Below, one piece after another: positions 1 to 41,751 of a DNA stretch of 41,751 nucleotides; positions within the stretch are counted from its first letter, which is position 1; every line of letters begins with the position of its first letter. Origin of the DNA: a virus; IMG/VR virus record IMGVR_UViG_3300031963_000335, positions 1 through 41,751 of that record. One strand, written 5' to 3'. A program made the translations under genes and the position numbers. The notes beneath the pieces are model-generated. The model was not told the origin of the DNA. It made no database searches and was given only the letters and a program-made list of their open reading frames with translations.

Positions 1-255
1 ACTGACGGCTGGATTGAGGTGCCCGATGAGCCTGTGCCGCCTGAAGGCAAGGAGGTGGTGTGGTGGTTCCCTCCGGGCTGGGTGATCCGTGACCCCGAGC
101 CTGCGCCGGTTGAAGGCTATGTGTGGAAGTGGAGCCAGTCTGAAGAGATGTGGGTGGACTACCCGCTGCCGGCGAATCCCCCTGCTCCCGATCCTGAGCC
201 CGATCCTGAGCCGGCCCTTGTCATCGTCATGTCTAGCGGGAACATCTCGGTGTGA
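1..255 (+). CDS. Partial phage protein, 5' end outside window
   Basis: The reading frame is open from the first base and ends at a TGA, so the gene's start lies upstream of the window. A GTG at base 19 could be read as a start but has no convincing ribosome site. The visible 84 residues contain a Trp-rich stretch (VVWWFPPGW, WKWSQ) and then a Pro/Glu/Asp-rich linker with PDPEPDPEP. The stop overlaps the GTG of the next gene. In this genome type the portal gene would be just upstream, so this may be a small head-module protein. I do not recognise the family. Confidence 0.6.
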   Translation, partial: TDGWIEVPDEPVPPEGKEVVWWFPPGWVIRDPEPAPVEGYVWKWSQSEEMWVDYPLPANPPAPDPEPDPEPALVIVMSSGNISV

Positions 256-1298
256 CCGTCAAGACCTACGGCACCACCACCTACGGAGACGGCACCTACG
301 GTGGTCCGTCGCCGGACAATGCCTATGGCTCGCTCACATACGGCTCGGGCAACTACGGGAGCCCGTCAGACGTTGACGTCTCCCTTATGGGTGGCGGTGG
401 CCCCGCGCAGCTTGTGCGCAGCACGGGCACAGCCGGGTCGGTCCAAGGCTTCCGGGCCGACGGCGAGCTTGCGGGGGCGCGGCTTGCGGCTGGCCTACCG
501 TTCCTTGCCGGCCTTCAGGCGCAGGACGGGGTAGCTCAACAGGCGCAGAATTTTGTCGCGCAGACCGTCGCGCAATCAACGCGGTTCAACAACACGCAGA
601 CGTTCTTCAATGGTTCAGTTACGACCACCAGCGACGTCGCGCAGGCTGTCAGGTTTGATAACGCGCAAACCTTCTTCGGTGGCGTGGTTACAGGCCTCAA
701 CACCGTCGATCAAGGCGCCAGGTTTGATAACGCCCAGACGTTCTATGGTGGCGCAGTCATTCAGCCGGGCGGGTTGCAGACTGTCACGCAAAACACCCGC
801 TTCGACAATGCGCAGATTTTCTACGGTGGCACGGTCACTCAGCCAGTGCCCCCGCCTGCGCCGCAGGTTGCGGGTGGATCTGGCGGCACTGCGCCACGTA
901 GACGCAAGCGCCCGGAGTGGGAAAACTGGCGTGCGCAGGAGCGTGCGCGGCTTGAGAGCTTGCTCCGTGGCGAGGACACCACGCCCGAGGTGCAGCAGGC
1001 AGCGGCTACACTTTCCACATCAGCGGAGCCACGGGCGCAGCGCATCGCCCGTAAGCTGACAAACTACACTGGTGGGCTCGACCAGCTAAAGAGCCTACAG
1101 CGGGACATCGCCAAGCTGGAAGTTGATATTCAGCAGCGCCGCATTGCTGATGAAAACTACCAAGCTCTGCAACAAGCCGCCGCTGAGTTGAGCGCTGTAA
1201 TGCAGGATGATGGGGACTTTCTTGCCACGTATGCTGAGTACGAGAAGCAAGAGGCTGAGCTTTTGTTTGCCGCGCTGGGTGGCAGTCTATTATTGTGA
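252..1298 (+). CDS. Repeat-containing protein in the head module
   Basis: This 348-residue protein starts with a GTG that overlaps the previous stop. The first 38 residues carry six Tyr-Gly pairs in a Thr/Gly/Ser-rich context, which looks like a beta-structured repeat. Residues 111-195 hold four copies of a motif with consensus RFDNAQTFYGGxV spaced 23-26 residues apart. A Pro/Gly linker and a basic RRRKR patch follow, then a charged helical region (about 220-335) likely to form a coiled coil. It sits directly before the scaffold and capsid genes, so it may be a virion or head-assembly protein. The repeats suggest a fibrous or decoration role, but I cannot assign a function. Confidence 0.7.
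   Translation: MTVKTYGTTTYGDGTYGGPSPDNAYGSLTYGSGNYGSPSDVDVSLMGGGGPAQLVRSTGTAGSVQGFRADGELAGARLAAGLPFLAGLQAQDGVAQQAQNFVAQTVAQSTRFNNTQTFFNGSVTTTSDVAQAVRFDNAQTFFGGVVTGLNTVDQGARFDNAQTFYGGAVIQPGGLQTVTQNTRFDNAQIFYGGTVTQPVPPPAPQVAGGSGGTAPRRRKRPEWENWRAQERARLESLLRGEDTTPEVQQAAATLSTSAEPRAQRIARKLTNYTGGLDQLKSLQRDIAKLEVDIQQRRIADENYQALQQAAAELSAVMQDDGDFLATYAEYEKQEAELLFAALGGSLLL
582..836 (+). repeat. Four tandem RFDNAQTFYGG-type protein repeats
   Basis: Four in-frame repeat units begin at residues 111, 134, 157 and 183 of the encoding protein. They share Arg-Phe-(Asp/Asn)-Asn-(Ala/Thr)-Gln-(Thr/Ile)-Phe-(Phe/Tyr)-(Gly/Asn)-Gly. The DNA of the units has diverged at many third positions, so this is an old protein-level repeat and not a recent duplication. 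Confidence 0.8.
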
Positions 1299-1306
1299 GG
1301 TAGTGC

Positions 1307-1585
1307 GTGGATAATCAAGAATTATTGGAGCGAGCTGGCTTCGGCAAAGAAGTTGAACTTTTTTGGGGCTCTGGCATAGGGCAATACTTGCGCAACCGTG
1401 CGCAGGAGTGTTATAGTGAGGCCATTGAATCGCTAAAGACGGTTGATGCAACGGACACACGCGCAGTGATGAAGGCTCAGAACGAGGCCCGCGTCGCGGA
1501 AATGTTTGAGCAGTGGCTTTCTCAAGCGGTATTGGATGGTCTAAAGGCACTTGAACTTCTTGAAGGGGAATCGTCAGATGAATGA
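1307..1585 (+). CDS. Small acidic hypothetical protein upstream of scaffold
   Basis: The GTG start lies 9 bases after the previous stop, with GAGG upstream. The 92-residue product is acidic and predicted mostly helical, ending in LLEGESSDE. Its stop codon overlaps the ATG of the next gene by several bases, so the two are probably translationally coupled. Its place between the head-module protein and the scaffold suggests a head-assembly accessory. I do not recognise the family. Confidence 0.65.
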   Translation: MDNQELLERAGFGKEVELFWGSGIGQYLRNRAQECYSEAIESLKTVDATDTRAVMKAQNEARVAEMFEQWLSQAVLDGLKALELLEGESSDE

Positions 1586-2540
1586 AGACAATGATCAGCA
1601 GGCTGGCTCCGAAAGTGGAGTGGGCACTGGCAATGATGAGCGTATTGCTCGCCTGAACGCCATTGCTGATCAAACTGACGCTGGTCGTGCCGATGAGTTT
1701 GCCAACGTCAATGATGACGGCTCCACCGAGCCCTACACCGTTGACGGCGTAGCCACCGAGCAGACTGCTGATGGTGAAGCGGAGCCTACGCAGCAGGGCG
1801 CTGAGGTTGATACTGAGCAGGCCACCCAGGCGGAAGAGCGCAAGTACCGCATCAAGGTTAATGGCAAAGAGCTGGAGCTCACCGAGGCCCAGCTCATTGA
1901 GCGTGCGCAAAAGATTGAAGCTGCTGACGAGTACCTGCGTCAAGCGGCTGAGGCCCGACGGAAGCTTGAGCAGATTGCCAAGCCCGAGGTCGACGAGACT
2001 GACCTTCGTCGTCGTCAAGACGAGGAAGATCGAGCGCTGGTCCGCGCTATACAAGTGGGCACAGAAGAAGAGGCTGCTGCCGCGCTGCGCAAGCTGCGCG
2101 AGCAGACGAGTGCTCGTCCATCCCTTAGCAGGGACGACGTCTCCCGCACTATCGACGAACGCCTTGCTTTCAACCAAGCCATCGAAAAGTTCAGTTCTGA
2201 GTACGGCGACATTTGGTCAGACCCCATTCTGAAGAAGATTGCCCTTGACAGGGACGCACAACTTCTGAAAGAAGGTGACCAGCGTCCGTACTGGGACCGC
2301 TACTCCTCGATCGGTGAGGAAGTTCGCTCCTGGAAGCAGTCATTGGCCCCTGCCCCCAAGCAAGAGACCACGATTGAAGAAAAGGTAGCCCGTAAGGCCT
2401 CGGCCCCCAAGGTGCCCGCCCCCGCATCCGCGAAGGCGAGACCCGCAAAGGTTGAGGAAGATGATGTGGATGACTCCCCCGCCTCCGTCATTGCCAGCAT
2501 GGCACAGCGGCGCGGCGGTCCCCAATGGATGAGAAGCTAA
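1578..2540 (+). CDS. Putative capsid scaffold protein
   Basis: I place the start at an ATG preceded by GAAGGGGA, giving 320 residues; an upstream in-frame ATG at 1551 lies deep in the previous gene. The protein is very acidic at the N-terminus (MNEDNDQQAG, many Asp, Glu and Gln). The middle (about 80-200) is a long charged helical region, and the Ala/Pro/Lys-rich tail ends in a basic RRGGPQWMRS. Acidic, coiled-coil-rich proteins with a basic C-terminal tail directly before the coat gene are typical scaffolds. The assignment rests on position and composition, not on a sequence signature. Confidence 0.6.
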   Translation: MNEDNDQQAGSESGVGTGNDERIARLNAIADQTDAGRADEFANVNDDGSTEPYTVDGVATEQTADGEAEPTQQGAEVDTEQATQAEERKYRIKVNGKELELTEAQLIERAQKIEAADEYLRQAAEARRKLEQIAKPEVDETDLRRRQDEEDRALVRAIQVGTEEEAAAALRKLREQTSARPSLSRDDVSRTIDERLAFNQAIEKFSSEYGDIWSDPILKKIALDRDAQLLKEGDQRPYWDRYSSIGEEVRSWKQSLAPAPKQETTIEEKVARKASAPKVPAPASAKARPAKVEEDDVDDSPASVIASMAQRRGGPQWMRS

Positions 2541-2550
2541 GGAGAAAATC

Positions 2551-3522
2551 ATGGCCGGACAAGTCTGGGCAGTAAACTCTCTTGGCGGCTTCATGTATAG
2601 CCGTCAATTGAGCAACGTGCTGCGTATGGCAGTGCAACCGCTGGTGAAGTTCCGTCAGTTTGCTGACGTGCGCGACGCCAGCCAGCAGGGCAAGAAGAAG
2701 GGTGACATCTTCACCTGGGACGTTTTCTCGGACGTTGCTACCGCTGGTGGCAATTTGGTCGAGACCAACACCATGCCCGAAACCAACTTCACGATCACGC
2801 AGGGCACCCTGACGATCAGCGAAGCTGGCAACAGCGTCCCGTACTCGGGCAAGCTGGACAATTTGTCCAAGTTCCCCGTGATGGAGCTGATTCAAAAGGT
2901 GCTGAAGAACGACGCCGTCAAGGCGTTCGACCGGCTGGCATGGTCTCAGTTCAATCAGACGCCCCTGCGTGTGATTCCGACTGCGGGCACCGCCACCGAC
3001 GCCATCACCCTGTACACCAACGGTACGGTAACTGGGACCAACCAAATCGCATTCAACAACAGCCACGCCAAGGCCATTGTTGACACGATGAAGGAGCGCA
3101 ACATCCCCGCCTACATCGGAGATGACTACTACGCCCTGGCATGGCCCACCACGCTGCGCACGTTCAAGAACAACCTTGAGACCATCCACCAGTACAGTGA
3201 GACGGGCTTCAAGTTGATCATGAACGGCGAGATCGGTCGTTACGAGAACGTCCGCTACGTGGAGCAGACCAACATCGCCAAGGGCATCAGCTCTGACGGG
3301 TTGACTGGCTCCGCTTGGACGGGCGGTGACAGCGACTGGATCTTCTTCTTCGGAAACGACACGGTGGCCGAGGCTATCGCCGTTCCGGAAGAGATGCGGG
3401 GCAAGATCCCCAGTGACTATGGTCGCAGCAAGGGCGTCGCTTGGTACTACCTGGGCGGCTTCGGTATCGTTCACACGCTGGCATCCAACGCCCGCATTGT
3501 GAAGTGGGACTCTCAAGCCTAA
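2551..3522 (+). CDS. Major capsid protein
   Basis: The 323-residue product follows the scaffold by 10 bases, behind a strong AAGGAGAAAA site. It begins MAGQVWAVNSLGGFMYSRQL and has the alternating beta/alpha composition of HK97-fold coat proteins, with a region of basic residues (GKKKGD) near residue 50. A stretch near residues 100-130 (SVPYSGKLDNLSKFP, then a helix) could match the spine helix and peripheral domain. Length, gene order (scaffold, coat, small decoration gene) and a hairpin shortly downstream all fit a coat protein. I identify it by context and general resemblance to phage coat proteins. Confidence 0.8.
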   Translation: MAGQVWAVNSLGGFMYSRQLSNVLRMAVQPLVKFRQFADVRDASQQGKKKGDIFTWDVFSDVATAGGNLVETNTMPETNFTITQGTLTISEAGNSVPYSGKLDNLSKFPVMELIQKVLKNDAVKAFDRLAWSQFNQTPLRVIPTAGTATDAITLYTNGTVTGTNQIAFNNSHAKAIVDTMKERNIPAYIGDDYYALAWPTTLRTFKNNLETIHQYSETGFKLIMNGEIGRYENVRYVEQTNIAKGISSDGLTGSAWTGGDSDWIFFFGNDTVAEAIAVPEEMRGKIPSDYGRSKGVAWYYLGGFGIVHTLASNARIVKWDSQA

Positions 3523-3539
3523 TCAGGAGGTACTGAATC

Positions 3540-3920
3540 ATGGCACTCAGGAGCATGGCTTATGACGCACCGGCCTATCAGGCGGTGCTGCCCTTGGGCT
3601 TTAACGTGACGGGCGCTAATGCTGCGACTGCAAAGTTCGCCGCGTTCACCGACATGCTGGTCAAGTCCATCACTGTCAAGGCAACCACGGCGGGTACGAG
3701 CAACGACATCGTCTACGCTTACAAGTACTCTGGCACCGCCACCACCACGCAAGTGCTGACCACCATCGGCTCTGGCAACGTGACGGGCACCAACGTGGTG
3801 AGCACTTTCACGCTTGCGCGTGGGGACGTGCTCGGTATCGCCAAGGGCACTGACGCCACCGCTGTGTACGGCGTGGGCGTTGAGTTGCAGATCGTTCCCA
3901 CCGCAGACGTAACTGTCTAA
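3540..3920 (+). CDS. Head decoration-like protein
   Basis: The 126-residue protein starts behind CAGGAGG, 17 bases after the coat gene. It is rich in Thr, Ala, Val and Gly with short beta-type segments (for example NVTGANAATAKFAAF and STFTLARGDVLGI). This looks like a small all-beta domain. Small beta proteins immediately after the coat gene are often capsid decoration or stabilising proteins, and that is the basis for the call. It has no membrane segment or enzyme motif. Confidence 0.5.
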   Translation: MALRSMAYDAPAYQAVLPLGFNVTGANAATAKFAAFTDMLVKSITVKATTAGTSNDIVYAYKYSGTATTTQVLTTIGSGNVTGTNVVSTFTLARGDVLGIAKGTDATAVYGVGVELQIVPTADVTV

Positions 3921-3931
3921 GGAGAAGCATC

Positions 3932-4126
3932 ATGGCAATGGAAAAAGAAATGTCTGGATTCCAGACGTCTGGGTACATCGACAAGAAGGGTACTCAGGAT
4001 GGCGATATGACCAAGTTCAATGTCATGCCTCCGGGCTATGACATCTCGAACCAGCCGATGGCTGACATTCGAGACATGAAGATGGTCAAGCTGGTGGACA
4101 TCTCGTACCCGGGCGACGGGTACTGA
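3932..4126 (+). CDS. Small hypothetical protein after capsid genes
   Basis: The 64-residue product has a strong AAGGAGAAG ribosome site. It is Met-, Lys- and Asp-rich (MAMEKEMSGFQTSGYIDKKG) and ends in SYPGDGY. It lies between the decoration-like gene and a hairpin, so it is probably co-expressed with the capsid genes. I do not recognise a family. Confidence 0.6.
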   Translation: MAMEKEMSGFQTSGYIDKKGTQDGDMTKFNVMPPGYDISNQPMADIRDMKMVKLVDISYPGDGY

Positions 4127-4148
4127 TACCGCACAGCACGTCAACACA

Positions 4149-4170
4149 GAGGGGGCCAGCGTGCCCCCTC
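4149..4170 (+). terminator. Hairpin after the capsid cluster, terminator-like
   Basis: A perfect 8-base stem, GAGGGGGC and GCCCCCTC, encloses the 6-base loop CAGCGT. It is followed only by TATTCC, so it lacks a good U-tract. It falls in the one clear gap in this part of the plus strand, just after the coat, decoration and small-protein genes. That is where many phages place a partial terminator or mRNA-stabilising hairpin. It could act as either. Confidence 0.45.
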
Positions 4171-4190
4171 TATTCCATGGAGATTTGCAA

Positions 4191-4475
4191 ATGCTGTTCC
4201 TTCAAGATAAGAACCAACTTACCGTCAGTGGTCGCGCTGACGGGGGCGAGCCTTGGGCAGACGCCGCCAGCGCCCGCAGCGTACCCACCAACACAGCGCA
4301 GTACGCACATGACCCTCTGCCAAACTGCATGTTTGAGCAGCCCGGTACCGTCACTGAGATGGACATGGGTTACCGTAAGCTCCGCATGGGTGGTATGGAA
4401 GGTACCTTGGTGGAATTTGACCCCGGCCAGCCCGAAATGGTAATTGCTCGCAACAACTTTAGCCAGAGGATGTGA
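4191..4475 (+). CDS. Small hypothetical structural-module protein
   Basis: I choose the ATG preceded by TGGAGA, giving 94 residues (MLFLQDKNQL...). An in-frame GTG 30 bases upstream lies inside the hairpin stem and is unlikely. The product has no recognised motif; a Gly/Met-rich segment (EMDMGYRKLRMGGMEG) and the end NNFSQRM are visible. It overlaps the region of the next start. Its position in the head-to-tail interval suggests a head-completion or minor virion protein. Confidence 0.6.
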   Translation: MLFLQDKNQLTVSGRADGGEPWADAASARSVPTNTAQYAHDPLPNCMFEQPGTVTEMDMGYRKLRMGGMEGTLVEFDPGQPEMVIARNNFSQRM

Positions 4476-4477
4476 GC

Positions 4478-4831
4478 ATGCAGCTTGACAGAGCGCGACC
4501 CTTTGGGGTGGTTTCCGGGCACAGGGTTGCTCGGTTTGAACAGGATGGAGTCCTGTTCAATATTCGCGGCGAGCCGCTTGAACCTCCCAGGGTGCGCCCT
4601 GTTAAGGCGGACACGGTTATCGAGACGGATGCTGTGGACAGCGCCCGTCTTTTTCTGCTCAATGTGTTGAGCGGTGGACCGCTATCTAAGTCGGTTATCT
4701 ACAAGGTGGCCGAGGAAAACAACCAGACATGGTCCAATGTTTCCAAAGCAGCGGACCTGTTAAAGATTACAAAGTTCACGTACAATAAGGCCACCATGTG
4801 GAAATTGCCTGAGGACGTAGGAGTACTCTAA
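4478..4831 (+). CDS. Winged-helix-like protein in structural module
   Basis: I place the start at an ATG with AGAGG about 9 bases upstream; an in-frame GTG two codons earlier is possible. In the C-terminal half the pattern LxxxLxGGPLS, then VxxxAEENNQTWSNVxKAADLLKI and WKLPE resembles the helix-turn-helix plus wing found in many phage winged-helix domains, including those attached to primase-like proteins. The N-terminal half (about 50 residues) is beta-rich. It could bind DNA or be a regulator, but its position among virion genes is unusual for that. The fold call is tentative. Confidence 0.5.
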   Translation: MQLDRARPFGVVSGHRVARFEQDGVLFNIRGEPLEPPRVRPVKADTVIETDAVDSARLFLLNVLSGGPLSKSVIYKVAEENNQTWSNVSKAADLLKITKFTYNKATMWKLPEDVGVL

Positions 4832-4833
4832 CA

Positions 4834-5355
4834 GTGGTCTGGTCAGCTAACGCGCCGTACAAGGCGGAATCTAAAAAGGTTGTGTGGGAAGTGGCCCCCT
4901 ACTTGCGGGGCCGTGGCCTTGACGTGGGTGCTGGCGACTTTAAGGTGTTGCCCCACGCCATCAGCGTCGATAACATGCACCACGCGCAGTTCGGCTTTAG
5001 CGTGCGGCCGGACATCATGTGTGAGGATGCCACCAAGCTCGACGTCTTTGCCAGCCAGAGCATGGACTTCGTATATAGTAGCCACACGCTCGAGCACATT
5101 GAGGACTACGCCGCCGCGCTCAAGGACTGGTTCCGTATCGTAAAACAGGGTGGGTACTTGATTCTGTACCTTCCTGACGAGGATGAGTACCCCAGGGTCG
5201 GCGAGCCAGGGGCAAACCCAGACCATAAGTGGAACGTCAATTACGACCGCGTAGTTGACGCCATGAGACTTGCCGGGTCTTGGGACCTCATTGATTTTCA
5301 AAAGCGTAACGAAGACGATGAGTACAGTCTACTTTTCGTGTTCAAGAAGCTATGA
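4834..5355 (+). CDS. SAM-dependent methyltransferase, class I
   Basis: The GTG start follows TAGGAG. The 173-residue protein has the class I methyltransferase signatures: motif I LDVGAGDFKVLP (about 28-39), an acidic residue after strand 2 (SVDN), and the Methyltransf_11-type block SSHTLEHIED. The post-motif GGYLILYLPDEDEYP follows. The family uses S-adenosylmethionine; the substrate is not evident. It lies between small head genes and two basic proteins, and a heptosyltransferase follows shortly after. It may therefore modify a glycan, or a virion or DNA component. The stop overlaps the next ATG (ATGA). Confidence 0.8.
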   Translation: MVWSANAPYKAESKKVVWEVAPYLRGRGLDVGAGDFKVLPHAISVDNMHHAQFGFSVRPDIMCEDATKLDVFASQSMDFVYSSHTLEHIEDYAAALKDWFRIVKQGGYLILYLPDEDEYPRVGEPGANPDHKWNVNYDRVVDAMRLAGSWDLIDFQKRNEDDEYSLLFVFKKL

Positions 5356-5528
5356 AAGGGTCTGACAAGCCCGTGTGGGAGGTGCCCCGTCGCAAAGACC
5401 TAGGGCCAACCAAGTCGCTCACCCCCGCGCAGAAGGCCAAGGCCAAGAGCGCGGCCAAGGCAGCGGGCAGGCCATACCCCAATCTAGTTGACAACATGAA
5501 CGCAGCAAAGGAGAAGCGACGTGCCTAA
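5352..5528 (+). CDS. 58-residue basic protein
   Basis: This short gene starts at an ATG overlapping the methyltransferase stop and runs to a TAA that overlaps the next start by 8 bases. The product is strongly basic with a Lys/Ala-rich middle (TPAQKAKAKSAAKAAGRPY) and ends KEKRRA. The tight overlaps on both sides and the composition, similar to its two neighbours, support a real gene. Three consecutive small basic proteins here could bind nucleic acid. Confidence 0.65.
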   Translation: MKGSDKPVWEVPRRKDLGPTKSLTPAQKAKAKSAAKAAGRPYPNLVDNMNAAKEKRRA

Positions 5529-5718
5529 GCAGCAGCAATACTGGATTGGCGAGGCCATTGAGCGCCCGGGTGCCTTGCGTAAATCGCTTGGCATTAAGCG
5601 CGGAGACAAGATTCCAGAGGAGGAACTTGCCGCCGCAGCCAAGAAACCTGGAAAACTGGGCCAGCGTGCCCGTCTTGCCCAAACCCTCGAGACGATGAGG
5701 CAGAAGCGTGGCGCTTAA
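5521..5718 (+). CDS. Small basic phage protein
   Basis: The GTG start follows AAGGAGAAG. The 65-residue product, beginning MPKQQQYWIGEAIERPGALR, matches a small protein type I have seen repeatedly in phages, with the pattern IxxPGALRKSLGIKxGxKIP. Its function is unknown. It overlaps both neighbours, forming a compact run of small Lys/Arg-rich genes. A helical C-terminal half (RARLAQTLETMRQKRG) is visible. Confidence 0.7.
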   Translation: MPKQQQYWIGEAIERPGALRKSLGIKRGDKIPEEELAAAAKKPGKLGQRARLAQTLETMRQKRGA

Positions 5719-5974
5719 GAAAGCCGAGATGGCGTGCAACACCCCCAAGCGCACGCCGGGGCACCCCACCAAAAGTCACGTCGTAAAGGCGTGCTGGGAT
5801 GGTAAGGAGAAGGTGATCCGCTTCGGCCAGCAGGGCGTTAGCGGGTCTCCGAAGAAAGAGGGCGAGTCCGACGCTGAGCGCAAACGCCGTGAGTCTTTCA
5901 AGGCACGCCATGCCAAGAACATCGCCAAGGGCAAAGAATCTCCAGCATTTTGGGCGAACAAGGTGAAGTGGTGA
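5708..5974 (+). CDS. Small basic phage protein, conserved C-terminal motif
   Basis: The 88-residue protein starts at a GTG inside the end of the previous gene. Its C-terminal half has the pattern SGSPKKEGESDAERKRRESF, then KARHAKNIAKG and FWANKVKW. This is a common signature of small conserved phage proteins of unknown function, possibly DUF6321-like. It is strongly basic. Its stop overlaps the GTG chosen for the glycosyltransferase. Confidence 0.7.
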   Translation: MALKKAEMACNTPKRTPGHPTKSHVVKACWDGKEKVIRFGQQGVSGSPKKEGESDAERKRRESFKARHAKNIAKGKESPAFWANKVKW

Positions 5975-7035
5975 GCAGCAAATACACGCACAGATTCAGC
6001 TACAAGAACGACAAGCCCACCAAGACGGCTTGTGTGGTGCGCTACGGCGCGTTTGGTGACCTAATGCAGGCCAGCAGCGTGTGGGCGGGGCTAAAGCAGC
6101 AGGGCTACCACGTTACGCTATTCTCCAGTCTGCCTGGAGCCGATGTTGTACTGCACGACCCCAACATCGACAACCTAGTGCTGTTTGACAAGGATCAGGT
6201 ACCTAACGGTAACTTGATGGACTTTTGGTCGTGGCAAAAGAAGAAGTTTGACAAGTGGGTCAATCTAAGCGAGTCGGTTGAGGGTACGCTGCTGGGCATG
6301 CAGGGGCGGGCGGTGGCGCTATACCCCCCACAGGTGCGCCACAGCTTGATGAACCGTAACTACGTTGAGTTTCAGCACGCCATTGCTGAGGTACCCTATG
6401 TGCTGAATTCTCATTTCTACCGCACTGCCGAGGAGGTGAAGTGGGCCAAGCGTGAGCGTGCCAAGATGGGCGAAGGGCCGGTGGTGGTGTGGTCCTTGGC
6501 TGGGAGCAGCGTGCATAAGACCTGGGCTGGCCTAGACAACGTGCTGGCAAGCATACTTGTTGAGTTTCCCACTGCGCGGGTGGTCCTCACTGGGGGGCCG
6601 GACTGTGTGCTGCTGGAGGCTGGCTGGGAGAACGAACCCCGCATTGTGCGTAAGTCTGGCGTGTGGTCTATCCGTGAGACGCTCAGCTTCTGCCTTGAGG
6701 CAGACGTAATCATTGGTCCTGAGACCGGGGTAATGAATGCGATGGCCTGCGAGCCGATGGCTAAGGTGGTGTTCCTGTCACACAGCACGCACGAGAACCT
6801 GACTCGGGACTGGGTCAACACTATCCCCCTGTGGAGTGAAAACACCAAGTGCGCGGGACGTGGCAACAACGCGGCCCCAGCGTGCCATCTGCTGCACTAC
6901 AACTGGACCGCCTGCACCCGTGACCCTGAGAGTGGCACAGCGCAGTGCCAGAAAGACATCACTATTGGTCAAGCCTGGGCGGCGGTGTACAATGCACTGC
7001 GCGACTGTGAGTCCGCACGGCAGAAAGTGGCGTAA
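5971..7035 (+). CDS. GT9-family (ADP-heptose:LPS heptosyltransferase-like) glycosyltransferase
   Basis: I choose the GTG overlapping the previous stop (GTGA), with AAGGTGAA upstream; a TTG 21 bases earlier is less likely. The 354-residue product has the two-domain GT-B layout of glycosyltransferase family 9. The N-terminal Rossmann half has VVRYGAFGDLMQASSVWAGL. The C-terminal half has VVVWSLAGSSVHKTW (the position of the donor-binding loop), VLTGGPD and the conserved GPETGVMNAMA block before FLS. Family members transfer heptose from ADP-heptose. The same genome encodes ADP-heptose synthesis on the other strand. The acceptor is unknown: LPS, capsid and DNA are all possible. Confidence 0.75.
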   Translation: MSSKYTHRFSYKNDKPTKTACVVRYGAFGDLMQASSVWAGLKQQGYHVTLFSSLPGADVVLHDPNIDNLVLFDKDQVPNGNLMDFWSWQKKKFDKWVNLSESVEGTLLGMQGRAVALYPPQVRHSLMNRNYVEFQHAIAEVPYVLNSHFYRTAEEVKWAKRERAKMGEGPVVVWSLAGSSVHKTWAGLDNVLASILVEFPTARVVLTGGPDCVLLEAGWENEPRIVRKSGVWSIRETLSFCLEADVIIGPETGVMNAMACEPMAKVVFLSHSTHENLTRDWVNTIPLWSENTKCAGRGNNAAPACHLLHYNWTACTRDPESGTAQCQKDITIGQAWAAVYNALRDCESARQKVA

Positions 7036-7040
7036 CACCT

Positions 7041-7994
7041 ATGGCAACCAGCGGCACGTATTCATTCGGGGTTACGAAGTACGACATCGTACGTCAAGCC
7101 ATGCTGAATATCGGCAAGCTGGACCCTGCCGAGCAGCCCACAGCCAATGAGATGCAGGACTGCACATTCATGCTGAACATGATGTGCAAGCAGTGGATGG
7201 GGAAAACTGACTTCGCCCCCGGCCTCAAGGTATGGACGCGCAAGCGCGGGCACCTGCTACTCAGCAACACCACGGGCGTCTACATCATTGGCCCCACCGC
7301 GCAGGGCTGGACTAATGACCTAACCACTACTGCCACGACTGCTGCTGCCCTAGCTGCTGCTACGGCAGTTGTGGTGGACAGTGTGGTGGGGATCACTACG
7401 GCGAACACGGTTGCCGTGTACTTGGACAGTGGAGCCCTGCATTACTCTGGCGTTAGCAGTGTGGTGGGCAGCACGGTTAACCTGACGGCTGCGTTGCCCA
7501 GCAGCGCAGCGAGTGGGAACACGGTGTTTGCCTACTCTGTAGCTGCTCAGAACCCCAAGGATATTGAGACTGCCGTGCTGCGGGACGTCAATAACACGGA
7601 CAGTCCCCTGGGCATTATGACCGTGCAGGATTACGACTATCTGCCCAACAAGGCGGACCCACTGTACGCTGGCGACCCAAGCGGCATCTACTTTGAGCGT
7701 GGTCTAGGCACGAGCCGCGTCTATACAGACGTTGGCAGTGCCATCGACACGCGCAGCCATATCGTCATCACGTACCAGGAGCCCATCCAGGACATGACAG
7801 TGAACGCCGACGCCCCGTACTACCCGCAGGAGTGGTATCTGGCGCTGTGCTGGGGGCTTACGGAGCAGATTGCCCCCATGTTCAAGGCTAACTGGACCCC
7901 AAAGATGGAGTCGCTTAAGAACACTGCACTGACTATTGCTCGGCAAGGTGACGCAGAGCAGAGCACGCTGTACTTCCAGCCTGGGGAAGAGTAA
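7041..7994 (+). CDS. P22 gp4-like head-to-tail adaptor / DNA stabilisation protein
   Basis: The 317-residue protein opens with a helical region containing KYDIVRQAMLNIGKLDPAE, then MLNMMCKQW, typical of P22 gp4-like tail accessory factors. A Thr/Ala/Val-rich beta insert (about 88-170) follows, then a C-terminal helical part (YPQEWYLALCWGLTEQIAP). Such proteins form the ring under the portal that begins tail assembly and keeps DNA in the head. The following gp10-like gene, joined by TAATG, repeats the P22 order 4-10-26 and strengthens the call. Confidence 0.75.
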   Translation: MATSGTYSFGVTKYDIVRQAMLNIGKLDPAEQPTANEMQDCTFMLNMMCKQWMGKTDFAPGLKVWTRKRGHLLLSNTTGVYIIGPTAQGWTNDLTTTATTAAALAAATAVVVDSVVGITTANTVAVYLDSGALHYSGVSSVVGSTVNLTAALPSSAASGNTVFAYSVAAQNPKDIETAVLRDVNNTDSPLGIMTVQDYDYLPNKADPLYAGDPSGIYFERGLGTSRVYTDVGSAIDTRSHIVITYQEPIQDMTVNADAPYYPQEWYLALCWGLTEQIAPMFKANWTPKMESLKNTALTIARQGDAEQSTLYFQPGEE

Positions 7995-9520
7995 TGCGTA
8001 CGATTCCGCTCTTTGGTACGGGCATCCGCGCCATATCGGACATCGTCACTCGGCAGCGCAGACTCAACTGCCTGTACGACATCCGCAAAGACCAAGACCG
8101 CTCCGCCGTGGTGCTGCTGGGCACCCCCGGCAGCGTGCTATGGACCACACTACCCACCACCCCCGTGCGGGGGTGGCACGTCATTGGTACCACGCTGTAC
8201 GTGGTGGCCGGGAGCGTGCTGTATAGTGTGGACACCGCTGGGGCGTACACGCAGCTTGCGACCGGCATCTCCGGCAGTGGGCGCGTCGAGTTTGCGGACA
8301 ATAGCCTACAGCTCATCCTCGTAACAGGTGGTCCCGGCTACGTCTACACGGTGAGCAGTGGTGCGCTCACCAGCATTACTACTACATTCTTCCCCACGGG
8401 TGCGACGTCTGTAATCTTTCTCAACGGAAGATTCATAGTCAACAAGCCCGGGACGCGTGAGTTTTACGTCAGTGCTTTACTTGACGGACTTGTGTGGACG
8501 TATCTGGGGTCCTTGCCAATCTTCGGCACCAAGGAAAACAATAGTGACCTGCTACTGCGCGTCGGCAACTTGAACGGCACCCTGGTGCTCTGGGGCCAGC
8601 AGTCTACTGAGTTTTGGCAGGACGTTGGCTCTGTCCCCCTACCGTACCAGCGCATTACCGGAGCCACTCAGAGCTGGGGCCTAGCCGCTGATCTCTCTTC
8701 TGTAGAGGTGGGCAACACCTACATTTTTCTGGGCTACGCGCCCGACGGTGGCATTTCCGCTATCCGGCTCAACGGCTACGCACCTGAGGAAATTAGCGAC
8801 TCAGACCTCAACACTCTGTTTTCCTCGTTCTCGCGGGTGGACGATGCAGTCGCGTTCACCTACACGGTGTACGGACACCCCATCTGGCAAATAACCTTCC
8901 CCACAGAAAATAGGTCATTCGCCTACGATACTAAGACCGCCATATGGCACGAGGCGCAGACAGGCGTAGCCGAGCAGGCGCGGCACTTTGCACAGTACGG
9001 CATTACCTTCAATGGTAGAAACTACGTTAGCGACACCACTAGCGGAGCCCTGTATCTACTAGACATCAATACATACACCGACACAGACACCCCAATCAAG
9101 CGGCAGGTTGTCACCCGCCATGTGCGGAACCAGGGCAACGAGTTTGGAATCTCCGAGCTGTTCCTTGACTTTGAGACCGGTATTGGCCTTAGTGGACTGG
9201 ACCCGCTTGGTTTCTACGGTCTCCTGCTAACTGAGGTGGGTGACTTCCTAGTAACAGAGGCAGGCTCCTACATTGAGGTTGAGCAGGCCACCATTGCGGG
9301 ATTGGATCCACGCGTGATGCTGCGCATCTCCAGAGACGGTGGGCGCACATTTGGCAACGAGCGTTTGGTGCCCCTTGGCAAGCTGGGAGCCTACACCACG
9401 CGGGTGATGTTGCGCCGCCTTGGCTCCGCACGGGACCTTGTTGTGCAGATTACCGTAGTGGACCCTGTGAAATTTGTACTCGCCTCTGGCAGTGTTGACA
9501 TTGAGGGTGGAGATGACTAG
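7994..9520 (+). CDS. P22 gp10-like tail hub / packaged DNA stabilisation protein
   Basis: The 508-residue product is nearly all beta, with repeated short strands (GWHVIGTTLYVVAGSVLYSV, GRFIVNKPGTREFYVSAL, YTVYGHPIWQITF). This is the pattern of P22 gp10-like tail hub proteins, which plug onto the gp4 ring and receive the tailspikes and needle. Its length is close to that of P22 gp10 (about 470). Directly after it comes a tail-needle candidate, in the P22 order. Residues 150-330 contain the best matches from memory, including WGQQSTEFWQDVG. Confidence 0.75.
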   Translation: MRTIPLFGTGIRAISDIVTRQRRLNCLYDIRKDQDRSAVVLLGTPGSVLWTTLPTTPVRGWHVIGTTLYVVAGSVLYSVDTAGAYTQLATGISGSGRVEFADNSLQLILVTGGPGYVYTVSSGALTSITTTFFPTGATSVIFLNGRFIVNKPGTREFYVSALLDGLVWTYLGSLPIFGTKENNSDLLLRVGNLNGTLVLWGQQSTEFWQDVGSVPLPYQRITGATQSWGLAADLSSVEVGNTYIFLGYAPDGGISAIRLNGYAPEEISDSDLNTLFSSFSRVDDAVAFTYTVYGHPIWQITFPTENRSFAYDTKTAIWHEAQTGVAEQARHFAQYGITFNGRNYVSDTTSGALYLLDINTYTDTDTPIKRQVVTRHVRNQGNEFGISELFLDFETGIGLSGLDPLGFYGLLLTEVGDFLVTEAGSYIEVEQATIAGLDPRVMLRISRDGGRTFGNERLVPLGKLGAYTTRVMLRRLGSARDLVVQITVVDPVKFVLASGSVDIEGGDD

Positions 9521-10274
9521 CCCCCCACCATTACAAATTCCCATAGCTAACTCCTCAGGCGCGTTGACGTCGGCTTGGTTGGCGTGGTTTAGTCAGCTTG
9601 CTACGTCTAGCGCGGGTGTTGAAGATACTGACTACGCCAAGGCACCCGACATAGGGGCTGCGCTGGCTGCACTCACTATGGCGCTGGCTACTGCGGCTCA
9701 GGAGAGCCAGACACTGCCTACCGTTGCCACGGTTGACCAAATCGCACAGCTAGAAGCCGAAGTACAGGCACTGGCGCTGGCACCCGCGTACACTCCGCAA
9801 CGTGAGTTCAAGCGGTCGCGCTACGGGTCTTTTTACAGCACCGCCACGCAAACCGCGACGACCATCAACACGGCCACCGAGGTAACGCTGAACACCACGG
9901 ACCTGTCATCCGGCGTGTTCCTGAGCGGTTCCCCGCAGTCGCGCATCAACGTGGACACGGACGGAATTTACAACCTGCAACTGTCCGTTCAATTCGACAA
10001 GACGAGTGGCGGCACCGCAGAGCTTTACATCTGGTTTCGCAAGAATGGTGTGGACGTCACTGACTCTGCCAGTCAAATCAGAATCCAGGGCAACAACGCC
10101 GAGATTTTTTCGGCCCTGAACTACTTTTTCAGCCTCAAAGCCGGCGACTACGTCGAGATCATGTTTTCTGTAAGTGATTTGTCAGTGGAACTGCTGGCCG
10201 TGCCCGCCGCCGCTCCGCATCCGGGCATTCCGTCCATCATCGTCACCGTGTCCAACAACATCAACTCTCACTAA
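9513..10274 (+). CDS. Tail needle / fibre protein with C1q/TNF-like knob
   Basis: I place the start at the ATG that overlaps the gp10-like stop, behind GAGGGTGG, giving 253 residues. The N-terminus has a short PIANSSGALTSAWLAWFSQL segment common in phage fibre proteins. A short helical stretch (about 70-90, DQIAQLEAEVQAL) can trimerise. Residues 100-250 read as a jelly-roll of the C1q/TNF type: IYNLQLSVQF, LYIWFRKNG, FFSLKAGDYVEIMF. Its position after gp10 is where P22-like phages encode the tail needle gp26, and some needles end in a TNF-like knob. It could instead be a head fibre. Confidence 0.6.
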   Translation: MTSPPPLQIPIANSSGALTSAWLAWFSQLATSSAGVEDTDYAKAPDIGAALAALTMALATAAQESQTLPTVATVDQIAQLEAEVQALALAPAYTPQREFKRSRYGSFYSTATQTATTINTATEVTLNTTDLSSGVFLSGSPQSRINVDTDGIYNLQLSVQFDKTSGGTAELYIWFRKNGVDVTDSASQIRIQGNNAEIFSALNYFFSLKAGDYVEIMFSVSDLSVELLAVPAAAPHPGIPSIIVTVSNNINSH

Positions 10275-10291
10275 GACTGGGGAACCCCGCC

Positions 10292-12406
10292 ATGGCCAGC
10301 TTGACTCCCACCCCCAAAATCCAGTTTTTTGACGCTAACGGCAACCCCCTGGTCGGCGGCAAGCTGTACACGTACTCAGCAGGTGCGCTCACCCCCCAGA
10401 CCACGTATGTTGATCAGGCACAGACCGCTGCCAACACCAACCCCGTAATTCTTGACAGCCGTGGGGAAGCCAACGTGTGGCTCCCTGCTGCGAGCTACAA
10501 GTTCAGGCTTACGGACTCTAACGACTCTGAGATTTGGACCGTAGACAACGTGGTGACCGACGAAGCGGCTGTGTCCTCAGCACTTTCTCAGCCAGGGGGA
10601 TCTTCGCTCGTAGGCTTCATTCAGGCTGGCACCGGCGCAGTCACACGCACGGCGCAGAGCAAAATGCGAGAGGTGGTGAGCGTGCTAGATTTTGGCGCGG
10701 TGGGCGATGGGGTGGCCGATGACACGGCGGCGATTCAGGCGGCGTTTGCGGCATCAAGCGGCAAAAGAGTGGTTTTCCCAACGGGGTCTTACCTCGTGAA
10801 CGCTGCCGTCACTACTGCGTCCAGTGACATTGAAATTGATTTTGGAACATCCAGAATTCTGAACACGGTCGCGCTGCCTATTGTTGTGATATACGGCGAA
10901 GACTCAAACGCAATCTTCAACTTCACCGGCAATCGGGTACGGGTCAGCGGAGGATATTTTCTCAATGGCTTGAGTGAGGGCATCCGTATTACTGGTGTCT
11001 TTGCTGGTGGAGACACCTACACAGGAGCGGGCTACACAAAAGACCATTTCGTCAATGGCTGCTTGTTCGACAACTGGGACGGCAACAGTGTCCAGATTCG
11101 ATTTTTCAAAGGCGCAACGATTTCCAATGTGCGCGTAAAAAACAAAGGATCAGGTGACGCAACATCGCATCACTCGGAAGTTGCTTTCAAATACGGAACG
11201 GATGCCAAGTGGTTGGGTAATTCTGTCGAGTTTTCTGATTATGGTGGCGCAATCTACGGGTTGTATGTCGGAAATTTTGTTGTCGAAGGGAATTACGGGT
11301 ATACGACAAATTCACTAGCTCCGCAAAGCAACCTTCCATTTTACTTCTCGTTTTGCGAAAACGGCATCATAAATGGGAATATCGGATACGCCATTGATGG
11401 CGGCTTGGCGCTTAAAGGTAGTCATGGCGCTCGCCTTAGCGTTTCCAATAACCGGTTTGAGAATACTGGCGCTGGCACTGACCCTTACGCCTGCATTTTC
11501 ATGCAAGGCGTTGACGGCTTCAGCATCATCGGCAACCACTGCAAGGGCTACGCGCAGCATGTGATTCGCTGTTCAAACCACCCTTCTGCGCCAGCGTCAA
11601 ACTCCAGGAACGGCCTGATTGCCGACAACGACATCATTGCGCTGTTGAATGGAACCAGTCGCACGGTGGGCGATGGCATCTACTGCGCGCAGGACACGGC
11701 GCTGACACGAGGCGGCATTGTCATTACCGGGAATCGTTTGGTCGATGGCTCAATCTACGTTGACCGCTTTGGTGGCGTAGATGTTCCGCAGTCTCGCGTG
11801 ACTGGTAACACATTGACCTTCACGGATGACCCCAACACATCTGGCGCGTGCATCTGGACTACCACCTGTTATGGGCTCAACGTGTCTGACAACTGGGTAC
11901 ACGTTGATGATGTGACCGTTGAAGCGAAAGTCGGTATCCGAAATACAGGCGGCACATATGTGTCTTTGGCGAACAACTATGTGTCTTTTGTTGGAAACGG
12001 TGTTGCGGGATCTGTCTCGTACTTGCAGGACGGTTCGCCTACCGCAAACACTGTCTATTGGGAAAATAACCGCCAGATGCGAGCTGAAACTCCGTTTTCT
12101 GGCCCAACTGTTTCAAGGACCGAGCGTGTTTCTGCGGATTATGGAAACGCCGACGCCATACTTTATGTTGGCGATCCCATAACCTCCATCTGGAACACTG
12201 CATTGACTGGAAATCGATCTGCTGGACTAGACACAACTGGTGCGTACAACGGTGCAAAATTTCGCATCGTTCGCACCGCCGCTGCGACTGGCGCGTTTAA
12301 TTTGAACGTCGGGACCGGCCCGTTGAAGGCGCTTGCAGCAGGTCAATGGTGCGATGTTGAGTACAACGGTTCTAGCTGGATATTGTCTGCCTTTGGTTCA
12401 CTATGA
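10292..12406 (+). CDS. Tailspike with head-binding and pectate-lyase-type beta-helix domains
   Basis: The 704-residue protein has three visible parts. Residues 1-90 form a head-binding domain with PKIQFFDANGNPLVGGKLYT and later VWLPAASYKFRL, as in many short-tailed phage spikes. Residues 126-165 hold the pectate-lyase-3 opening VVSVLDFGAVGDGVADD, then FPTGSYLV. The region to about 600 shows repeated beta-helix rungs (ISNVRVKN, GLIADNDI, ITGNRLVDG). A short C-terminal domain ends SWILSAFGSL. Tailspikes bind and often cleave the host O-antigen or capsule. The helix region is AT-richer than its neighbours, consistent with exchange of the receptor-binding part. Confidence 0.85.
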   Translation: MASLTPTPKIQFFDANGNPLVGGKLYTYSAGALTPQTTYVDQAQTAANTNPVILDSRGEANVWLPAASYKFRLTDSNDSEIWTVDNVVTDEAAVSSALSQPGGSSLVGFIQAGTGAVTRTAQSKMREVVSVLDFGAVGDGVADDTAAIQAAFAASSGKRVVFPTGSYLVNAAVTTASSDIEIDFGTSRILNTVALPIVVIYGEDSNAIFNFTGNRVRVSGGYFLNGLSEGIRITGVFAGGDTYTGAGYTKDHFVNGCLFDNWDGNSVQIRFFKGATISNVRVKNKGSGDATSHHSEVAFKYGTDAKWLGNSVEFSDYGGAIYGLYVGNFVVEGNYGYTTNSLAPQSNLPFYFSFCENGIINGNIGYAIDGGLALKGSHGARLSVSNNRFENTGAGTDPYACIFMQGVDGFSIIGNHCKGYAQHVIRCSNHPSAPASNSRNGLIADNDIIALLNGTSRTVGDGIYCAQDTALTRGGIVITGNRLVDGSIYVDRFGGVDVPQSRVTGNTLTFTDDPNTSGACIWTTTCYGLNVSDNWVHVDDVTVEAKVGIRNTGGTYVSLANNYVSFVGNGVAGSVSYLQDGSPTANTVYWENNRQMRAETPFSGPTVSRTERVSADYGNADAILYVGDPITSIWNTALTGNRSAGLDTTGAYNGAKFRIVRTAAATGAFNLNVGTGPLKALAAGQWCDVEYNGSSWILSAFGSL

Positions 12407-12663
12407 CCCCCCGCCCAGCGCCACACATCGTTAGGTGGTTTCTCCGCACCTTCGGGTACGGAGGCATCACGCTGCCGCCGCTGGGCATCTTCATCCTGGC
12501 CGAGCGCATCAACGAAGCGCCGCTCATCAGGCATGAGCAGTGCCACTGGCAGCAGGCCCAGCGGATGGGGGTGGTGCGGTGGTATGTGACATACCTGTGG
12601 GGCCTGCTGCGGCACGGCTACCGGAACAACCCGCTCGAAATCGAAGCTAGGAGAGCAGAATGA
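12403..12663 (+). CDS. Mini HExxH (zincin-like) protein
   Basis: The ATG overlaps the tailspike stop. The 86-residue product contains RHEQCHWQQAQRMG at about residues 43-56, an exact HExxH motif in a helix. A hydrophobic VVRWYVTYLWGLLRHG and then NPLEIEARRAE follow, where a Glu could be the third zinc ligand. It also has an N-terminal hydrophobic segment (GGITLPPLGIFIL). The short form resembles small phage zincin-like proteins of unknown role. It may be a peptidase or just a zinc-binding protein. Confidence 0.6.
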   Translation: MTPRPAPHIVRWFLRTFGYGGITLPPLGIFILAERINEAPLIRHEQCHWQQAQRMGVVRWYVTYLWGLLRHGYRNNPLEIEARRAE

Positions 12664-12995
12664 CAGTAATCGTAAAGGTTCTGGTCCCAGCAAAAATTGC
12701 TGAGGCTATGCAGACCACGCAGTACACCGCCACGGGCGTGACTGCGATTATTGACAAGGTGACGGCCACCAACTACAGCGCAACGGCGTCAACCATCAGC
12801 GTCAACTTGGTTACGCCGTCAGACACTGCGGGCAATCAGAATTTGATTACCAAAGCGAAGACGCTGCAACCTAGCGAAACCTACACCTTCCCCGAGCTGG
12901 TGGGGCACGTACTCGCTCCTAATGGATTTATTTCCACCCTCGCCGGCACCGCAAGCGCCATCAACTTCCGCTGTAGCGGGAGAGAGGTGTCCTAG
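12660..12995 (+). CDS. Small beta-rich virion-type protein
   Basis: The ATG overlaps the previous stop (ATGA). The 111-residue product begins MTVIVKVLVPAKIAEAMQTT and is Thr/Ala/Val-rich with alternating strands (TVTxS patterns, TYTFPELVGHVLAPNGFIS). This suggests a small all-beta domain of the kind seen in phage tail or head accessory proteins. No enzyme motif is visible. Function is unassigned. Confidence 0.6.
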   Translation: MTVIVKVLVPAKIAEAMQTTQYTATGVTAIIDKVTATNYSATASTISVNLVTPSDTAGNQNLITKAKTLQPSETYTFPELVGHVLAPNGFISTLAGTASAINFRCSGREVS

Positions 12996-13025
12996 TTGCG
13001 GCAATGGCCCCCCACGCGGTACACT
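12996..13025 (+). promoter_or_regulatory. Possible sigma70-like promoter before cupin gene
   Basis: TTGCGG and TACACT are separated by 18 bases. The second box ends 7 bases before the ATG of the cupin gene, and no Shine-Dalgarno sequence is visible there. If real, the message would be leaderless. Both boxes are only partial matches, so chance is likely. Confidence 0.2.
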
Positions 13026-13032
13026 ACCCGCT

Positions 13033-13362
13033 ATGGAACTTGTTACCCTAGAGCAAGCTGGCTGCGAAGTTACGCACCACTTTTCCAGTGGCGTATACGC
13101 CAAGGAAATATCAATCCCCGCTGGACGCACGCTGGTACAGCATCGCCACACGCACGACCACATGTCCATTCTCGCGAGTGGGCATGTAGTGGTCCAGCTT
13201 GGTGACCGCAAGCGCGAATATCACGCCCCCGCAGTAATCAACATTCCTGCGGGGCTGAGCCACTCCATCGCGTCAATTAAAGATAGTCTGTGGTACTGCA
13301 TTCATCACACGGGTGAAACAGACCCAGACAAGGTGGACGCACAACTCATCGTGGAGAACTGA
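13033..13362 (+). CDS. Cupin-domain protein
   Basis: The 109-residue product has a single cupin barrel. Motif 1 appears as HRHTHDHMSILASGHVVVQL (about 36-55) with several His that can bind a metal, and motif 2 as IPAGLSHSI (about 71-79). The start is an ATG 37 bases after the previous stop without a clear ribosome site; longer in-frame starts would lie inside the upstream gene. Cupins bind small molecules or act as metal-dependent enzymes. Its job in a phage virion block is unclear; it could be a virion protein. Confidence 0.65.
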   Translation: MELVTLEQAGCEVTHHFSSGVYAKEISIPAGRTLVQHRHTHDHMSILASGHVVVQLGDRKREYHAPAVINIPAGLSHSIASIKDSLWYCIHHTGETDPDKVDAQLIVEN

Positions 13363-13363
13363 A

Positions 13364-14314
13364 ATGCCTTTCATCGGTGCTTTACTCACGGTGGGTGGTA
13401 GCCTAATTGCTGCGGACATGGCCTCTAGCGGGGCTGAGAGCGCCGCGCAGACGCAAGCCGATGCCTCCACCCGGGCTGCTGAAATTCAAGCCGAGCAGCG
13501 CAAGCCGTGGGTTGACGCAGGTAAGGTGGCACTGGGACGGTTGGAGAGGGGGCTGGCTCCGGGTGGTGAATTTCAAGCTAAGTTCAGCATGGCCGATGCC
13601 ATGAACGCCCCCGCCATGCAGACCGCTCTTGCCACTGGCCGAGAGGCTATTGAGCAGTCCGCTGCCAGCCGGGGTGGGCTATTGACTTCTAACACCCTGG
13701 CGGGCCTTACTGACTATGGGCAGAAGGTTGGTGCCCAGTACCAGAATCAGGCGTTCAATCAGTACCTCGCGCAGCTTGAGGCTAACCTTAAGCCCATCCA
13801 GTCTCTCGCACAGGTTGGGCAGACCGAGGTGGGTCGCGTGGCGGACACTGCGTCCAACGCAGTGCTGGCTGGCGGTGGGGCGCTGGCTGGGGCTCAGGTG
13901 GCTCAGGGCAATATCTATGGCAGCGCTATCCAGGGCCTCGGCAGCACACTGGGGCAGATGAATGTGTTGAACAACTTGTTTAACCCAACGACTCCCAACG
14001 TTCCCACTGGAGGCAGTGGCCTTTCGGCACCTGGATTATCCAATCCTGCGTATTCAATCACGGGCAGCAGCACTGATTTGCTCTCTGGTGGCGTGCCTAC
14101 GCTGGGCTGGGGTACGTCTGACATGCGTGCCAAGCGGGACGCCCGCCCCGTTGGCAAAACTTTTGATGGTGAGACTATCTACGCCTACCGCATGATGGAC
14201 GACGACGAGCCACGCATGGGCGTCATGGCTCAAGACCTTGCCAGCAGCAAGCCCCAAGCCGTGCGGCGCGGACCTGCCGGGTACTTGATGGTCGATTACG
14301 ACATGGTGGGGTGA
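13364..14314 (+). CDS. Ejection-type protein with S74-like C-terminal segment
   Basis: The 316-residue product starts at an ATG two bases after the cupin stop. Residues 1-25 form a hydrophobic segment (MPFIGALLTVGGSLIAADMA). The body is Ala/Gln/Gly-rich and helical, as in P22 gp7-type ejection proteins. The C-terminus has SDMRAKRDARPVG, then GVMAQDLASS and GYLMVDYDMV. This resembles the SDxRxK...GVMAQ...VDY pattern of S74-type intramolecular chaperone ends, though much shortened. Followed by two further large Ala-rich proteins, it fits the first of an ejection-protein trio. Confidence 0.65.
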   Translation: MPFIGALLTVGGSLIAADMASSGAESAAQTQADASTRAAEIQAEQRKPWVDAGKVALGRLERGLAPGGEFQAKFSMADAMNAPAMQTALATGREAIEQSAASRGGLLTSNTLAGLTDYGQKVGAQYQNQAFNQYLAQLEANLKPIQSLAQVGQTEVGRVADTASNAVLAGGGALAGAQVAQGNIYGSAIQGLGSTLGQMNVLNNLFNPTTPNVPTGGSGLSAPGLSNPAYSITGSSTDLLSGGVPTLGWGTSDMRAKRDARPVGKTFDGETIYAYRMMDDDEPRMGVMAQDLASSKPQAVRRGPAGYLMVDYDMVG

Positions 14315-14318
14315 CCGT

Positions 14319-16322
14319 ATGGCGGTGGACTTTTCACTCTTACAGAGCGGTGCTGCTGTGCCCATGCGGGCACAGTTCACACCTGTAGACGCTACAAGCA
14401 AGCTGGAGGGCGCATACTCCCTAGCTGGTACGCTGGTCGACACGCAAGAGAAAATGCGCAGCGCACGCTCTGCACAGGCGGACCGTGAGGCCGTGCAGTC
14501 CTACCTCAAGTCTGGCGGAGACCTGTTCACCCCTCCTGGCATTGAGCGTGCCCTGTCTGAGCTCCGTGGTCGCGTAAGCCCTGAGTACTTTACCCGCCTT
14601 GGGGAGCAGGCGCAGAGACTGAAGACTGCGGACATCGATCTTCAGAAGAAAATTTCTGGGCTCAAAGAAGATGAGCTGGCCGCTTACGGCGCAGGCGTTG
14701 AGAGCGCAATGCCATTCCTCGATGCGTTGCAGAAGCAGTACGAGGCTGACTTGCAGGCCGGTGGCCCGGAGAGCGCACTGGCTAAGTTTAACGACAACCG
14801 AGCGCAGTTGCTCACGCGCATGCAGGGGCGCATGGCAGGGCCTAATACCCCCATGTTCAACGCGGAGGTGTTGCAGGGCTTGCAGACCGTTACACCGGAC
14901 GTACTCCCTGGCATGATTAGCGCCAGCAAGTACCAGACTACACAGATTAAGAATGCGATGGACGCTGCCCGCGCCCGCGCCGCCGCTACTGGGAAGACTG
15001 AGAACCTTGTTGCCCCGGACGGCAAGGTGGTAGCCAACGTCCCCGGCGTGGGGTTGGTTGACACTGCCACTGGCAACGCCTACACGGGCAACCCCGCAGA
15101 GTTGAAGCCGCTTGCCACGGGCCGTGGTGCTGCCCCCACCACGGGCCGAGATTGGGAACAGTATACTGACCCGGCTGGCAACATCTACGAAAGTAGCCGC
15201 TCCCTGCGGCAGACCGTGCAGGTCAACAAGGACGGCACGCGCACCGAGGTGCCTTCCCTGCCAGCGGATGCCTTCCGTGTTGGGAGCGTGGCCGCTGCCC
15301 GCGCTCTGGTTAAGCCGGGTGATGTGCCGGACCTCACACCTGACGAGAACGCCAAGCTGGCTGAGTTTTCCCGCGTATACGGGCGGCAGATTCCCGTGCC
15401 TAGCTTTGGCACTGGCGCAGCCGCTCGGCAGGACCGTGTGCTGTTCCTCCGTAATTTCATTGCGGACATGGCAAGCCGTGGGGAGACGCCCACGTCAGCC
15501 GGGGTGCAGGCGTCCATGGCCCGGGCGGGGCAGGAGGCGCTCAAGCGCATCACCACGCAGGACGTCATCTTGTCTGCTGGTGAGCGTGAGCTTATCGGCA
15601 TTCTGGACAAGATGGAGGCCGAGCTTAAGAAGATTGGTGGACCTGACTCCCCCATTGTCCGCCGTTACTGGAACCGCGCCGCTACTGAGATTGCGGGGGA
15701 ACCCACCTTCGCTGGCATGAATGCGCTGTACACCGCCTTTATCGACGAGGCGGCACGCGTCACCAGCGGTGCCACGGGCGCGGGCGGAACCCCCGTGGCT
15801 TACAAGCAGCTTGCTGAGCGGATGCTGGACCCCAACGTCAACCTGAGCCAGTTGCTCGCGTTTAAGCAGCCGTTCAAGGATATGATCGAGGCCCGACAGC
15901 GCGGCGTGGAGGGGGCTAAGAACCAGCTTATTACGAGCATCTCCCCGCCCCCTAAGCGGGGAGATGGTGCCACGGTGTCCCCTGGCACGCAGGCTGGCAG
16001 GGACCAAGAGCGTACCACCATTCTGCGCCGTGAGTATGACGCAGCCGTGCAGCGCATGGGCGCGTCTACAGACCCTGAAGCCCGCCGCCGTGCGATGGAG
16101 GATGTACGCTCCACGCGGGAGGAGCTCCGCCGCCTGGGCGTTACGGTGCCCCTGCCCGGAGAACCCACCGCAGCGCCTGCGCCTGCTCAGGCTGCGCCCG
16201 CAGCAAACACAGACGCAATTCAAGCCGCGCTGCGCAAAGCTGGGCGCACGTATGACCCCAACACCTTTGAGTACCGCATAGGCCCTGACGGCAGTGTGCA
16301 GCAGCGCAGAAAGGCACAGTAA
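14319..16322 (+). CDS. Internal virion / ejection protein (gp20-like position)
   Basis: The 667-residue product is Ala/Arg/Glu-rich and mostly helical. It has a long N-terminal helical region (30-200), a Gly/Thr-rich beta-like middle (about 230-320) and a helical C-terminal half with a Pro/Ala linker (APAPAQAAPAANTD). It has no enzyme motif. Its place as the second of the large helical proteins after the tailspike matches P22 gp20-type DNA-ejection proteins. The call is by position and composition. Confidence 0.55.
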   Translation: MAVDFSLLQSGAAVPMRAQFTPVDATSKLEGAYSLAGTLVDTQEKMRSARSAQADREAVQSYLKSGGDLFTPPGIERALSELRGRVSPEYFTRLGEQAQRLKTADIDLQKKISGLKEDELAAYGAGVESAMPFLDALQKQYEADLQAGGPESALAKFNDNRAQLLTRMQGRMAGPNTPMFNAEVLQGLQTVTPDVLPGMISASKYQTTQIKNAMDAARARAAATGKTENLVAPDGKVVANVPGVGLVDTATGNAYTGNPAELKPLATGRGAAPTTGRDWEQYTDPAGNIYESSRSLRQTVQVNKDGTRTEVPSLPADAFRVGSVAAARALVKPGDVPDLTPDENAKLAEFSRVYGRQIPVPSFGTGAAARQDRVLFLRNFIADMASRGETPTSAGVQASMARAGQEALKRITTQDVILSAGERELIGILDKMEAELKKIGGPDSPIVRRYWNRAATEIAGEPTFAGMNALYTAFIDEAARVTSGATGAGGTPVAYKQLAERMLDPNVNLSQLLAFKQPFKDMIEARQRGVEGAKNQLITSISPPPKRGDGATVSPGTQAGRDQERTTILRREYDAAVQRMGASTDPEARRRAMEDVRSTREELRRLGVTVPLPGEPTAAPAPAQAAPAANTDAIQAALRKAGRTYDPNTFEYRIGPDGSVQQRRKAQ

Positions 16323-18076
16323 TGGCTACGGATACCGAAGCTGGCTGGGAGAATGTTGAGGGCGCAAAGGTTGACGGCTGGGAGACCGTACGCCCCGCTA
16401 TGCGTCAACCCAGCATCTACGCTCCGCGTGAGGAGTGGGCCAAGTACCGCGCTGCTCAGCAGGCGGGCGCGGCTGCGCCAGCGCCCACGGGGCAGCTCCG
16501 TCCGCAAGTGGCACCTCTACCAAGCACTATGGAGGTGACCAAGGGCGTAGCGCAGATGCTGGCAGGCGCATTGCTGGAAACTCCGGCCACTATGGTCACT
16601 GGTGCTGTAGCCACCCCCGTTGCTGGAATTGCTGGCCTTGCCCGCACGGGGTACGACATTGCCACCGGCAAGCCGCTGGAACAAGCCCTGGAGCGCGGCG
16701 CTGCGGCTGTTGAGAGCGTACAGGGTGCGATGACCTACCAGCCCCGCACGCAGGCGGGGCAAGCATTCACCGCTATGGCGTCAGCTCCTTTTGTGGCTGC
16801 TTCCAAGGGGGCGGAGGCCGTGGGTGGTGCAGTGGGGCAGGCTGTAGGGGGTGAGCAGGGTCGCATTGCGGGTGAAGCTATCGGTGGCACCGTGCCCGAG
16901 GCTGGGTTGGCGCTGGCCGGTGGTGCGCAGGCGCTCCGCGCTCGTCCCGGACGCCCCACGGGGCCCATGCAGTTCACGCAGGAGCAAGACGCCATTAAGG
17001 CTGCGCAGCAAGCGGGCTTCCGCGCCCTGCCCAGCGAGGCACGCGGTGGGGCCACCAACATCGCAGTTGAGTCAGTGGCCAAGCAAGCTCCGCTAGTCAA
17101 GCGGTTGGTCCAGTACAATGAGGAGCGTGCCAGCCAGCTCGTACGGCAGGACCTTGGCTTGTCCCCCACCGGCAGACTGGATGAGGGAGCGCTCAGTAAC
17201 ATCCGCAATCAAGCCGGTGCGGTGTACGATCAACTACGAGCCCTGCCAGACGTTATCAACGTCCGGGCAACTGACCCCGCATGGCTCACCAAGGTGCAGG
17301 ACTTGGACTCTCGGTTCCGTAGTATCAAGCAAGCGATGCCCGCCCTGTACAAGGACGGTGGTCTTGAGCGCCTGCGTGGCTCCATGGGGAAGGTTAATAC
17401 ACTCACCCCTGAGCAGATTGTTGACATTACCAAGAACTTGCGGGACACCGCTACGCGCACCCTCAAGCGCAGCGACGCTCCCAGCGAGAGTATTGACGCG
17501 GCCTACGCCTTTAAGGAAGCTGCCAGCATGCTTGAGGACTTGTTGGAGTCCCACCTTGCGCAGACCAACCGGCAGGGGGCGCTGGAGCGGTTCCGCAACG
17601 CACGCCAGCTCTACGCCAAGACCTACGCCGTTGAGGACGCTACCAACCTCACCACCGGCAAGGTTGACCCGCAAGCTCTGCGGCGTGCGTTGGAGCGGGG
17701 TGAGCCGCTGACTGGTAACATGCGCCGGGTGGCCGAGGCCGCTGCTGCTATGCCCAGCGTAGTCCGCCGCAGTGAGGGGCTCACTACCCCGGAGGGCATG
17801 GTGCTCAGCGACTGGGCAATGGGCGCAGGTATTCCAGCGGCAATATTCAGTGGTCAGCCCGGTATTGCTGTGGGGCTTGCTGCCGGTGCTGCCGCCCGCC
17901 CAGCAGTACGCAGCATGGCCGCTGGTGAGCGCTACCAGCGCCTAATGGCGCAGCCTAGGGGGGTAGTACCCCGCGCCCCTGCCGGGGCCGCTGTACCGGG
18001 CATGGTGAGCATGGGCGTGGCCGCGCAACCCAGCAGGGAGCGTGCCCCGTTTTTGATGAGTGAGGAGACGGAATGA
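16322..18076 (+). CDS. Internal virion / ejection protein with hydrophobic Ala/Gly segments
   Basis: The ATG overlaps the previous stop (TAATG). The 584-residue product has a hydrophobic Ala/Gly/Val-rich stretch (about 78-200, with MLAGALLETPATMVTGAVAT and VGGAVGQAVGGEQ) that could insert in membranes, as expected for a protein forming an ejection channel. The middle is helical and charged (KAAQQAGFRALPSEARGGAT), and the C-terminus has a second Gly/Ala hydrophobic segment (GIPAAIFSGQPGIAVGLAAG). It is the third large ejection-type protein, analogous by position to P22 gp16. Confidence 0.55.
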   Translation: MATDTEAGWENVEGAKVDGWETVRPAMRQPSIYAPREEWAKYRAAQQAGAAAPAPTGQLRPQVAPLPSTMEVTKGVAQMLAGALLETPATMVTGAVATPVAGIAGLARTGYDIATGKPLEQALERGAAAVESVQGAMTYQPRTQAGQAFTAMASAPFVAASKGAEAVGGAVGQAVGGEQGRIAGEAIGGTVPEAGLALAGGAQALRARPGRPTGPMQFTQEQDAIKAAQQAGFRALPSEARGGATNIAVESVAKQAPLVKRLVQYNEERASQLVRQDLGLSPTGRLDEGALSNIRNQAGAVYDQLRALPDVINVRATDPAWLTKVQDLDSRFRSIKQAMPALYKDGGLERLRGSMGKVNTLTPEQIVDITKNLRDTATRTLKRSDAPSESIDAAYAFKEAASMLEDLLESHLAQTNRQGALERFRNARQLYAKTYAVEDATNLTTGKVDPQALRRALERGEPLTGNMRRVAEAAAAMPSVVRRSEGLTTPEGMVLSDWAMGAGIPAAIFSGQPGIAVGLAAGAAARPAVRSMAAGERYQRLMAQPRGVVPRAPAGAAVPGMVSMGVAAQPSRERAPFLMSEETE

Positions 18077-19242
18077 ACCTGCTACTGCTGGACGATAAGG
18101 GCAAAGCCCTGAGCCTTGCGCTACGGGCCAGTCAAGCAGGGCACACGATCAAGTGGTACGTGCCGGACACCGAGGTGGGCAACGGCTTCCGTGGTTTTGA
18201 GCGCGTGGATAACTGGGTGGCCCACGCCGCCTGGGCTGACCTAATTTTCAACTGCGGATGCGAGAAGTTTGAGGCCAAGCTGCGGCAGTTGATGCAGCGC
18301 AGCTTCCCCATCTGGAATACGCCCTGCACGCTCAAGTTTGAGGACTACGCCGCGCTGGCCCCGGCCACTGAGCAGTTTTCCAGCGTTGATGCGCTCGTCA
18401 AGCACCTGTACTCCAAGCCTGCCCGCTACGTGTTGAAGGGCGAGGACGTTGACACGTTTGAGTCCTACTCTGCCGCTGACATGCTGGCCCATGTGCGCAG
18501 CCTGCCCACTCCAGAGGGAGACTTGCTGCTGCAAGATTACGTGGAGGGCTTGCAAGCCACGGTGACCCGCCACATGGGCCGCGACGGCTGGGTTGGCCCC
18601 GTGCTGGAGGGGTTGACTCACACGGGCATCAGCCGCTGGGTGGAGGCATCCACTCTATTTGATGACACTCTCGGTACGATGACTGACCTACTGCTCCAGC
18701 GTGGACTGCGTGGCACGGCTACGGTCAAGTGCTGCATCACCCCGCAGGGGGACGCAGTAGTGTTCAAAGCCAAGTGCCGCTGGGCGATGGAGAGTACCGC
18801 ACAACCCACCAGCGACCCCGTGCAGTGGGCGCTGGACGCACTCTCCTCCAAAGATACCGCCACCTACCGCACTGAGGACATGGCTTTCTACCTCAAGCTA
18901 GAGAGCGAGGAGCCTGGAGCGCCTGTTTACGGCATAACGCGGGGCGTGGCCGTGCATGCGCAGCCAATAATGGTCCAGTTACGGCGTATGCCAGACATGA
19001 ACGCGGATGGCACCGCCATTGTTGAGCGTGATTTGTGGGTTACCGCTGGGGAGTACCCTTTTGCTGTGAGCGGCTACGGCATGTCCGCCAAGCAGGCCAT
19101 GCGCCGCGCCATGTCCACAGTTGACAAGGTGCATGTTGCAGAGACTGAGCCTGACATTGAAGATGAGTACTTTGCTGGGCTGAGCAGCAAGCTGAGCGCT
19201 GCACAGTCAGCCGGGTACCTGACTGCACTCAAGTACGAGTAA
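18073..19242 (+). CDS. ATP-grasp, PurD-like protein
   Basis: The 389-residue protein starts at an ATG overlapping the previous stop. It begins MNLLLLDDKGKALSLALRAS, the start of a PurD-like N-domain, and has ATP-grasp-type blocks (VLKGEDVDTFESYS, DLLLQDYVEGLQATVT, ATVKCCITPQGDAVVFKAK). The C-terminal block SGYGMSAKQAMRRAMSTVDKV resembles PurD's last domain. PurD joins glycine to phosphoribosylamine; ATP-grasp relatives ligate other amino or carboxyl groups. The sequence is divergent, so the substrate is open. A purine or ligase gene within virion genes is odd. Confidence 0.6.
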   Translation: MNLLLLDDKGKALSLALRASQAGHTIKWYVPDTEVGNGFRGFERVDNWVAHAAWADLIFNCGCEKFEAKLRQLMQRSFPIWNTPCTLKFEDYAALAPATEQFSSVDALVKHLYSKPARYVLKGEDVDTFESYSAADMLAHVRSLPTPEGDLLLQDYVEGLQATVTRHMGRDGWVGPVLEGLTHTGISRWVEASTLFDDTLGTMTDLLLQRGLRGTATVKCCITPQGDAVVFKAKCRWAMESTAQPTSDPVQWALDALSSKDTATYRTEDMAFYLKLESEEPGAPVYGITRGVAVHAQPIMVQLRRMPDMNADGTAIVERDLWVTAGEYPFAVSGYGMSAKQAMRRAMSTVDKVHVAETEPDIEDEYFAGLSSKLSAAQSAGYLTALKYE

Positions 19243-19250
19243 CCGCTGCC

Positions 19251-22200
19251 ATGGACCAACAACTAGACCCGGGCTACGAAACTGGTGAAGTACCCCGTCG
19301 TCCAGACTCTCCGTTGGACGCCCCGTGGCGTCCAAGTTACATGCAGCCAGCGGCTCCAGTGCCGCAGCCCGTGGTCCGTGCGCAACCTACGCAGCAGCCC
19401 CGTCCGGCTGAAATGCGTGAGTACCGCCCCACCACTCGGGAGAGGGACGTTGCCAAGGCGCAGTCCGCACTAGAGGGGTTGGGCATGGAGCGTGCAGGGG
19501 CACGCCGCACCGCGCAGACTGTGCTGGGTGGACCACAGAGCAACCTGCCACTCGGCATTGGCTTGGCAGATATTCCCCTACTGCCCGCACTACCTTACTT
19601 TATGGAAGAGGGTTACCGCAGCACTGAGCGTGCTGCCGGAGCGCTTGAGCGGGGGCAGTACGGTACTGCGGCGCTGGAGTACCTGGGTGCCGTGGGGCAG
19701 ATGTTGCCTGGGGGCTTTGCCGCCCGTGAGGTAGCCCCTGGCGTATCCAAGGTGTTGAAGAGCGCTGGCGTTTCCATGCTCGACTCTCTGGGCGCTAACG
19801 CCGTAACTAGCCCGATGGCTAGGAGCCAGCGCGGAGTGTTTCTGCCTGAGACATTCTTCACTCCGCAGGAGAAGGCCAAGGTTTCCGCAGCACAAGAGCT
19901 TGAAGCCAAGGGCGCCTCACCCGATGAGGTGCTGGTGCAGACTGGCTTGCTCAGAGACCTTGATGGTAGCTGGGCTGTAGAACTTAGCGATGACAAGATG
20001 AAGTTCAAGGCCCTGCAAGCTGTGCAGGCTGCGCGAGCGCCCGTGGTGCAGCGCATCTCAGACATTGAGTCTGCGCTACAAGTGCGTGAGATATTGGAGC
20101 GTGGCGGCAGCATGGGCAATGCGGCACGTACCATCCGCGTGCAGACGGGACAGGACCCATCCCCCAAGGCGCTGGACCTTGCGCAGAAAAAGACTGTCGA
20201 GCAACTTGACGCCGCGCTGGAGAATGCCAACAATAGCTTGATGGCCCCCATCCGTGGGCTGAAGATGAAGGATGTTGTCGAGCACCCCGAGCTGTTTGAC
20301 CGCATCCCCGAACTGGCTGAGATGCAGGTGGATTTTCTCACTAAGTCTGAGCTCGGCGGCGCTGGCGGCCACATGGACGCCCCTGCGAATGCTATCCGCC
20401 TACAGACGCAATACATGCGCCCGGGCGAGGATTACGGGCGCAGCATCATGGCTCATGAGCTCCAGCACAGTATAGACTACCGTGCCGATAGGGACTATGG
20501 CATTTCTACCGATACAATAAAGGACGCGGGCGAGTATTGGAAAACCCGGCTTGAGGGAGATAAGGTAAACTTTGATGCTGATGCCACAGCACTCCAAGCC
20601 CGTAAGTTGATGGACAATAGTCCAGGCATGACGCCCGAGCAGGCTCTTGATGAGGTGGTTGATAGGGCTAATTATTACGGAACAGCTGAAAACTTTGGAG
20701 CTGCTGGGAGGTACAACCCCGAAAATGAAAGCACATTTGCGGAAGACGGAATACTGCGGGACGTTACGCTTAGGATAGTTAGGAATGTGCCGCTAGACTC
20801 TCTTAAGCAACGTGTAGACGCATCACAGGCTCGTATTAGGGAGTCGTACCAAAAGTCTAGAATCGCCGAACCCACCGAAACTGGCCGTTACGAGCAGTAC
20901 CTCAGCAACGTGGGCGAGACCCGTGCCCGCCTTACGCAAACGCGTTTGGACCTCACCCCGGAGGAGCGGTTGCAGATGTTCCCCATGCGGGAGCAGTTCA
21001 TGGGGTTGGACAGGCCCCCTGAGTCGCTTAAGACCGTTGAGGAGTTGACGGGCGGGCGGTACGGCAGGTCTGCTACCCCAGCCATCAGCGCCAGCATGGA
21101 GCCCCCTGCGCAGATGACGTTGCGTGAGGCCCTAGCCGACCAACCCACCACCCTGCGCACGCTGGAGAACTTGCCCGGTAAGTGGGCGATGATCCCCATG
21201 CAGGAGATACGCGACCAGCTCCGCCGCCCCGAGGTTACAAAAGCCGAGCGTGACGTGTTCGAGCGCGTGCTTGCCCGTACTGAGGGCGACAGCATCTCCG
21301 CTGAGAATCTCGTGCGCGAGGTGGGGCTGGAAACCAAAGATTTCCGCCTTACGCCCAAGGATACTGACAGTTTTGCCGATTACGGACTGCAAAGCATTGG
21401 TAGAGATGCTACGCCAGCGGACTGGACTGGGGGCATGAGTCAGCCCAACGCACAGAACGTACGTACCACTATTCACCGCAGCCCCACACCTACAGCAACG
21501 AACAATCACTTCGGTGACCCCAACTACTTCGGCCACACCAGGGCGTTTGAGGATGAAACAGGCATCCCCCATGTGGTGGAGCTACAGTCTGACCTCGTGC
21601 AGAAAGCTGGCAAGGAGCTAGCGCCTGAGGAACGCGCACGGTTGGAGAGCGCCTTCGACAGTGTAGTGGCGCAGGAAGTTGTAATAAATCCGATACTTTC
21701 GAAAAGTGGCGGAGGCAATAGTATCGAATGGGCGAGCTCTGCGGCAAATGACATTTTGCAAAATCAAGACAAGTTGCTACAAGCCAATCCAGATTTCTTA
21801 ATGCTGCTGGAGGACGACATTGCCAGCAAACTAACACCGGAGGCGTTGAACGAAGTTGGCTCTCGCGCTATTCTTGACAATGAAGGCGACTTGCTTCGGT
21901 ACATTGCAACGACACAGACTAGACCTGGGGCTGGACTACTGAATATCCATCTCGGCAGATTGCGTTTGGCGCTGGAGGAGTCGCTAAAGGATATCAGCAA
22001 CCGACTAAGTCTTTTAGGCAGCGAGCACAGCGCTAAGTTGGCGGAAGGTGGCGCAGCCACCGCGCAGCGCCCCATGTTCAAGAATTGGGAGCGCCGCTTG
22101 ATCCGCGAGGAGCTGAGCCGTGCCGCCACGCCGCAGCTTAACCCTGAGTACGAAAGTCTGCGCAACCGAGCAAAGTCTGCGCTCAAGTACGTAAAGCAGG

Positions 22201-22868
22201 TAGAGGACTCCTACGTCGAGCAAGGGTTCAACCGCACCGATAGAATGATAGCTGCCGTTACCGCCCCACATAGGAAGGACGCTGAGGAATTTGCACGGCG
22301 GGCTCTTGAGGTTGAGCAGTACAAGCCTATACCACCCGTGGTCCGTTTTGCAGACGCTGACACCGTTGCCGCCGTAGAGGGGTGGGAGCGTAAGCTAGAC
22401 ATTACCCCTGGCCAAGCCATGGATCCCGCTCTTGCCGGTACGCGTCTTCCAGGTAACAGAGCAGGCACCGCCAACGACTGGAAGTATACCGGCAACGTCC
22501 GTGTAGACGACACCGGCATGTGGGAAGCCGAACGCCTGCCCATTGATGTCAATGGTAGACAAATTGGTCCCCCCATCTGGAGTCACTCGGGTACTTCCAA
22601 CATTAGCGAGGGTGTGATCAGCCGCTTTGTTAAGCCAAGCGACAAGTTCGAGTACCCCGAGCACCAAGGTATCTACGATCGGTACAAGAAAGAGGTTACT
22701 AACTACCTCAAGTCGCTCGGAGGCAGGCAGGTTAAGGACGACAAGGGCCATAGTTGGTGGGAAGTACCCGTTGACCCCAAAAAGTCCAAACGCACTCAAC
22801 TATTCAGTATGGGTGGGGCGGTTGCGGCGGGCGGCGCTGCCACGTACAATTCGGACGAAGAACAGTGA
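19251..22868 (+). CDS. Giant polyvalent-type ejection protein with HExxH zincin-like motif
   Basis: The 1205-residue protein has a Pro-rich N-terminus (1-60), a hydrophobic segment (about 95-120) and a block with FFTPQEKAKVSAAQELEAKG and TGLLRDLDGSWAVELSDDK (residues 201-250). A metallopeptidase-like region follows: EHPELFDRIPELAEMQV (344-360), then HELQH at 402-406. The C-terminal half includes GHTRAFEDET, VVELQSDLVQ (about 765-790) and a final block IYDRYKKEVTNYLKSLGGRQ then WWEVPV. These blocks recur in large polyvalent proteins of phages, which are ejected into the host with the DNA. The protease role is inferred from the motif alone. Confidence 0.65.
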   Translation: MDQQLDPGYETGEVPRRPDSPLDAPWRPSYMQPAAPVPQPVVRAQPTQQPRPAEMREYRPTTRERDVAKAQSALEGLGMERAGARRTAQTVLGGPQSNLPLGIGLADIPLLPALPYFMEEGYRSTERAAGALERGQYGTAALEYLGAVGQMLPGGFAAREVAPGVSKVLKSAGVSMLDSLGANAVTSPMARSQRGVFLPETFFTPQEKAKVSAAQELEAKGASPDEVLVQTGLLRDLDGSWAVELSDDKMKFKALQAVQAARAPVVQRISDIESALQVREILERGGSMGNAARTIRVQTGQDPSPKALDLAQKKTVEQLDAALENANNSLMAPIRGLKMKDVVEHPELFDRIPELAEMQVDFLTKSELGGAGGHMDAPANAIRLQTQYMRPGEDYGRSIMAHELQHSIDYRADRDYGISTDTIKDAGEYWKTRLEGDKVNFDADATALQARKLMDNSPGMTPEQALDEVVDRANYYGTAENFGAAGRYNPENESTFAEDGILRDVTLRIVRNVPLDSLKQRVDASQARIRESYQKSRIAEPTETGRYEQYLSNVGETRARLTQTRLDLTPEERLQMFPMREQFMGLDRPPESLKTVEELTGGRYGRSATPAISASMEPPAQMTLREALADQPTTLRTLENLPGKWAMIPMQEIRDQLRRPEVTKAERDVFERVLARTEGDSISAENLVREVGLETKDFRLTPKDTDSFADYGLQSIGRDATPADWTGGMSQPNAQNVRTTIHRSPTPTATNNHFGDPNYFGHTRAFEDETGIPHVVELQSDLVQKAGKELAPEERARLESAFDSVVAQEVVINPILSKSGGGNSIEWASSAANDILQNQDKLLQANPDFLMLLEDDIASKLTPEALNEVGSRAILDNEGDLLRYIATTQTRPGAGLLNIHLGRLRLALEESLKDISNRLSLLGSEHSAKLAEGGAATAQRPMFKNWERRLIREELSRAATPQLNPEYESLRNRAKSALKYVKQVEDSYVEQGFNRTDRMIAAVTAPHRKDAEEFARRALEVEQYKPIPPVVRFADADTVAAVEGWERKLDITPGQAMDPALAGTRLPGNRAGTANDWKYTGNVRVDDTGMWEAERLPIDVNGRQIGPPIWSHSGTSNISEGVISRFVKPSDKFEYPEHQGIYDRYKKEVTNYLKSLGGRQVKDDKGHSWWEVPVDPKKSKRTQLFSMGGAVAAGGAATYNSDEEQ

Positions 22869-23233
22869 TGGAGCTCTCCCCGATGACGGACTACAGCGGC
22901 ACAGAACGGCGCCAGTCGGCCCTGACCGAGGACAAGGTGGCACTGATGATTGAGAAGACCGTCAGCGCGGCCCTCAAGTCTCACGAACAGCATTTGACTG
23001 CGCACATGGACAAGCAGTTTGCCATGCTCAAGCACACGTTCTCGGAGGCATTCCCCGGGGGCGATCCGCACGGGCACCGTCTAGCCCACGAGAAGGCCAT
23101 TGCCAACGCATCGTGGTGGGACAAGGCCAAGAGCGATGCGTTTTCGAAAGTCACGGCGGCTGGCCTATGGGCCATCGTGGTGTTTCTGTGCGTGGCCGCG
23201 TGGGAGCACATCAAGTCAGAGGCGCGTAAATGA
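22868..23233 (+). CDS. Single-span membrane protein of lysis cassette
   Basis: The ATG overlaps the preceding stop; a GTG one codon earlier and an ATG five codons later are alternatives. The 121-residue product has a soluble charged N-terminal part (1-90) and one membrane segment (95-112, VTAAGLWAIVVFLCVAAW) near the C-terminus. Its place before the holin suggests an accessory lysis protein, such as a pinholin-like or antiholin protein, but no specific family is recognised. The stop overlaps the holin ATG. Confidence 0.65.
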   Translation: MELSPMTDYSGTERRQSALTEDKVALMIEKTVSAALKSHEQHLTAHMDKQFAMLKHTFSEAFPGGDPHGHRLAHEKAIANASWWDKAKSDAFSKVTAAGLWAIVVFLCVAAWEHIKSEARK

Positions 23234-23631
23234 ACCCACTCATCCTCGGGCCGATCCTTGAGGTCGGAAAAACGCTGCTGGACCGTTTCATCCCTGATCC
23301 GGAGAAGAAACGCGAAGCGGAGATGGAATTGGTCCGCATGGCCGCCGAAGGCGAGCTGAAGCAGACCATCGCGCAGCTTGAGATCAACGCCCGCGAGGCT
23401 CAACACCCAAGCCTGTTTGTGGCTGGGGGGCGACCGCTGTTTATGTGGACTGGCGGCTTAGGCTTTGCTTATGCCACGATTGTTCAGCCGGTGCTGACGT
23501 GGGTGGCTAGGATTAAAGGCTGGCCGGAACCCCCGGACGTGAACATCGACCTTTTATGGGTTGTAGTCACCGGCCTGCTTGGCATCGGAGGGTACAGGAC
23601 GATGGAGAAGTTCAAGGGGGTGACCAAGTGA
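23230..23631 (+). CDS. Holin, GTA_holin_3TM type
   Basis: The 133-residue protein has an N-terminal amphipathic or hydrophobic helix (3-21), a charged helical linker (22-58) and two clear membrane segments (about 69-91 and 107-121), ending in a basic tail (RTMEKFKGVTK). This is the layout of the three-TM GTA-type holins (PF11351), including the PDPEKKREAEMELVRM block. It sits between a membrane protein and an endolysin and overlaps both by 4 bases. The holin permeabilises the inner membrane at lysis. Confidence 0.8.
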   Translation: MNPLILGPILEVGKTLLDRFIPDPEKKREAEMELVRMAAEGELKQTIAQLEINAREAQHPSLFVAGGRPLFMWTGGLGFAYATIVQPVLTWVARIKGWPEPPDVNIDLLWVVVTGLLGIGGYRTMEKFKGVTK

Positions 23632-23990
23632 ACTGGTCCGACTACCCCAACTTCACGGAAGCTGAGTTCCGCTGCCGGCACTGCGGCAAGCAGGAAATGC
23701 GGCCCGAGTTTATGGGTCGATTGCAGGCGCTGCGGGATGTCTACCGCAAGCCGATGACGATTACCTCGGGCTATCGTTGTCCGGATCACCCGGTGGAGAA
23801 GGCCAAGGCCGAGCCGGGGATGCACTCTACCGGCTTGGCCTGCGATGTCGGCGTGCAGGGCGCCGATGCCCACGAGCTGCTTCGCCTGGCGATGCACCTG
23901 GGCTTTACGGGTATCGGGGTGCAGCAAAAGGGCTCCGGACGCTTCGTACATCTGGACCTGCGCAGCGCCCCCACAGTGTGGAGCTACTAG
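23628..23990 (+). CDS. Endolysin, peptidase M15 family
   Basis: I place the start at a GTG overlapping the holin stop, giving 120 residues; a longer in-frame start inside the holin gene is unlikely. The product shows the M15 carboxypeptidase pattern: FRCRHCGKQEM with paired Cys, TITSGYRCPDHP, the catalytic-zinc motif HSTGLACD (HxxGxAxD, about 66-73) and FVHLDL near the end. The family cleaves D-Ala or L-Ala-D-Glu bonds in peptidoglycan peptides. It ends the rightward late operon. The next gene is convergent 31 bases on, and no strong terminator is visible in the gap. Confidence 0.85.
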   Translation: MNWSDYPNFTEAEFRCRHCGKQEMRPEFMGRLQALRDVYRKPMTITSGYRCPDHPVEKAKAEPGMHSTGLACDVGVQGADAHELLRLAMHLGFTGIGVQQKGSGRFVHLDLRSAPTVWSY

Positions 23991-24021
23991 CCACGCGGCA
24001 GGTAGTGCCCCGCCAGAGCTA

Positions 24022-24537
24022 TCAGACGCCCCCGGGCTGCGTTTTTACAGGTGGGGTGGGGCTAGGGTAGCGGGGGCGGTACCACGCAGCCCAGGACGCG
24101 TCCTTTGGCACCCGGATGCAAGTGCCCACACAGGGCACCATATCGCTCTCCTTGTCTCCAAACATTAGGCTTTGGGACAAGTCAATGTCAAAGTCTCGGG
24201 CGGCACGCTCAAATAGCTCAGTGCCGGGTTTGCGGCAGGCGCAGCCAGCGTCCGGCGTGTGGGGGCAGTAGTACGTAGCGGTGATGTACACCCCATGCTG
24301 CGCCAGTAAGTCTAGCATCCGCCGCTGAACGGCCACGTACTGCGGCTTAGTGATGCGCCAGCGTCCTATCCCACTCTGGTTGGTAACCACAATCAACAGG
24401 TAGCCGCACTCAATCAAGTTACGCAAAGCTCTAACGACCCCAGGCAGTAGCTCGACTTGCGTGGGGTCGTTGATGTAGGGGACGTCCTTTATCAGGGTTC
24501 CGTCCCTGTCAAGAAACGCTGCTCGGTACTCCGGCAC
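24022..24537 (-). CDS. gmhB: D-glycero-D-manno-heptose 1,7-bisphosphate phosphatase
   Basis: The 171-residue HAD-superfamily protein starts at a GTG inside the end of the previous gene. It shows DxD in FLDRDGT (D10 and D12), motif II TNQSG (52-56), the GmhB zinc loop with Cys91, His93, Cys99 and Cys101 (YYCPHTPDAGCACRKP), Lys103, and motif IV GDKESD (127-132). In the pathway it removes the C7 phosphate of heptose 1,7-bisphosphate, leaving the 1-phosphate. The zinc loop separates it from the related histidinol phosphatase, though that activity remains possible. It is the last gene of a four-gene operon. Confidence 0.85.
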   Translation of the reverse strand: MPEYRAAFLDRDGTLIKDVPYINDPTQVELLPGVVRALRNLIECGYLLIVVTNQSGIGRWRITKPQYVAVQRRMLDLLAQHGVYITATYYCPHTPDAGCACRKPGTELFERAARDFDIDLSQSLMFGDKESDMVPCVGTCIRVPKDASWAAWYRPRYPSPTPPVKTQPGGV

Positions 24538-24937
24538 GGATACGCTGCTCGATTAGTGTGGTGCTAATGCCGGGTAGACGTGGCAGCGCGGTGATTGCCA
24601 CCCCCCGCTCCAGCATCCACTGACCTTCCGCTGAGTGTACGATGTCGCATTCGCTGTCCTTGACGTACATGTCGGGCACGGTGCCTAGTGTAGCCCAAAG
24701 TTCAACGGGGGTGGGGCCATCAAACACATGCACGTGAGTGACGCAGCGGAGTGCCTCTAGCATCTTGCGGCGGTACACCAGGGGAGTGATGGGGCGATGC
24801 ACCCCCTTCAATGCTGAGATGCTTGCATCACTGTTGAGAAACACTGTCAGCGTTCCCAAGGAGGCCGCGTGCTGCAAGAAGGTAACGTGCCCCGCGTGCA
24901 GCAGGTCAAAGCAGCCGTTAGTCCAAACTCTCTTCAT
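24509..24937 (-). CDS. hldC: Heptose-1-phosphate adenylyltransferase
   Basis: I choose the ATG preceded by GGGGGA, giving 142 residues; an upstream in-frame start lies further into the preceding gene. The protein matches the C-terminal nucleotidyltransferase domain of HldE: TNGCFDLLHAGHV with the HxGH motif (14-17), FLNSDASISALKG, RPITPLVYRRKMLEAL and ISTTLIEQRIR (124-134). This domain makes ADP-heptose from ATP and heptose 1-phosphate. In many bacteria it is fused to the kinase; here it is separate. It overlaps the isomerase gene by 20 bases. Confidence 0.85.
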   Translation of the reverse strand: MKRVWTNGCFDLLHAGHVTFLQHAASLGTLTVFLNSDASISALKGVHRPITPLVYRRKMLEALRCVTHVHVFDGPTPVELWATLGTVPDMYVKDSECDIVHSAEGQWMLERGVAITALPRLPGISTTLIEQRIRAGVPSSVS

Positions 24938-25487
24938 CAAGTCCCCCATCAATCAACTCGCATAGAATGTGCGCAGCAACAATGTGCGCTTCCTGCACGC
25001 GGGCGGTAACCTCGCTGTCAATGTGCAGGGTGGCGGCGGCTACGCGGCTGAGCATGCTCTTGTTTCTACCAGTCATCGCCAGTGTGGGCACGCCGAGCTC
25101 GGTGGCGGCGCGGGCTGCTTCCACCACGTTGGCGCTGTTGCCACTGGTGCTGATACACATAAGCACGTCCCCCGGCCGAGCCAGCGCCCGTACCTGACGG
25201 CTAAACACATGCTCAAAACCATAGTCGTTGCCCACGGCAGTGAGTATTGAGGTGTCAGTTGTCAGCGCTACGGCGCGGAACCCCAGCCGTGGCCGCTGGA
25301 AGCGCCCCACCAGCTCAGCCGCTAGGTGCTGACAGTCCGCCGCGCTGCCCCCATTACCGCAGAGGTAGATGGTGCCCCCACGGTTGATGCAGCCAGCAAG
25401 CATGTGCGCCATGCTCTTAAGCAGCGTCCACTGCGCCCGCAGGCTTTCTACAGCGGCGCTATGCTCGGATAGTGTTCTTTCAAGCAC
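24918..25487 (-). CDS. gmhA: Sedoheptulose-7-phosphate isomerase
   Basis: The 189-residue product is a SIS-domain protein of the GmhA type. CGNGGSAADCQHLAAELVGR (43-62) carries the substrate loop and a candidate catalytic Glu58. TSGNSAN (114-120) is the phosphate-binding serine loop, and His168 in QEAHIVAAHILCELI fits the second catalytic residue. GmhA converts sedoheptulose 7-phosphate to D-glycero-D-manno-heptose 7-phosphate, the first pathway step. Length and motifs match the bacterial enzyme (about 190). The start lies inside the kinase gene's end (40-base overlap), suggesting coupled translation. Confidence 0.88.
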   Translation of the reverse strand: MLERTLSEHSAAVESLRAQWTLLKSMAHMLAGCINRGGTIYLCGNGGSAADCQHLAAELVGRFQRPRLGFRAVALTTDTSILTAVGNDYGFEHVFSRQVRALARPGDVLMCISTSGNSANVVEAARAATELGVPTLAMTGRNKSMLSRVAAATLHIDSEVTARVQEAHIVAAHILCELIDGGLDEESLD

Positions 25488-26344
25488 TCGTTAATCTCCG
25501 TTGAAGTGATTACTGCTGTCCCCACGTGGGTGGTTGCCAGGGCTCCGGCAATGCTGCCCAATCTGCACGCGGCTTGTAGGGTGCGTCCGGCGGCAAGGCC
25601 CACCGTCATAGCGGCGAGGTAACTGTCCCCCGCCCCGGTGGGGTCCACAGCAGCCACCTTGTGCGCAGGGTAGAGCTTGCCGAACTCATCGCCCACGTAG
25701 TTGATTTCATACCCGGCGGCCCCCGCAGTGCGGACAATGGCTCGGTTGTTCAGCCACTTGGCAAGCTCTGCTGGAGATTGCTGTAGCGCAGCACACTCGG
25801 CCGCGTTGGCCTTGATGTACGTGGCGTTCTCATACCTAGCCCAGTTATCCCCCTTGGGGTCCACCAGCGTCAGCTTGCCGGTGCAGTAGTCTAGCATATT
25901 GGCTACGTGACGCAGAGCGCCCTTGCCGTAGTCGCTAAACACTACAACATCAGCGTGCTTGATCTGATCAATAAACAGGGCTAGCATATCCTCACTCTCA
26001 TCTTCATCGAGGATATAGTCATCGTCCATGCGGGCACGCATCACTCCAGCAGTGAACACGCGGGTCTTTACCGTGTTGGCCGTGGTGACTTTGGTCACCA
26101 CACTGCCAATTCCACTGGCGTATAGCGTGTCAAGCTCGGTGCGCTCTGCCTTTGCGGTGAGCAGCGTAACCTCACCGCCCATAGCGGCAATGTTCAACGC
26201 CACGTTGGCAGCGCCCCCAGCGTAGTGGATGCGCTGGTCAATGTCGTAGATGGGCAGCGGAGCCTCGGGGCAGAGGCGGGACACTTCGCAGTCCAGCCTC
26301 ACGTCCTCCATGGAGTCACCCACCACTAGAATCTTTTTTCTCAT
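25448..26344 (-). CDS. hldA: D-glycero-beta-D-manno-heptose-7-phosphate kinase
   Basis: The ATG follows AGGAGG. The 298-residue product is a PfkB-family kinase with the HldE N-domain pattern: VVGDSMEDVRL, SRLCPEAPLP, YAGGAANVALNIAAMGG (41-57) and the catalytic DPTGAGDSYLAAM (234-246). The Asp of GAGD is the expected base. It phosphorylates C1 of heptose 7-phosphate. The adenylyltransferase half of HldE is absent and is supplied by a separate gene two places on, as in the HldA/HldC arrangement. It is the first enzyme gene of the operon. Confidence 0.87.
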   Translation of the reverse strand: MRKKILVVGDSMEDVRLDCEVSRLCPEAPLPIYDIDQRIHYAGGAANVALNIAAMGGEVTLLTAKAERTELDTLYASGIGSVVTKVTTANTVKTRVFTAGVMRARMDDDYILDEDESEDMLALFIDQIKHADVVVFSDYGKGALRHVANMLDYCTGKLTLVDPKGDNWARYENATYIKANAAECAALQQSPAELAKWLNNRAIVRTAGAAGYEINYVGDEFGKLYPAHKVAAVDPTGAGDSYLAAMTVGLAAGRTLQAACRLGSIAGALATTHVGTAVITSTEINECLKEHYPSIAPL

Positions 26345-26546
26345 TCTCAGCCTCCTGAGTCAGTTGCACAACTTCGCGGCGCAGGCGGGAGATGCGACGA
26401 ATCAGCATCTCCTCCATAGCTGCGTAGTACTCACGTTGTTCGACGGCGGTTAGCCTGTCCCTCTCGGCTTGTTCTAGCGCCGCTGTTGCGATGCGCAAAG
26501 GCGTAGGCTTGCGTATCACGTCCATCAGACTTGTCATCACTTTCAT
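26316..26546 (-). CDS. Small coiled-coil protein
   Basis: The ATG lies just 3 bases after a TAGGAGAAG stretch; a second ATG three codons on has a more normal spacing. The 76-residue product is mostly one charged helix (LEQAERDRLTAVEQREYYAA, then IRRISRLRREVVQLTQEAE). Its pattern resembles small coiled-coil proteins common in phages. It overlaps the kinase gene by 29 bases and so belongs to the heptose operon. Function is unknown. Confidence 0.6.
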   Translation of the reverse strand: MKVMTSLMDVIRKPTPLRIATAALEQAERDRLTAVEQREYYAAMEEMLIRRISRLRREVVQLTQEAENEKKDSSGG

Positions 26547-26715
26547 CTTCTCCTACGGCAAGGTTGTTTCCAAGTAACGGGAATGTCAGCTTGGCGACGA
26601 GCAACGCACCCCGCCTGGAGTGCCCAGGCACATGGCCGATTCGGTCAGCCGCAATGTGGATACTCCCCACGGGGGGAATGTGTCTGCGCATGTGGTAGAC
26701 GATGTAGGTTTTCAT
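26431..26715 (-). CDS. Possible leading gene of the heptose operon
   Basis: This 94-residue frame begins at an ATG about 29 bases after a predicted transcription start, but has no Shine-Dalgarno site. The first 57 residues (MKTYIVYHMRRHIPPVGSIH, then a segment with AADRIGHVPGHSRRGALLVA) cover the only gap before the coiled-coil gene and read like a protein. The last third overlaps that gene in another frame and looks like out-of-frame sequence. It may be a real overlapping gene, a gene truncated by frameshift, or chance. Confidence 0.4.
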   Translation of the reverse strand: MKTYIVYHMRRHIPPVGSIHIAADRIGHVPGHSRRGALLVAKLTFPLLGNNLAVGEDESDDKSDGRDTQAYAFAHRNSGARTSREGQANRRRTT

Positions 26716-26750
26716 GCTTAGGGAGGGTGGCGGGGTTGCGTTGTGGTGGC

Positions 26751-26802
26751 AGTATGGCAGGCAGACTAGTCTAACCAATAGGGGGTTACCCTAAGTGGTT
26801 AG
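26751..26802 (-). promoter_or_regulatory. Minus-strand promoter with TAGGG palindrome, site A
   Basis: Read leftward, the site has TAGGG-N5-CCCTA (26779-26793) directly followed by TTGGTT (-35-like, 26778-26773), a 16-base spacer and CATACT (-10-like, 26756-26751). An outer pair, CTAACCA and TGGTTAG, brackets the palindrome. The spacer contains the palindrome AGACTAGTCT. It lies between the DUF3310 gene and the heptose operon. Two other intergenic sites share the same order and spacing. Confidence 0.6.
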
Positions 26803-27272
26803 TCCTGCCCAACGTAGCGGGGAGTGGCGCAGCTACCGTGCATCTGCGTAGCAGCATCTGCGTCTGGGGCGCGTACCATTTCCCCACAATGGCGGCAGCG
26901 GTAGTGCTGGGTGAGGTCACCAAAGTAGCCCTCCACCTGCCAGTCAGCATTGCTAAGTAGCTGGGCAAGCGCAGCATCAGCCCTTGGGGTAACGGCGGGC
27001 TGCGGCACGGGCGGCGCTGCGGGCGCTGCGGCGGAGGGGTCGTACTCTGCCACGACCTCAATGTACTTTTGCAGAAAGTGCGCGGCTTTCTGCAAGTCCT
27101 TCAACCGCTCGGCAGGGGTGCTGTGCTTGTACTTCCAGCGCATCACGTACTTGGTGATTTGGTACTGGAATGGGTCCCACTTAAAGTGGACAGCCAAGTC
27201 CCAGTGCTGGAGTGCTGCGCCTGTTTGGCGGTAATGGTCGCCACCTACCTGCACTTCATTAGCGTTGCTCAT
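26799..27272 (-). CDS. DUF3310 protein with C-terminal zinc ribbon
   Basis: The ATG follows GAGGAAC. Residues 9-72 carry the DUF3310 (PF11753) pattern: VGGDHYR, QHWDLAVHFKWDPFQYQITK, YVMRWKYKH and LKDLQKAAHFLQKYIE. I recall a link between this family and T7 gene 1.7, a nucleotide kinase, which would fit a gene beside thymidylate synthase. A Pro/Ala linker leads to a second part with CRHCG (126-130) and HGSC (145-148), a possible zinc ribbon. The combination is uncommon in my experience. The stop falls within regulatory site A. Confidence 0.75.
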   Translation of the reverse strand: MSNANEVQVGGDHYRQTGAALQHWDLAVHFKWDPFQYQITKYVMRWKYKHSTPAERLKDLQKAAHFLQKYIEVVAEYDPSAAAPAAPPVPQPAVTPRADAALAQLLSNADWQVEGYFGDLTQHYRCRHCGEMVRAPDADAATQMHGSCATPRYVGQD

Positions 27273-28240
27273 TTGGTTCCTCTTCTATTGCACCAGTCAC
27301 AAAATGCCAGCGTCCAGTCACACTCAGGCAACTCACGCCAGTTGATTGCTTCCCCCTCCCTGCGGGCGAGGTAAGCGTCACGCAGGGGTAGGGCAACCCG
27401 CTGCATAAACTCAGTTTTCATTGTGCTGTAGCTACTCACCAAATTCTCGCAGTCGAGCAAGAAGTCTTGGTAACGCTCGCCGGGTTGCAGCAGGGGCAGA
27501 GCTACGGTACTTTCACGGTAATAGTCATGCTCCTCAAACGGGGGCATGTCTAGAAACTGCTGCACCATCGGATTACCCGTGTAGGCGTGCCAGTTGTTGC
27601 TGAACTGCCTGTACACCCCCAGCGGCAGATCCGCGCCATGTGCCACCACCTCCTGCAACACGCTGAAGTGTACGGCGTTGGCTCCGTAGCAGCCCCAGAG
27701 AATGTCATTGCTACGGCAGGTAACCGTCATGTTCAAGCGGCCCCCGCGTCCATCAAAGTACACGGCGGTGTTGCAGGGGCGGTCCCGCCAGTCGCCCTCG
27801 AGGTCACTGCCGGGATCCCACATTTGGAGTACGGCTTGCCGGGTGGTGGGGTCGCGTCGCAGCATTTCAATAATCACGTGTAGCTGGTCGTACTCGCCGT
27901 CAACAAACCAGTTACGCCAGCGGGCCCCGTACGCGCCGTGAATGTGTCCGTCAGGCTCCGCATAGGTGGCGATGTTGCTGCTGAACTGCTTGAGCCACTG
28001 TACGTCGCTCTCACCAGCGAGCATCCACAGGGCCTCCATCAAATGGAATACGGCGTTGGCATCCCGCTGGGGGTTGAACAATACCCGCTGCTGGGGGTGC
28101 AGATAGGTAGTCACTACCGGACCGGGAGCCACCAGCACGGGGCCGTTACGGCTGTTCTCCTTTACGCCGGACACCCGCAGGTAGTGCCAAGCGTCAGCAA
28201 ACGCGGTGTTCACGTTTCTGGCAGTTATGGTGTGAATCAT
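27269..28240 (-). CDS. Thymidylate synthase homologue (dUMP methylase or hydroxymethylase)
   Basis: The 323-residue protein has the thymidylate synthase fold signatures: GAYGARWR (103-109), DRPCNTAVYF with the nucleophilic Cys156, the phosphate-binding R177-S178 in CRSNDILWGCYGANAVHF, and Asn188. Asn188 sits where Asn selects dUMP over dCMP. The C-terminal NNWHAYTGN matches the His/Tyr ribose-binding pair. Phage members make dTMP or 5-hydroxymethyl-dUMP; sequence alone does not separate them. Next to a MazG-like gene and modification genes, the hydroxymethylase role is attractive. Its start overlaps the MazG-like stop. Confidence 0.85.
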   Translation of the reverse strand: MIHTITARNVNTAFADAWHYLRVSGVKENSRNGPVLVAPGPVVTTYLHPQQRVLFNPQRDANAVFHLMEALWMLAGESDVQWLKQFSSNIATYAEPDGHIHGAYGARWRNWFVDGEYDQLHVIIEMLRRDPTTRQAVLQMWDPGSDLEGDWRDRPCNTAVYFDGRGGRLNMTVTCRSNDILWGCYGANAVHFSVLQEVVAHGADLPLGVYRQFSNNWHAYTGNPMVQQFLDMPPFEEHDYYRESTVALPLLQPGERYQDFLLDCENLVSSYSTMKTEFMQRVALPLRDAYLARREGEAINWRELPECDWTLAFCDWCNRRGTK

Positions 28241-28629
28241 CTCTCTGCGCCTTCCATGGCAAGCAGTTGTTGAATCATGCTCTCGGGACGCCAGTAGTTA
28301 GGTCCCTTTTCCACCTTGCCGGTGGCGTTGTTGATGATAGGCTTGCCGTCCTCCCCCAGCTTGGACATATTGCTGGCCATGATAATGTTGAGCACCTTCT
28401 CGATTGGGATGCCGTGGCGTATAGCCTCACTGGCGCAGTAGACGATGATGTCCCCCACCCAGTCAGCAAAGTCTTCAAGCTCTCGTACGGTGTCGTACTC
28501 ATTAACCTCGGCCAGCAGCATGTCTCTAAACTGGCGTAGGCGTAGACTGTTGGGCATTACCGGCACCGCAGGCTCCGGCATACCGAACACGCGGTTAAAC
28601 TCTTGCACTCTTTGGAAGAACTGGGACAT
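28237..28629 (-). CDS. MazG/PRA-PH-type nucleotide pyrophosphohydrolase
   Basis: I place the start at an ATG preceded by AGGAAC, giving 130 residues. A longer in-frame start lies in the upstream gene. The helical core has the MazG-type acidic pattern: LLAEVNEYDT (Glu41, Glu44) and LEDFADWVGDIIVY (Asp56, Asp60). The C-terminal ASNMSKLGEDGKP and KGPNYWRPE are typical of phage members. The family hydrolyses nucleoside triphosphates to monophosphates. In a modification operon it could remove the unmodified dTTP or dUTP. It overlaps the pyrophosphorylase-like gene by 35 bases. Confidence 0.8.
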   Translation of the reverse strand: MSQFFQRVQEFNRVFGMPEPAVPVMPNSLRLRQFRDMLLAEVNEYDTVRELEDFADWVGDIIVYCASEAIRHGIPIEKVLNIIMASNMSKLGEDGKPIINNATGKVEKGPNYWRPESMIQQLLAMEGAER

Positions 28630-29422
28630 ACTTGTTCCTAACGTGTCCGTTGAGATATGTGACGTTGCACCACTTGCTGAATTCACACAAGCAGTTTTGA
28701 AAGTCCTGGTTGCTGATGCGGGGCACCTCCGGGTTGATGAGTGGGTCAGTTGCCTCGCGGCACGTAGCAAGGTCTGTGTGGTAGCGGCTGGCGCTTGTAT
28801 TCAGGTGGTTGTGGTGGAAAAACCAGCTCAGCCCCCGCAGGCTCCCCGGTCCGGGGGCTGACCATGTCCACCAGTCCGCTGCGTCGTGCAGGGGGTGGCC
28901 GTGCGTGTTTTTCATGTCCGCAACTACCTGCGCAGAGAGGAAGCTACCTAGCCCATCAATGTTAGAGAGCCATGTGTACGCATCCTCCAGTGTGGAGTGG
29001 GTGCCTGCCCACTGTGCCTGCGCAACGCGGGCGGCTACGTGGTCAAATACGTAGTCCAACTTGTCCATTTTGCGTCCACACGTGCTGACCGTGTAGGCGC
29101 TGGTAAACACCTTGGCGTGGGTGTAGCGGCGGTCCTTAAGCCGGTCTCGCATCCGCGCTGGGGTCTCGCAGTTGAGAATGTCCTCCAAGCTATCAGGCCA
29201 GTTGATGAGCCGCGCCACCACAAAGCGCCACGCGGGATCGGTGCCACGGTTCCAGTACCTGCGCACCCAGCGGGTTACCTTGTCGTCCTCCCTATGCACG
29301 TTGCAGAAGCGCACGGTGCGGAACACCTTGTCCTCACTCCAGGGTGGGGGCACGCCCTGCTCCCGCTGCTGGCGGATGCGCCAGCGCTCGTTTATCCAGT
29401 AGGCAAGCTCAGTCTGTAGCAT
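28595..29422 (-). CDS. Alpha-glutamyl/putrescinyl-thymine pyrophosphorylase-like protein
   Basis: The 275-residue product matches the aGPT-PPlase families named by Iyer, Aravind and colleagues, as I recall them: an N-terminal YWINERWRIRQQREQGVPPP and RFCNVHREDDKVTRW (38-52). A helix-hairpin-helix follows, LSNIDGLGSFLSAQVVADM (152-170), then DWWTWSAPGPGSLRG (183-197). Family members are related to DNA glycosylases. They are proposed to replace the pyrophosphate on hydroxymethyl-uracil in DNA with an amine, as in phages with putrescinyl- or glutamyl-thymine. No matching P-loop base kinase is visible in the window. It overlaps the glycosyltransferase gene by 14 bases. Confidence 0.7.
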   Translation of the reverse strand: MLQTELAYWINERWRIRQQREQGVPPPWSEDKVFRTVRFCNVHREDDKVTRWVRRYWNRGTDPAWRFVVARLINWPDSLEDILNCETPARMRDRLKDRRYTHAKVFTSAYTVSTCGRKMDKLDYVFDHVAARVAQAQWAGTHSTLEDAYTWLSNIDGLGSFLSAQVVADMKNTHGHPLHDAADWWTWSAPGPGSLRGLSWFFHHNHLNTSASRYHTDLATCREATDPLINPEVPRISNQDFQNCLCEFSKWCNVTYLNGHVRNKYVPVLPKSARV

Positions 29423-30185
29423 GGTTGCGGGCCTTTTTCCATTGGATGGTCACGTCAGTACGAGTGCCGCCGCCCCACGCAGTCTTGGTTTCTTTCTCCA
29501 CAACCTTGACGTAGGGGGTGTGCAGCGCGGCTAGCAGGCGGGCAGCGTCAGTCTGTAAAGTGGGGGTACGGTACGTTGAGCAGCCCCCGGCAGCGTCACT
29601 CCCCTCGGCTTGGTTGTTGCACCAATTGTTCAGCACCAGGGTGTCCCGCCCCAGCTTGAGTAGTTGCAGGCTAACGTGGAAGTCCTCCATCACCGGCATG
29701 GGGGCAAACGTCACCTTGTGGGTGCGCAAAAACTCACGGTCATACCCCAGCACGCGCATGATGCGTGTGTTGAGCATGAATGGCTCCGTGTTGCGGTTAC
29801 CACCCTCTCTGGGGGCAATGCCCACGTGCGGAAAACGGTCCAGCATACCCTCAAGCTGCGCCAGCATGCGGCCGAGCTCAAACGGCACCAGAGGACGGAA
29901 CTTGGTGGGGTCATCATTACGACGGGCAAAGAAGTGTAGGTCATCATCCAGCATGCAGACAAAGCGACTCTTCCACACCTCGTTATGAATGAGGTAGTCC
30001 CGCGTGGGGGCTACGGTCTGTATCTCTGGCGGTAGTACATGCACCGGGCCATGATACCAGTTGTAGAGCTGATGTTCGCGGTGCTGCACAATCAGTACAG
30101 GCAGCAACCCGTCCGCCACCAGGGCGTTCAGGGTATGCTGCCTGCTCTGCTGTGGACGACCGTAGGTTGGAATTACGATGTCCAT
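29409..30185 (-). CDS. GT-A glycosyltransferase, TET-associated (TAGT)-like
   Basis: The 258-residue protein begins MDIVIPTYGRPQQSRQHTLN, the opening of a GT-A enzyme. It has a DDD metal motif in FVCMLDDDLHFF (80-82) and a later acidic/helical block PMPVMEDFHVSLQLLKLG (162-179) that may hold the catalytic base. This layout resembles TET/J-base-associated glycosyltransferases of phages, which add sugar to hydroxymethyl-pyrimidines in DNA. No TET/JBP oxygenase is visible. The thymidylate synthase homologue could supply the hydroxymethyl group instead. It could also be an ordinary GT2 enzyme. Confidence 0.6.
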   Translation of the reverse strand: MDIVIPTYGRPQQSRQHTLNALVADGLLPVLIVQHREHQLYNWYHGPVHVLPPEIQTVAPTRDYLIHNEVWKSRFVCMLDDDLHFFARRNDDPTKFRPLVPFELGRMLAQLEGMLDRFPHVGIAPREGGNRNTEPFMLNTRIMRVLGYDREFLRTHKVTFAPMPVMEDFHVSLQLLKLGRDTLVLNNWCNNQAEGSDAAGGCSTYRTPTLQTDAARLLAALHTPYVKVVEKETKTAWGGGTRTDVTIQWKKARNHATD

Positions 30186-30195
30186 TTACTTGCCG

Positions 30196-31143
30196 TCAGT
30201 CGATCACTTCTTCCACGGCCAGGGCGTCCACCTCTACCTCAGCGGCGGTGGGAGCTGCGGCGGTGGCAGCGGCCTTCTTGGCACGCGGGGCCTTAGGAGC
30301 CTTGGGCTCCTTGGGGGCACGCTCCTTCTTCACCACCAGTTTGGGGTCGTACCCCTCGATGGAGATAAAGCCGTGCGCAGCGTCGTACACCAAGTTGGGG
30401 GTGGCGGCGTCGCCCACCGCGTCGAGGAAGGCTTGCACTGTCATCCCATCCGCGTACTGTGCGAATACTGCGTGCGCCTTGCTGCCCGGACGCTTGGGGT
30501 TGCCCTCGCACTTGAGGGTAATCAGCGCGTCTAGCGCCACGCCCTTGGGCCCACGGGCACCAATGGGCGCTCCACGCTTGGAGGATGCAGCCGGTGCGTC
30601 TGCCGCTGCGGGGGTAGAAGCCGTCGGCGCGGTCTTCACTTGCTTCTTAGCCATGATTTCAGGTTTTCCTTCTAACACAAACGCTGGCACGGGGCGACGT
30701 GTCCAGCCACTTTGCTCTACCTTTCGCCCCAGGTAGTATGCTCGGTAGGCAGCTACGCTGTCCCCGGCAATCTTAAATTCGTCTGGCATAGCCTGCGGAG
30801 GCTCGGTCCAGTGCGCTTGCGGAAACTCCTGTGGAGTGAAGTAGGGTACTATGTCGATTACTCCACTGCTTTTGTGAGCGTGTCCGTAGCGGTACTCAAA
30901 CTCCTTGCCCAGCCACAGTCCATGCGCGTACAGCCACTGGAAGCTCTCTACGCTCTCACCAGCCCACAACACACTTGGATGATTGGCGTGTGTAGGCCGA
31001 TACATCTCCGGTACCCAGCAGCCGTGGCGATGACACACAGTGCTCAAAATCTGAGCAGTCTCCAGCACCATCTTCACCACATGCTTGTCGTGCATCATTT
31101 CTGCGGCACGGCGCGGATTTTTGTCAAGGTAAAAGATATTCAC
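30196..31143 (-). CDS. PF03013-like domain fused to a DNA-binding-type C-terminal domain
   Basis: The 315-residue frame starts at a GTG without a clear ribosome site, 20 bases after a predicted transcription start. Residues 1-150 carry the pattern MNIFYLDKNPRRAAEMMHDK, VVKMVLETAQILSTVCH and THANHPSVLWAGES, of the type placed in or near PF03013 (pyrimidine-dimer glycosylase-like). After residue 164 the sequence changes. MAKKQVKT begins a Lys/Ala-rich part with RGPKGVALDALITLKCEGNP and LVYDAAHGFISIEGYDPK, which I know as a stand-alone phage protein type. It ends in a Lys/Pro/Ala tail. An internal ATG at 30654 could also produce this half alone. Confidence 0.65.
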   Translation of the reverse strand: MNIFYLDKNPRRAAEMMHDKHVVKMVLETAQILSTVCHRHGCWVPEMYRPTHANHPSVLWAGESVESFQWLYAHGLWLGKEFEYRYGHAHKSSGVIDIVPYFTPQEFPQAHWTEPPQAMPDEFKIAGDSVAAYRAYYLGRKVEQSGWTRRPVPAFVLEGKPEIMAKKQVKTAPTASTPAAADAPAASSKRGAPIGARGPKGVALDALITLKCEGNPKRPGSKAHAVFAQYADGMTVQAFLDAVGDAATPNLVYDAAHGFISIEGYDPKLVVKKERAPKEPKAPKAPRAKKAAATAAAPTAAEVEVDALAVEEVID

Positions 31144-31169
31144 GGTGTAACTAGTGCTGCTGAGAGGTA

Positions 31170-31197
31170 ATTATGCCCATTTGAGTTTCCAAAGCAA
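31170..31197 (-). promoter_or_regulatory. Sigma70-like minus-strand promoter, site D
   Basis: Read leftward it has TTGCTT, a 16-base spacer and CATAAT (5 of 6 to TATAAT). It sits in the 95-base gap between the helicase and the PF03013-like gene. Directly upstream is AT-rich ATTGCAAAAAACAAT, a 15-base segment with short inverted arms. The spacing matches sites A, B and C, but the TAGGG palindrome is missing. Confidence 0.6.
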
Positions 31198-31224
31198 ATT
31201 GTTTTTTGCAATGGGACTCACGTC

Positions 31225-31245
31225 CCCATAGCGCGGGGCTATGGG
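31225..31245 (-). other. Hairpin over the helicase stop codon
   Basis: CCCATAGC and GCTATGGG form a perfect 8-base stem around a 5-base loop, covering the helicase TAG stop. A shorter GGGAC/GTCCC hairpin overlaps one arm (31213-31226), so the two exclude each other. Neither is followed by a U-tract on the minus strand. It may slow decay or weakly terminate. Confidence 0.4.
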
Positions 31246-32630
31246 CGCTGCATGCCCTTGAGCAGAGTTAGGAAGCTACTCTGCGTGGAGTCCTTGGCGT
31301 TGAGCACGCGCAGCACGCGTTGGTCAACCGTGTCCTTGGCAATTATGCGGTGTACGATTACTGTGTCGGCCCTCTGTCCCTGCCTCCAGATGCGGTCAAT
31401 GGTTTGGCTATAGTCTTGTAAGTTCCACGTCAGGCCAAACATCACCACGTTGCGGCACTTGTTTTGCAATCCGTCAATGCCAAGGCTGATGCTGGTGAAT
31501 TGCCCCAGCCCCATCTGCACAAAGCCGCCCGCGAATAGGCTGATGTTGGTGGCGTCCTGGGTGGCGCTACCGCCAGTGAGCAGCACCGCATTGGGGAATG
31601 CTTTGCGCAGCTTTTCTAAGTCTGGCTTAAACTCGTACACCACCAGCAAGCTCTCCCCACTCAGCTCCTCAACAAGGTCTTTTAGAGCGTCAATCTTGGC
31701 GTCGTGTATGTCAGTCCACGTGCCGTCGCCCGCGTTAGTGAATAGGCATCCATTAGCAATCTGGCGGCATTTGCTGGTCGCCACCGCAGCGTTAGCGGCC
31801 ACCACCAGTTCTTTATCTAGCGTGGCGAGCATGTGCTCCTCCATCTGCGCGTATTGCTTGCGTGCGTTTTCAGGTAGGTCAATTAAGATGTCATTAAATA
31901 TTAGCTCAGGCATATCAAGATTGCCCTCACGGTCCAATACTAGGGTGAGGGGAGCAATCTTGCCCGCAATTTCATCCGCAGCCCAGGCGTGCGGGGCCAG
32001 GGTGTAGCCCATGCGGTCAGTGGGGTAGAAGTATTTGGTCTTGTAGTGCGTTATGAACCTACCCAGTGCAGCGCCCTCATCTAACACGTAAATTTGTCCA
32101 AATAGGTCTAACAGCCCGTTGGGGGTGAAGCTTCCTGTAAGAATGTATCGGCGCTTAAAGTGTTGAATGAACTTGCGCACTCTCTTAAACCGCTGAGTGC
32201 CAGTGTTCTTAAACTTGGTGGACTCGTCGACAATCAGTACGTCGAAGTGCTGCCGCAGCCAAGCAAGATGCTCGGGCGTGTCAAGCCACTCCAAACCCTC
32301 TGGGTTAATGCAGTAGATGTCTGCGTCTATGTTGTGGAAGTTCTTTACGCGATCCTTGCCATGCAGTATCTGCACGCGTAGGTCAGCAAACTCGGCCCAG
32401 TCATTTTTCTGCTTAGGCCACACGTTGTAGATCACACGCAGGGGAGCAATCACCAGCGTGCGTTTAATCAATCGTTTGTCGCGCAGTATCTTTACTATCG
32501 CGTAACTGATAGTGGTCTTGCCCATGCCAGGACGCAGCAGAAAGCCCGCGCACGCCTGAGCTATTCCAAGTTTAACCGCCTGTTGCTGATATGAGCGCGG
32601 TTGCCAGGAACGCAATTCCGTCGTCGACAT
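31239..32630 (-). CDS. SNF2-type superfamily 2 helicase
   Basis: I choose the ATG about 9 bases after AGGAG, giving 463 residues; a TTG two codons upstream is closer than usual. The motifs are those of SF2/SNF2 helicases: RSYQQQAV (Q-motif), LLRPGMGKTT (Walker A, 31-40), VLIVDESTKFKN (Walker B with DEST), YILTGSFTPNG (motif III) and SQTIDRIWRQGQ (motif VI). Such ATPases remodel or unwind DNA in phage replication or recombination. It forms a cassette with VRR-NUC, PD-(D/E)XK and DNA polymerase genes. It overlaps VRR-NUC by 59 bases. Confidence 0.85.
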   Translation of the reverse strand: MSTTELRSWQPRSYQQQAVKLGIAQACAGFLLRPGMGKTTISYAIVKILRDKRLIKRTLVIAPLRVIYNVWPKQKNDWAEFADLRVQILHGKDRVKNFHNIDADIYCINPEGLEWLDTPEHLAWLRQHFDVLIVDESTKFKNTGTQRFKRVRKFIQHFKRRYILTGSFTPNGLLDLFGQIYVLDEGAALGRFITHYKTKYFYPTDRMGYTLAPHAWAADEIAGKIAPLTLVLDREGNLDMPELIFNDILIDLPENARKQYAQMEEHMLATLDKELVVAANAAVATSKCRQIANGCLFTNAGDGTWTDIHDAKIDALKDLVEELSGESLLVVYEFKPDLEKLRKAFPNAVLLTGGSATQDATNISLFAGGFVQMGLGQFTSISLGIDGLQNKCRNVVMFGLTWNLQDYSQTIDRIWRQGQRADTVIVHRIIAKDTVDQRVLRVLNAKDSTQSSFLTLLKGMQRP

Positions 32631-32862
32631 TGTCAATCACTCCTACAGGGAAGCCCTGTTGCTCAAGTTCCGCAATCCGTACCAGTTGTAGGGGTCTAGG
32701 CTTGCCACCGGGGCGCTTAAATTCTATCAAGGCTGTGCGGCCGCGAAACAAAAATAGGTCGTCTGGATAGCCCGCAGTACCCTGCGGGGTCAGCTTTAGG
32801 CAGAGCACGCCCTTAGAGCGTGCCCAAGACCTTACCTTCCTTTCTATGTAACTTTCAAGCAC
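32572..32862 (-). CDS. VRR-NUC nuclease
   Basis: I choose a GTG overlapping the previous stop, giving 96 residues; the upstream frame lacks a better start. The product carries the VRR-NUC pattern: VLESYIERKVRSWARSKG, GTAGYPDDLFLF with PDD at 33-35, ALIEFKRPGG with E47 and K49, and Q59. This is a PD-(D/E)XK-type nuclease family (PF08774) often beside SNF2 helicases in phages. They cut branched DNA or Holliday junctions. Its C-terminal end overlaps the helicase start. Confidence 0.82.
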   Translation of the reverse strand: MLESYIERKVRSWARSKGVLCLKLTPQGTAGYPDDLFLFRGRTALIEFKRPGGKPRPLQLVRIAELEQQGFPVGVIDNVDDGIAFLATALISATGG

Positions 32863-33574
32863 CGAATTGACAAGGTCCGCCTTGGGCCTTGGCGTAGTCA
32901 CAAAACCGGCAGTAGAAGCCAGGGCGCGGGGCGCAGATTTGGTCACGCTGCATGGTACTGATGCGGTCAATCCACAGGGCCTTGAGCTTTTCAAAGCCGC
33001 TCTGGCTACTCACCACCAGCCGCTGCGGGGGTGCAGTGTCCTCCAGGTAGTAGGTGGTGACGCGCACCTCATCTGCTAGCCACGCCCGCATACCGAACAT
33101 TGCATAGAGCTTGCGCTGGTCTCCGTGGGTGTCCTTGGGCTTGCCGCTTTTCCACTCACCTACCTCCAGCACTCCGGTATCAGTGGCATGGGGCTTGGTG
33201 TAGCGCACGGCGTCCAGCACGGCCACACAGGCAGCGTACTTGCTCTGTGGAGCACACAGGTACCACTCAGCGTCAAAGGCCAGCTTCTTTTCGGTGTGTC
33301 GGTCTCCGTTGGGGTGGTTGCGGTATGCGTCCAGTATGGGGATGTACTTCTTATCAATGTCGGGGTGCAGTACGCTGGGCTCCCCACCTTTGATGTATTG
33401 CTCTACCGTGTCGTGCATCTGCAACCCACGGGCGGCGGCAGGCCCGGGCGGGCGGCGCGGCAACTTCATGCGGCTCTGGAAGTTCCACTTTGCGGGGCAC
33501 TGGTTGTACGATTCCCACTGGCTGAAGCTCCAGCGGAAAGGCGGCTTTACGTTAAGCTCTACGGTGTCAGTCAT
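32855..33574 (-). CDS. RecB/Cas4-like PD-(D/E)XK exonuclease with four Cys
   Basis: I place the start at an ATG just inside the polymerase stop, giving 239 residues. The protein has SYNQCPAKWNF (22-32) with an early Cys, His54, Asp121 and the core EVGEWKSGKP (E140, K142) with Gln153. A C-terminal CRFC and a final Cys could complete a four-Cys iron-sulfur cluster, as in Cas4/AddB nucleases. It probably digests DNA ends or processes recombination intermediates. It lies between the polymerase and VRR-NUC, overlapping both. Confidence 0.8.
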   Translation of the reverse strand: MTDTVELNVKPPFRWSFSQWESYNQCPAKWNFQSRMKLPRRPPGPAAARGLQMHDTVEQYIKGGEPSVLHPDIDKKYIPILDAYRNHPNGDRHTEKKLAFDAEWYLCAPQSKYAACVAVLDAVRYTKPHATDTGVLEVGEWKSGKPKDTHGDQRKLYAMFGMRAWLADEVRVTTYYLEDTAPPQRLVVSSQSGFEKLKALWIDRISTMQRDQICAPRPGFYCRFCDYAKAQGGPCQFGA

Positions 33575-35378
33575 TATCTTTGTACCCCACAATTTCGCCC
33601 CAGTTGGGGCCGGTATACCCTTCAGACATGAAGGGAACGTCAAACCTATCCGCATTCATGGCGAGCCGCAGGCGGCGCATAGCCCCGGCAGCATCATCCA
33701 TTGGGGCGGATATGTTTATTTCATCATGCACGGCGGCTAGCAGCACGTCACCTGGGGCGCGGGTACGGTCCCAGTCTATCATCGCTTGCTTAGTCTGGTC
33801 CGCCGCACTGCCTTGGATAAGGTAGTTGAGCAACTTGTAACTGAGATCCCGTGCCGGGTCAGGCTCACGGTAATACACTCGCCCACCCCAAGTTCGAATA
33901 AACTGGCCTCGCTTCCCTCGGTTGCGAGTATCGTAACTGAGTTGTTGGACTTCCGGCAGAGCTGCATAGTAAGCGTCTCGCACGCGCTTGCCTTCTTCTT
34001 GATCAACTCCCAGGGCAGCACTAAGGTTTGGCACTCCGCGTCCATACATGATTCCAAAGCCAGTAATCTTGACGTACTTGCGGGGCATGTCAATGTTAAG
34101 GAGCTCCTTAATCATCCTCTGCACAGCGACGTGAGGGTCTGTGGTGGGGTCAAGACGGAAGGCATCGTAGAGCCGCCCCTCGGCAAAGTGGGCCATAATA
34201 CGCATCTCCTGCGCACTAAAGTCTCGCTTGAGCCACACATGCCCCTCCTCGGGTAGCAGGTACCTCCGCATAATCATGGGTGGGGGTAGGCCCTCAGGTA
34301 TCACCAAACCTTCAAATTCATTCGGTGGGTTCTGCAGGTTGGGGTTGCGGCAACTCATCCGCCCCGTGCGGGTGCCGGACATGTCTCCGTCCGTGCCTTT
34401 GTCACCCCGTACCTGATTCCACTGTGGGTGTAGGCGTCCGCCCTCCCGGCTGGCTTGGTACAGCCAGGGTTCGGCAAACGTGCCAAGACACGTTTGCAGC
34501 ACGCCCCTGTAGGCAAGGTAGGCCAGCAGCGCGGGGTCTTTAACGCGTCCAACAAGGTTCTTACGGCTTGTGGAGCGCTTGCCCGTGGGGGTTAGCACCC
34601 ACTGGGTAACTTGGCCCGCACGGTCCAACGCGGCGGCAAGCTCAGCGTCAGAGTCGATATTAAAGTCGCCCAGCGTTTTGTATACATAATGCTCGGCTTT
34701 GAGCTTGGCGGCGGTGTACACCTTGATGTCTGCCTCTAGCCGCTCCATGTCAAGGCGCACGCCACGCTCACTACTGGCGCTTAGCACGGGGGCCAAGTGC
34801 TGCTCGCGGCGGTAGGGCTCCAGCATACCGGCCTGCAGAATGCGGGGGTACAGCGCGTCAAACAGGGCGCGGGTACGGTCAGTGTCTCCTACAGCGTACT
34901 TGCCAACCAGTCCACCCGGCGCTTTGCAGATGTAGGCCCCCCAGTCAGACTTCTTGGCTCCGGGCACGTTAGCCAGCACCCAAGCCATAACGTCATCCCG
35001 CTCGTCGGGGGGCAGGCCCAGTATGCGCTCAGCACTCGGCTTGAGGCTGAATGTTAAGGCGTACGGATCAGCAAGGAATAGTAGGTACTGCGTGTCGTGT
35101 ACCTTGAGAGGGTCTTTCTGCGTATAGCCGAAGTACTCGCGCAAAATGGCGGCTTCAAATGGCGCGTTGTGGGCGAGGTAGCCCTCTTTGTCCTCGTGCA
35201 GGGCGGTGAGCAGCGTGGCCTTGGCCTGCTCAAACGAGCAGTTATTCTCCGTAGGATGCCCCCACGCGTGGTAGGTGGACTCTTCTCCTTCCCGTTTAAT
35301 TGATACGCCCACCGGGCGCGGCGGTGCATAGATGGGGTTACCCACTATCCCTTCAGTTTCAAAGTCAATGGTAAGCAC
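33567..35378 (-). CDS. Family A DNA polymerase with 3'-5' exonuclease
   Basis: I choose a GTG 5 bases after AAGGAA, giving 603 residues. A TTG 36 bases earlier lies in the loop of a terminator. The exonuclease is at the N-terminus: TIDFETEG (D5, E7), AHNAPFE (69-75) and YAVGDTDRT (Tyr161, Asp165). The polymerase half has TGRMSCRNPNLQN (338-350), motif A KRDFSAQEMR with D386, motif B RKYVKITGFGIMYG (433-446) and motif C VHDEINIS. It replicates phage DNA. Primase and main helicase are not visible here. The gene follows a strong terminator on this strand. Confidence 0.93.
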   Translation of the reverse strand: MLTIDFETEGIVGNPIYAPPRPVGVSIKREGEESTYHAWGHPTENNCSFEQAKATLLTALHEDKEGYLAHNAPFEAAILREYFGYTQKDPLKVHDTQYLLFLADPYALTFSLKPSAERILGLPPDERDDVMAWVLANVPGAKKSDWGAYICKAPGGLVGKYAVGDTDRTRALFDALYPRILQAGMLEPYRREQHLAPVLSASSERGVRLDMERLEADIKVYTAAKLKAEHYVYKTLGDFNIDSDAELAAALDRAGQVTQWVLTPTGKRSTSRKNLVGRVKDPALLAYLAYRGVLQTCLGTFAEPWLYQASREGGRLHPQWNQVRGDKGTDGDMSGTRTGRMSCRNPNLQNPPNEFEGLVIPEGLPPPMIMRRYLLPEEGHVWLKRDFSAQEMRIMAHFAEGRLYDAFRLDPTTDPHVAVQRMIKELLNIDMPRKYVKITGFGIMYGRGVPNLSAALGVDQEEGKRVRDAYYAALPEVQQLSYDTRNRGKRGQFIRTWGGRVYYREPDPARDLSYKLLNYLIQGSAADQTKQAMIDWDRTRAPGDVLLAAVHDEINISAPMDDAAGAMRRLRLAMNADRFDVPFMSEGYTGPNWGEIVGYKDND

Positions 35379-35390
35379 TCGAGTTCCTTG

Positions 35391-35441
35391 TAAAAAGCCC
35401 CCACTCACCGGCAACTGCTTATCGAGATGGTGAGTGGGGGC
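35391..35441 (-). terminator. Rho-independent terminator upstream of DNA polymerase
   Basis: A perfect 13-base stem, GCCCCCACTCACC with GGTGAGTGGGGGC, encloses a 19-base loop. On the minus strand it is followed at once by TTTTTA. It lies 13 bases before the polymerase start and after the SSB-like gene. It would stop much of the early transcription before the polymerase unless read through or antiterminated. Confidence 0.8.
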
Positions 35442-35534
35442 AGGGGCATGTCTATGTGCTGCGTGGCGTCCGCACTGAGCGGATTGTGGGCCAGGGAGGA
35501 GACAACCCCGCCACGCTAGACCATCCCCAAAACC

Positions 35535-36314
35535 TTAGAACTTCTTGCCCTTGGCGGGCGCGGCCACCTTGGCAGGCGGTGCGTCGTCCTCGTCAGCAGT
35601 CTCGGCGTAGGGCTCCAGCGCCACAAGCTGCGCTCCATCCATACGGGACTTGATGGCCTGCAAGTGCTCCATGCTAGGCACCACACGCATAGCCCGGAAG
35701 TTGACCTTGAATTGCGTTTTGGCATCGGGCACCACGCTAATTTCGCACACGGCGGCATACGTGGGCATCTGCGTGCTGGCGGTCAGCGTATTCACGTAGC
35801 TGCTGTAGTTCTTCACACTGGTGACGGGCAAGTCCAGCACAGCCATCTCTGCGGCGCGGAGTGCGTCTGGCCCCTGTTCCATGGCGTGCCCTGGCAGCAG
35901 CACAAGGCGGCGGGTCTGCTTGCAGGCCTTGCCTCGGCCGCCGTTGGGGTCGCTGCCCCACTCGTCGTGGGGGCATCCGGCACAGGTGGAGTTGGCCGGT
36001 TTGCTGACGTTGCTGTGCGGCACCATGCCCTCGTCATCCATGCTGAGGGCAAAGCAGTTCGGATTGACGATGTTGTTAGGGTCGTACCGTCCGGCGTACC
36101 ACACGTTACGGAAGCTGGCGCAGAGCACAATGGCTTCCATCTTGTTACCGGCTACGGGTTGGCCCGCGTAGGTCATAACGCCGCTCTTAAGGCCAATGCG
36201 GCCCAGGGCGGGGCGCTCCTTAGCGGCGGCGGCTTTGGCCTCAGCCGCCAGGGCGGCAAGCACGTCGTTGGGCAGGGCAAGCGCAGAGGCTTGGGTAGTG
36301 ACAATCTCGCTCAT
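35535..36314 (-). CDS. Phage zinc-Cys protein, possible ssDNA-binding protein
   Basis: The 259-residue protein has an Ala-rich helical start (1-35), then a beta-rich middle (GVMTYAGQPVAGNKMEAIVL, CASFRNVWYAGRYDPNN). A Cys/His cluster follows, STCAGCPHDEWGSDPNGGRG then KACKQTRRLVLL, which could bind zinc. The tail is acidic then basic (ETADEDDAPPAKVAAPAKGK). An OB-like beta middle with an acidic tail just upstream of the polymerase is what phage single-stranded DNA-binding proteins show. I cannot confirm it. A terminator follows the gene. Confidence 0.5.
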   Translation of the reverse strand: MSEIVTTQASALALPNDVLAALAAEAKAAAAKERPALGRIGLKSGVMTYAGQPVAGNKMEAIVLCASFRNVWYAGRYDPNNIVNPNCFALSMDDEGMVPHSNVSKPANSTCAGCPHDEWGSDPNGGRGKACKQTRRLVLLPGHAMEQGPDALRAAEMAVLDLPVTSVKNYSSYVNTLTASTQMPTYAAVCEISVVPDAKTQFKVNFRAMRVVPSMEHLQAIKSRMDGAQLVALEPYAETADEDDAPPAKVAAPAKGKKF

Positions 36315-36317
36315 GGT

Positions 36318-36704
36318 TCAAACTCCTGATTTTGACAACTTGTACACCGGGAACTTCTCAACCCCCGGTACGTCTACGCCGGCGTCCCAGCGTTCTTTGC
36401 AGGCGGTGTTACCCACCCGCTTGTGGAGCAGGCTAAAGTCACCCGACTCCAGAATGTGCTTGTAAAGCACGTCCCAGTCCTTTACGGCGGGCACGTACTC
36501 TGGCACGGTGGGGATAGCAAGACGCACCAGCTTGCCTCCAATGGCTGTGAGTTGCTGCTCACGCATCTCCTTTATCAAAGTAGCCTCGGCGCGAGACTCT
36601 TCATCTTTCAAATCCTTGGCTACCTTGTCGGCATCAAGGCGCTTGGCCCGCGTGGTCCAGTAGTGGTCGGCCAGTTGGGCAAGTTCAGTGGCAGTTAAGG
36701 ACAC
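36318..36704 (-). CDS. Hypothetical replication-module protein
   Basis: The GTG start follows GGAGA and lies inside the end of the upstream gene. The 128-residue product has a helical N-terminal half (LAQLADHYWTTRAKRLDADK, then AKDLKDEESRAEATLIKEMR) and a mixed second half with KLVRLAIPTVPEYVP and FSLLHKRVGN. Similar proteins occur near phage SSB and recombination genes, possibly of the Gam type, but I recall no firm function. Confidence 0.65.
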   Translation of the reverse strand: MSLTATELAQLADHYWTTRAKRLDADKVAKDLKDEESRAEATLIKEMREQQLTAIGGKLVRLAIPTVPEYVPAVKDWDVLYKHILESGDFSLLHKRVGNTACKERWDAGVDVPGVEKFPVYKLSKSGV

Positions 36705-36924
36705 TGTGTATTTCTCCGGCTATGATAGAGAGCACACTCTCTCCATCGGTTGGCGTGTGCATGAATACAAGGCGCTGCAACCAGTCTATTAAGTCTGGCC
36801 CGCAGGGCTGGTAGCTGGCATCTAACACCCGGGCGGCGCTGAGTGTGGGGATGCTATCCGCTGCATCCACCGTATACTCAACACTCAGGGTAACGCCAGC
36901 GTACTCGTACAGGTGGGTGGGCAT
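36685..36924 (-). CDS. Small hypothetical protein
   Basis: The ATG overlaps the DUF932 stop (TGATG), giving 79 residues; a TTG one codon earlier is possible. The product begins MPTHLYEYAGVTLSVEYTVD and is a mixed alpha/beta small protein with no recognised motif. Coupling to DUF932 suggests a role in the same module. Confidence 0.6.
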   Translation of the reverse strand: MPTHLYEYAGVTLSVEYTVDAADSIPTLSAARVLDASYQPCGPDLIDWLQRLVFMHTPTDGESVLSIIAGEIHSVLNCH

Positions 36925-37763
36925 CAAGCAAGCTCGTCAGCCAGGGTGGTAGCGGCGTCCCACAACCCAGCGTTGATGCCAGCTACGGCGCTTACACGCT
37001 CAACGCCACGCACGGTGGTGCGTCGGTTGTATCCACGGCTGCGCTGTTCCCAGCCGCCGTACACCACGTTCTCCTGCACGCGGTTGTAGATGTTCCACAG
37101 GGTAGGCTCCTCGTCTTCGGGGCGGCGGCAGGTAAGTACGTCCTGCACGGTAAACTTCGGTAGCGTGGTGCCATACCGCAGCTTGATGCCCACATTAGCC
37201 AGCCGGTACTGCTGCTCGGGCAATAGGTGGATGCTCTTAAAGCGGTCCATGTTGTCGAGCATTACGGGGAAGCTCTCCGTCACTACGCGGGTGCAGCCGT
37301 CAATAACCTCGCTGGTGGTTTGGCTGGTTACCGTGTGGCGGATCTTAAACCCGGCAATCTGGTTGCCAACAATCAACCCGTTGCTGCACACAAAGCGGAA
37401 GAATCCTGCCCGCAAGTGATAGGCGGCGGTGCCGTCGTGTGCGTTGATGAGGATTACCTCCGGCACTCCGTCCCGCAGCACCTGCGTACTGTCAAAGTGC
37501 TCGAGCTTCCGCAGGCGGAGCATGTGCTTGGTGTAGGGGTCACGGTCGGCGGCGCGGGCGCGTTGTTGGCTGGCCTCGTACACGCCCCAGCCACTGTCCA
37601 ACAGGGCGTTGAGGGGCTCGATTGTGGGCACGTACAGGTACTTAGGCCCCCGGCTTGCGTGCGCTTGAGGGGCAAACACCGCAGGGCACACTTGCTGGAT
37701 GCCTGCCAACGTCAGCGGCTGGCCGGTGCGCAGCACGCGCGGAGAGGTGAGAATGGGACGCAT
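36924..37763 (-). CDS. DUF932 phage/plasmid-like protein
   Basis: The ATG follows AAGAAGGAAAG and lies about 49 bases after a predicted transcription start. The 279-residue product has the DUF932 pattern: VPTIEPLNALLDSGW, DGVPEVILINAHDGTAAYHLRAG, FFRFVCSNGLIVGNQI and FKIRHT. The family is common in phages and plasmids with no settled function. Placement at the head of the replication module, just after site B, suggests it is expressed early. It was named from its phage/plasmid distribution (TIGR03299-like). Confidence 0.85.
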   Translation of the reverse strand: MRPILTSPRVLRTGQPLTLAGIQQVCPAVFAPQAHASRGPKYLYVPTIEPLNALLDSGWGVYEASQQRARAADRDPYTKHMLRLRKLEHFDSTQVLRDGVPEVILINAHDGTAAYHLRAGFFRFVCSNGLIVGNQIAGFKIRHTVTSQTTSEVIDGCTRVVTESFPVMLDNMDRFKSIHLLPEQQYRLANVGIKLRYGTTLPKFTVQDVLTCRRPEDEEPTLWNIYNRVQENVVYGGWEQRSRGYNRRTTVRGVERVSAVAGINAGLWDAATTLADELA

Positions 37764-37818
37764 GATGTAACTTTCCTTCTTGGTTAACTAGGACTACTGC
37801 CACTGCGGCAGCATAGCT

Positions 37819-37861
37819 ATTTTGCGCTTTTGACTTACCCGTGCCATAGGGGTTTACCCTA
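37819..37861 (-). promoter_or_regulatory. Minus-strand promoter with TAGGG palindrome, site B
   Basis: The palindrome TAGGG-N5-CCCTA (37847-37861) differs from site A by one base in 15. Read leftward it is followed directly by TGGCAC (-35-like, 37846-37841), a 16-base spacer and CAAAAT (-10-like, 37824-37819). Its outer CTA is the stop codon of the winged-helix gene. It precedes DUF932 and the replication genes. Confidence 0.6.
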
Positions 37862-38110
37862 GGGTGCGCTGCGGGACTTTTCAACTTGCTTGAGTAACAG
37901 CGGGCCAGCGGTGTAGACCCAGTGGTACTTGTATCGCGCGCCGGGGTCGGTGCGCTTGGTGCGCTTGACCCAGCCTGATTGCTCGGCGTACTTCAGCGAG
38001 TGGCCGATGTTGTTGGGTTTCATGCCCCATTTGATGCCGATGTCGTGAGCAGTCAATTCTTCGTCAGGGTTGCGGGCGAAGAAGACGGCGACGTGGGTGA
38101 CGATGCTCAC
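37859..38110 (-). CDS. Winged-helix DNA-binding protein
   Basis: The GTG overlaps the previous stop. The 83-residue protein reads as a winged helix: helix 1 VTHVAVFFARNPDEEL, helix 2 TAHDIGIKWGM, recognition helix KPNNIGHSLKYAEQSG and a basic wing WVKRTKRTDPGARYKYHW. It is a candidate phage regulator. Its stop codon lies within site B, and the TAGGG palindromes could be its operators, though nothing shown here proves binding. The type is common in phages of Burkholderiales, from memory. Confidence 0.75.
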   Translation of the reverse strand: MSIVTHVAVFFARNPDEELTAHDIGIKWGMKPNNIGHSLKYAEQSGWVKRTKRTDPGARYKYHWVYTAGPLLLKQVEKSRSAP

Positions 38111-38541
38111 TCTTTGACCCCATGCACCGGCTCACAGTAGCAGTAGCCCGGAGCGCACGAAGGGTTGCAAGGATTCTGTGGCTCTGCCAGCGCGGCCTTG
38201 AGGGCTTCGTAAACGTCTCTGTGCAGCACTTCGCCAGTGTTCTCGTAGTGCTTCATTCCAAAATTCTCCAACGCCTCCAGCGTCTGCTGGCCGGTGGTTT
38301 CAAGTTGCTTGATCCTGCTGGCCTGTCGTGCCGCAACACGCCCCCAAAACCCCGGCTCCTGCGGCTCTACCAGCGCGGCCTTGAGGGTGGTGATTGGCTT
38401 CTCGGCTGAATCAGCAGCATCGTTCGCATAGCCCCATCCGGTGACGTGTTCACCCCCAATGTTGTAGATGGCGTTTTGCAGTAGCTCCAACGCCTCCAGC
38501 GCCTGCTCCACCACGGCGCGGTCAATTGTGATCTTGGTCAT
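38107..38541 (-). CDS. Small Burkholderiales-phage-type protein
   Basis: I place the start at an ATG with GAAGGAAGG upstream, giving 144 residues. The product begins MTKITIDRAVVEQALEALEL and has the repeated VxQALEALE...LKAALxEPQ pattern, seen twice (N-terminal and about 95-125). It ends in a Cys-rich NPCNPSCAPGYCYCEP. These repeats are typical of small proteins in beta-proteobacterial phages; they have no known function. It overlaps both neighbours by 4 bases. Confidence 0.75.
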   Translation of the reverse strand: MTKITIDRAVVEQALEALELLQNAIYNIGGEHVTGWGYANDAADSAEKPITTLKAALVEPQEPGFWGRVAARQASRIKQLETTGQQTLEALENFGMKHYENTGEVLHRDVYEALKAALAEPQNPCNPSCAPGYCYCEPVHGVKE

Positions 38542-38711
38542 GTCATGTTCCTTCCTTCTTCGTATTGCTCTCGTTGATCCATCGAGTGATGAATCCAAAC
38601 GTCATCGACTTGATCGTCTTCGGTCGGCTTGCACCAGCAGTTCTTGCTGGCAACGTGTTCACGCAGGTCGTTGAGCGGGACAACGTGGAGGGCTTCCTGT
38701 AGGGTGATCAT
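38538..38711 (-). CDS. Small 57-residue phage protein
   Basis: This short gene runs from an ATG that overlaps the previous stop to a TGA overlapping the next ATG. It reads MITLQEALHVVPLNDLREHV and later NCWCKPTEDDQVDDVWIHHS, then MDQREQYEEG. The pattern CWCxPTEDD...WIHHSMDQRE recurs in small proteins of beta-proteobacterial phages, as I remember. Overlap with both neighbours supports it. Function is unknown. Confidence 0.75.
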   Translation of the reverse strand: MITLQEALHVVPLNDLREHVASKNCWCKPTEDDQVDDVWIHHSMDQREQYEEGRNMT

Positions 38712-39031
38712 TTCATGCTCCTTCCAATCTCAGCCGCAGCCCTGACGATGGCGCGGCGGGTGGCGGCGAGGGGGTCGCCGGACAAACGCTCGACGCCATC
38801 AAGATGCGATGGCACGAATACCCGCAGCCCGTCAGACCATTCCTCAATGACCGGCATAAGCCGCAACTTCACCGCCAGCCGCAGCGCATCGCCGTCGTCG
38901 GTGAGTGGGTTCCATTCCCGCGTTGAACCGGGCGTGTCGCTGTGCGTAACAACAGCGTCGGCGTCAATCCAGTAGTAAATCCCAGCCGCCTTCGCAGCGG
39001 CCTCAAGCAGTTCACGGTCTGTCTCGTTCAT
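38708..39031 (-). CDS. Small phage protein of the 'DALRLAVKL' type
   Basis: I place the start at an ATG with GGAGGAAG upstream, giving 107 residues; a much longer frame upstream has no good start and low coding character. The product begins MNETDRELLEAAAKAAGIYY and has WNPLTDDGDALRLAVKLRLM, then DPLAATRRAIVRAAAEIGRS. That is a common small-protein pattern in phages and prophages of Burkholderiales. Function is unknown. It overlaps its two neighbours. Confidence 0.75.
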   Translation of the reverse strand: MNETDRELLEAAAKAAGIYYWIDADAVVTHSDTPGSTREWNPLTDDGDALRLAVKLRLMPVIEEWSDGLRVFVPSHLDGVERLSGDPLAATRRAIVRAAAEIGRSMK

Positions 39032-39189
39032 ACTTCTTCCTCCAGCGGTACGTCCCGCCATTCGCCCGGAATAGCAGGGCCAGGATAAGGCGGCTCCCAC
39101 CACTGCTGAAGAACGCGGATGGTCTTGGAATAGCCGTCTCCGCAAGGCACTTCGCGCTCCACAAAGCGCAGCTTGTTTGTCGGGGTCAT
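39028..39189 (-). CDS. Small 53-residue phage protein
   Basis: The ATG overlaps the previous stop (ATGA) and the TGA overlaps the next ATG. The product reads MTPTNKLRFVEREVPCGDGY, then TIRVLQQWWEPP and EWRDVPLEEEV. The pattern LRFVER...RxLQQWW...WRDVP is one I know from phages of Gram-negative bacteria. The short length and tight overlaps are typical of accessory early genes. Function is unknown. Confidence 0.7.
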   Translation of the reverse strand: MTPTNKLRFVEREVPCGDGYSKTIRVLQQWWEPPYPGPAIPGEWRDVPLEEEV

Positions 39190-39407
39190 GTGTTTTCCTC
39201 CACCGCCTTGATGGCGTCAAAGTAAGTCTCGCCACGCGGGCGGGGATCGCGGTAGCCGTCCACCTTGCACCGCTGCTGCGGCAGCAAGATCGTGGGGTGC
39301 GCTTTGGGTCGAACGCGTTTGCACTCGGGGCAGAGCACTCCATGCTTGAGGCGGTGTTCACGCTTGGAGCTGCGTAGATCGCGGCACAAATCCCCGTAGT
39401 CGCTCAT
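39186..39407 (-). CDS. Small zinc-finger-like phage protein
   Basis: The 73-residue product starts at an ATG overlapping the previous stop. It begins MSDYGDLCRDLRSSKREHRL and has CPECKRVRP (26-34), then ILLPQQRCKVDGYRDPRPRG. The early Cys at 8, CxxC and a later Cys could bind one zinc. The pattern is familiar from phages, with no known role. It may bind nucleic acid or protein. Confidence 0.7.
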   Translation of the reverse strand: MSDYGDLCRDLRSSKREHRLKHGVLCPECKRVRPKAHPTILLPQQRCKVDGYRDPRPRGETYFDAIKAVEENT

Positions 39408-39748
39408 TTCCCCTCCTCCACCGACTTAATGGCAGCGTCAACGATCTGCATTTGCTGATTCAGCTTCTCGAACGAGTAGTCGTTCATCTGCACATCGCAC
39501 CAGCAGTGGTGCAGAAACAGGCCTGTGCTTTTCAACGCCTCCAGCATCGCATCGCGCTGGGCCTCAAGCCTTTCAGCCATAGGAATCAGTTTGTCCAGCT
39601 CAGTGTTCTGGCCCTCAATGTGCTTGCGGAATTTCTCGTTCTCCGCATGAAGGCGGCGCAGTTCGGTGGCGGCTTCTTTGTGCCATGCATCACTAATCGA
39701 CACTTCTAACGCATCAGCCAGCCGCAGGGCTTCACTCTTCTCAGTCAT
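39404..39748 (-). CDS. Coiled-coil small phage protein
   Basis: The 114-residue product begins MTEKSEALRLADALEVSISD and has a long charged helix (25-75) with heptad-like Leu/Ile, including LRRLHAENEKFRKHIEGQNT. A Trp/Cys-containing block (LFLHHCWCDVQMND) follows. Similar MTEKSEALRLADALE proteins are common in phages and prophages of beta-proteobacteria. Function is unknown. It overlaps the next gene by 4 bases. Confidence 0.7.
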   Translation of the reverse strand: MTEKSEALRLADALEVSISDAWHKEAATELRRLHAENEKFRKHIEGQNTELDKLIPMAERLEAQRDAMLEALKSTGLFLHHCWCDVQMNDYSFEKLNQQMQIVDAAIKSVEEGK

Positions 39749-40107
39749 GCCAACACCCCCACAAGAAAAGCAATCACGCCGACAATGATGATGGCCTTCA
39801 CGCTCCTCAGGACGATGGAACCAATACCCACGGGGGCATCATCAGCGCCCACTTCTGTTGCAGCTTCCGCTGCCTCGGGAAAGCGGCCCTGCTGGTCACA
39901 GCCCTTGGGTAGGCGACGGACGGTAGGCTCTGTGCCGTCGTCGAAGAGGTAGGTTGTTGTCTCGTCTTTCACTGCTTGCTCTAGTATGGTAAGGGCCTCT
40001 AGCACTAGAGGGGCGTGCACTGCGGTGGACGTGCTGTAAATCCACCGTAGCTGGGCAACCAGAGCCAGCGCACGGGGCGCGGGGGTTACGGGTTGCCCAG
40101 CAGACAC
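39745..40107 (-). CDS. Small protein with C-terminal membrane segment
   Basis: The GTG start has no strong ribosome site. The 120-residue product has an N-terminal helical part (ALALVAQLRWIYSTSTAVHA), a polar linker with TYLFDDGTEPTVRRLPKG, and one C-terminal membrane segment (about 102-119, VKAIIIVGVIAFLVGVL). It may be a tail-anchored inner-membrane protein made early in infection. No family is recognised. Confidence 0.55.
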   Translation of the reverse strand: MSAGQPVTPAPRALALVAQLRWIYSTSTAVHAPLVLEALTILEQAVKDETTTYLFDDGTEPTVRRLPKGCDQQGRFPEAAEAATEVGADDAPVGIGSIVLRSVKAIIIVGVIAFLVGVLA

Positions 40108-40128
40108 GTCAGGTGCCCCGTGGTGGCG

Positions 40129-40548
40129 TTAATTTGCCCCCACTAAGGGGGTAGTAGCCATGTGGGCATACAAAGCGTCCTGTGCTTGCTGCTCTGTGGA
40201 CTTCAACAAGCCGTCATGCTCCAGGTATCCTCCCACGTAGGTGATAGCCCAGTTGTCCACGTCAATCAGGACGCAGCCAGCGTCCCCGTGGCTGTCCTTG
40301 GCGGTGAGCAGGTGGTCACTGTTCCACACGCCAATGCCCATGCAGGTGGCAGGGTCAGCTTGCGCTAGCGTACATTCCTGCACCAGCCGAGCGCTGGTGC
40401 AGTCAACGTCTCCGCTGCGGCCACGCATGCGGTTAATCAGCTGGTTGACAATCTGCGGTGCTTTGTCCCCCAGCCAGTGGCAATACACCACGGGGCCGAA
40501 TCTGCCACTCTTGGCTGAGTGGCACTGCATCAGTACACGGTCGCCCAT
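40129..40548 (-). CDS. Hypothetical early phage protein
   Basis: The 139-residue product begins MGDRVLMQCHSAKSGRFGPV and continues with VYCHWLGDKAPQIV, and later GCVLIDVDNWAITYVGGYLE. Two short segments, with several Cys and His, look like a compact globular domain. I recall similar unnamed phage proteins. Near its end the stop is part of a GC-rich hairpin (CCCCC/GGGGG, 40137-40151). No function can be given. Confidence 0.65.
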   Translation of the reverse strand: MGDRVLMQCHSAKSGRFGPVVYCHWLGDKAPQIVNQLINRMRGRSGDVDCTSARLVQECTLAQADPATCMGIGVWNSDHLLTAKDSHGDAGCVLIDVDNWAITYVGGYLEHDGLLKSTEQQAQDALYAHMATTPLVGAN

Positions 40549-40549
40549 C

Positions 40550-40789
40550 TCAAGCCTCCGTGGTGGTGGGTTGCTCAGCCACGTACTCCACCAGTTTGAC
40601 GCTGGCAGGCACCACGCGGACGTTGTACTCTACGCTGCGCTTCTCGGCCAGCTTGAGCTCGGCATCTCCGTGCCACCAGCCGCTCACGGGGCGGGCACGG
40701 TCCAGCACCTTGGTAAGGGTGTCAAGCTCAGCGGGGGTAAGGTCCACGGCAGCGCGGCAGTCGTAGCCCAGGTCAAGGTAAACTCGCAT
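40550..40789 (-). CDS. Small hypothetical early protein
   Basis: The ATG follows GAGGAG and a predicted promoter about 48 bases upstream of it. The 79-residue product begins MRVYLDLGYDCRAAVDLTPA and has a helix-rich centre (LDTLTKVLDRARPVSGWWHG) and a beta-rich end (YNVRVVPASVKLVEYV). No motif is recognised. Being first after site C suggests immediate early expression. Confidence 0.6.
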   Translation of the reverse strand: MRVYLDLGYDCRAAVDLTPAELDTLTKVLDRARPVSGWWHGDAELKLAEKRSVEYNVRVVPASVKLVEYVAEQPTTTEA

Positions 40790-40843
40790 ATCAGCAAACT
40801 CCTCAGGTTGAAACTAGAACGCCTGCACCTTGCAGGCAAAGCC

Positions 40844-40887
40844 ATTGTGCAGTGTTGATTAGTCTGCACAATAGGGGTAAACACCTA
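40844..40887 (-). promoter_or_regulatory. Minus-strand promoter with TAGG-type palindrome, site C
   Basis: An imperfect palindrome, TAGGGGTAAACACCTA (40872-40887), abuts TTGTGC (-35-like, 40871-40866). After 16 bases comes CACAAT (-10-like, 40849-40844). A 9-base perfect inverted repeat, ATTGTGCAG and CTGCACAAT, runs through both boxes. The palindrome's CTA is the stop codon of the upstream gene. It precedes the gene starting at 40789. Confidence 0.55.
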
Positions 40888-41133
40888 GTACGGGTCGTAG
40901 TTGGTGTGGGCGTTGAGCAGCTCCTCCTCCAGCCGCTCACGGTCATAGTCCGTCATCTTCCGCTCCAGCCAGGGGGCGGGGCGGCCGCGCCGGTCAAGCA
41001 CCGTAAAGTCAATCTCGGTGTAGCCCCAGTAGTCAAGGTCACTAGGGGCGTTCCAGCTCATGCGCCCGGGCACTACAAGCACGGTGGCGTCCACACGGCA
41101 GGGGATGCCGCAAATGCGTGTTTCAAGCAACAT
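40885..41133 (-). CDS. Small conserved phage protein (MLLETRICGIPC type)
   Basis: I place the start at an ATG giving 82 residues, MLLETRICGIPCRVDATVLV. The pattern ICGIPCxVD...WNAPSDLDYWGYTE, then VLDRRGRPAPWLERKMTD is familiar from small phage proteins of unknown function. A longer frame starts 36 bases upstream without support. The stop lies in site C. Confidence 0.7.
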   Translation of the reverse strand: MLLETRICGIPCRVDATVLVVPGRMSWNAPSDLDYWGYTEIDFTVLDRRGRPAPWLERKMTDYDRERLEEELLNAHTNYDPY

Positions 41134-41140
41134 GGTGGTG

Positions 41141-41404
41141 TCACCCTCTCCGCATGGAGGCAGCGTCAACCGCCTGCGCGGGGGTGAACACTGGCACTAG
41201 GTTGGACTTGTGCATGGCCGCGATGCCGATGCACTCTGTGCCCGTGTACCTGTCCGGCGTGGGGCGTGGAGCGTAGGTAGTGTCAGCCGCCTGGAGGCTC
41301 GCGGGGCGCTCAGTTACCCGGAGCAACGGCTTAGTCACCACTGCGGTGGCGGGTACGTCCCGGGGGCGGAACCCCGCGCTGCGGTACTTGCCAGCGTAGG
41401 TCAT
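41141..41404 (-). CDS. Small phage protein with TGTxCIGI motif
   Basis: The ATG overlaps the previous stop. The 87-residue product has RYTGTECIGIAAMHKSNLVP near its end, the conserved core TGTxCIGIxxMHKSNxVP of a small phage protein family I recall as common in Gram-negative phages. It ends PAQAVDAASMRRG. The first half (RSAGFRPRDVPATAVVTKPL) is disordered-looking and basic. Function is unknown. Confidence 0.7.
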   Translation of the reverse strand: MTYAGKYRSAGFRPRDVPATAVVTKPLLRVTERPASLQAADTTYAPRPTPDRYTGTECIGIAAMHKSNLVPVFTPAQAVDAASMRRG

Positions 41405-41577
41405 TCTCTACCCTCAGCAACTCGCTGGGCTAGCTGCTCGCACAAGTCGAGCAGGGCTTCGGCCTCGGTGGGGCCACGCCCGGTGGGGCCGTTGGCTTCC
41501 TCGTCGCCCTGGACGAACGCCACCCAGTCCCATTGCCGCGTGGGCACGGGTGGAGCAATGCAGCGCGTCACTATCAT
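41401..41577 (-). CDS. Small 58-residue phage protein
   Basis: I place the start at an ATG overlapping the previous gene's stop, MIVTRCIAPPVPTRQWDWVA. The central FVQGDEEANGPTGRGPTEAE and then ALLDLCEQLAQRV are typical of small phage proteins with the pattern RQWDW...GYGxTExEAIxDLxE. A longer upstream frame is not supported. Function is unknown. Confidence 0.65.
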   Translation of the reverse strand: MIVTRCIAPPVPTRQWDWVAFVQGDEEANGPTGRGPTEAEALLDLCEQLAQRVAEGRE

Positions 41578-41751
41578 GCCTGCCCCGCGTAGGTGATGAA
41601 CATGACAACGCTGGAGCAGCGCGGGCGGAGCTCGAGTTGGTCGCCATGGTCGTACACGGCGCAGGGGCGGCCGCTCCAACACATCAGCGCCTTGGCGCGG
41701 CGCACAAGGCTCCGGCGGGTGAGGGCGGGCGGCGTGGCGAGGAATGCCCGC
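41574..41751 (-). CDS. Partial small protein at right window edge
   Basis: The frame is open to the window's end and reaches a TGA overlapping the next ATG (ATGA). The visible residues include RRSLVRRAKALMCWSGRPCA and then VYDHGDQLELRPRCSSVVMF, ending in ITYAGQA. Codon use and the tight overlap fit the row of small genes here. The start is outside the window, or at an internal GTG or ATG. I do not recognise it. Confidence 0.5.
   Translation of the reverse strand, partial: RAFLATPPALTRRSLVRRAKALMCWSGRPCAVYDHGDQLELRPRCSSVVMFITYAGQA

Follow-up and report, generated by a model that had tools for sequence, protein, structure and literature searches.

What would a phage do with its own enzymes for making an activated heptose, and which of its proteins would use the sugar? 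These questions are raised by a viral sequence of 41,751 nucleotides (IMG/VR record IMGVR_UViG_3300031963_000335; we refer to this entire stretch as the window). The original prediction for this DNA was that four overlapping genes at 24022-26344 encode enzymes of the GmhA, HldA, GmhB, and HldC types. It offered glycosylation of phage DNA, glycosylation of the virion, or changes to the host's LPS as possible functions and picked none of them. The enzyme assignments and the predicted product are supported by our analysis, and we tentatively favor a virion protein as the recipient of the sugar.

An operon predicted to make ADP-heptose

All four genes are encoded on the minus strand, starting with the kinase and continuing with the isomerase, the adenylyltransferase, and the phosphatase, and each one overlaps its successor in the operon:

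25448..26344, minus strand: HldA-like kinase (TIGR02198, 7e-52; PF00294, 3e-26; HldA structure 4e84, 6e-31)
24918..25487, minus strand: GmhA-like sedoheptulose 7-phosphate isomerase (NF010546, 5e-59; TIGR00441, 8e-54; structure 5i01, 3e-51)
24509..24937, minus strand: HldC-like heptose 1-phosphate adenylyltransferase (TIGR02199, 9e-31; structure 5x9q, 3e-17)
24022..24537, minus strand: GmhB-like heptose 1,7-bisphosphate 7-phosphatase with a zinc loop (NF006506, 5e-40; structure 3l8e, 8e-24)

(For the adenylyltransferase, we preferred the ATG at 24937, which is preceded by GGGGGA, over the TTG at 24952 in the ORF list.) For each protein, the best NCBIfam or Pfam family is a heptose-pathway family, and the closest solved structures, given above, agree. 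All four enzyme families of a complete route to ADP-heptose are present, as originally proposed, with full-length proteins and with the kinase and the adenylyltransferase in separate genes.

We then read the catalytic motifs of all four proteins directly and aligned their active sites with solved structures, and the key motifs are indeed intact. The kinase has a PfkB fold and the GAGD catalytic motif (DPTGAGDS aligns with 4e84). The isomerase contains CGNGGSAAD, TDTS, STSGNS, and QExHI, and its SIS domain keeps the substrate and catalytic residues when aligned with 5i01 and 1tk9. The phosphatase has DRDGT, a C-x-H...C-x-C zinc loop (CPHTPDAGCAC), CRKP, and GDKESD, and its HAD motifs align with 3l8e. 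The adenylyltransferase has HAGH and ISTT, as do all five orthologues except the one from L040, which has ISTS. In place of the (F/L)XXGRSTT (STTR5) motif, the window's HldC has RLPGISTT, so the arginine is missing. This arginine has been tied to the NTP promiscuity of heptose nucleotidyltransferases (PMC11573728), and a protein with this sequence would be compatible with an ADP product.

We looked through the large ORFs for an epimerase like HldD and found none. The absence of HldD had been noticed before, and the predicted D-glycero end product is supported by the family hits, the structural homologues, and the motifs. The four enzymes would convert sedoheptulose 7-phosphate to ADP-heptose, which would stay in the D-glycero form without HldD. 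Homology strongly supports this, and we think that the operon very probably encodes ADP-heptose synthesis.

A caveat is that all four proteins score below NCBI's curated equivalog cut-offs: HldA has 176.5 bits against 345 for TIGR02198, GmhA has 182 against 209 for TIGR00441 and 199 against 276 for NF010546, HldC has 106.7 against 181.5 for TIGR02199, and GmhB has 137 against 178 for NF006506. By these scores they are divergent members of their families, and they might have drifted to making a related nucleotide sugar other than ADP-heptose. Also, the window's HldC has VKDSEC where 5x9q has VKGGDY, and the arabinose system of phage RB69 uses a SIS-type isomerase for another sugar (PMC6024577). 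But the best match of every protein is a heptose family, and the HldC from L040 retains IKGGDL. A full set of enzymes that includes the 7-phosphatase is typical of heptose pathways. Overall, we consider a drift to another sugar to be very unlikely.

The operon is conserved

The same four genes are found in the same order in relatives from IMG/VR (L005/L006, L007, L090, and L040). Across these relatives, the proteins are 36-57% (HldA), 53-64% (GmhA), 41-74% (HldC), or 46-88% (GmhB) identical to those of the window, and five distinct phages share the gene order even where identity falls to 36%. The dN/dS ratios of the heptose genes are 0.07-0.34, which are approximate values because dS is saturated in the distant pairs. 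The recurring gene order and the low ratios argue that the operon is not a chance arrangement; judging from these comparisons, it is genuine and its enzymes are under purifying selection. Another record, the nearly identical G001 (50.7 kb), shares the window's layout, with the operon and the GT9 gene described below on one contig.

In INPHARED, we found no relatives of the operon's DNA and only remote matches to GmhA, some of them within bacterial records. We also looked for other sugar-nucleotide genes at the operon's place in relatives that lack it; this position mostly holds ORFs that resemble ATP-dependent DNA ligases (read by eye) and unknowns.

A DNA-hypermodification cassette upstream of the operon

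The heptose genes form the tail end of a replication operon, and a DNA-hypermodification cassette lies upstream on the same strand:

29409..30185, minus strand: TAGT (TET-associated) DNA glycosyltransferase, a rival user of the heptose (PF20691, 2e-19; phrog_842)
28595..29422, minus strand: protein with the helical domain of 5-hmdU DNA kinase (HMUDK_hel; PF18723, 7e-31), a homologue of phage M6 ORF055, with no P-loop seen
28237..28629, minus strand: MazG-like pyrophosphohydrolase (phrog_671, 2e-21; start corrected from relative L007)
27269..28240, minus strand: dUMP-type pyrimidine hydroxymethylase of the thymidylate synthase (TS) family (phrog_5131, 8e-93)

The original prediction was silent on the minus strand, on this cassette, and on a GT9 gene at 5968-7035 (see below). 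The cassette and the GT9 are real candidates for the use of the heptose.

The hydroxymethylase shares 39-40% identity with phage proteins that carry the annotation deoxyuridylate hydroxymethyltransferase. At the position of N177 in E. coli TS, whose residue can be used to tell the type of hydroxymethylase (PMC8670742), it has an asparagine, whereas the CMP hydroxymethylase 5b6d has an aspartate. This identity and this asparagine suggest that the phage probably makes DNA with 5-hydroxymethyl-dU.

If dT is replaced by 5-hydroxymethyl-dU, then the TAGT protein, perhaps after the HMUDK protein, might add heptose to it as a defense against restriction. In all of the heptose phages, TAGT, HMUDK, MazG, and the hydroxymethylase directly precede the operon on the same strand. 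There are also precedents, known or proposed, for sugar nucleotides that phages make for their DNA: Mosigvirus has a cluster of isomerase, epimerase, kinase, and NTP-transferase genes with a DNA arabinosyltransferase (PMC13390438), and Thanatos modifies cytosine with the help of its own UDP-xylose pyrophosphorylase (PMC12838424). But a scan for TAGT gave 80 loci, most of which have HMUDK and the hydroxymethylase, and most TAGT contigs have these genes without the operon. (GmhA is present in 6 of the 65 TAGT-bearing records that we searched over their whole length.) The TAGT protein matches PF20691 and has an acidic motif, D80-D82, which is invariant among 29 homologues; the protein has a DDD motif typical of GT-A enzymes, which also counts against heptose transfer to DNA. 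(Comparing the TAGT profile to the PDB gave nothing usable.) We know of no member of the TAGT family that uses ADP-heptose and of no heptosylated DNA. Taken with the trees described below, we regard heptosylation of DNA as the job of these enzymes as unlikely.

A heptosyltransferase-family gene in the virion module

The other candidate lies among the structural genes, on the plus strand:

2551..3522, plus strand: major capsid protein (MCP), a candidate acceptor, upstream of the GT9 (phrog_1357, 2e-18)
4834..5355, plus strand: methyltransferase (PF08241), the GT9's partner, with which it forms a single fused protein in L171, L172, and many relatives
5968..7035, plus strand: glycosyltransferase of the GT9 heptosyltransferase family, candidate user of ADP-heptose
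7041..7994, plus strand: phrog_12985 protein, a neck gene downstream of the GT9, used as a control for distribution
7994..9520, plus strand: head closure protein Hc3, a neck gene downstream of the GT9 (phrog match)
10292..12406, plus strand: tailspike with a pectate-lyase-like beta-helix, a possible alternative acceptor (PF12708 and several tail-spike phrogs)

A Pfam search with the window's own protein from 5968-7035 gave no match, but 29 of its 42 homologues match PF01075 (Glyco_transf_9). An AlphaFold model from 42 sequences has a pLDDT of 90.3 and a pTM of 0.88, and we used it instead of an earlier model from six sequences (pLDDT 53.5). When we compared the model to known structures with Foldseek, the best matches were the GT9 protein 3tov (2e-14), E. 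coli WaaF (1psw, 1e-12), TibC (4rap and 4rb4, from 5e-8), and WaaC (1e-7); the matches to 3tov, 1psw, and 2h1h indicate a GT-B fold. WaaF, TibC, and WaaC have been characterized with ADP-heptose.

The residues that are invariant in the phage GT9 include G30-D31, K184, and E252-T253-G254. By analogy to Asp13, Lys192, and Asp261 of WaaC, these would lie where GT9 enzymes bind the donor and the base. These residues suggest that ADP-heptose may be the donor. The GT9 gene also has the lowest dN/dS of the genes tested (0.05-0.09) and so is the most constrained among them. It has no relatives in INPHARED.

TibC heptosylates proteins from ADP-D,D-heptose and has an iron finger with four cysteines (PMC4358343). 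The phage GT9 has four C-terminal cysteines as well (C295, C306, C316, and C327), of which three are invariant and one shows at least 90% conservation, although their spacing differs from that in TibC (339, 342, 358, and 370). We do not classify the phage protein as a bacterial autotransporter heptosyltransferase (BAHT), the type to which TibC belongs, because of this spacing and because the N-terminal beta-barrel of BAHT (about 97 residues) is absent: the GT9 domain begins near residue 19 of 355. The methyltransferase partner is another difference from TibC/BAHT.

We surveyed the neighborhood of the GT9 in 76 loci from IMG/VR. The MCP is upstream in 41 of the 42 loci with enough sequence. The methyltransferase directly precedes the GT9, in many cases as a fusion, in 54 of 67, and a homologue of 7041-7994 is downstream in 44 of 60. 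So, the GT9 is placed between the MCP and the neck genes across a wide group of phages. (L209 has an additional O-methyltransferase of the TylF type. By eye, L171:1026-1610 resembled an FkbM methyltransferase, but it had no match in Pfam and we did not use it.) The module is also found on contigs from bacterial genomes, and these are apparent prophages in Gram-negative Pseudomonadota. Four of the strains are named: Paraburkholderia sp. C35, P. rhynchosiae WSM 3937, Pseudothauera rhizosphaerae CC-YHH848, and Aromatoleum anaerobium LuFRes1. From the strains that carry the module, we infer that the hosts are Burkholderiales- or Rhodocyclales-like.

Could the heptose be directed at the host instead? 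The operon might raise or restore the host's pool of ADP-heptose, or the GT9 might alter the LPS core, for instance so that the envelope stays intact or re-adsorption is blocked. WaaF and WaaC, which are among the best structural matches, both act on LPS, and the apparent prophages with the module are in Gram-negative bacteria. However, Gram-negative hosts usually make ADP-heptose themselves, and the constant location of the GT9 between the MCP and the neck genes would be odd for an LPS-conversion gene. We view a host-directed role as quite unlikely.

Which glycosyltransferase would use the heptose?

First, we considered which contigs contain the heptose genes. Each of the six heptose contigs has the GT9 (at 68-100% identity). 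Among the records searched, many of which are fragments, eight contigs combine the GT9 module with the cassette, and six of these eight have the heptose genes. We saw no heptose genes in the 58 TAGT records that lack GT9 or in 32 additional contigs with GT9. (L019 and L191 have GT9 and the cassette or the hydroxymethylase, yet GmhA was not found.) We had considered the presence of GT9 in 6/6 heptose contigs, versus 1/18 of the others, as evidence for an independent linkage, but the control neighbor (7041-7994) is distributed identically. So, the co-occurrence reflects a single shared ancestry with the structural module rather than repeated linkage, and it is not independent proof that the GT9 is linked to the operon.

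Second, we examined the trees of the cassette proteins. The heptose phages form one clade in the HMUDK tree but fall into two groups in the TAGT tree, and the window's TAGT is closest to those of phages without heptose genes. The unity in HMUDK indicates that the heptose genes were gained once, and the split indicates that TAGT was exchanged while they stayed. TAGT had seemed the obvious user, and we demoted it because it does not track the operon.

Third, the characterized ADP-heptose transferases match the GT9 and not TAGT. Given this and the trees, we lean, tentatively, toward the GT9 as the user and a virion protein as the acceptor. The expected product also fits: the donor of TibC, which likewise modifies proteins, is the very form of ADP-heptose that would be made without HldD. 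We favor a heptosylated virion protein over 5-hydroxymethyl-dU DNA carrying D-glycero-D-manno-heptose, which seems unlikely.

Our best explanation is that the phage's own GT9, which adjoins the capsid and neck genes and the methyltransferase, would consume the ADP-heptose and most likely attach heptose, which might also be methylated, to a protein of the virion. From gene position, we would guess at the capsid protein or at the tailspike with its beta-helix. Most of the GT9-bearing relatives would depend on ADP-heptose from the host, and this lineage would have gained a supply of its own in a single event, with the genes placed last in the replication operon. The enzyme families, motifs, and homologues, the gene order in five phages, purifying selection, the presence of GT9 in all six contigs, and the fold match of the model all speak for this chain of events. 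On the other hand, the heptose genes are in a replication operon by the DNA-modification genes and not beside the GT9, and many contigs have the GT9 but no heptose genes, so the link between the operon and the GT9 is one that we infer. As a whole, we consider the chain from the operon to the virion to be plausible but still tentative.

Comparison with known systems

The operon includes all four families of the bacterial ADP-heptose pathway (GmhA, HldA/HldE, GmhB, and HldC), with the same sequence of reactions. It differs in its separate kinase and adenylyltransferase genes, in lacking HldD, and in being a phage-encoded operon of overlapping genes.

Phages that carry such enzymes have precedents. 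Virus-encoded enzymes for NDP-heptose synthesis were reported by Tang et al., and a 2024 overview (PMC11573728) states that their role in viruses is unsolved. Compared to the enzymes as described there, the window has a complete set in one operon, with the GT9 and the cassette, and its HldC is without the STTR5 arginine. The cyanophages P-SSM2 and S-CAM1 have partial sets, in which the genes for an adenylyltransferase, a kinase, and an isomerase are neighbors and lie near tail-fiber genes; their isomerases are only about 108-115 amino acids, no GmhB is annotated nearby, and the proteins are 25-30% identical. As far as we found, it is new to see a complete heptose set combined with a GT9 that a phage encodes in its virion module, while the components were already known.

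One genome thus has a complete operon for ADP-D,D-heptose, as predicted, and two candidate users, the GT9 of the virion module and the DNA glycosyltransferase. This makes the unsolved role of the viral NDP-heptose enzymes testable, and the apparent prophages of the four named strains offer relatives of the GT9 in cultured material. If our explanation is correct, then heptose may decorate the virions of phages across a widespread group, one lineage of which produces the donor itself.

The arabinosyl-DNA system of Mosigvirus (RB69 and NP) also combines a phage sugar isomerase, kinase, and NTP-transferase with a DNA glycosyltransferase, but it places arabinose on 5-hydroxycytosine, whereas the window has heptose enzymes and a dUMP-type hydroxymethylase. 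In mycobacteriophage Che8, by the account of Freeman 2023 as cited in PMC11256854, the major capsid protein carries glycans, and the phage has putative glycosyltransferases of its own. Che8 belongs to another group of phages and hosts, but it shares with our phage a putative glycosyltransferase and the idea of a glycosylated capsid. We know of no nucleotide sugar that is made by Che8 itself; the phage described here would, by our best explanation, make its own.

A shared DNA-modification cassette

Dozens of IMG/VR phages share a cassette with the window (loci L003-L085), with the gene order mostly kept:

27269-30185, - strand: TET-associated DNA glycosyltransferase (TAGT), 5-hmdU DNA kinase helical-domain protein (HMUDK) and dUMP-type hydroxymethylase

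This cassette looks like a widespread system for glycosylated 5-hmdU. We saw no amino-acid:DNA transferase alongside HMUDK in the window or in L003-L085. In many loci, a DNA polymerase, a helicase and a T4 endonuclease V-like gene lie upstream of the cassette. One relative has an additional gene between HMUDK and the hydroxymethylase, possibly for an extra base-modification step:

L045:11615-12598, + strand: radical SAM/SPASM protein

Two other phages with heptose genes carry a TAGT of a differing type:

L090:4205-5017: TAGT
L040:5945-6736: TAGT

These are 66% identical to each other, but each is only 42-44% identical to the window's TAGT, while the genes flanking them are much nearer to their window counterparts. 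This contrast points to gene exchange at TAGT.

In five relatives without heptose genes (L017, L030, L034, L035 and L048), we read an ATP-dependent DNA ligase-like ORF downstream of the hydroxymethylase, near the position of the window's heptose operon.

Late genes

18073-19242, + strand: 389-aa protein, ATP-grasp (PurD-like) by eye, no Pfam match, conserved in relatives
19251-22868, + strand: 1205-aa protein with an LPD23 large-polyvalent-protein domain

The LPD23 protein is possibly ejected along with the DNA.

Heptose-type genes in cyanophages

Two cyanophages encode a heptose-type adenylyltransferase, kinase and half-length isomerase:

P-SSM2 (L267), 8604-10060
S-CAM1 (L268), 6622-8033

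In both, tail-fibre genes are close by, a setting that would likewise be consistent with the sugar serving the virion.
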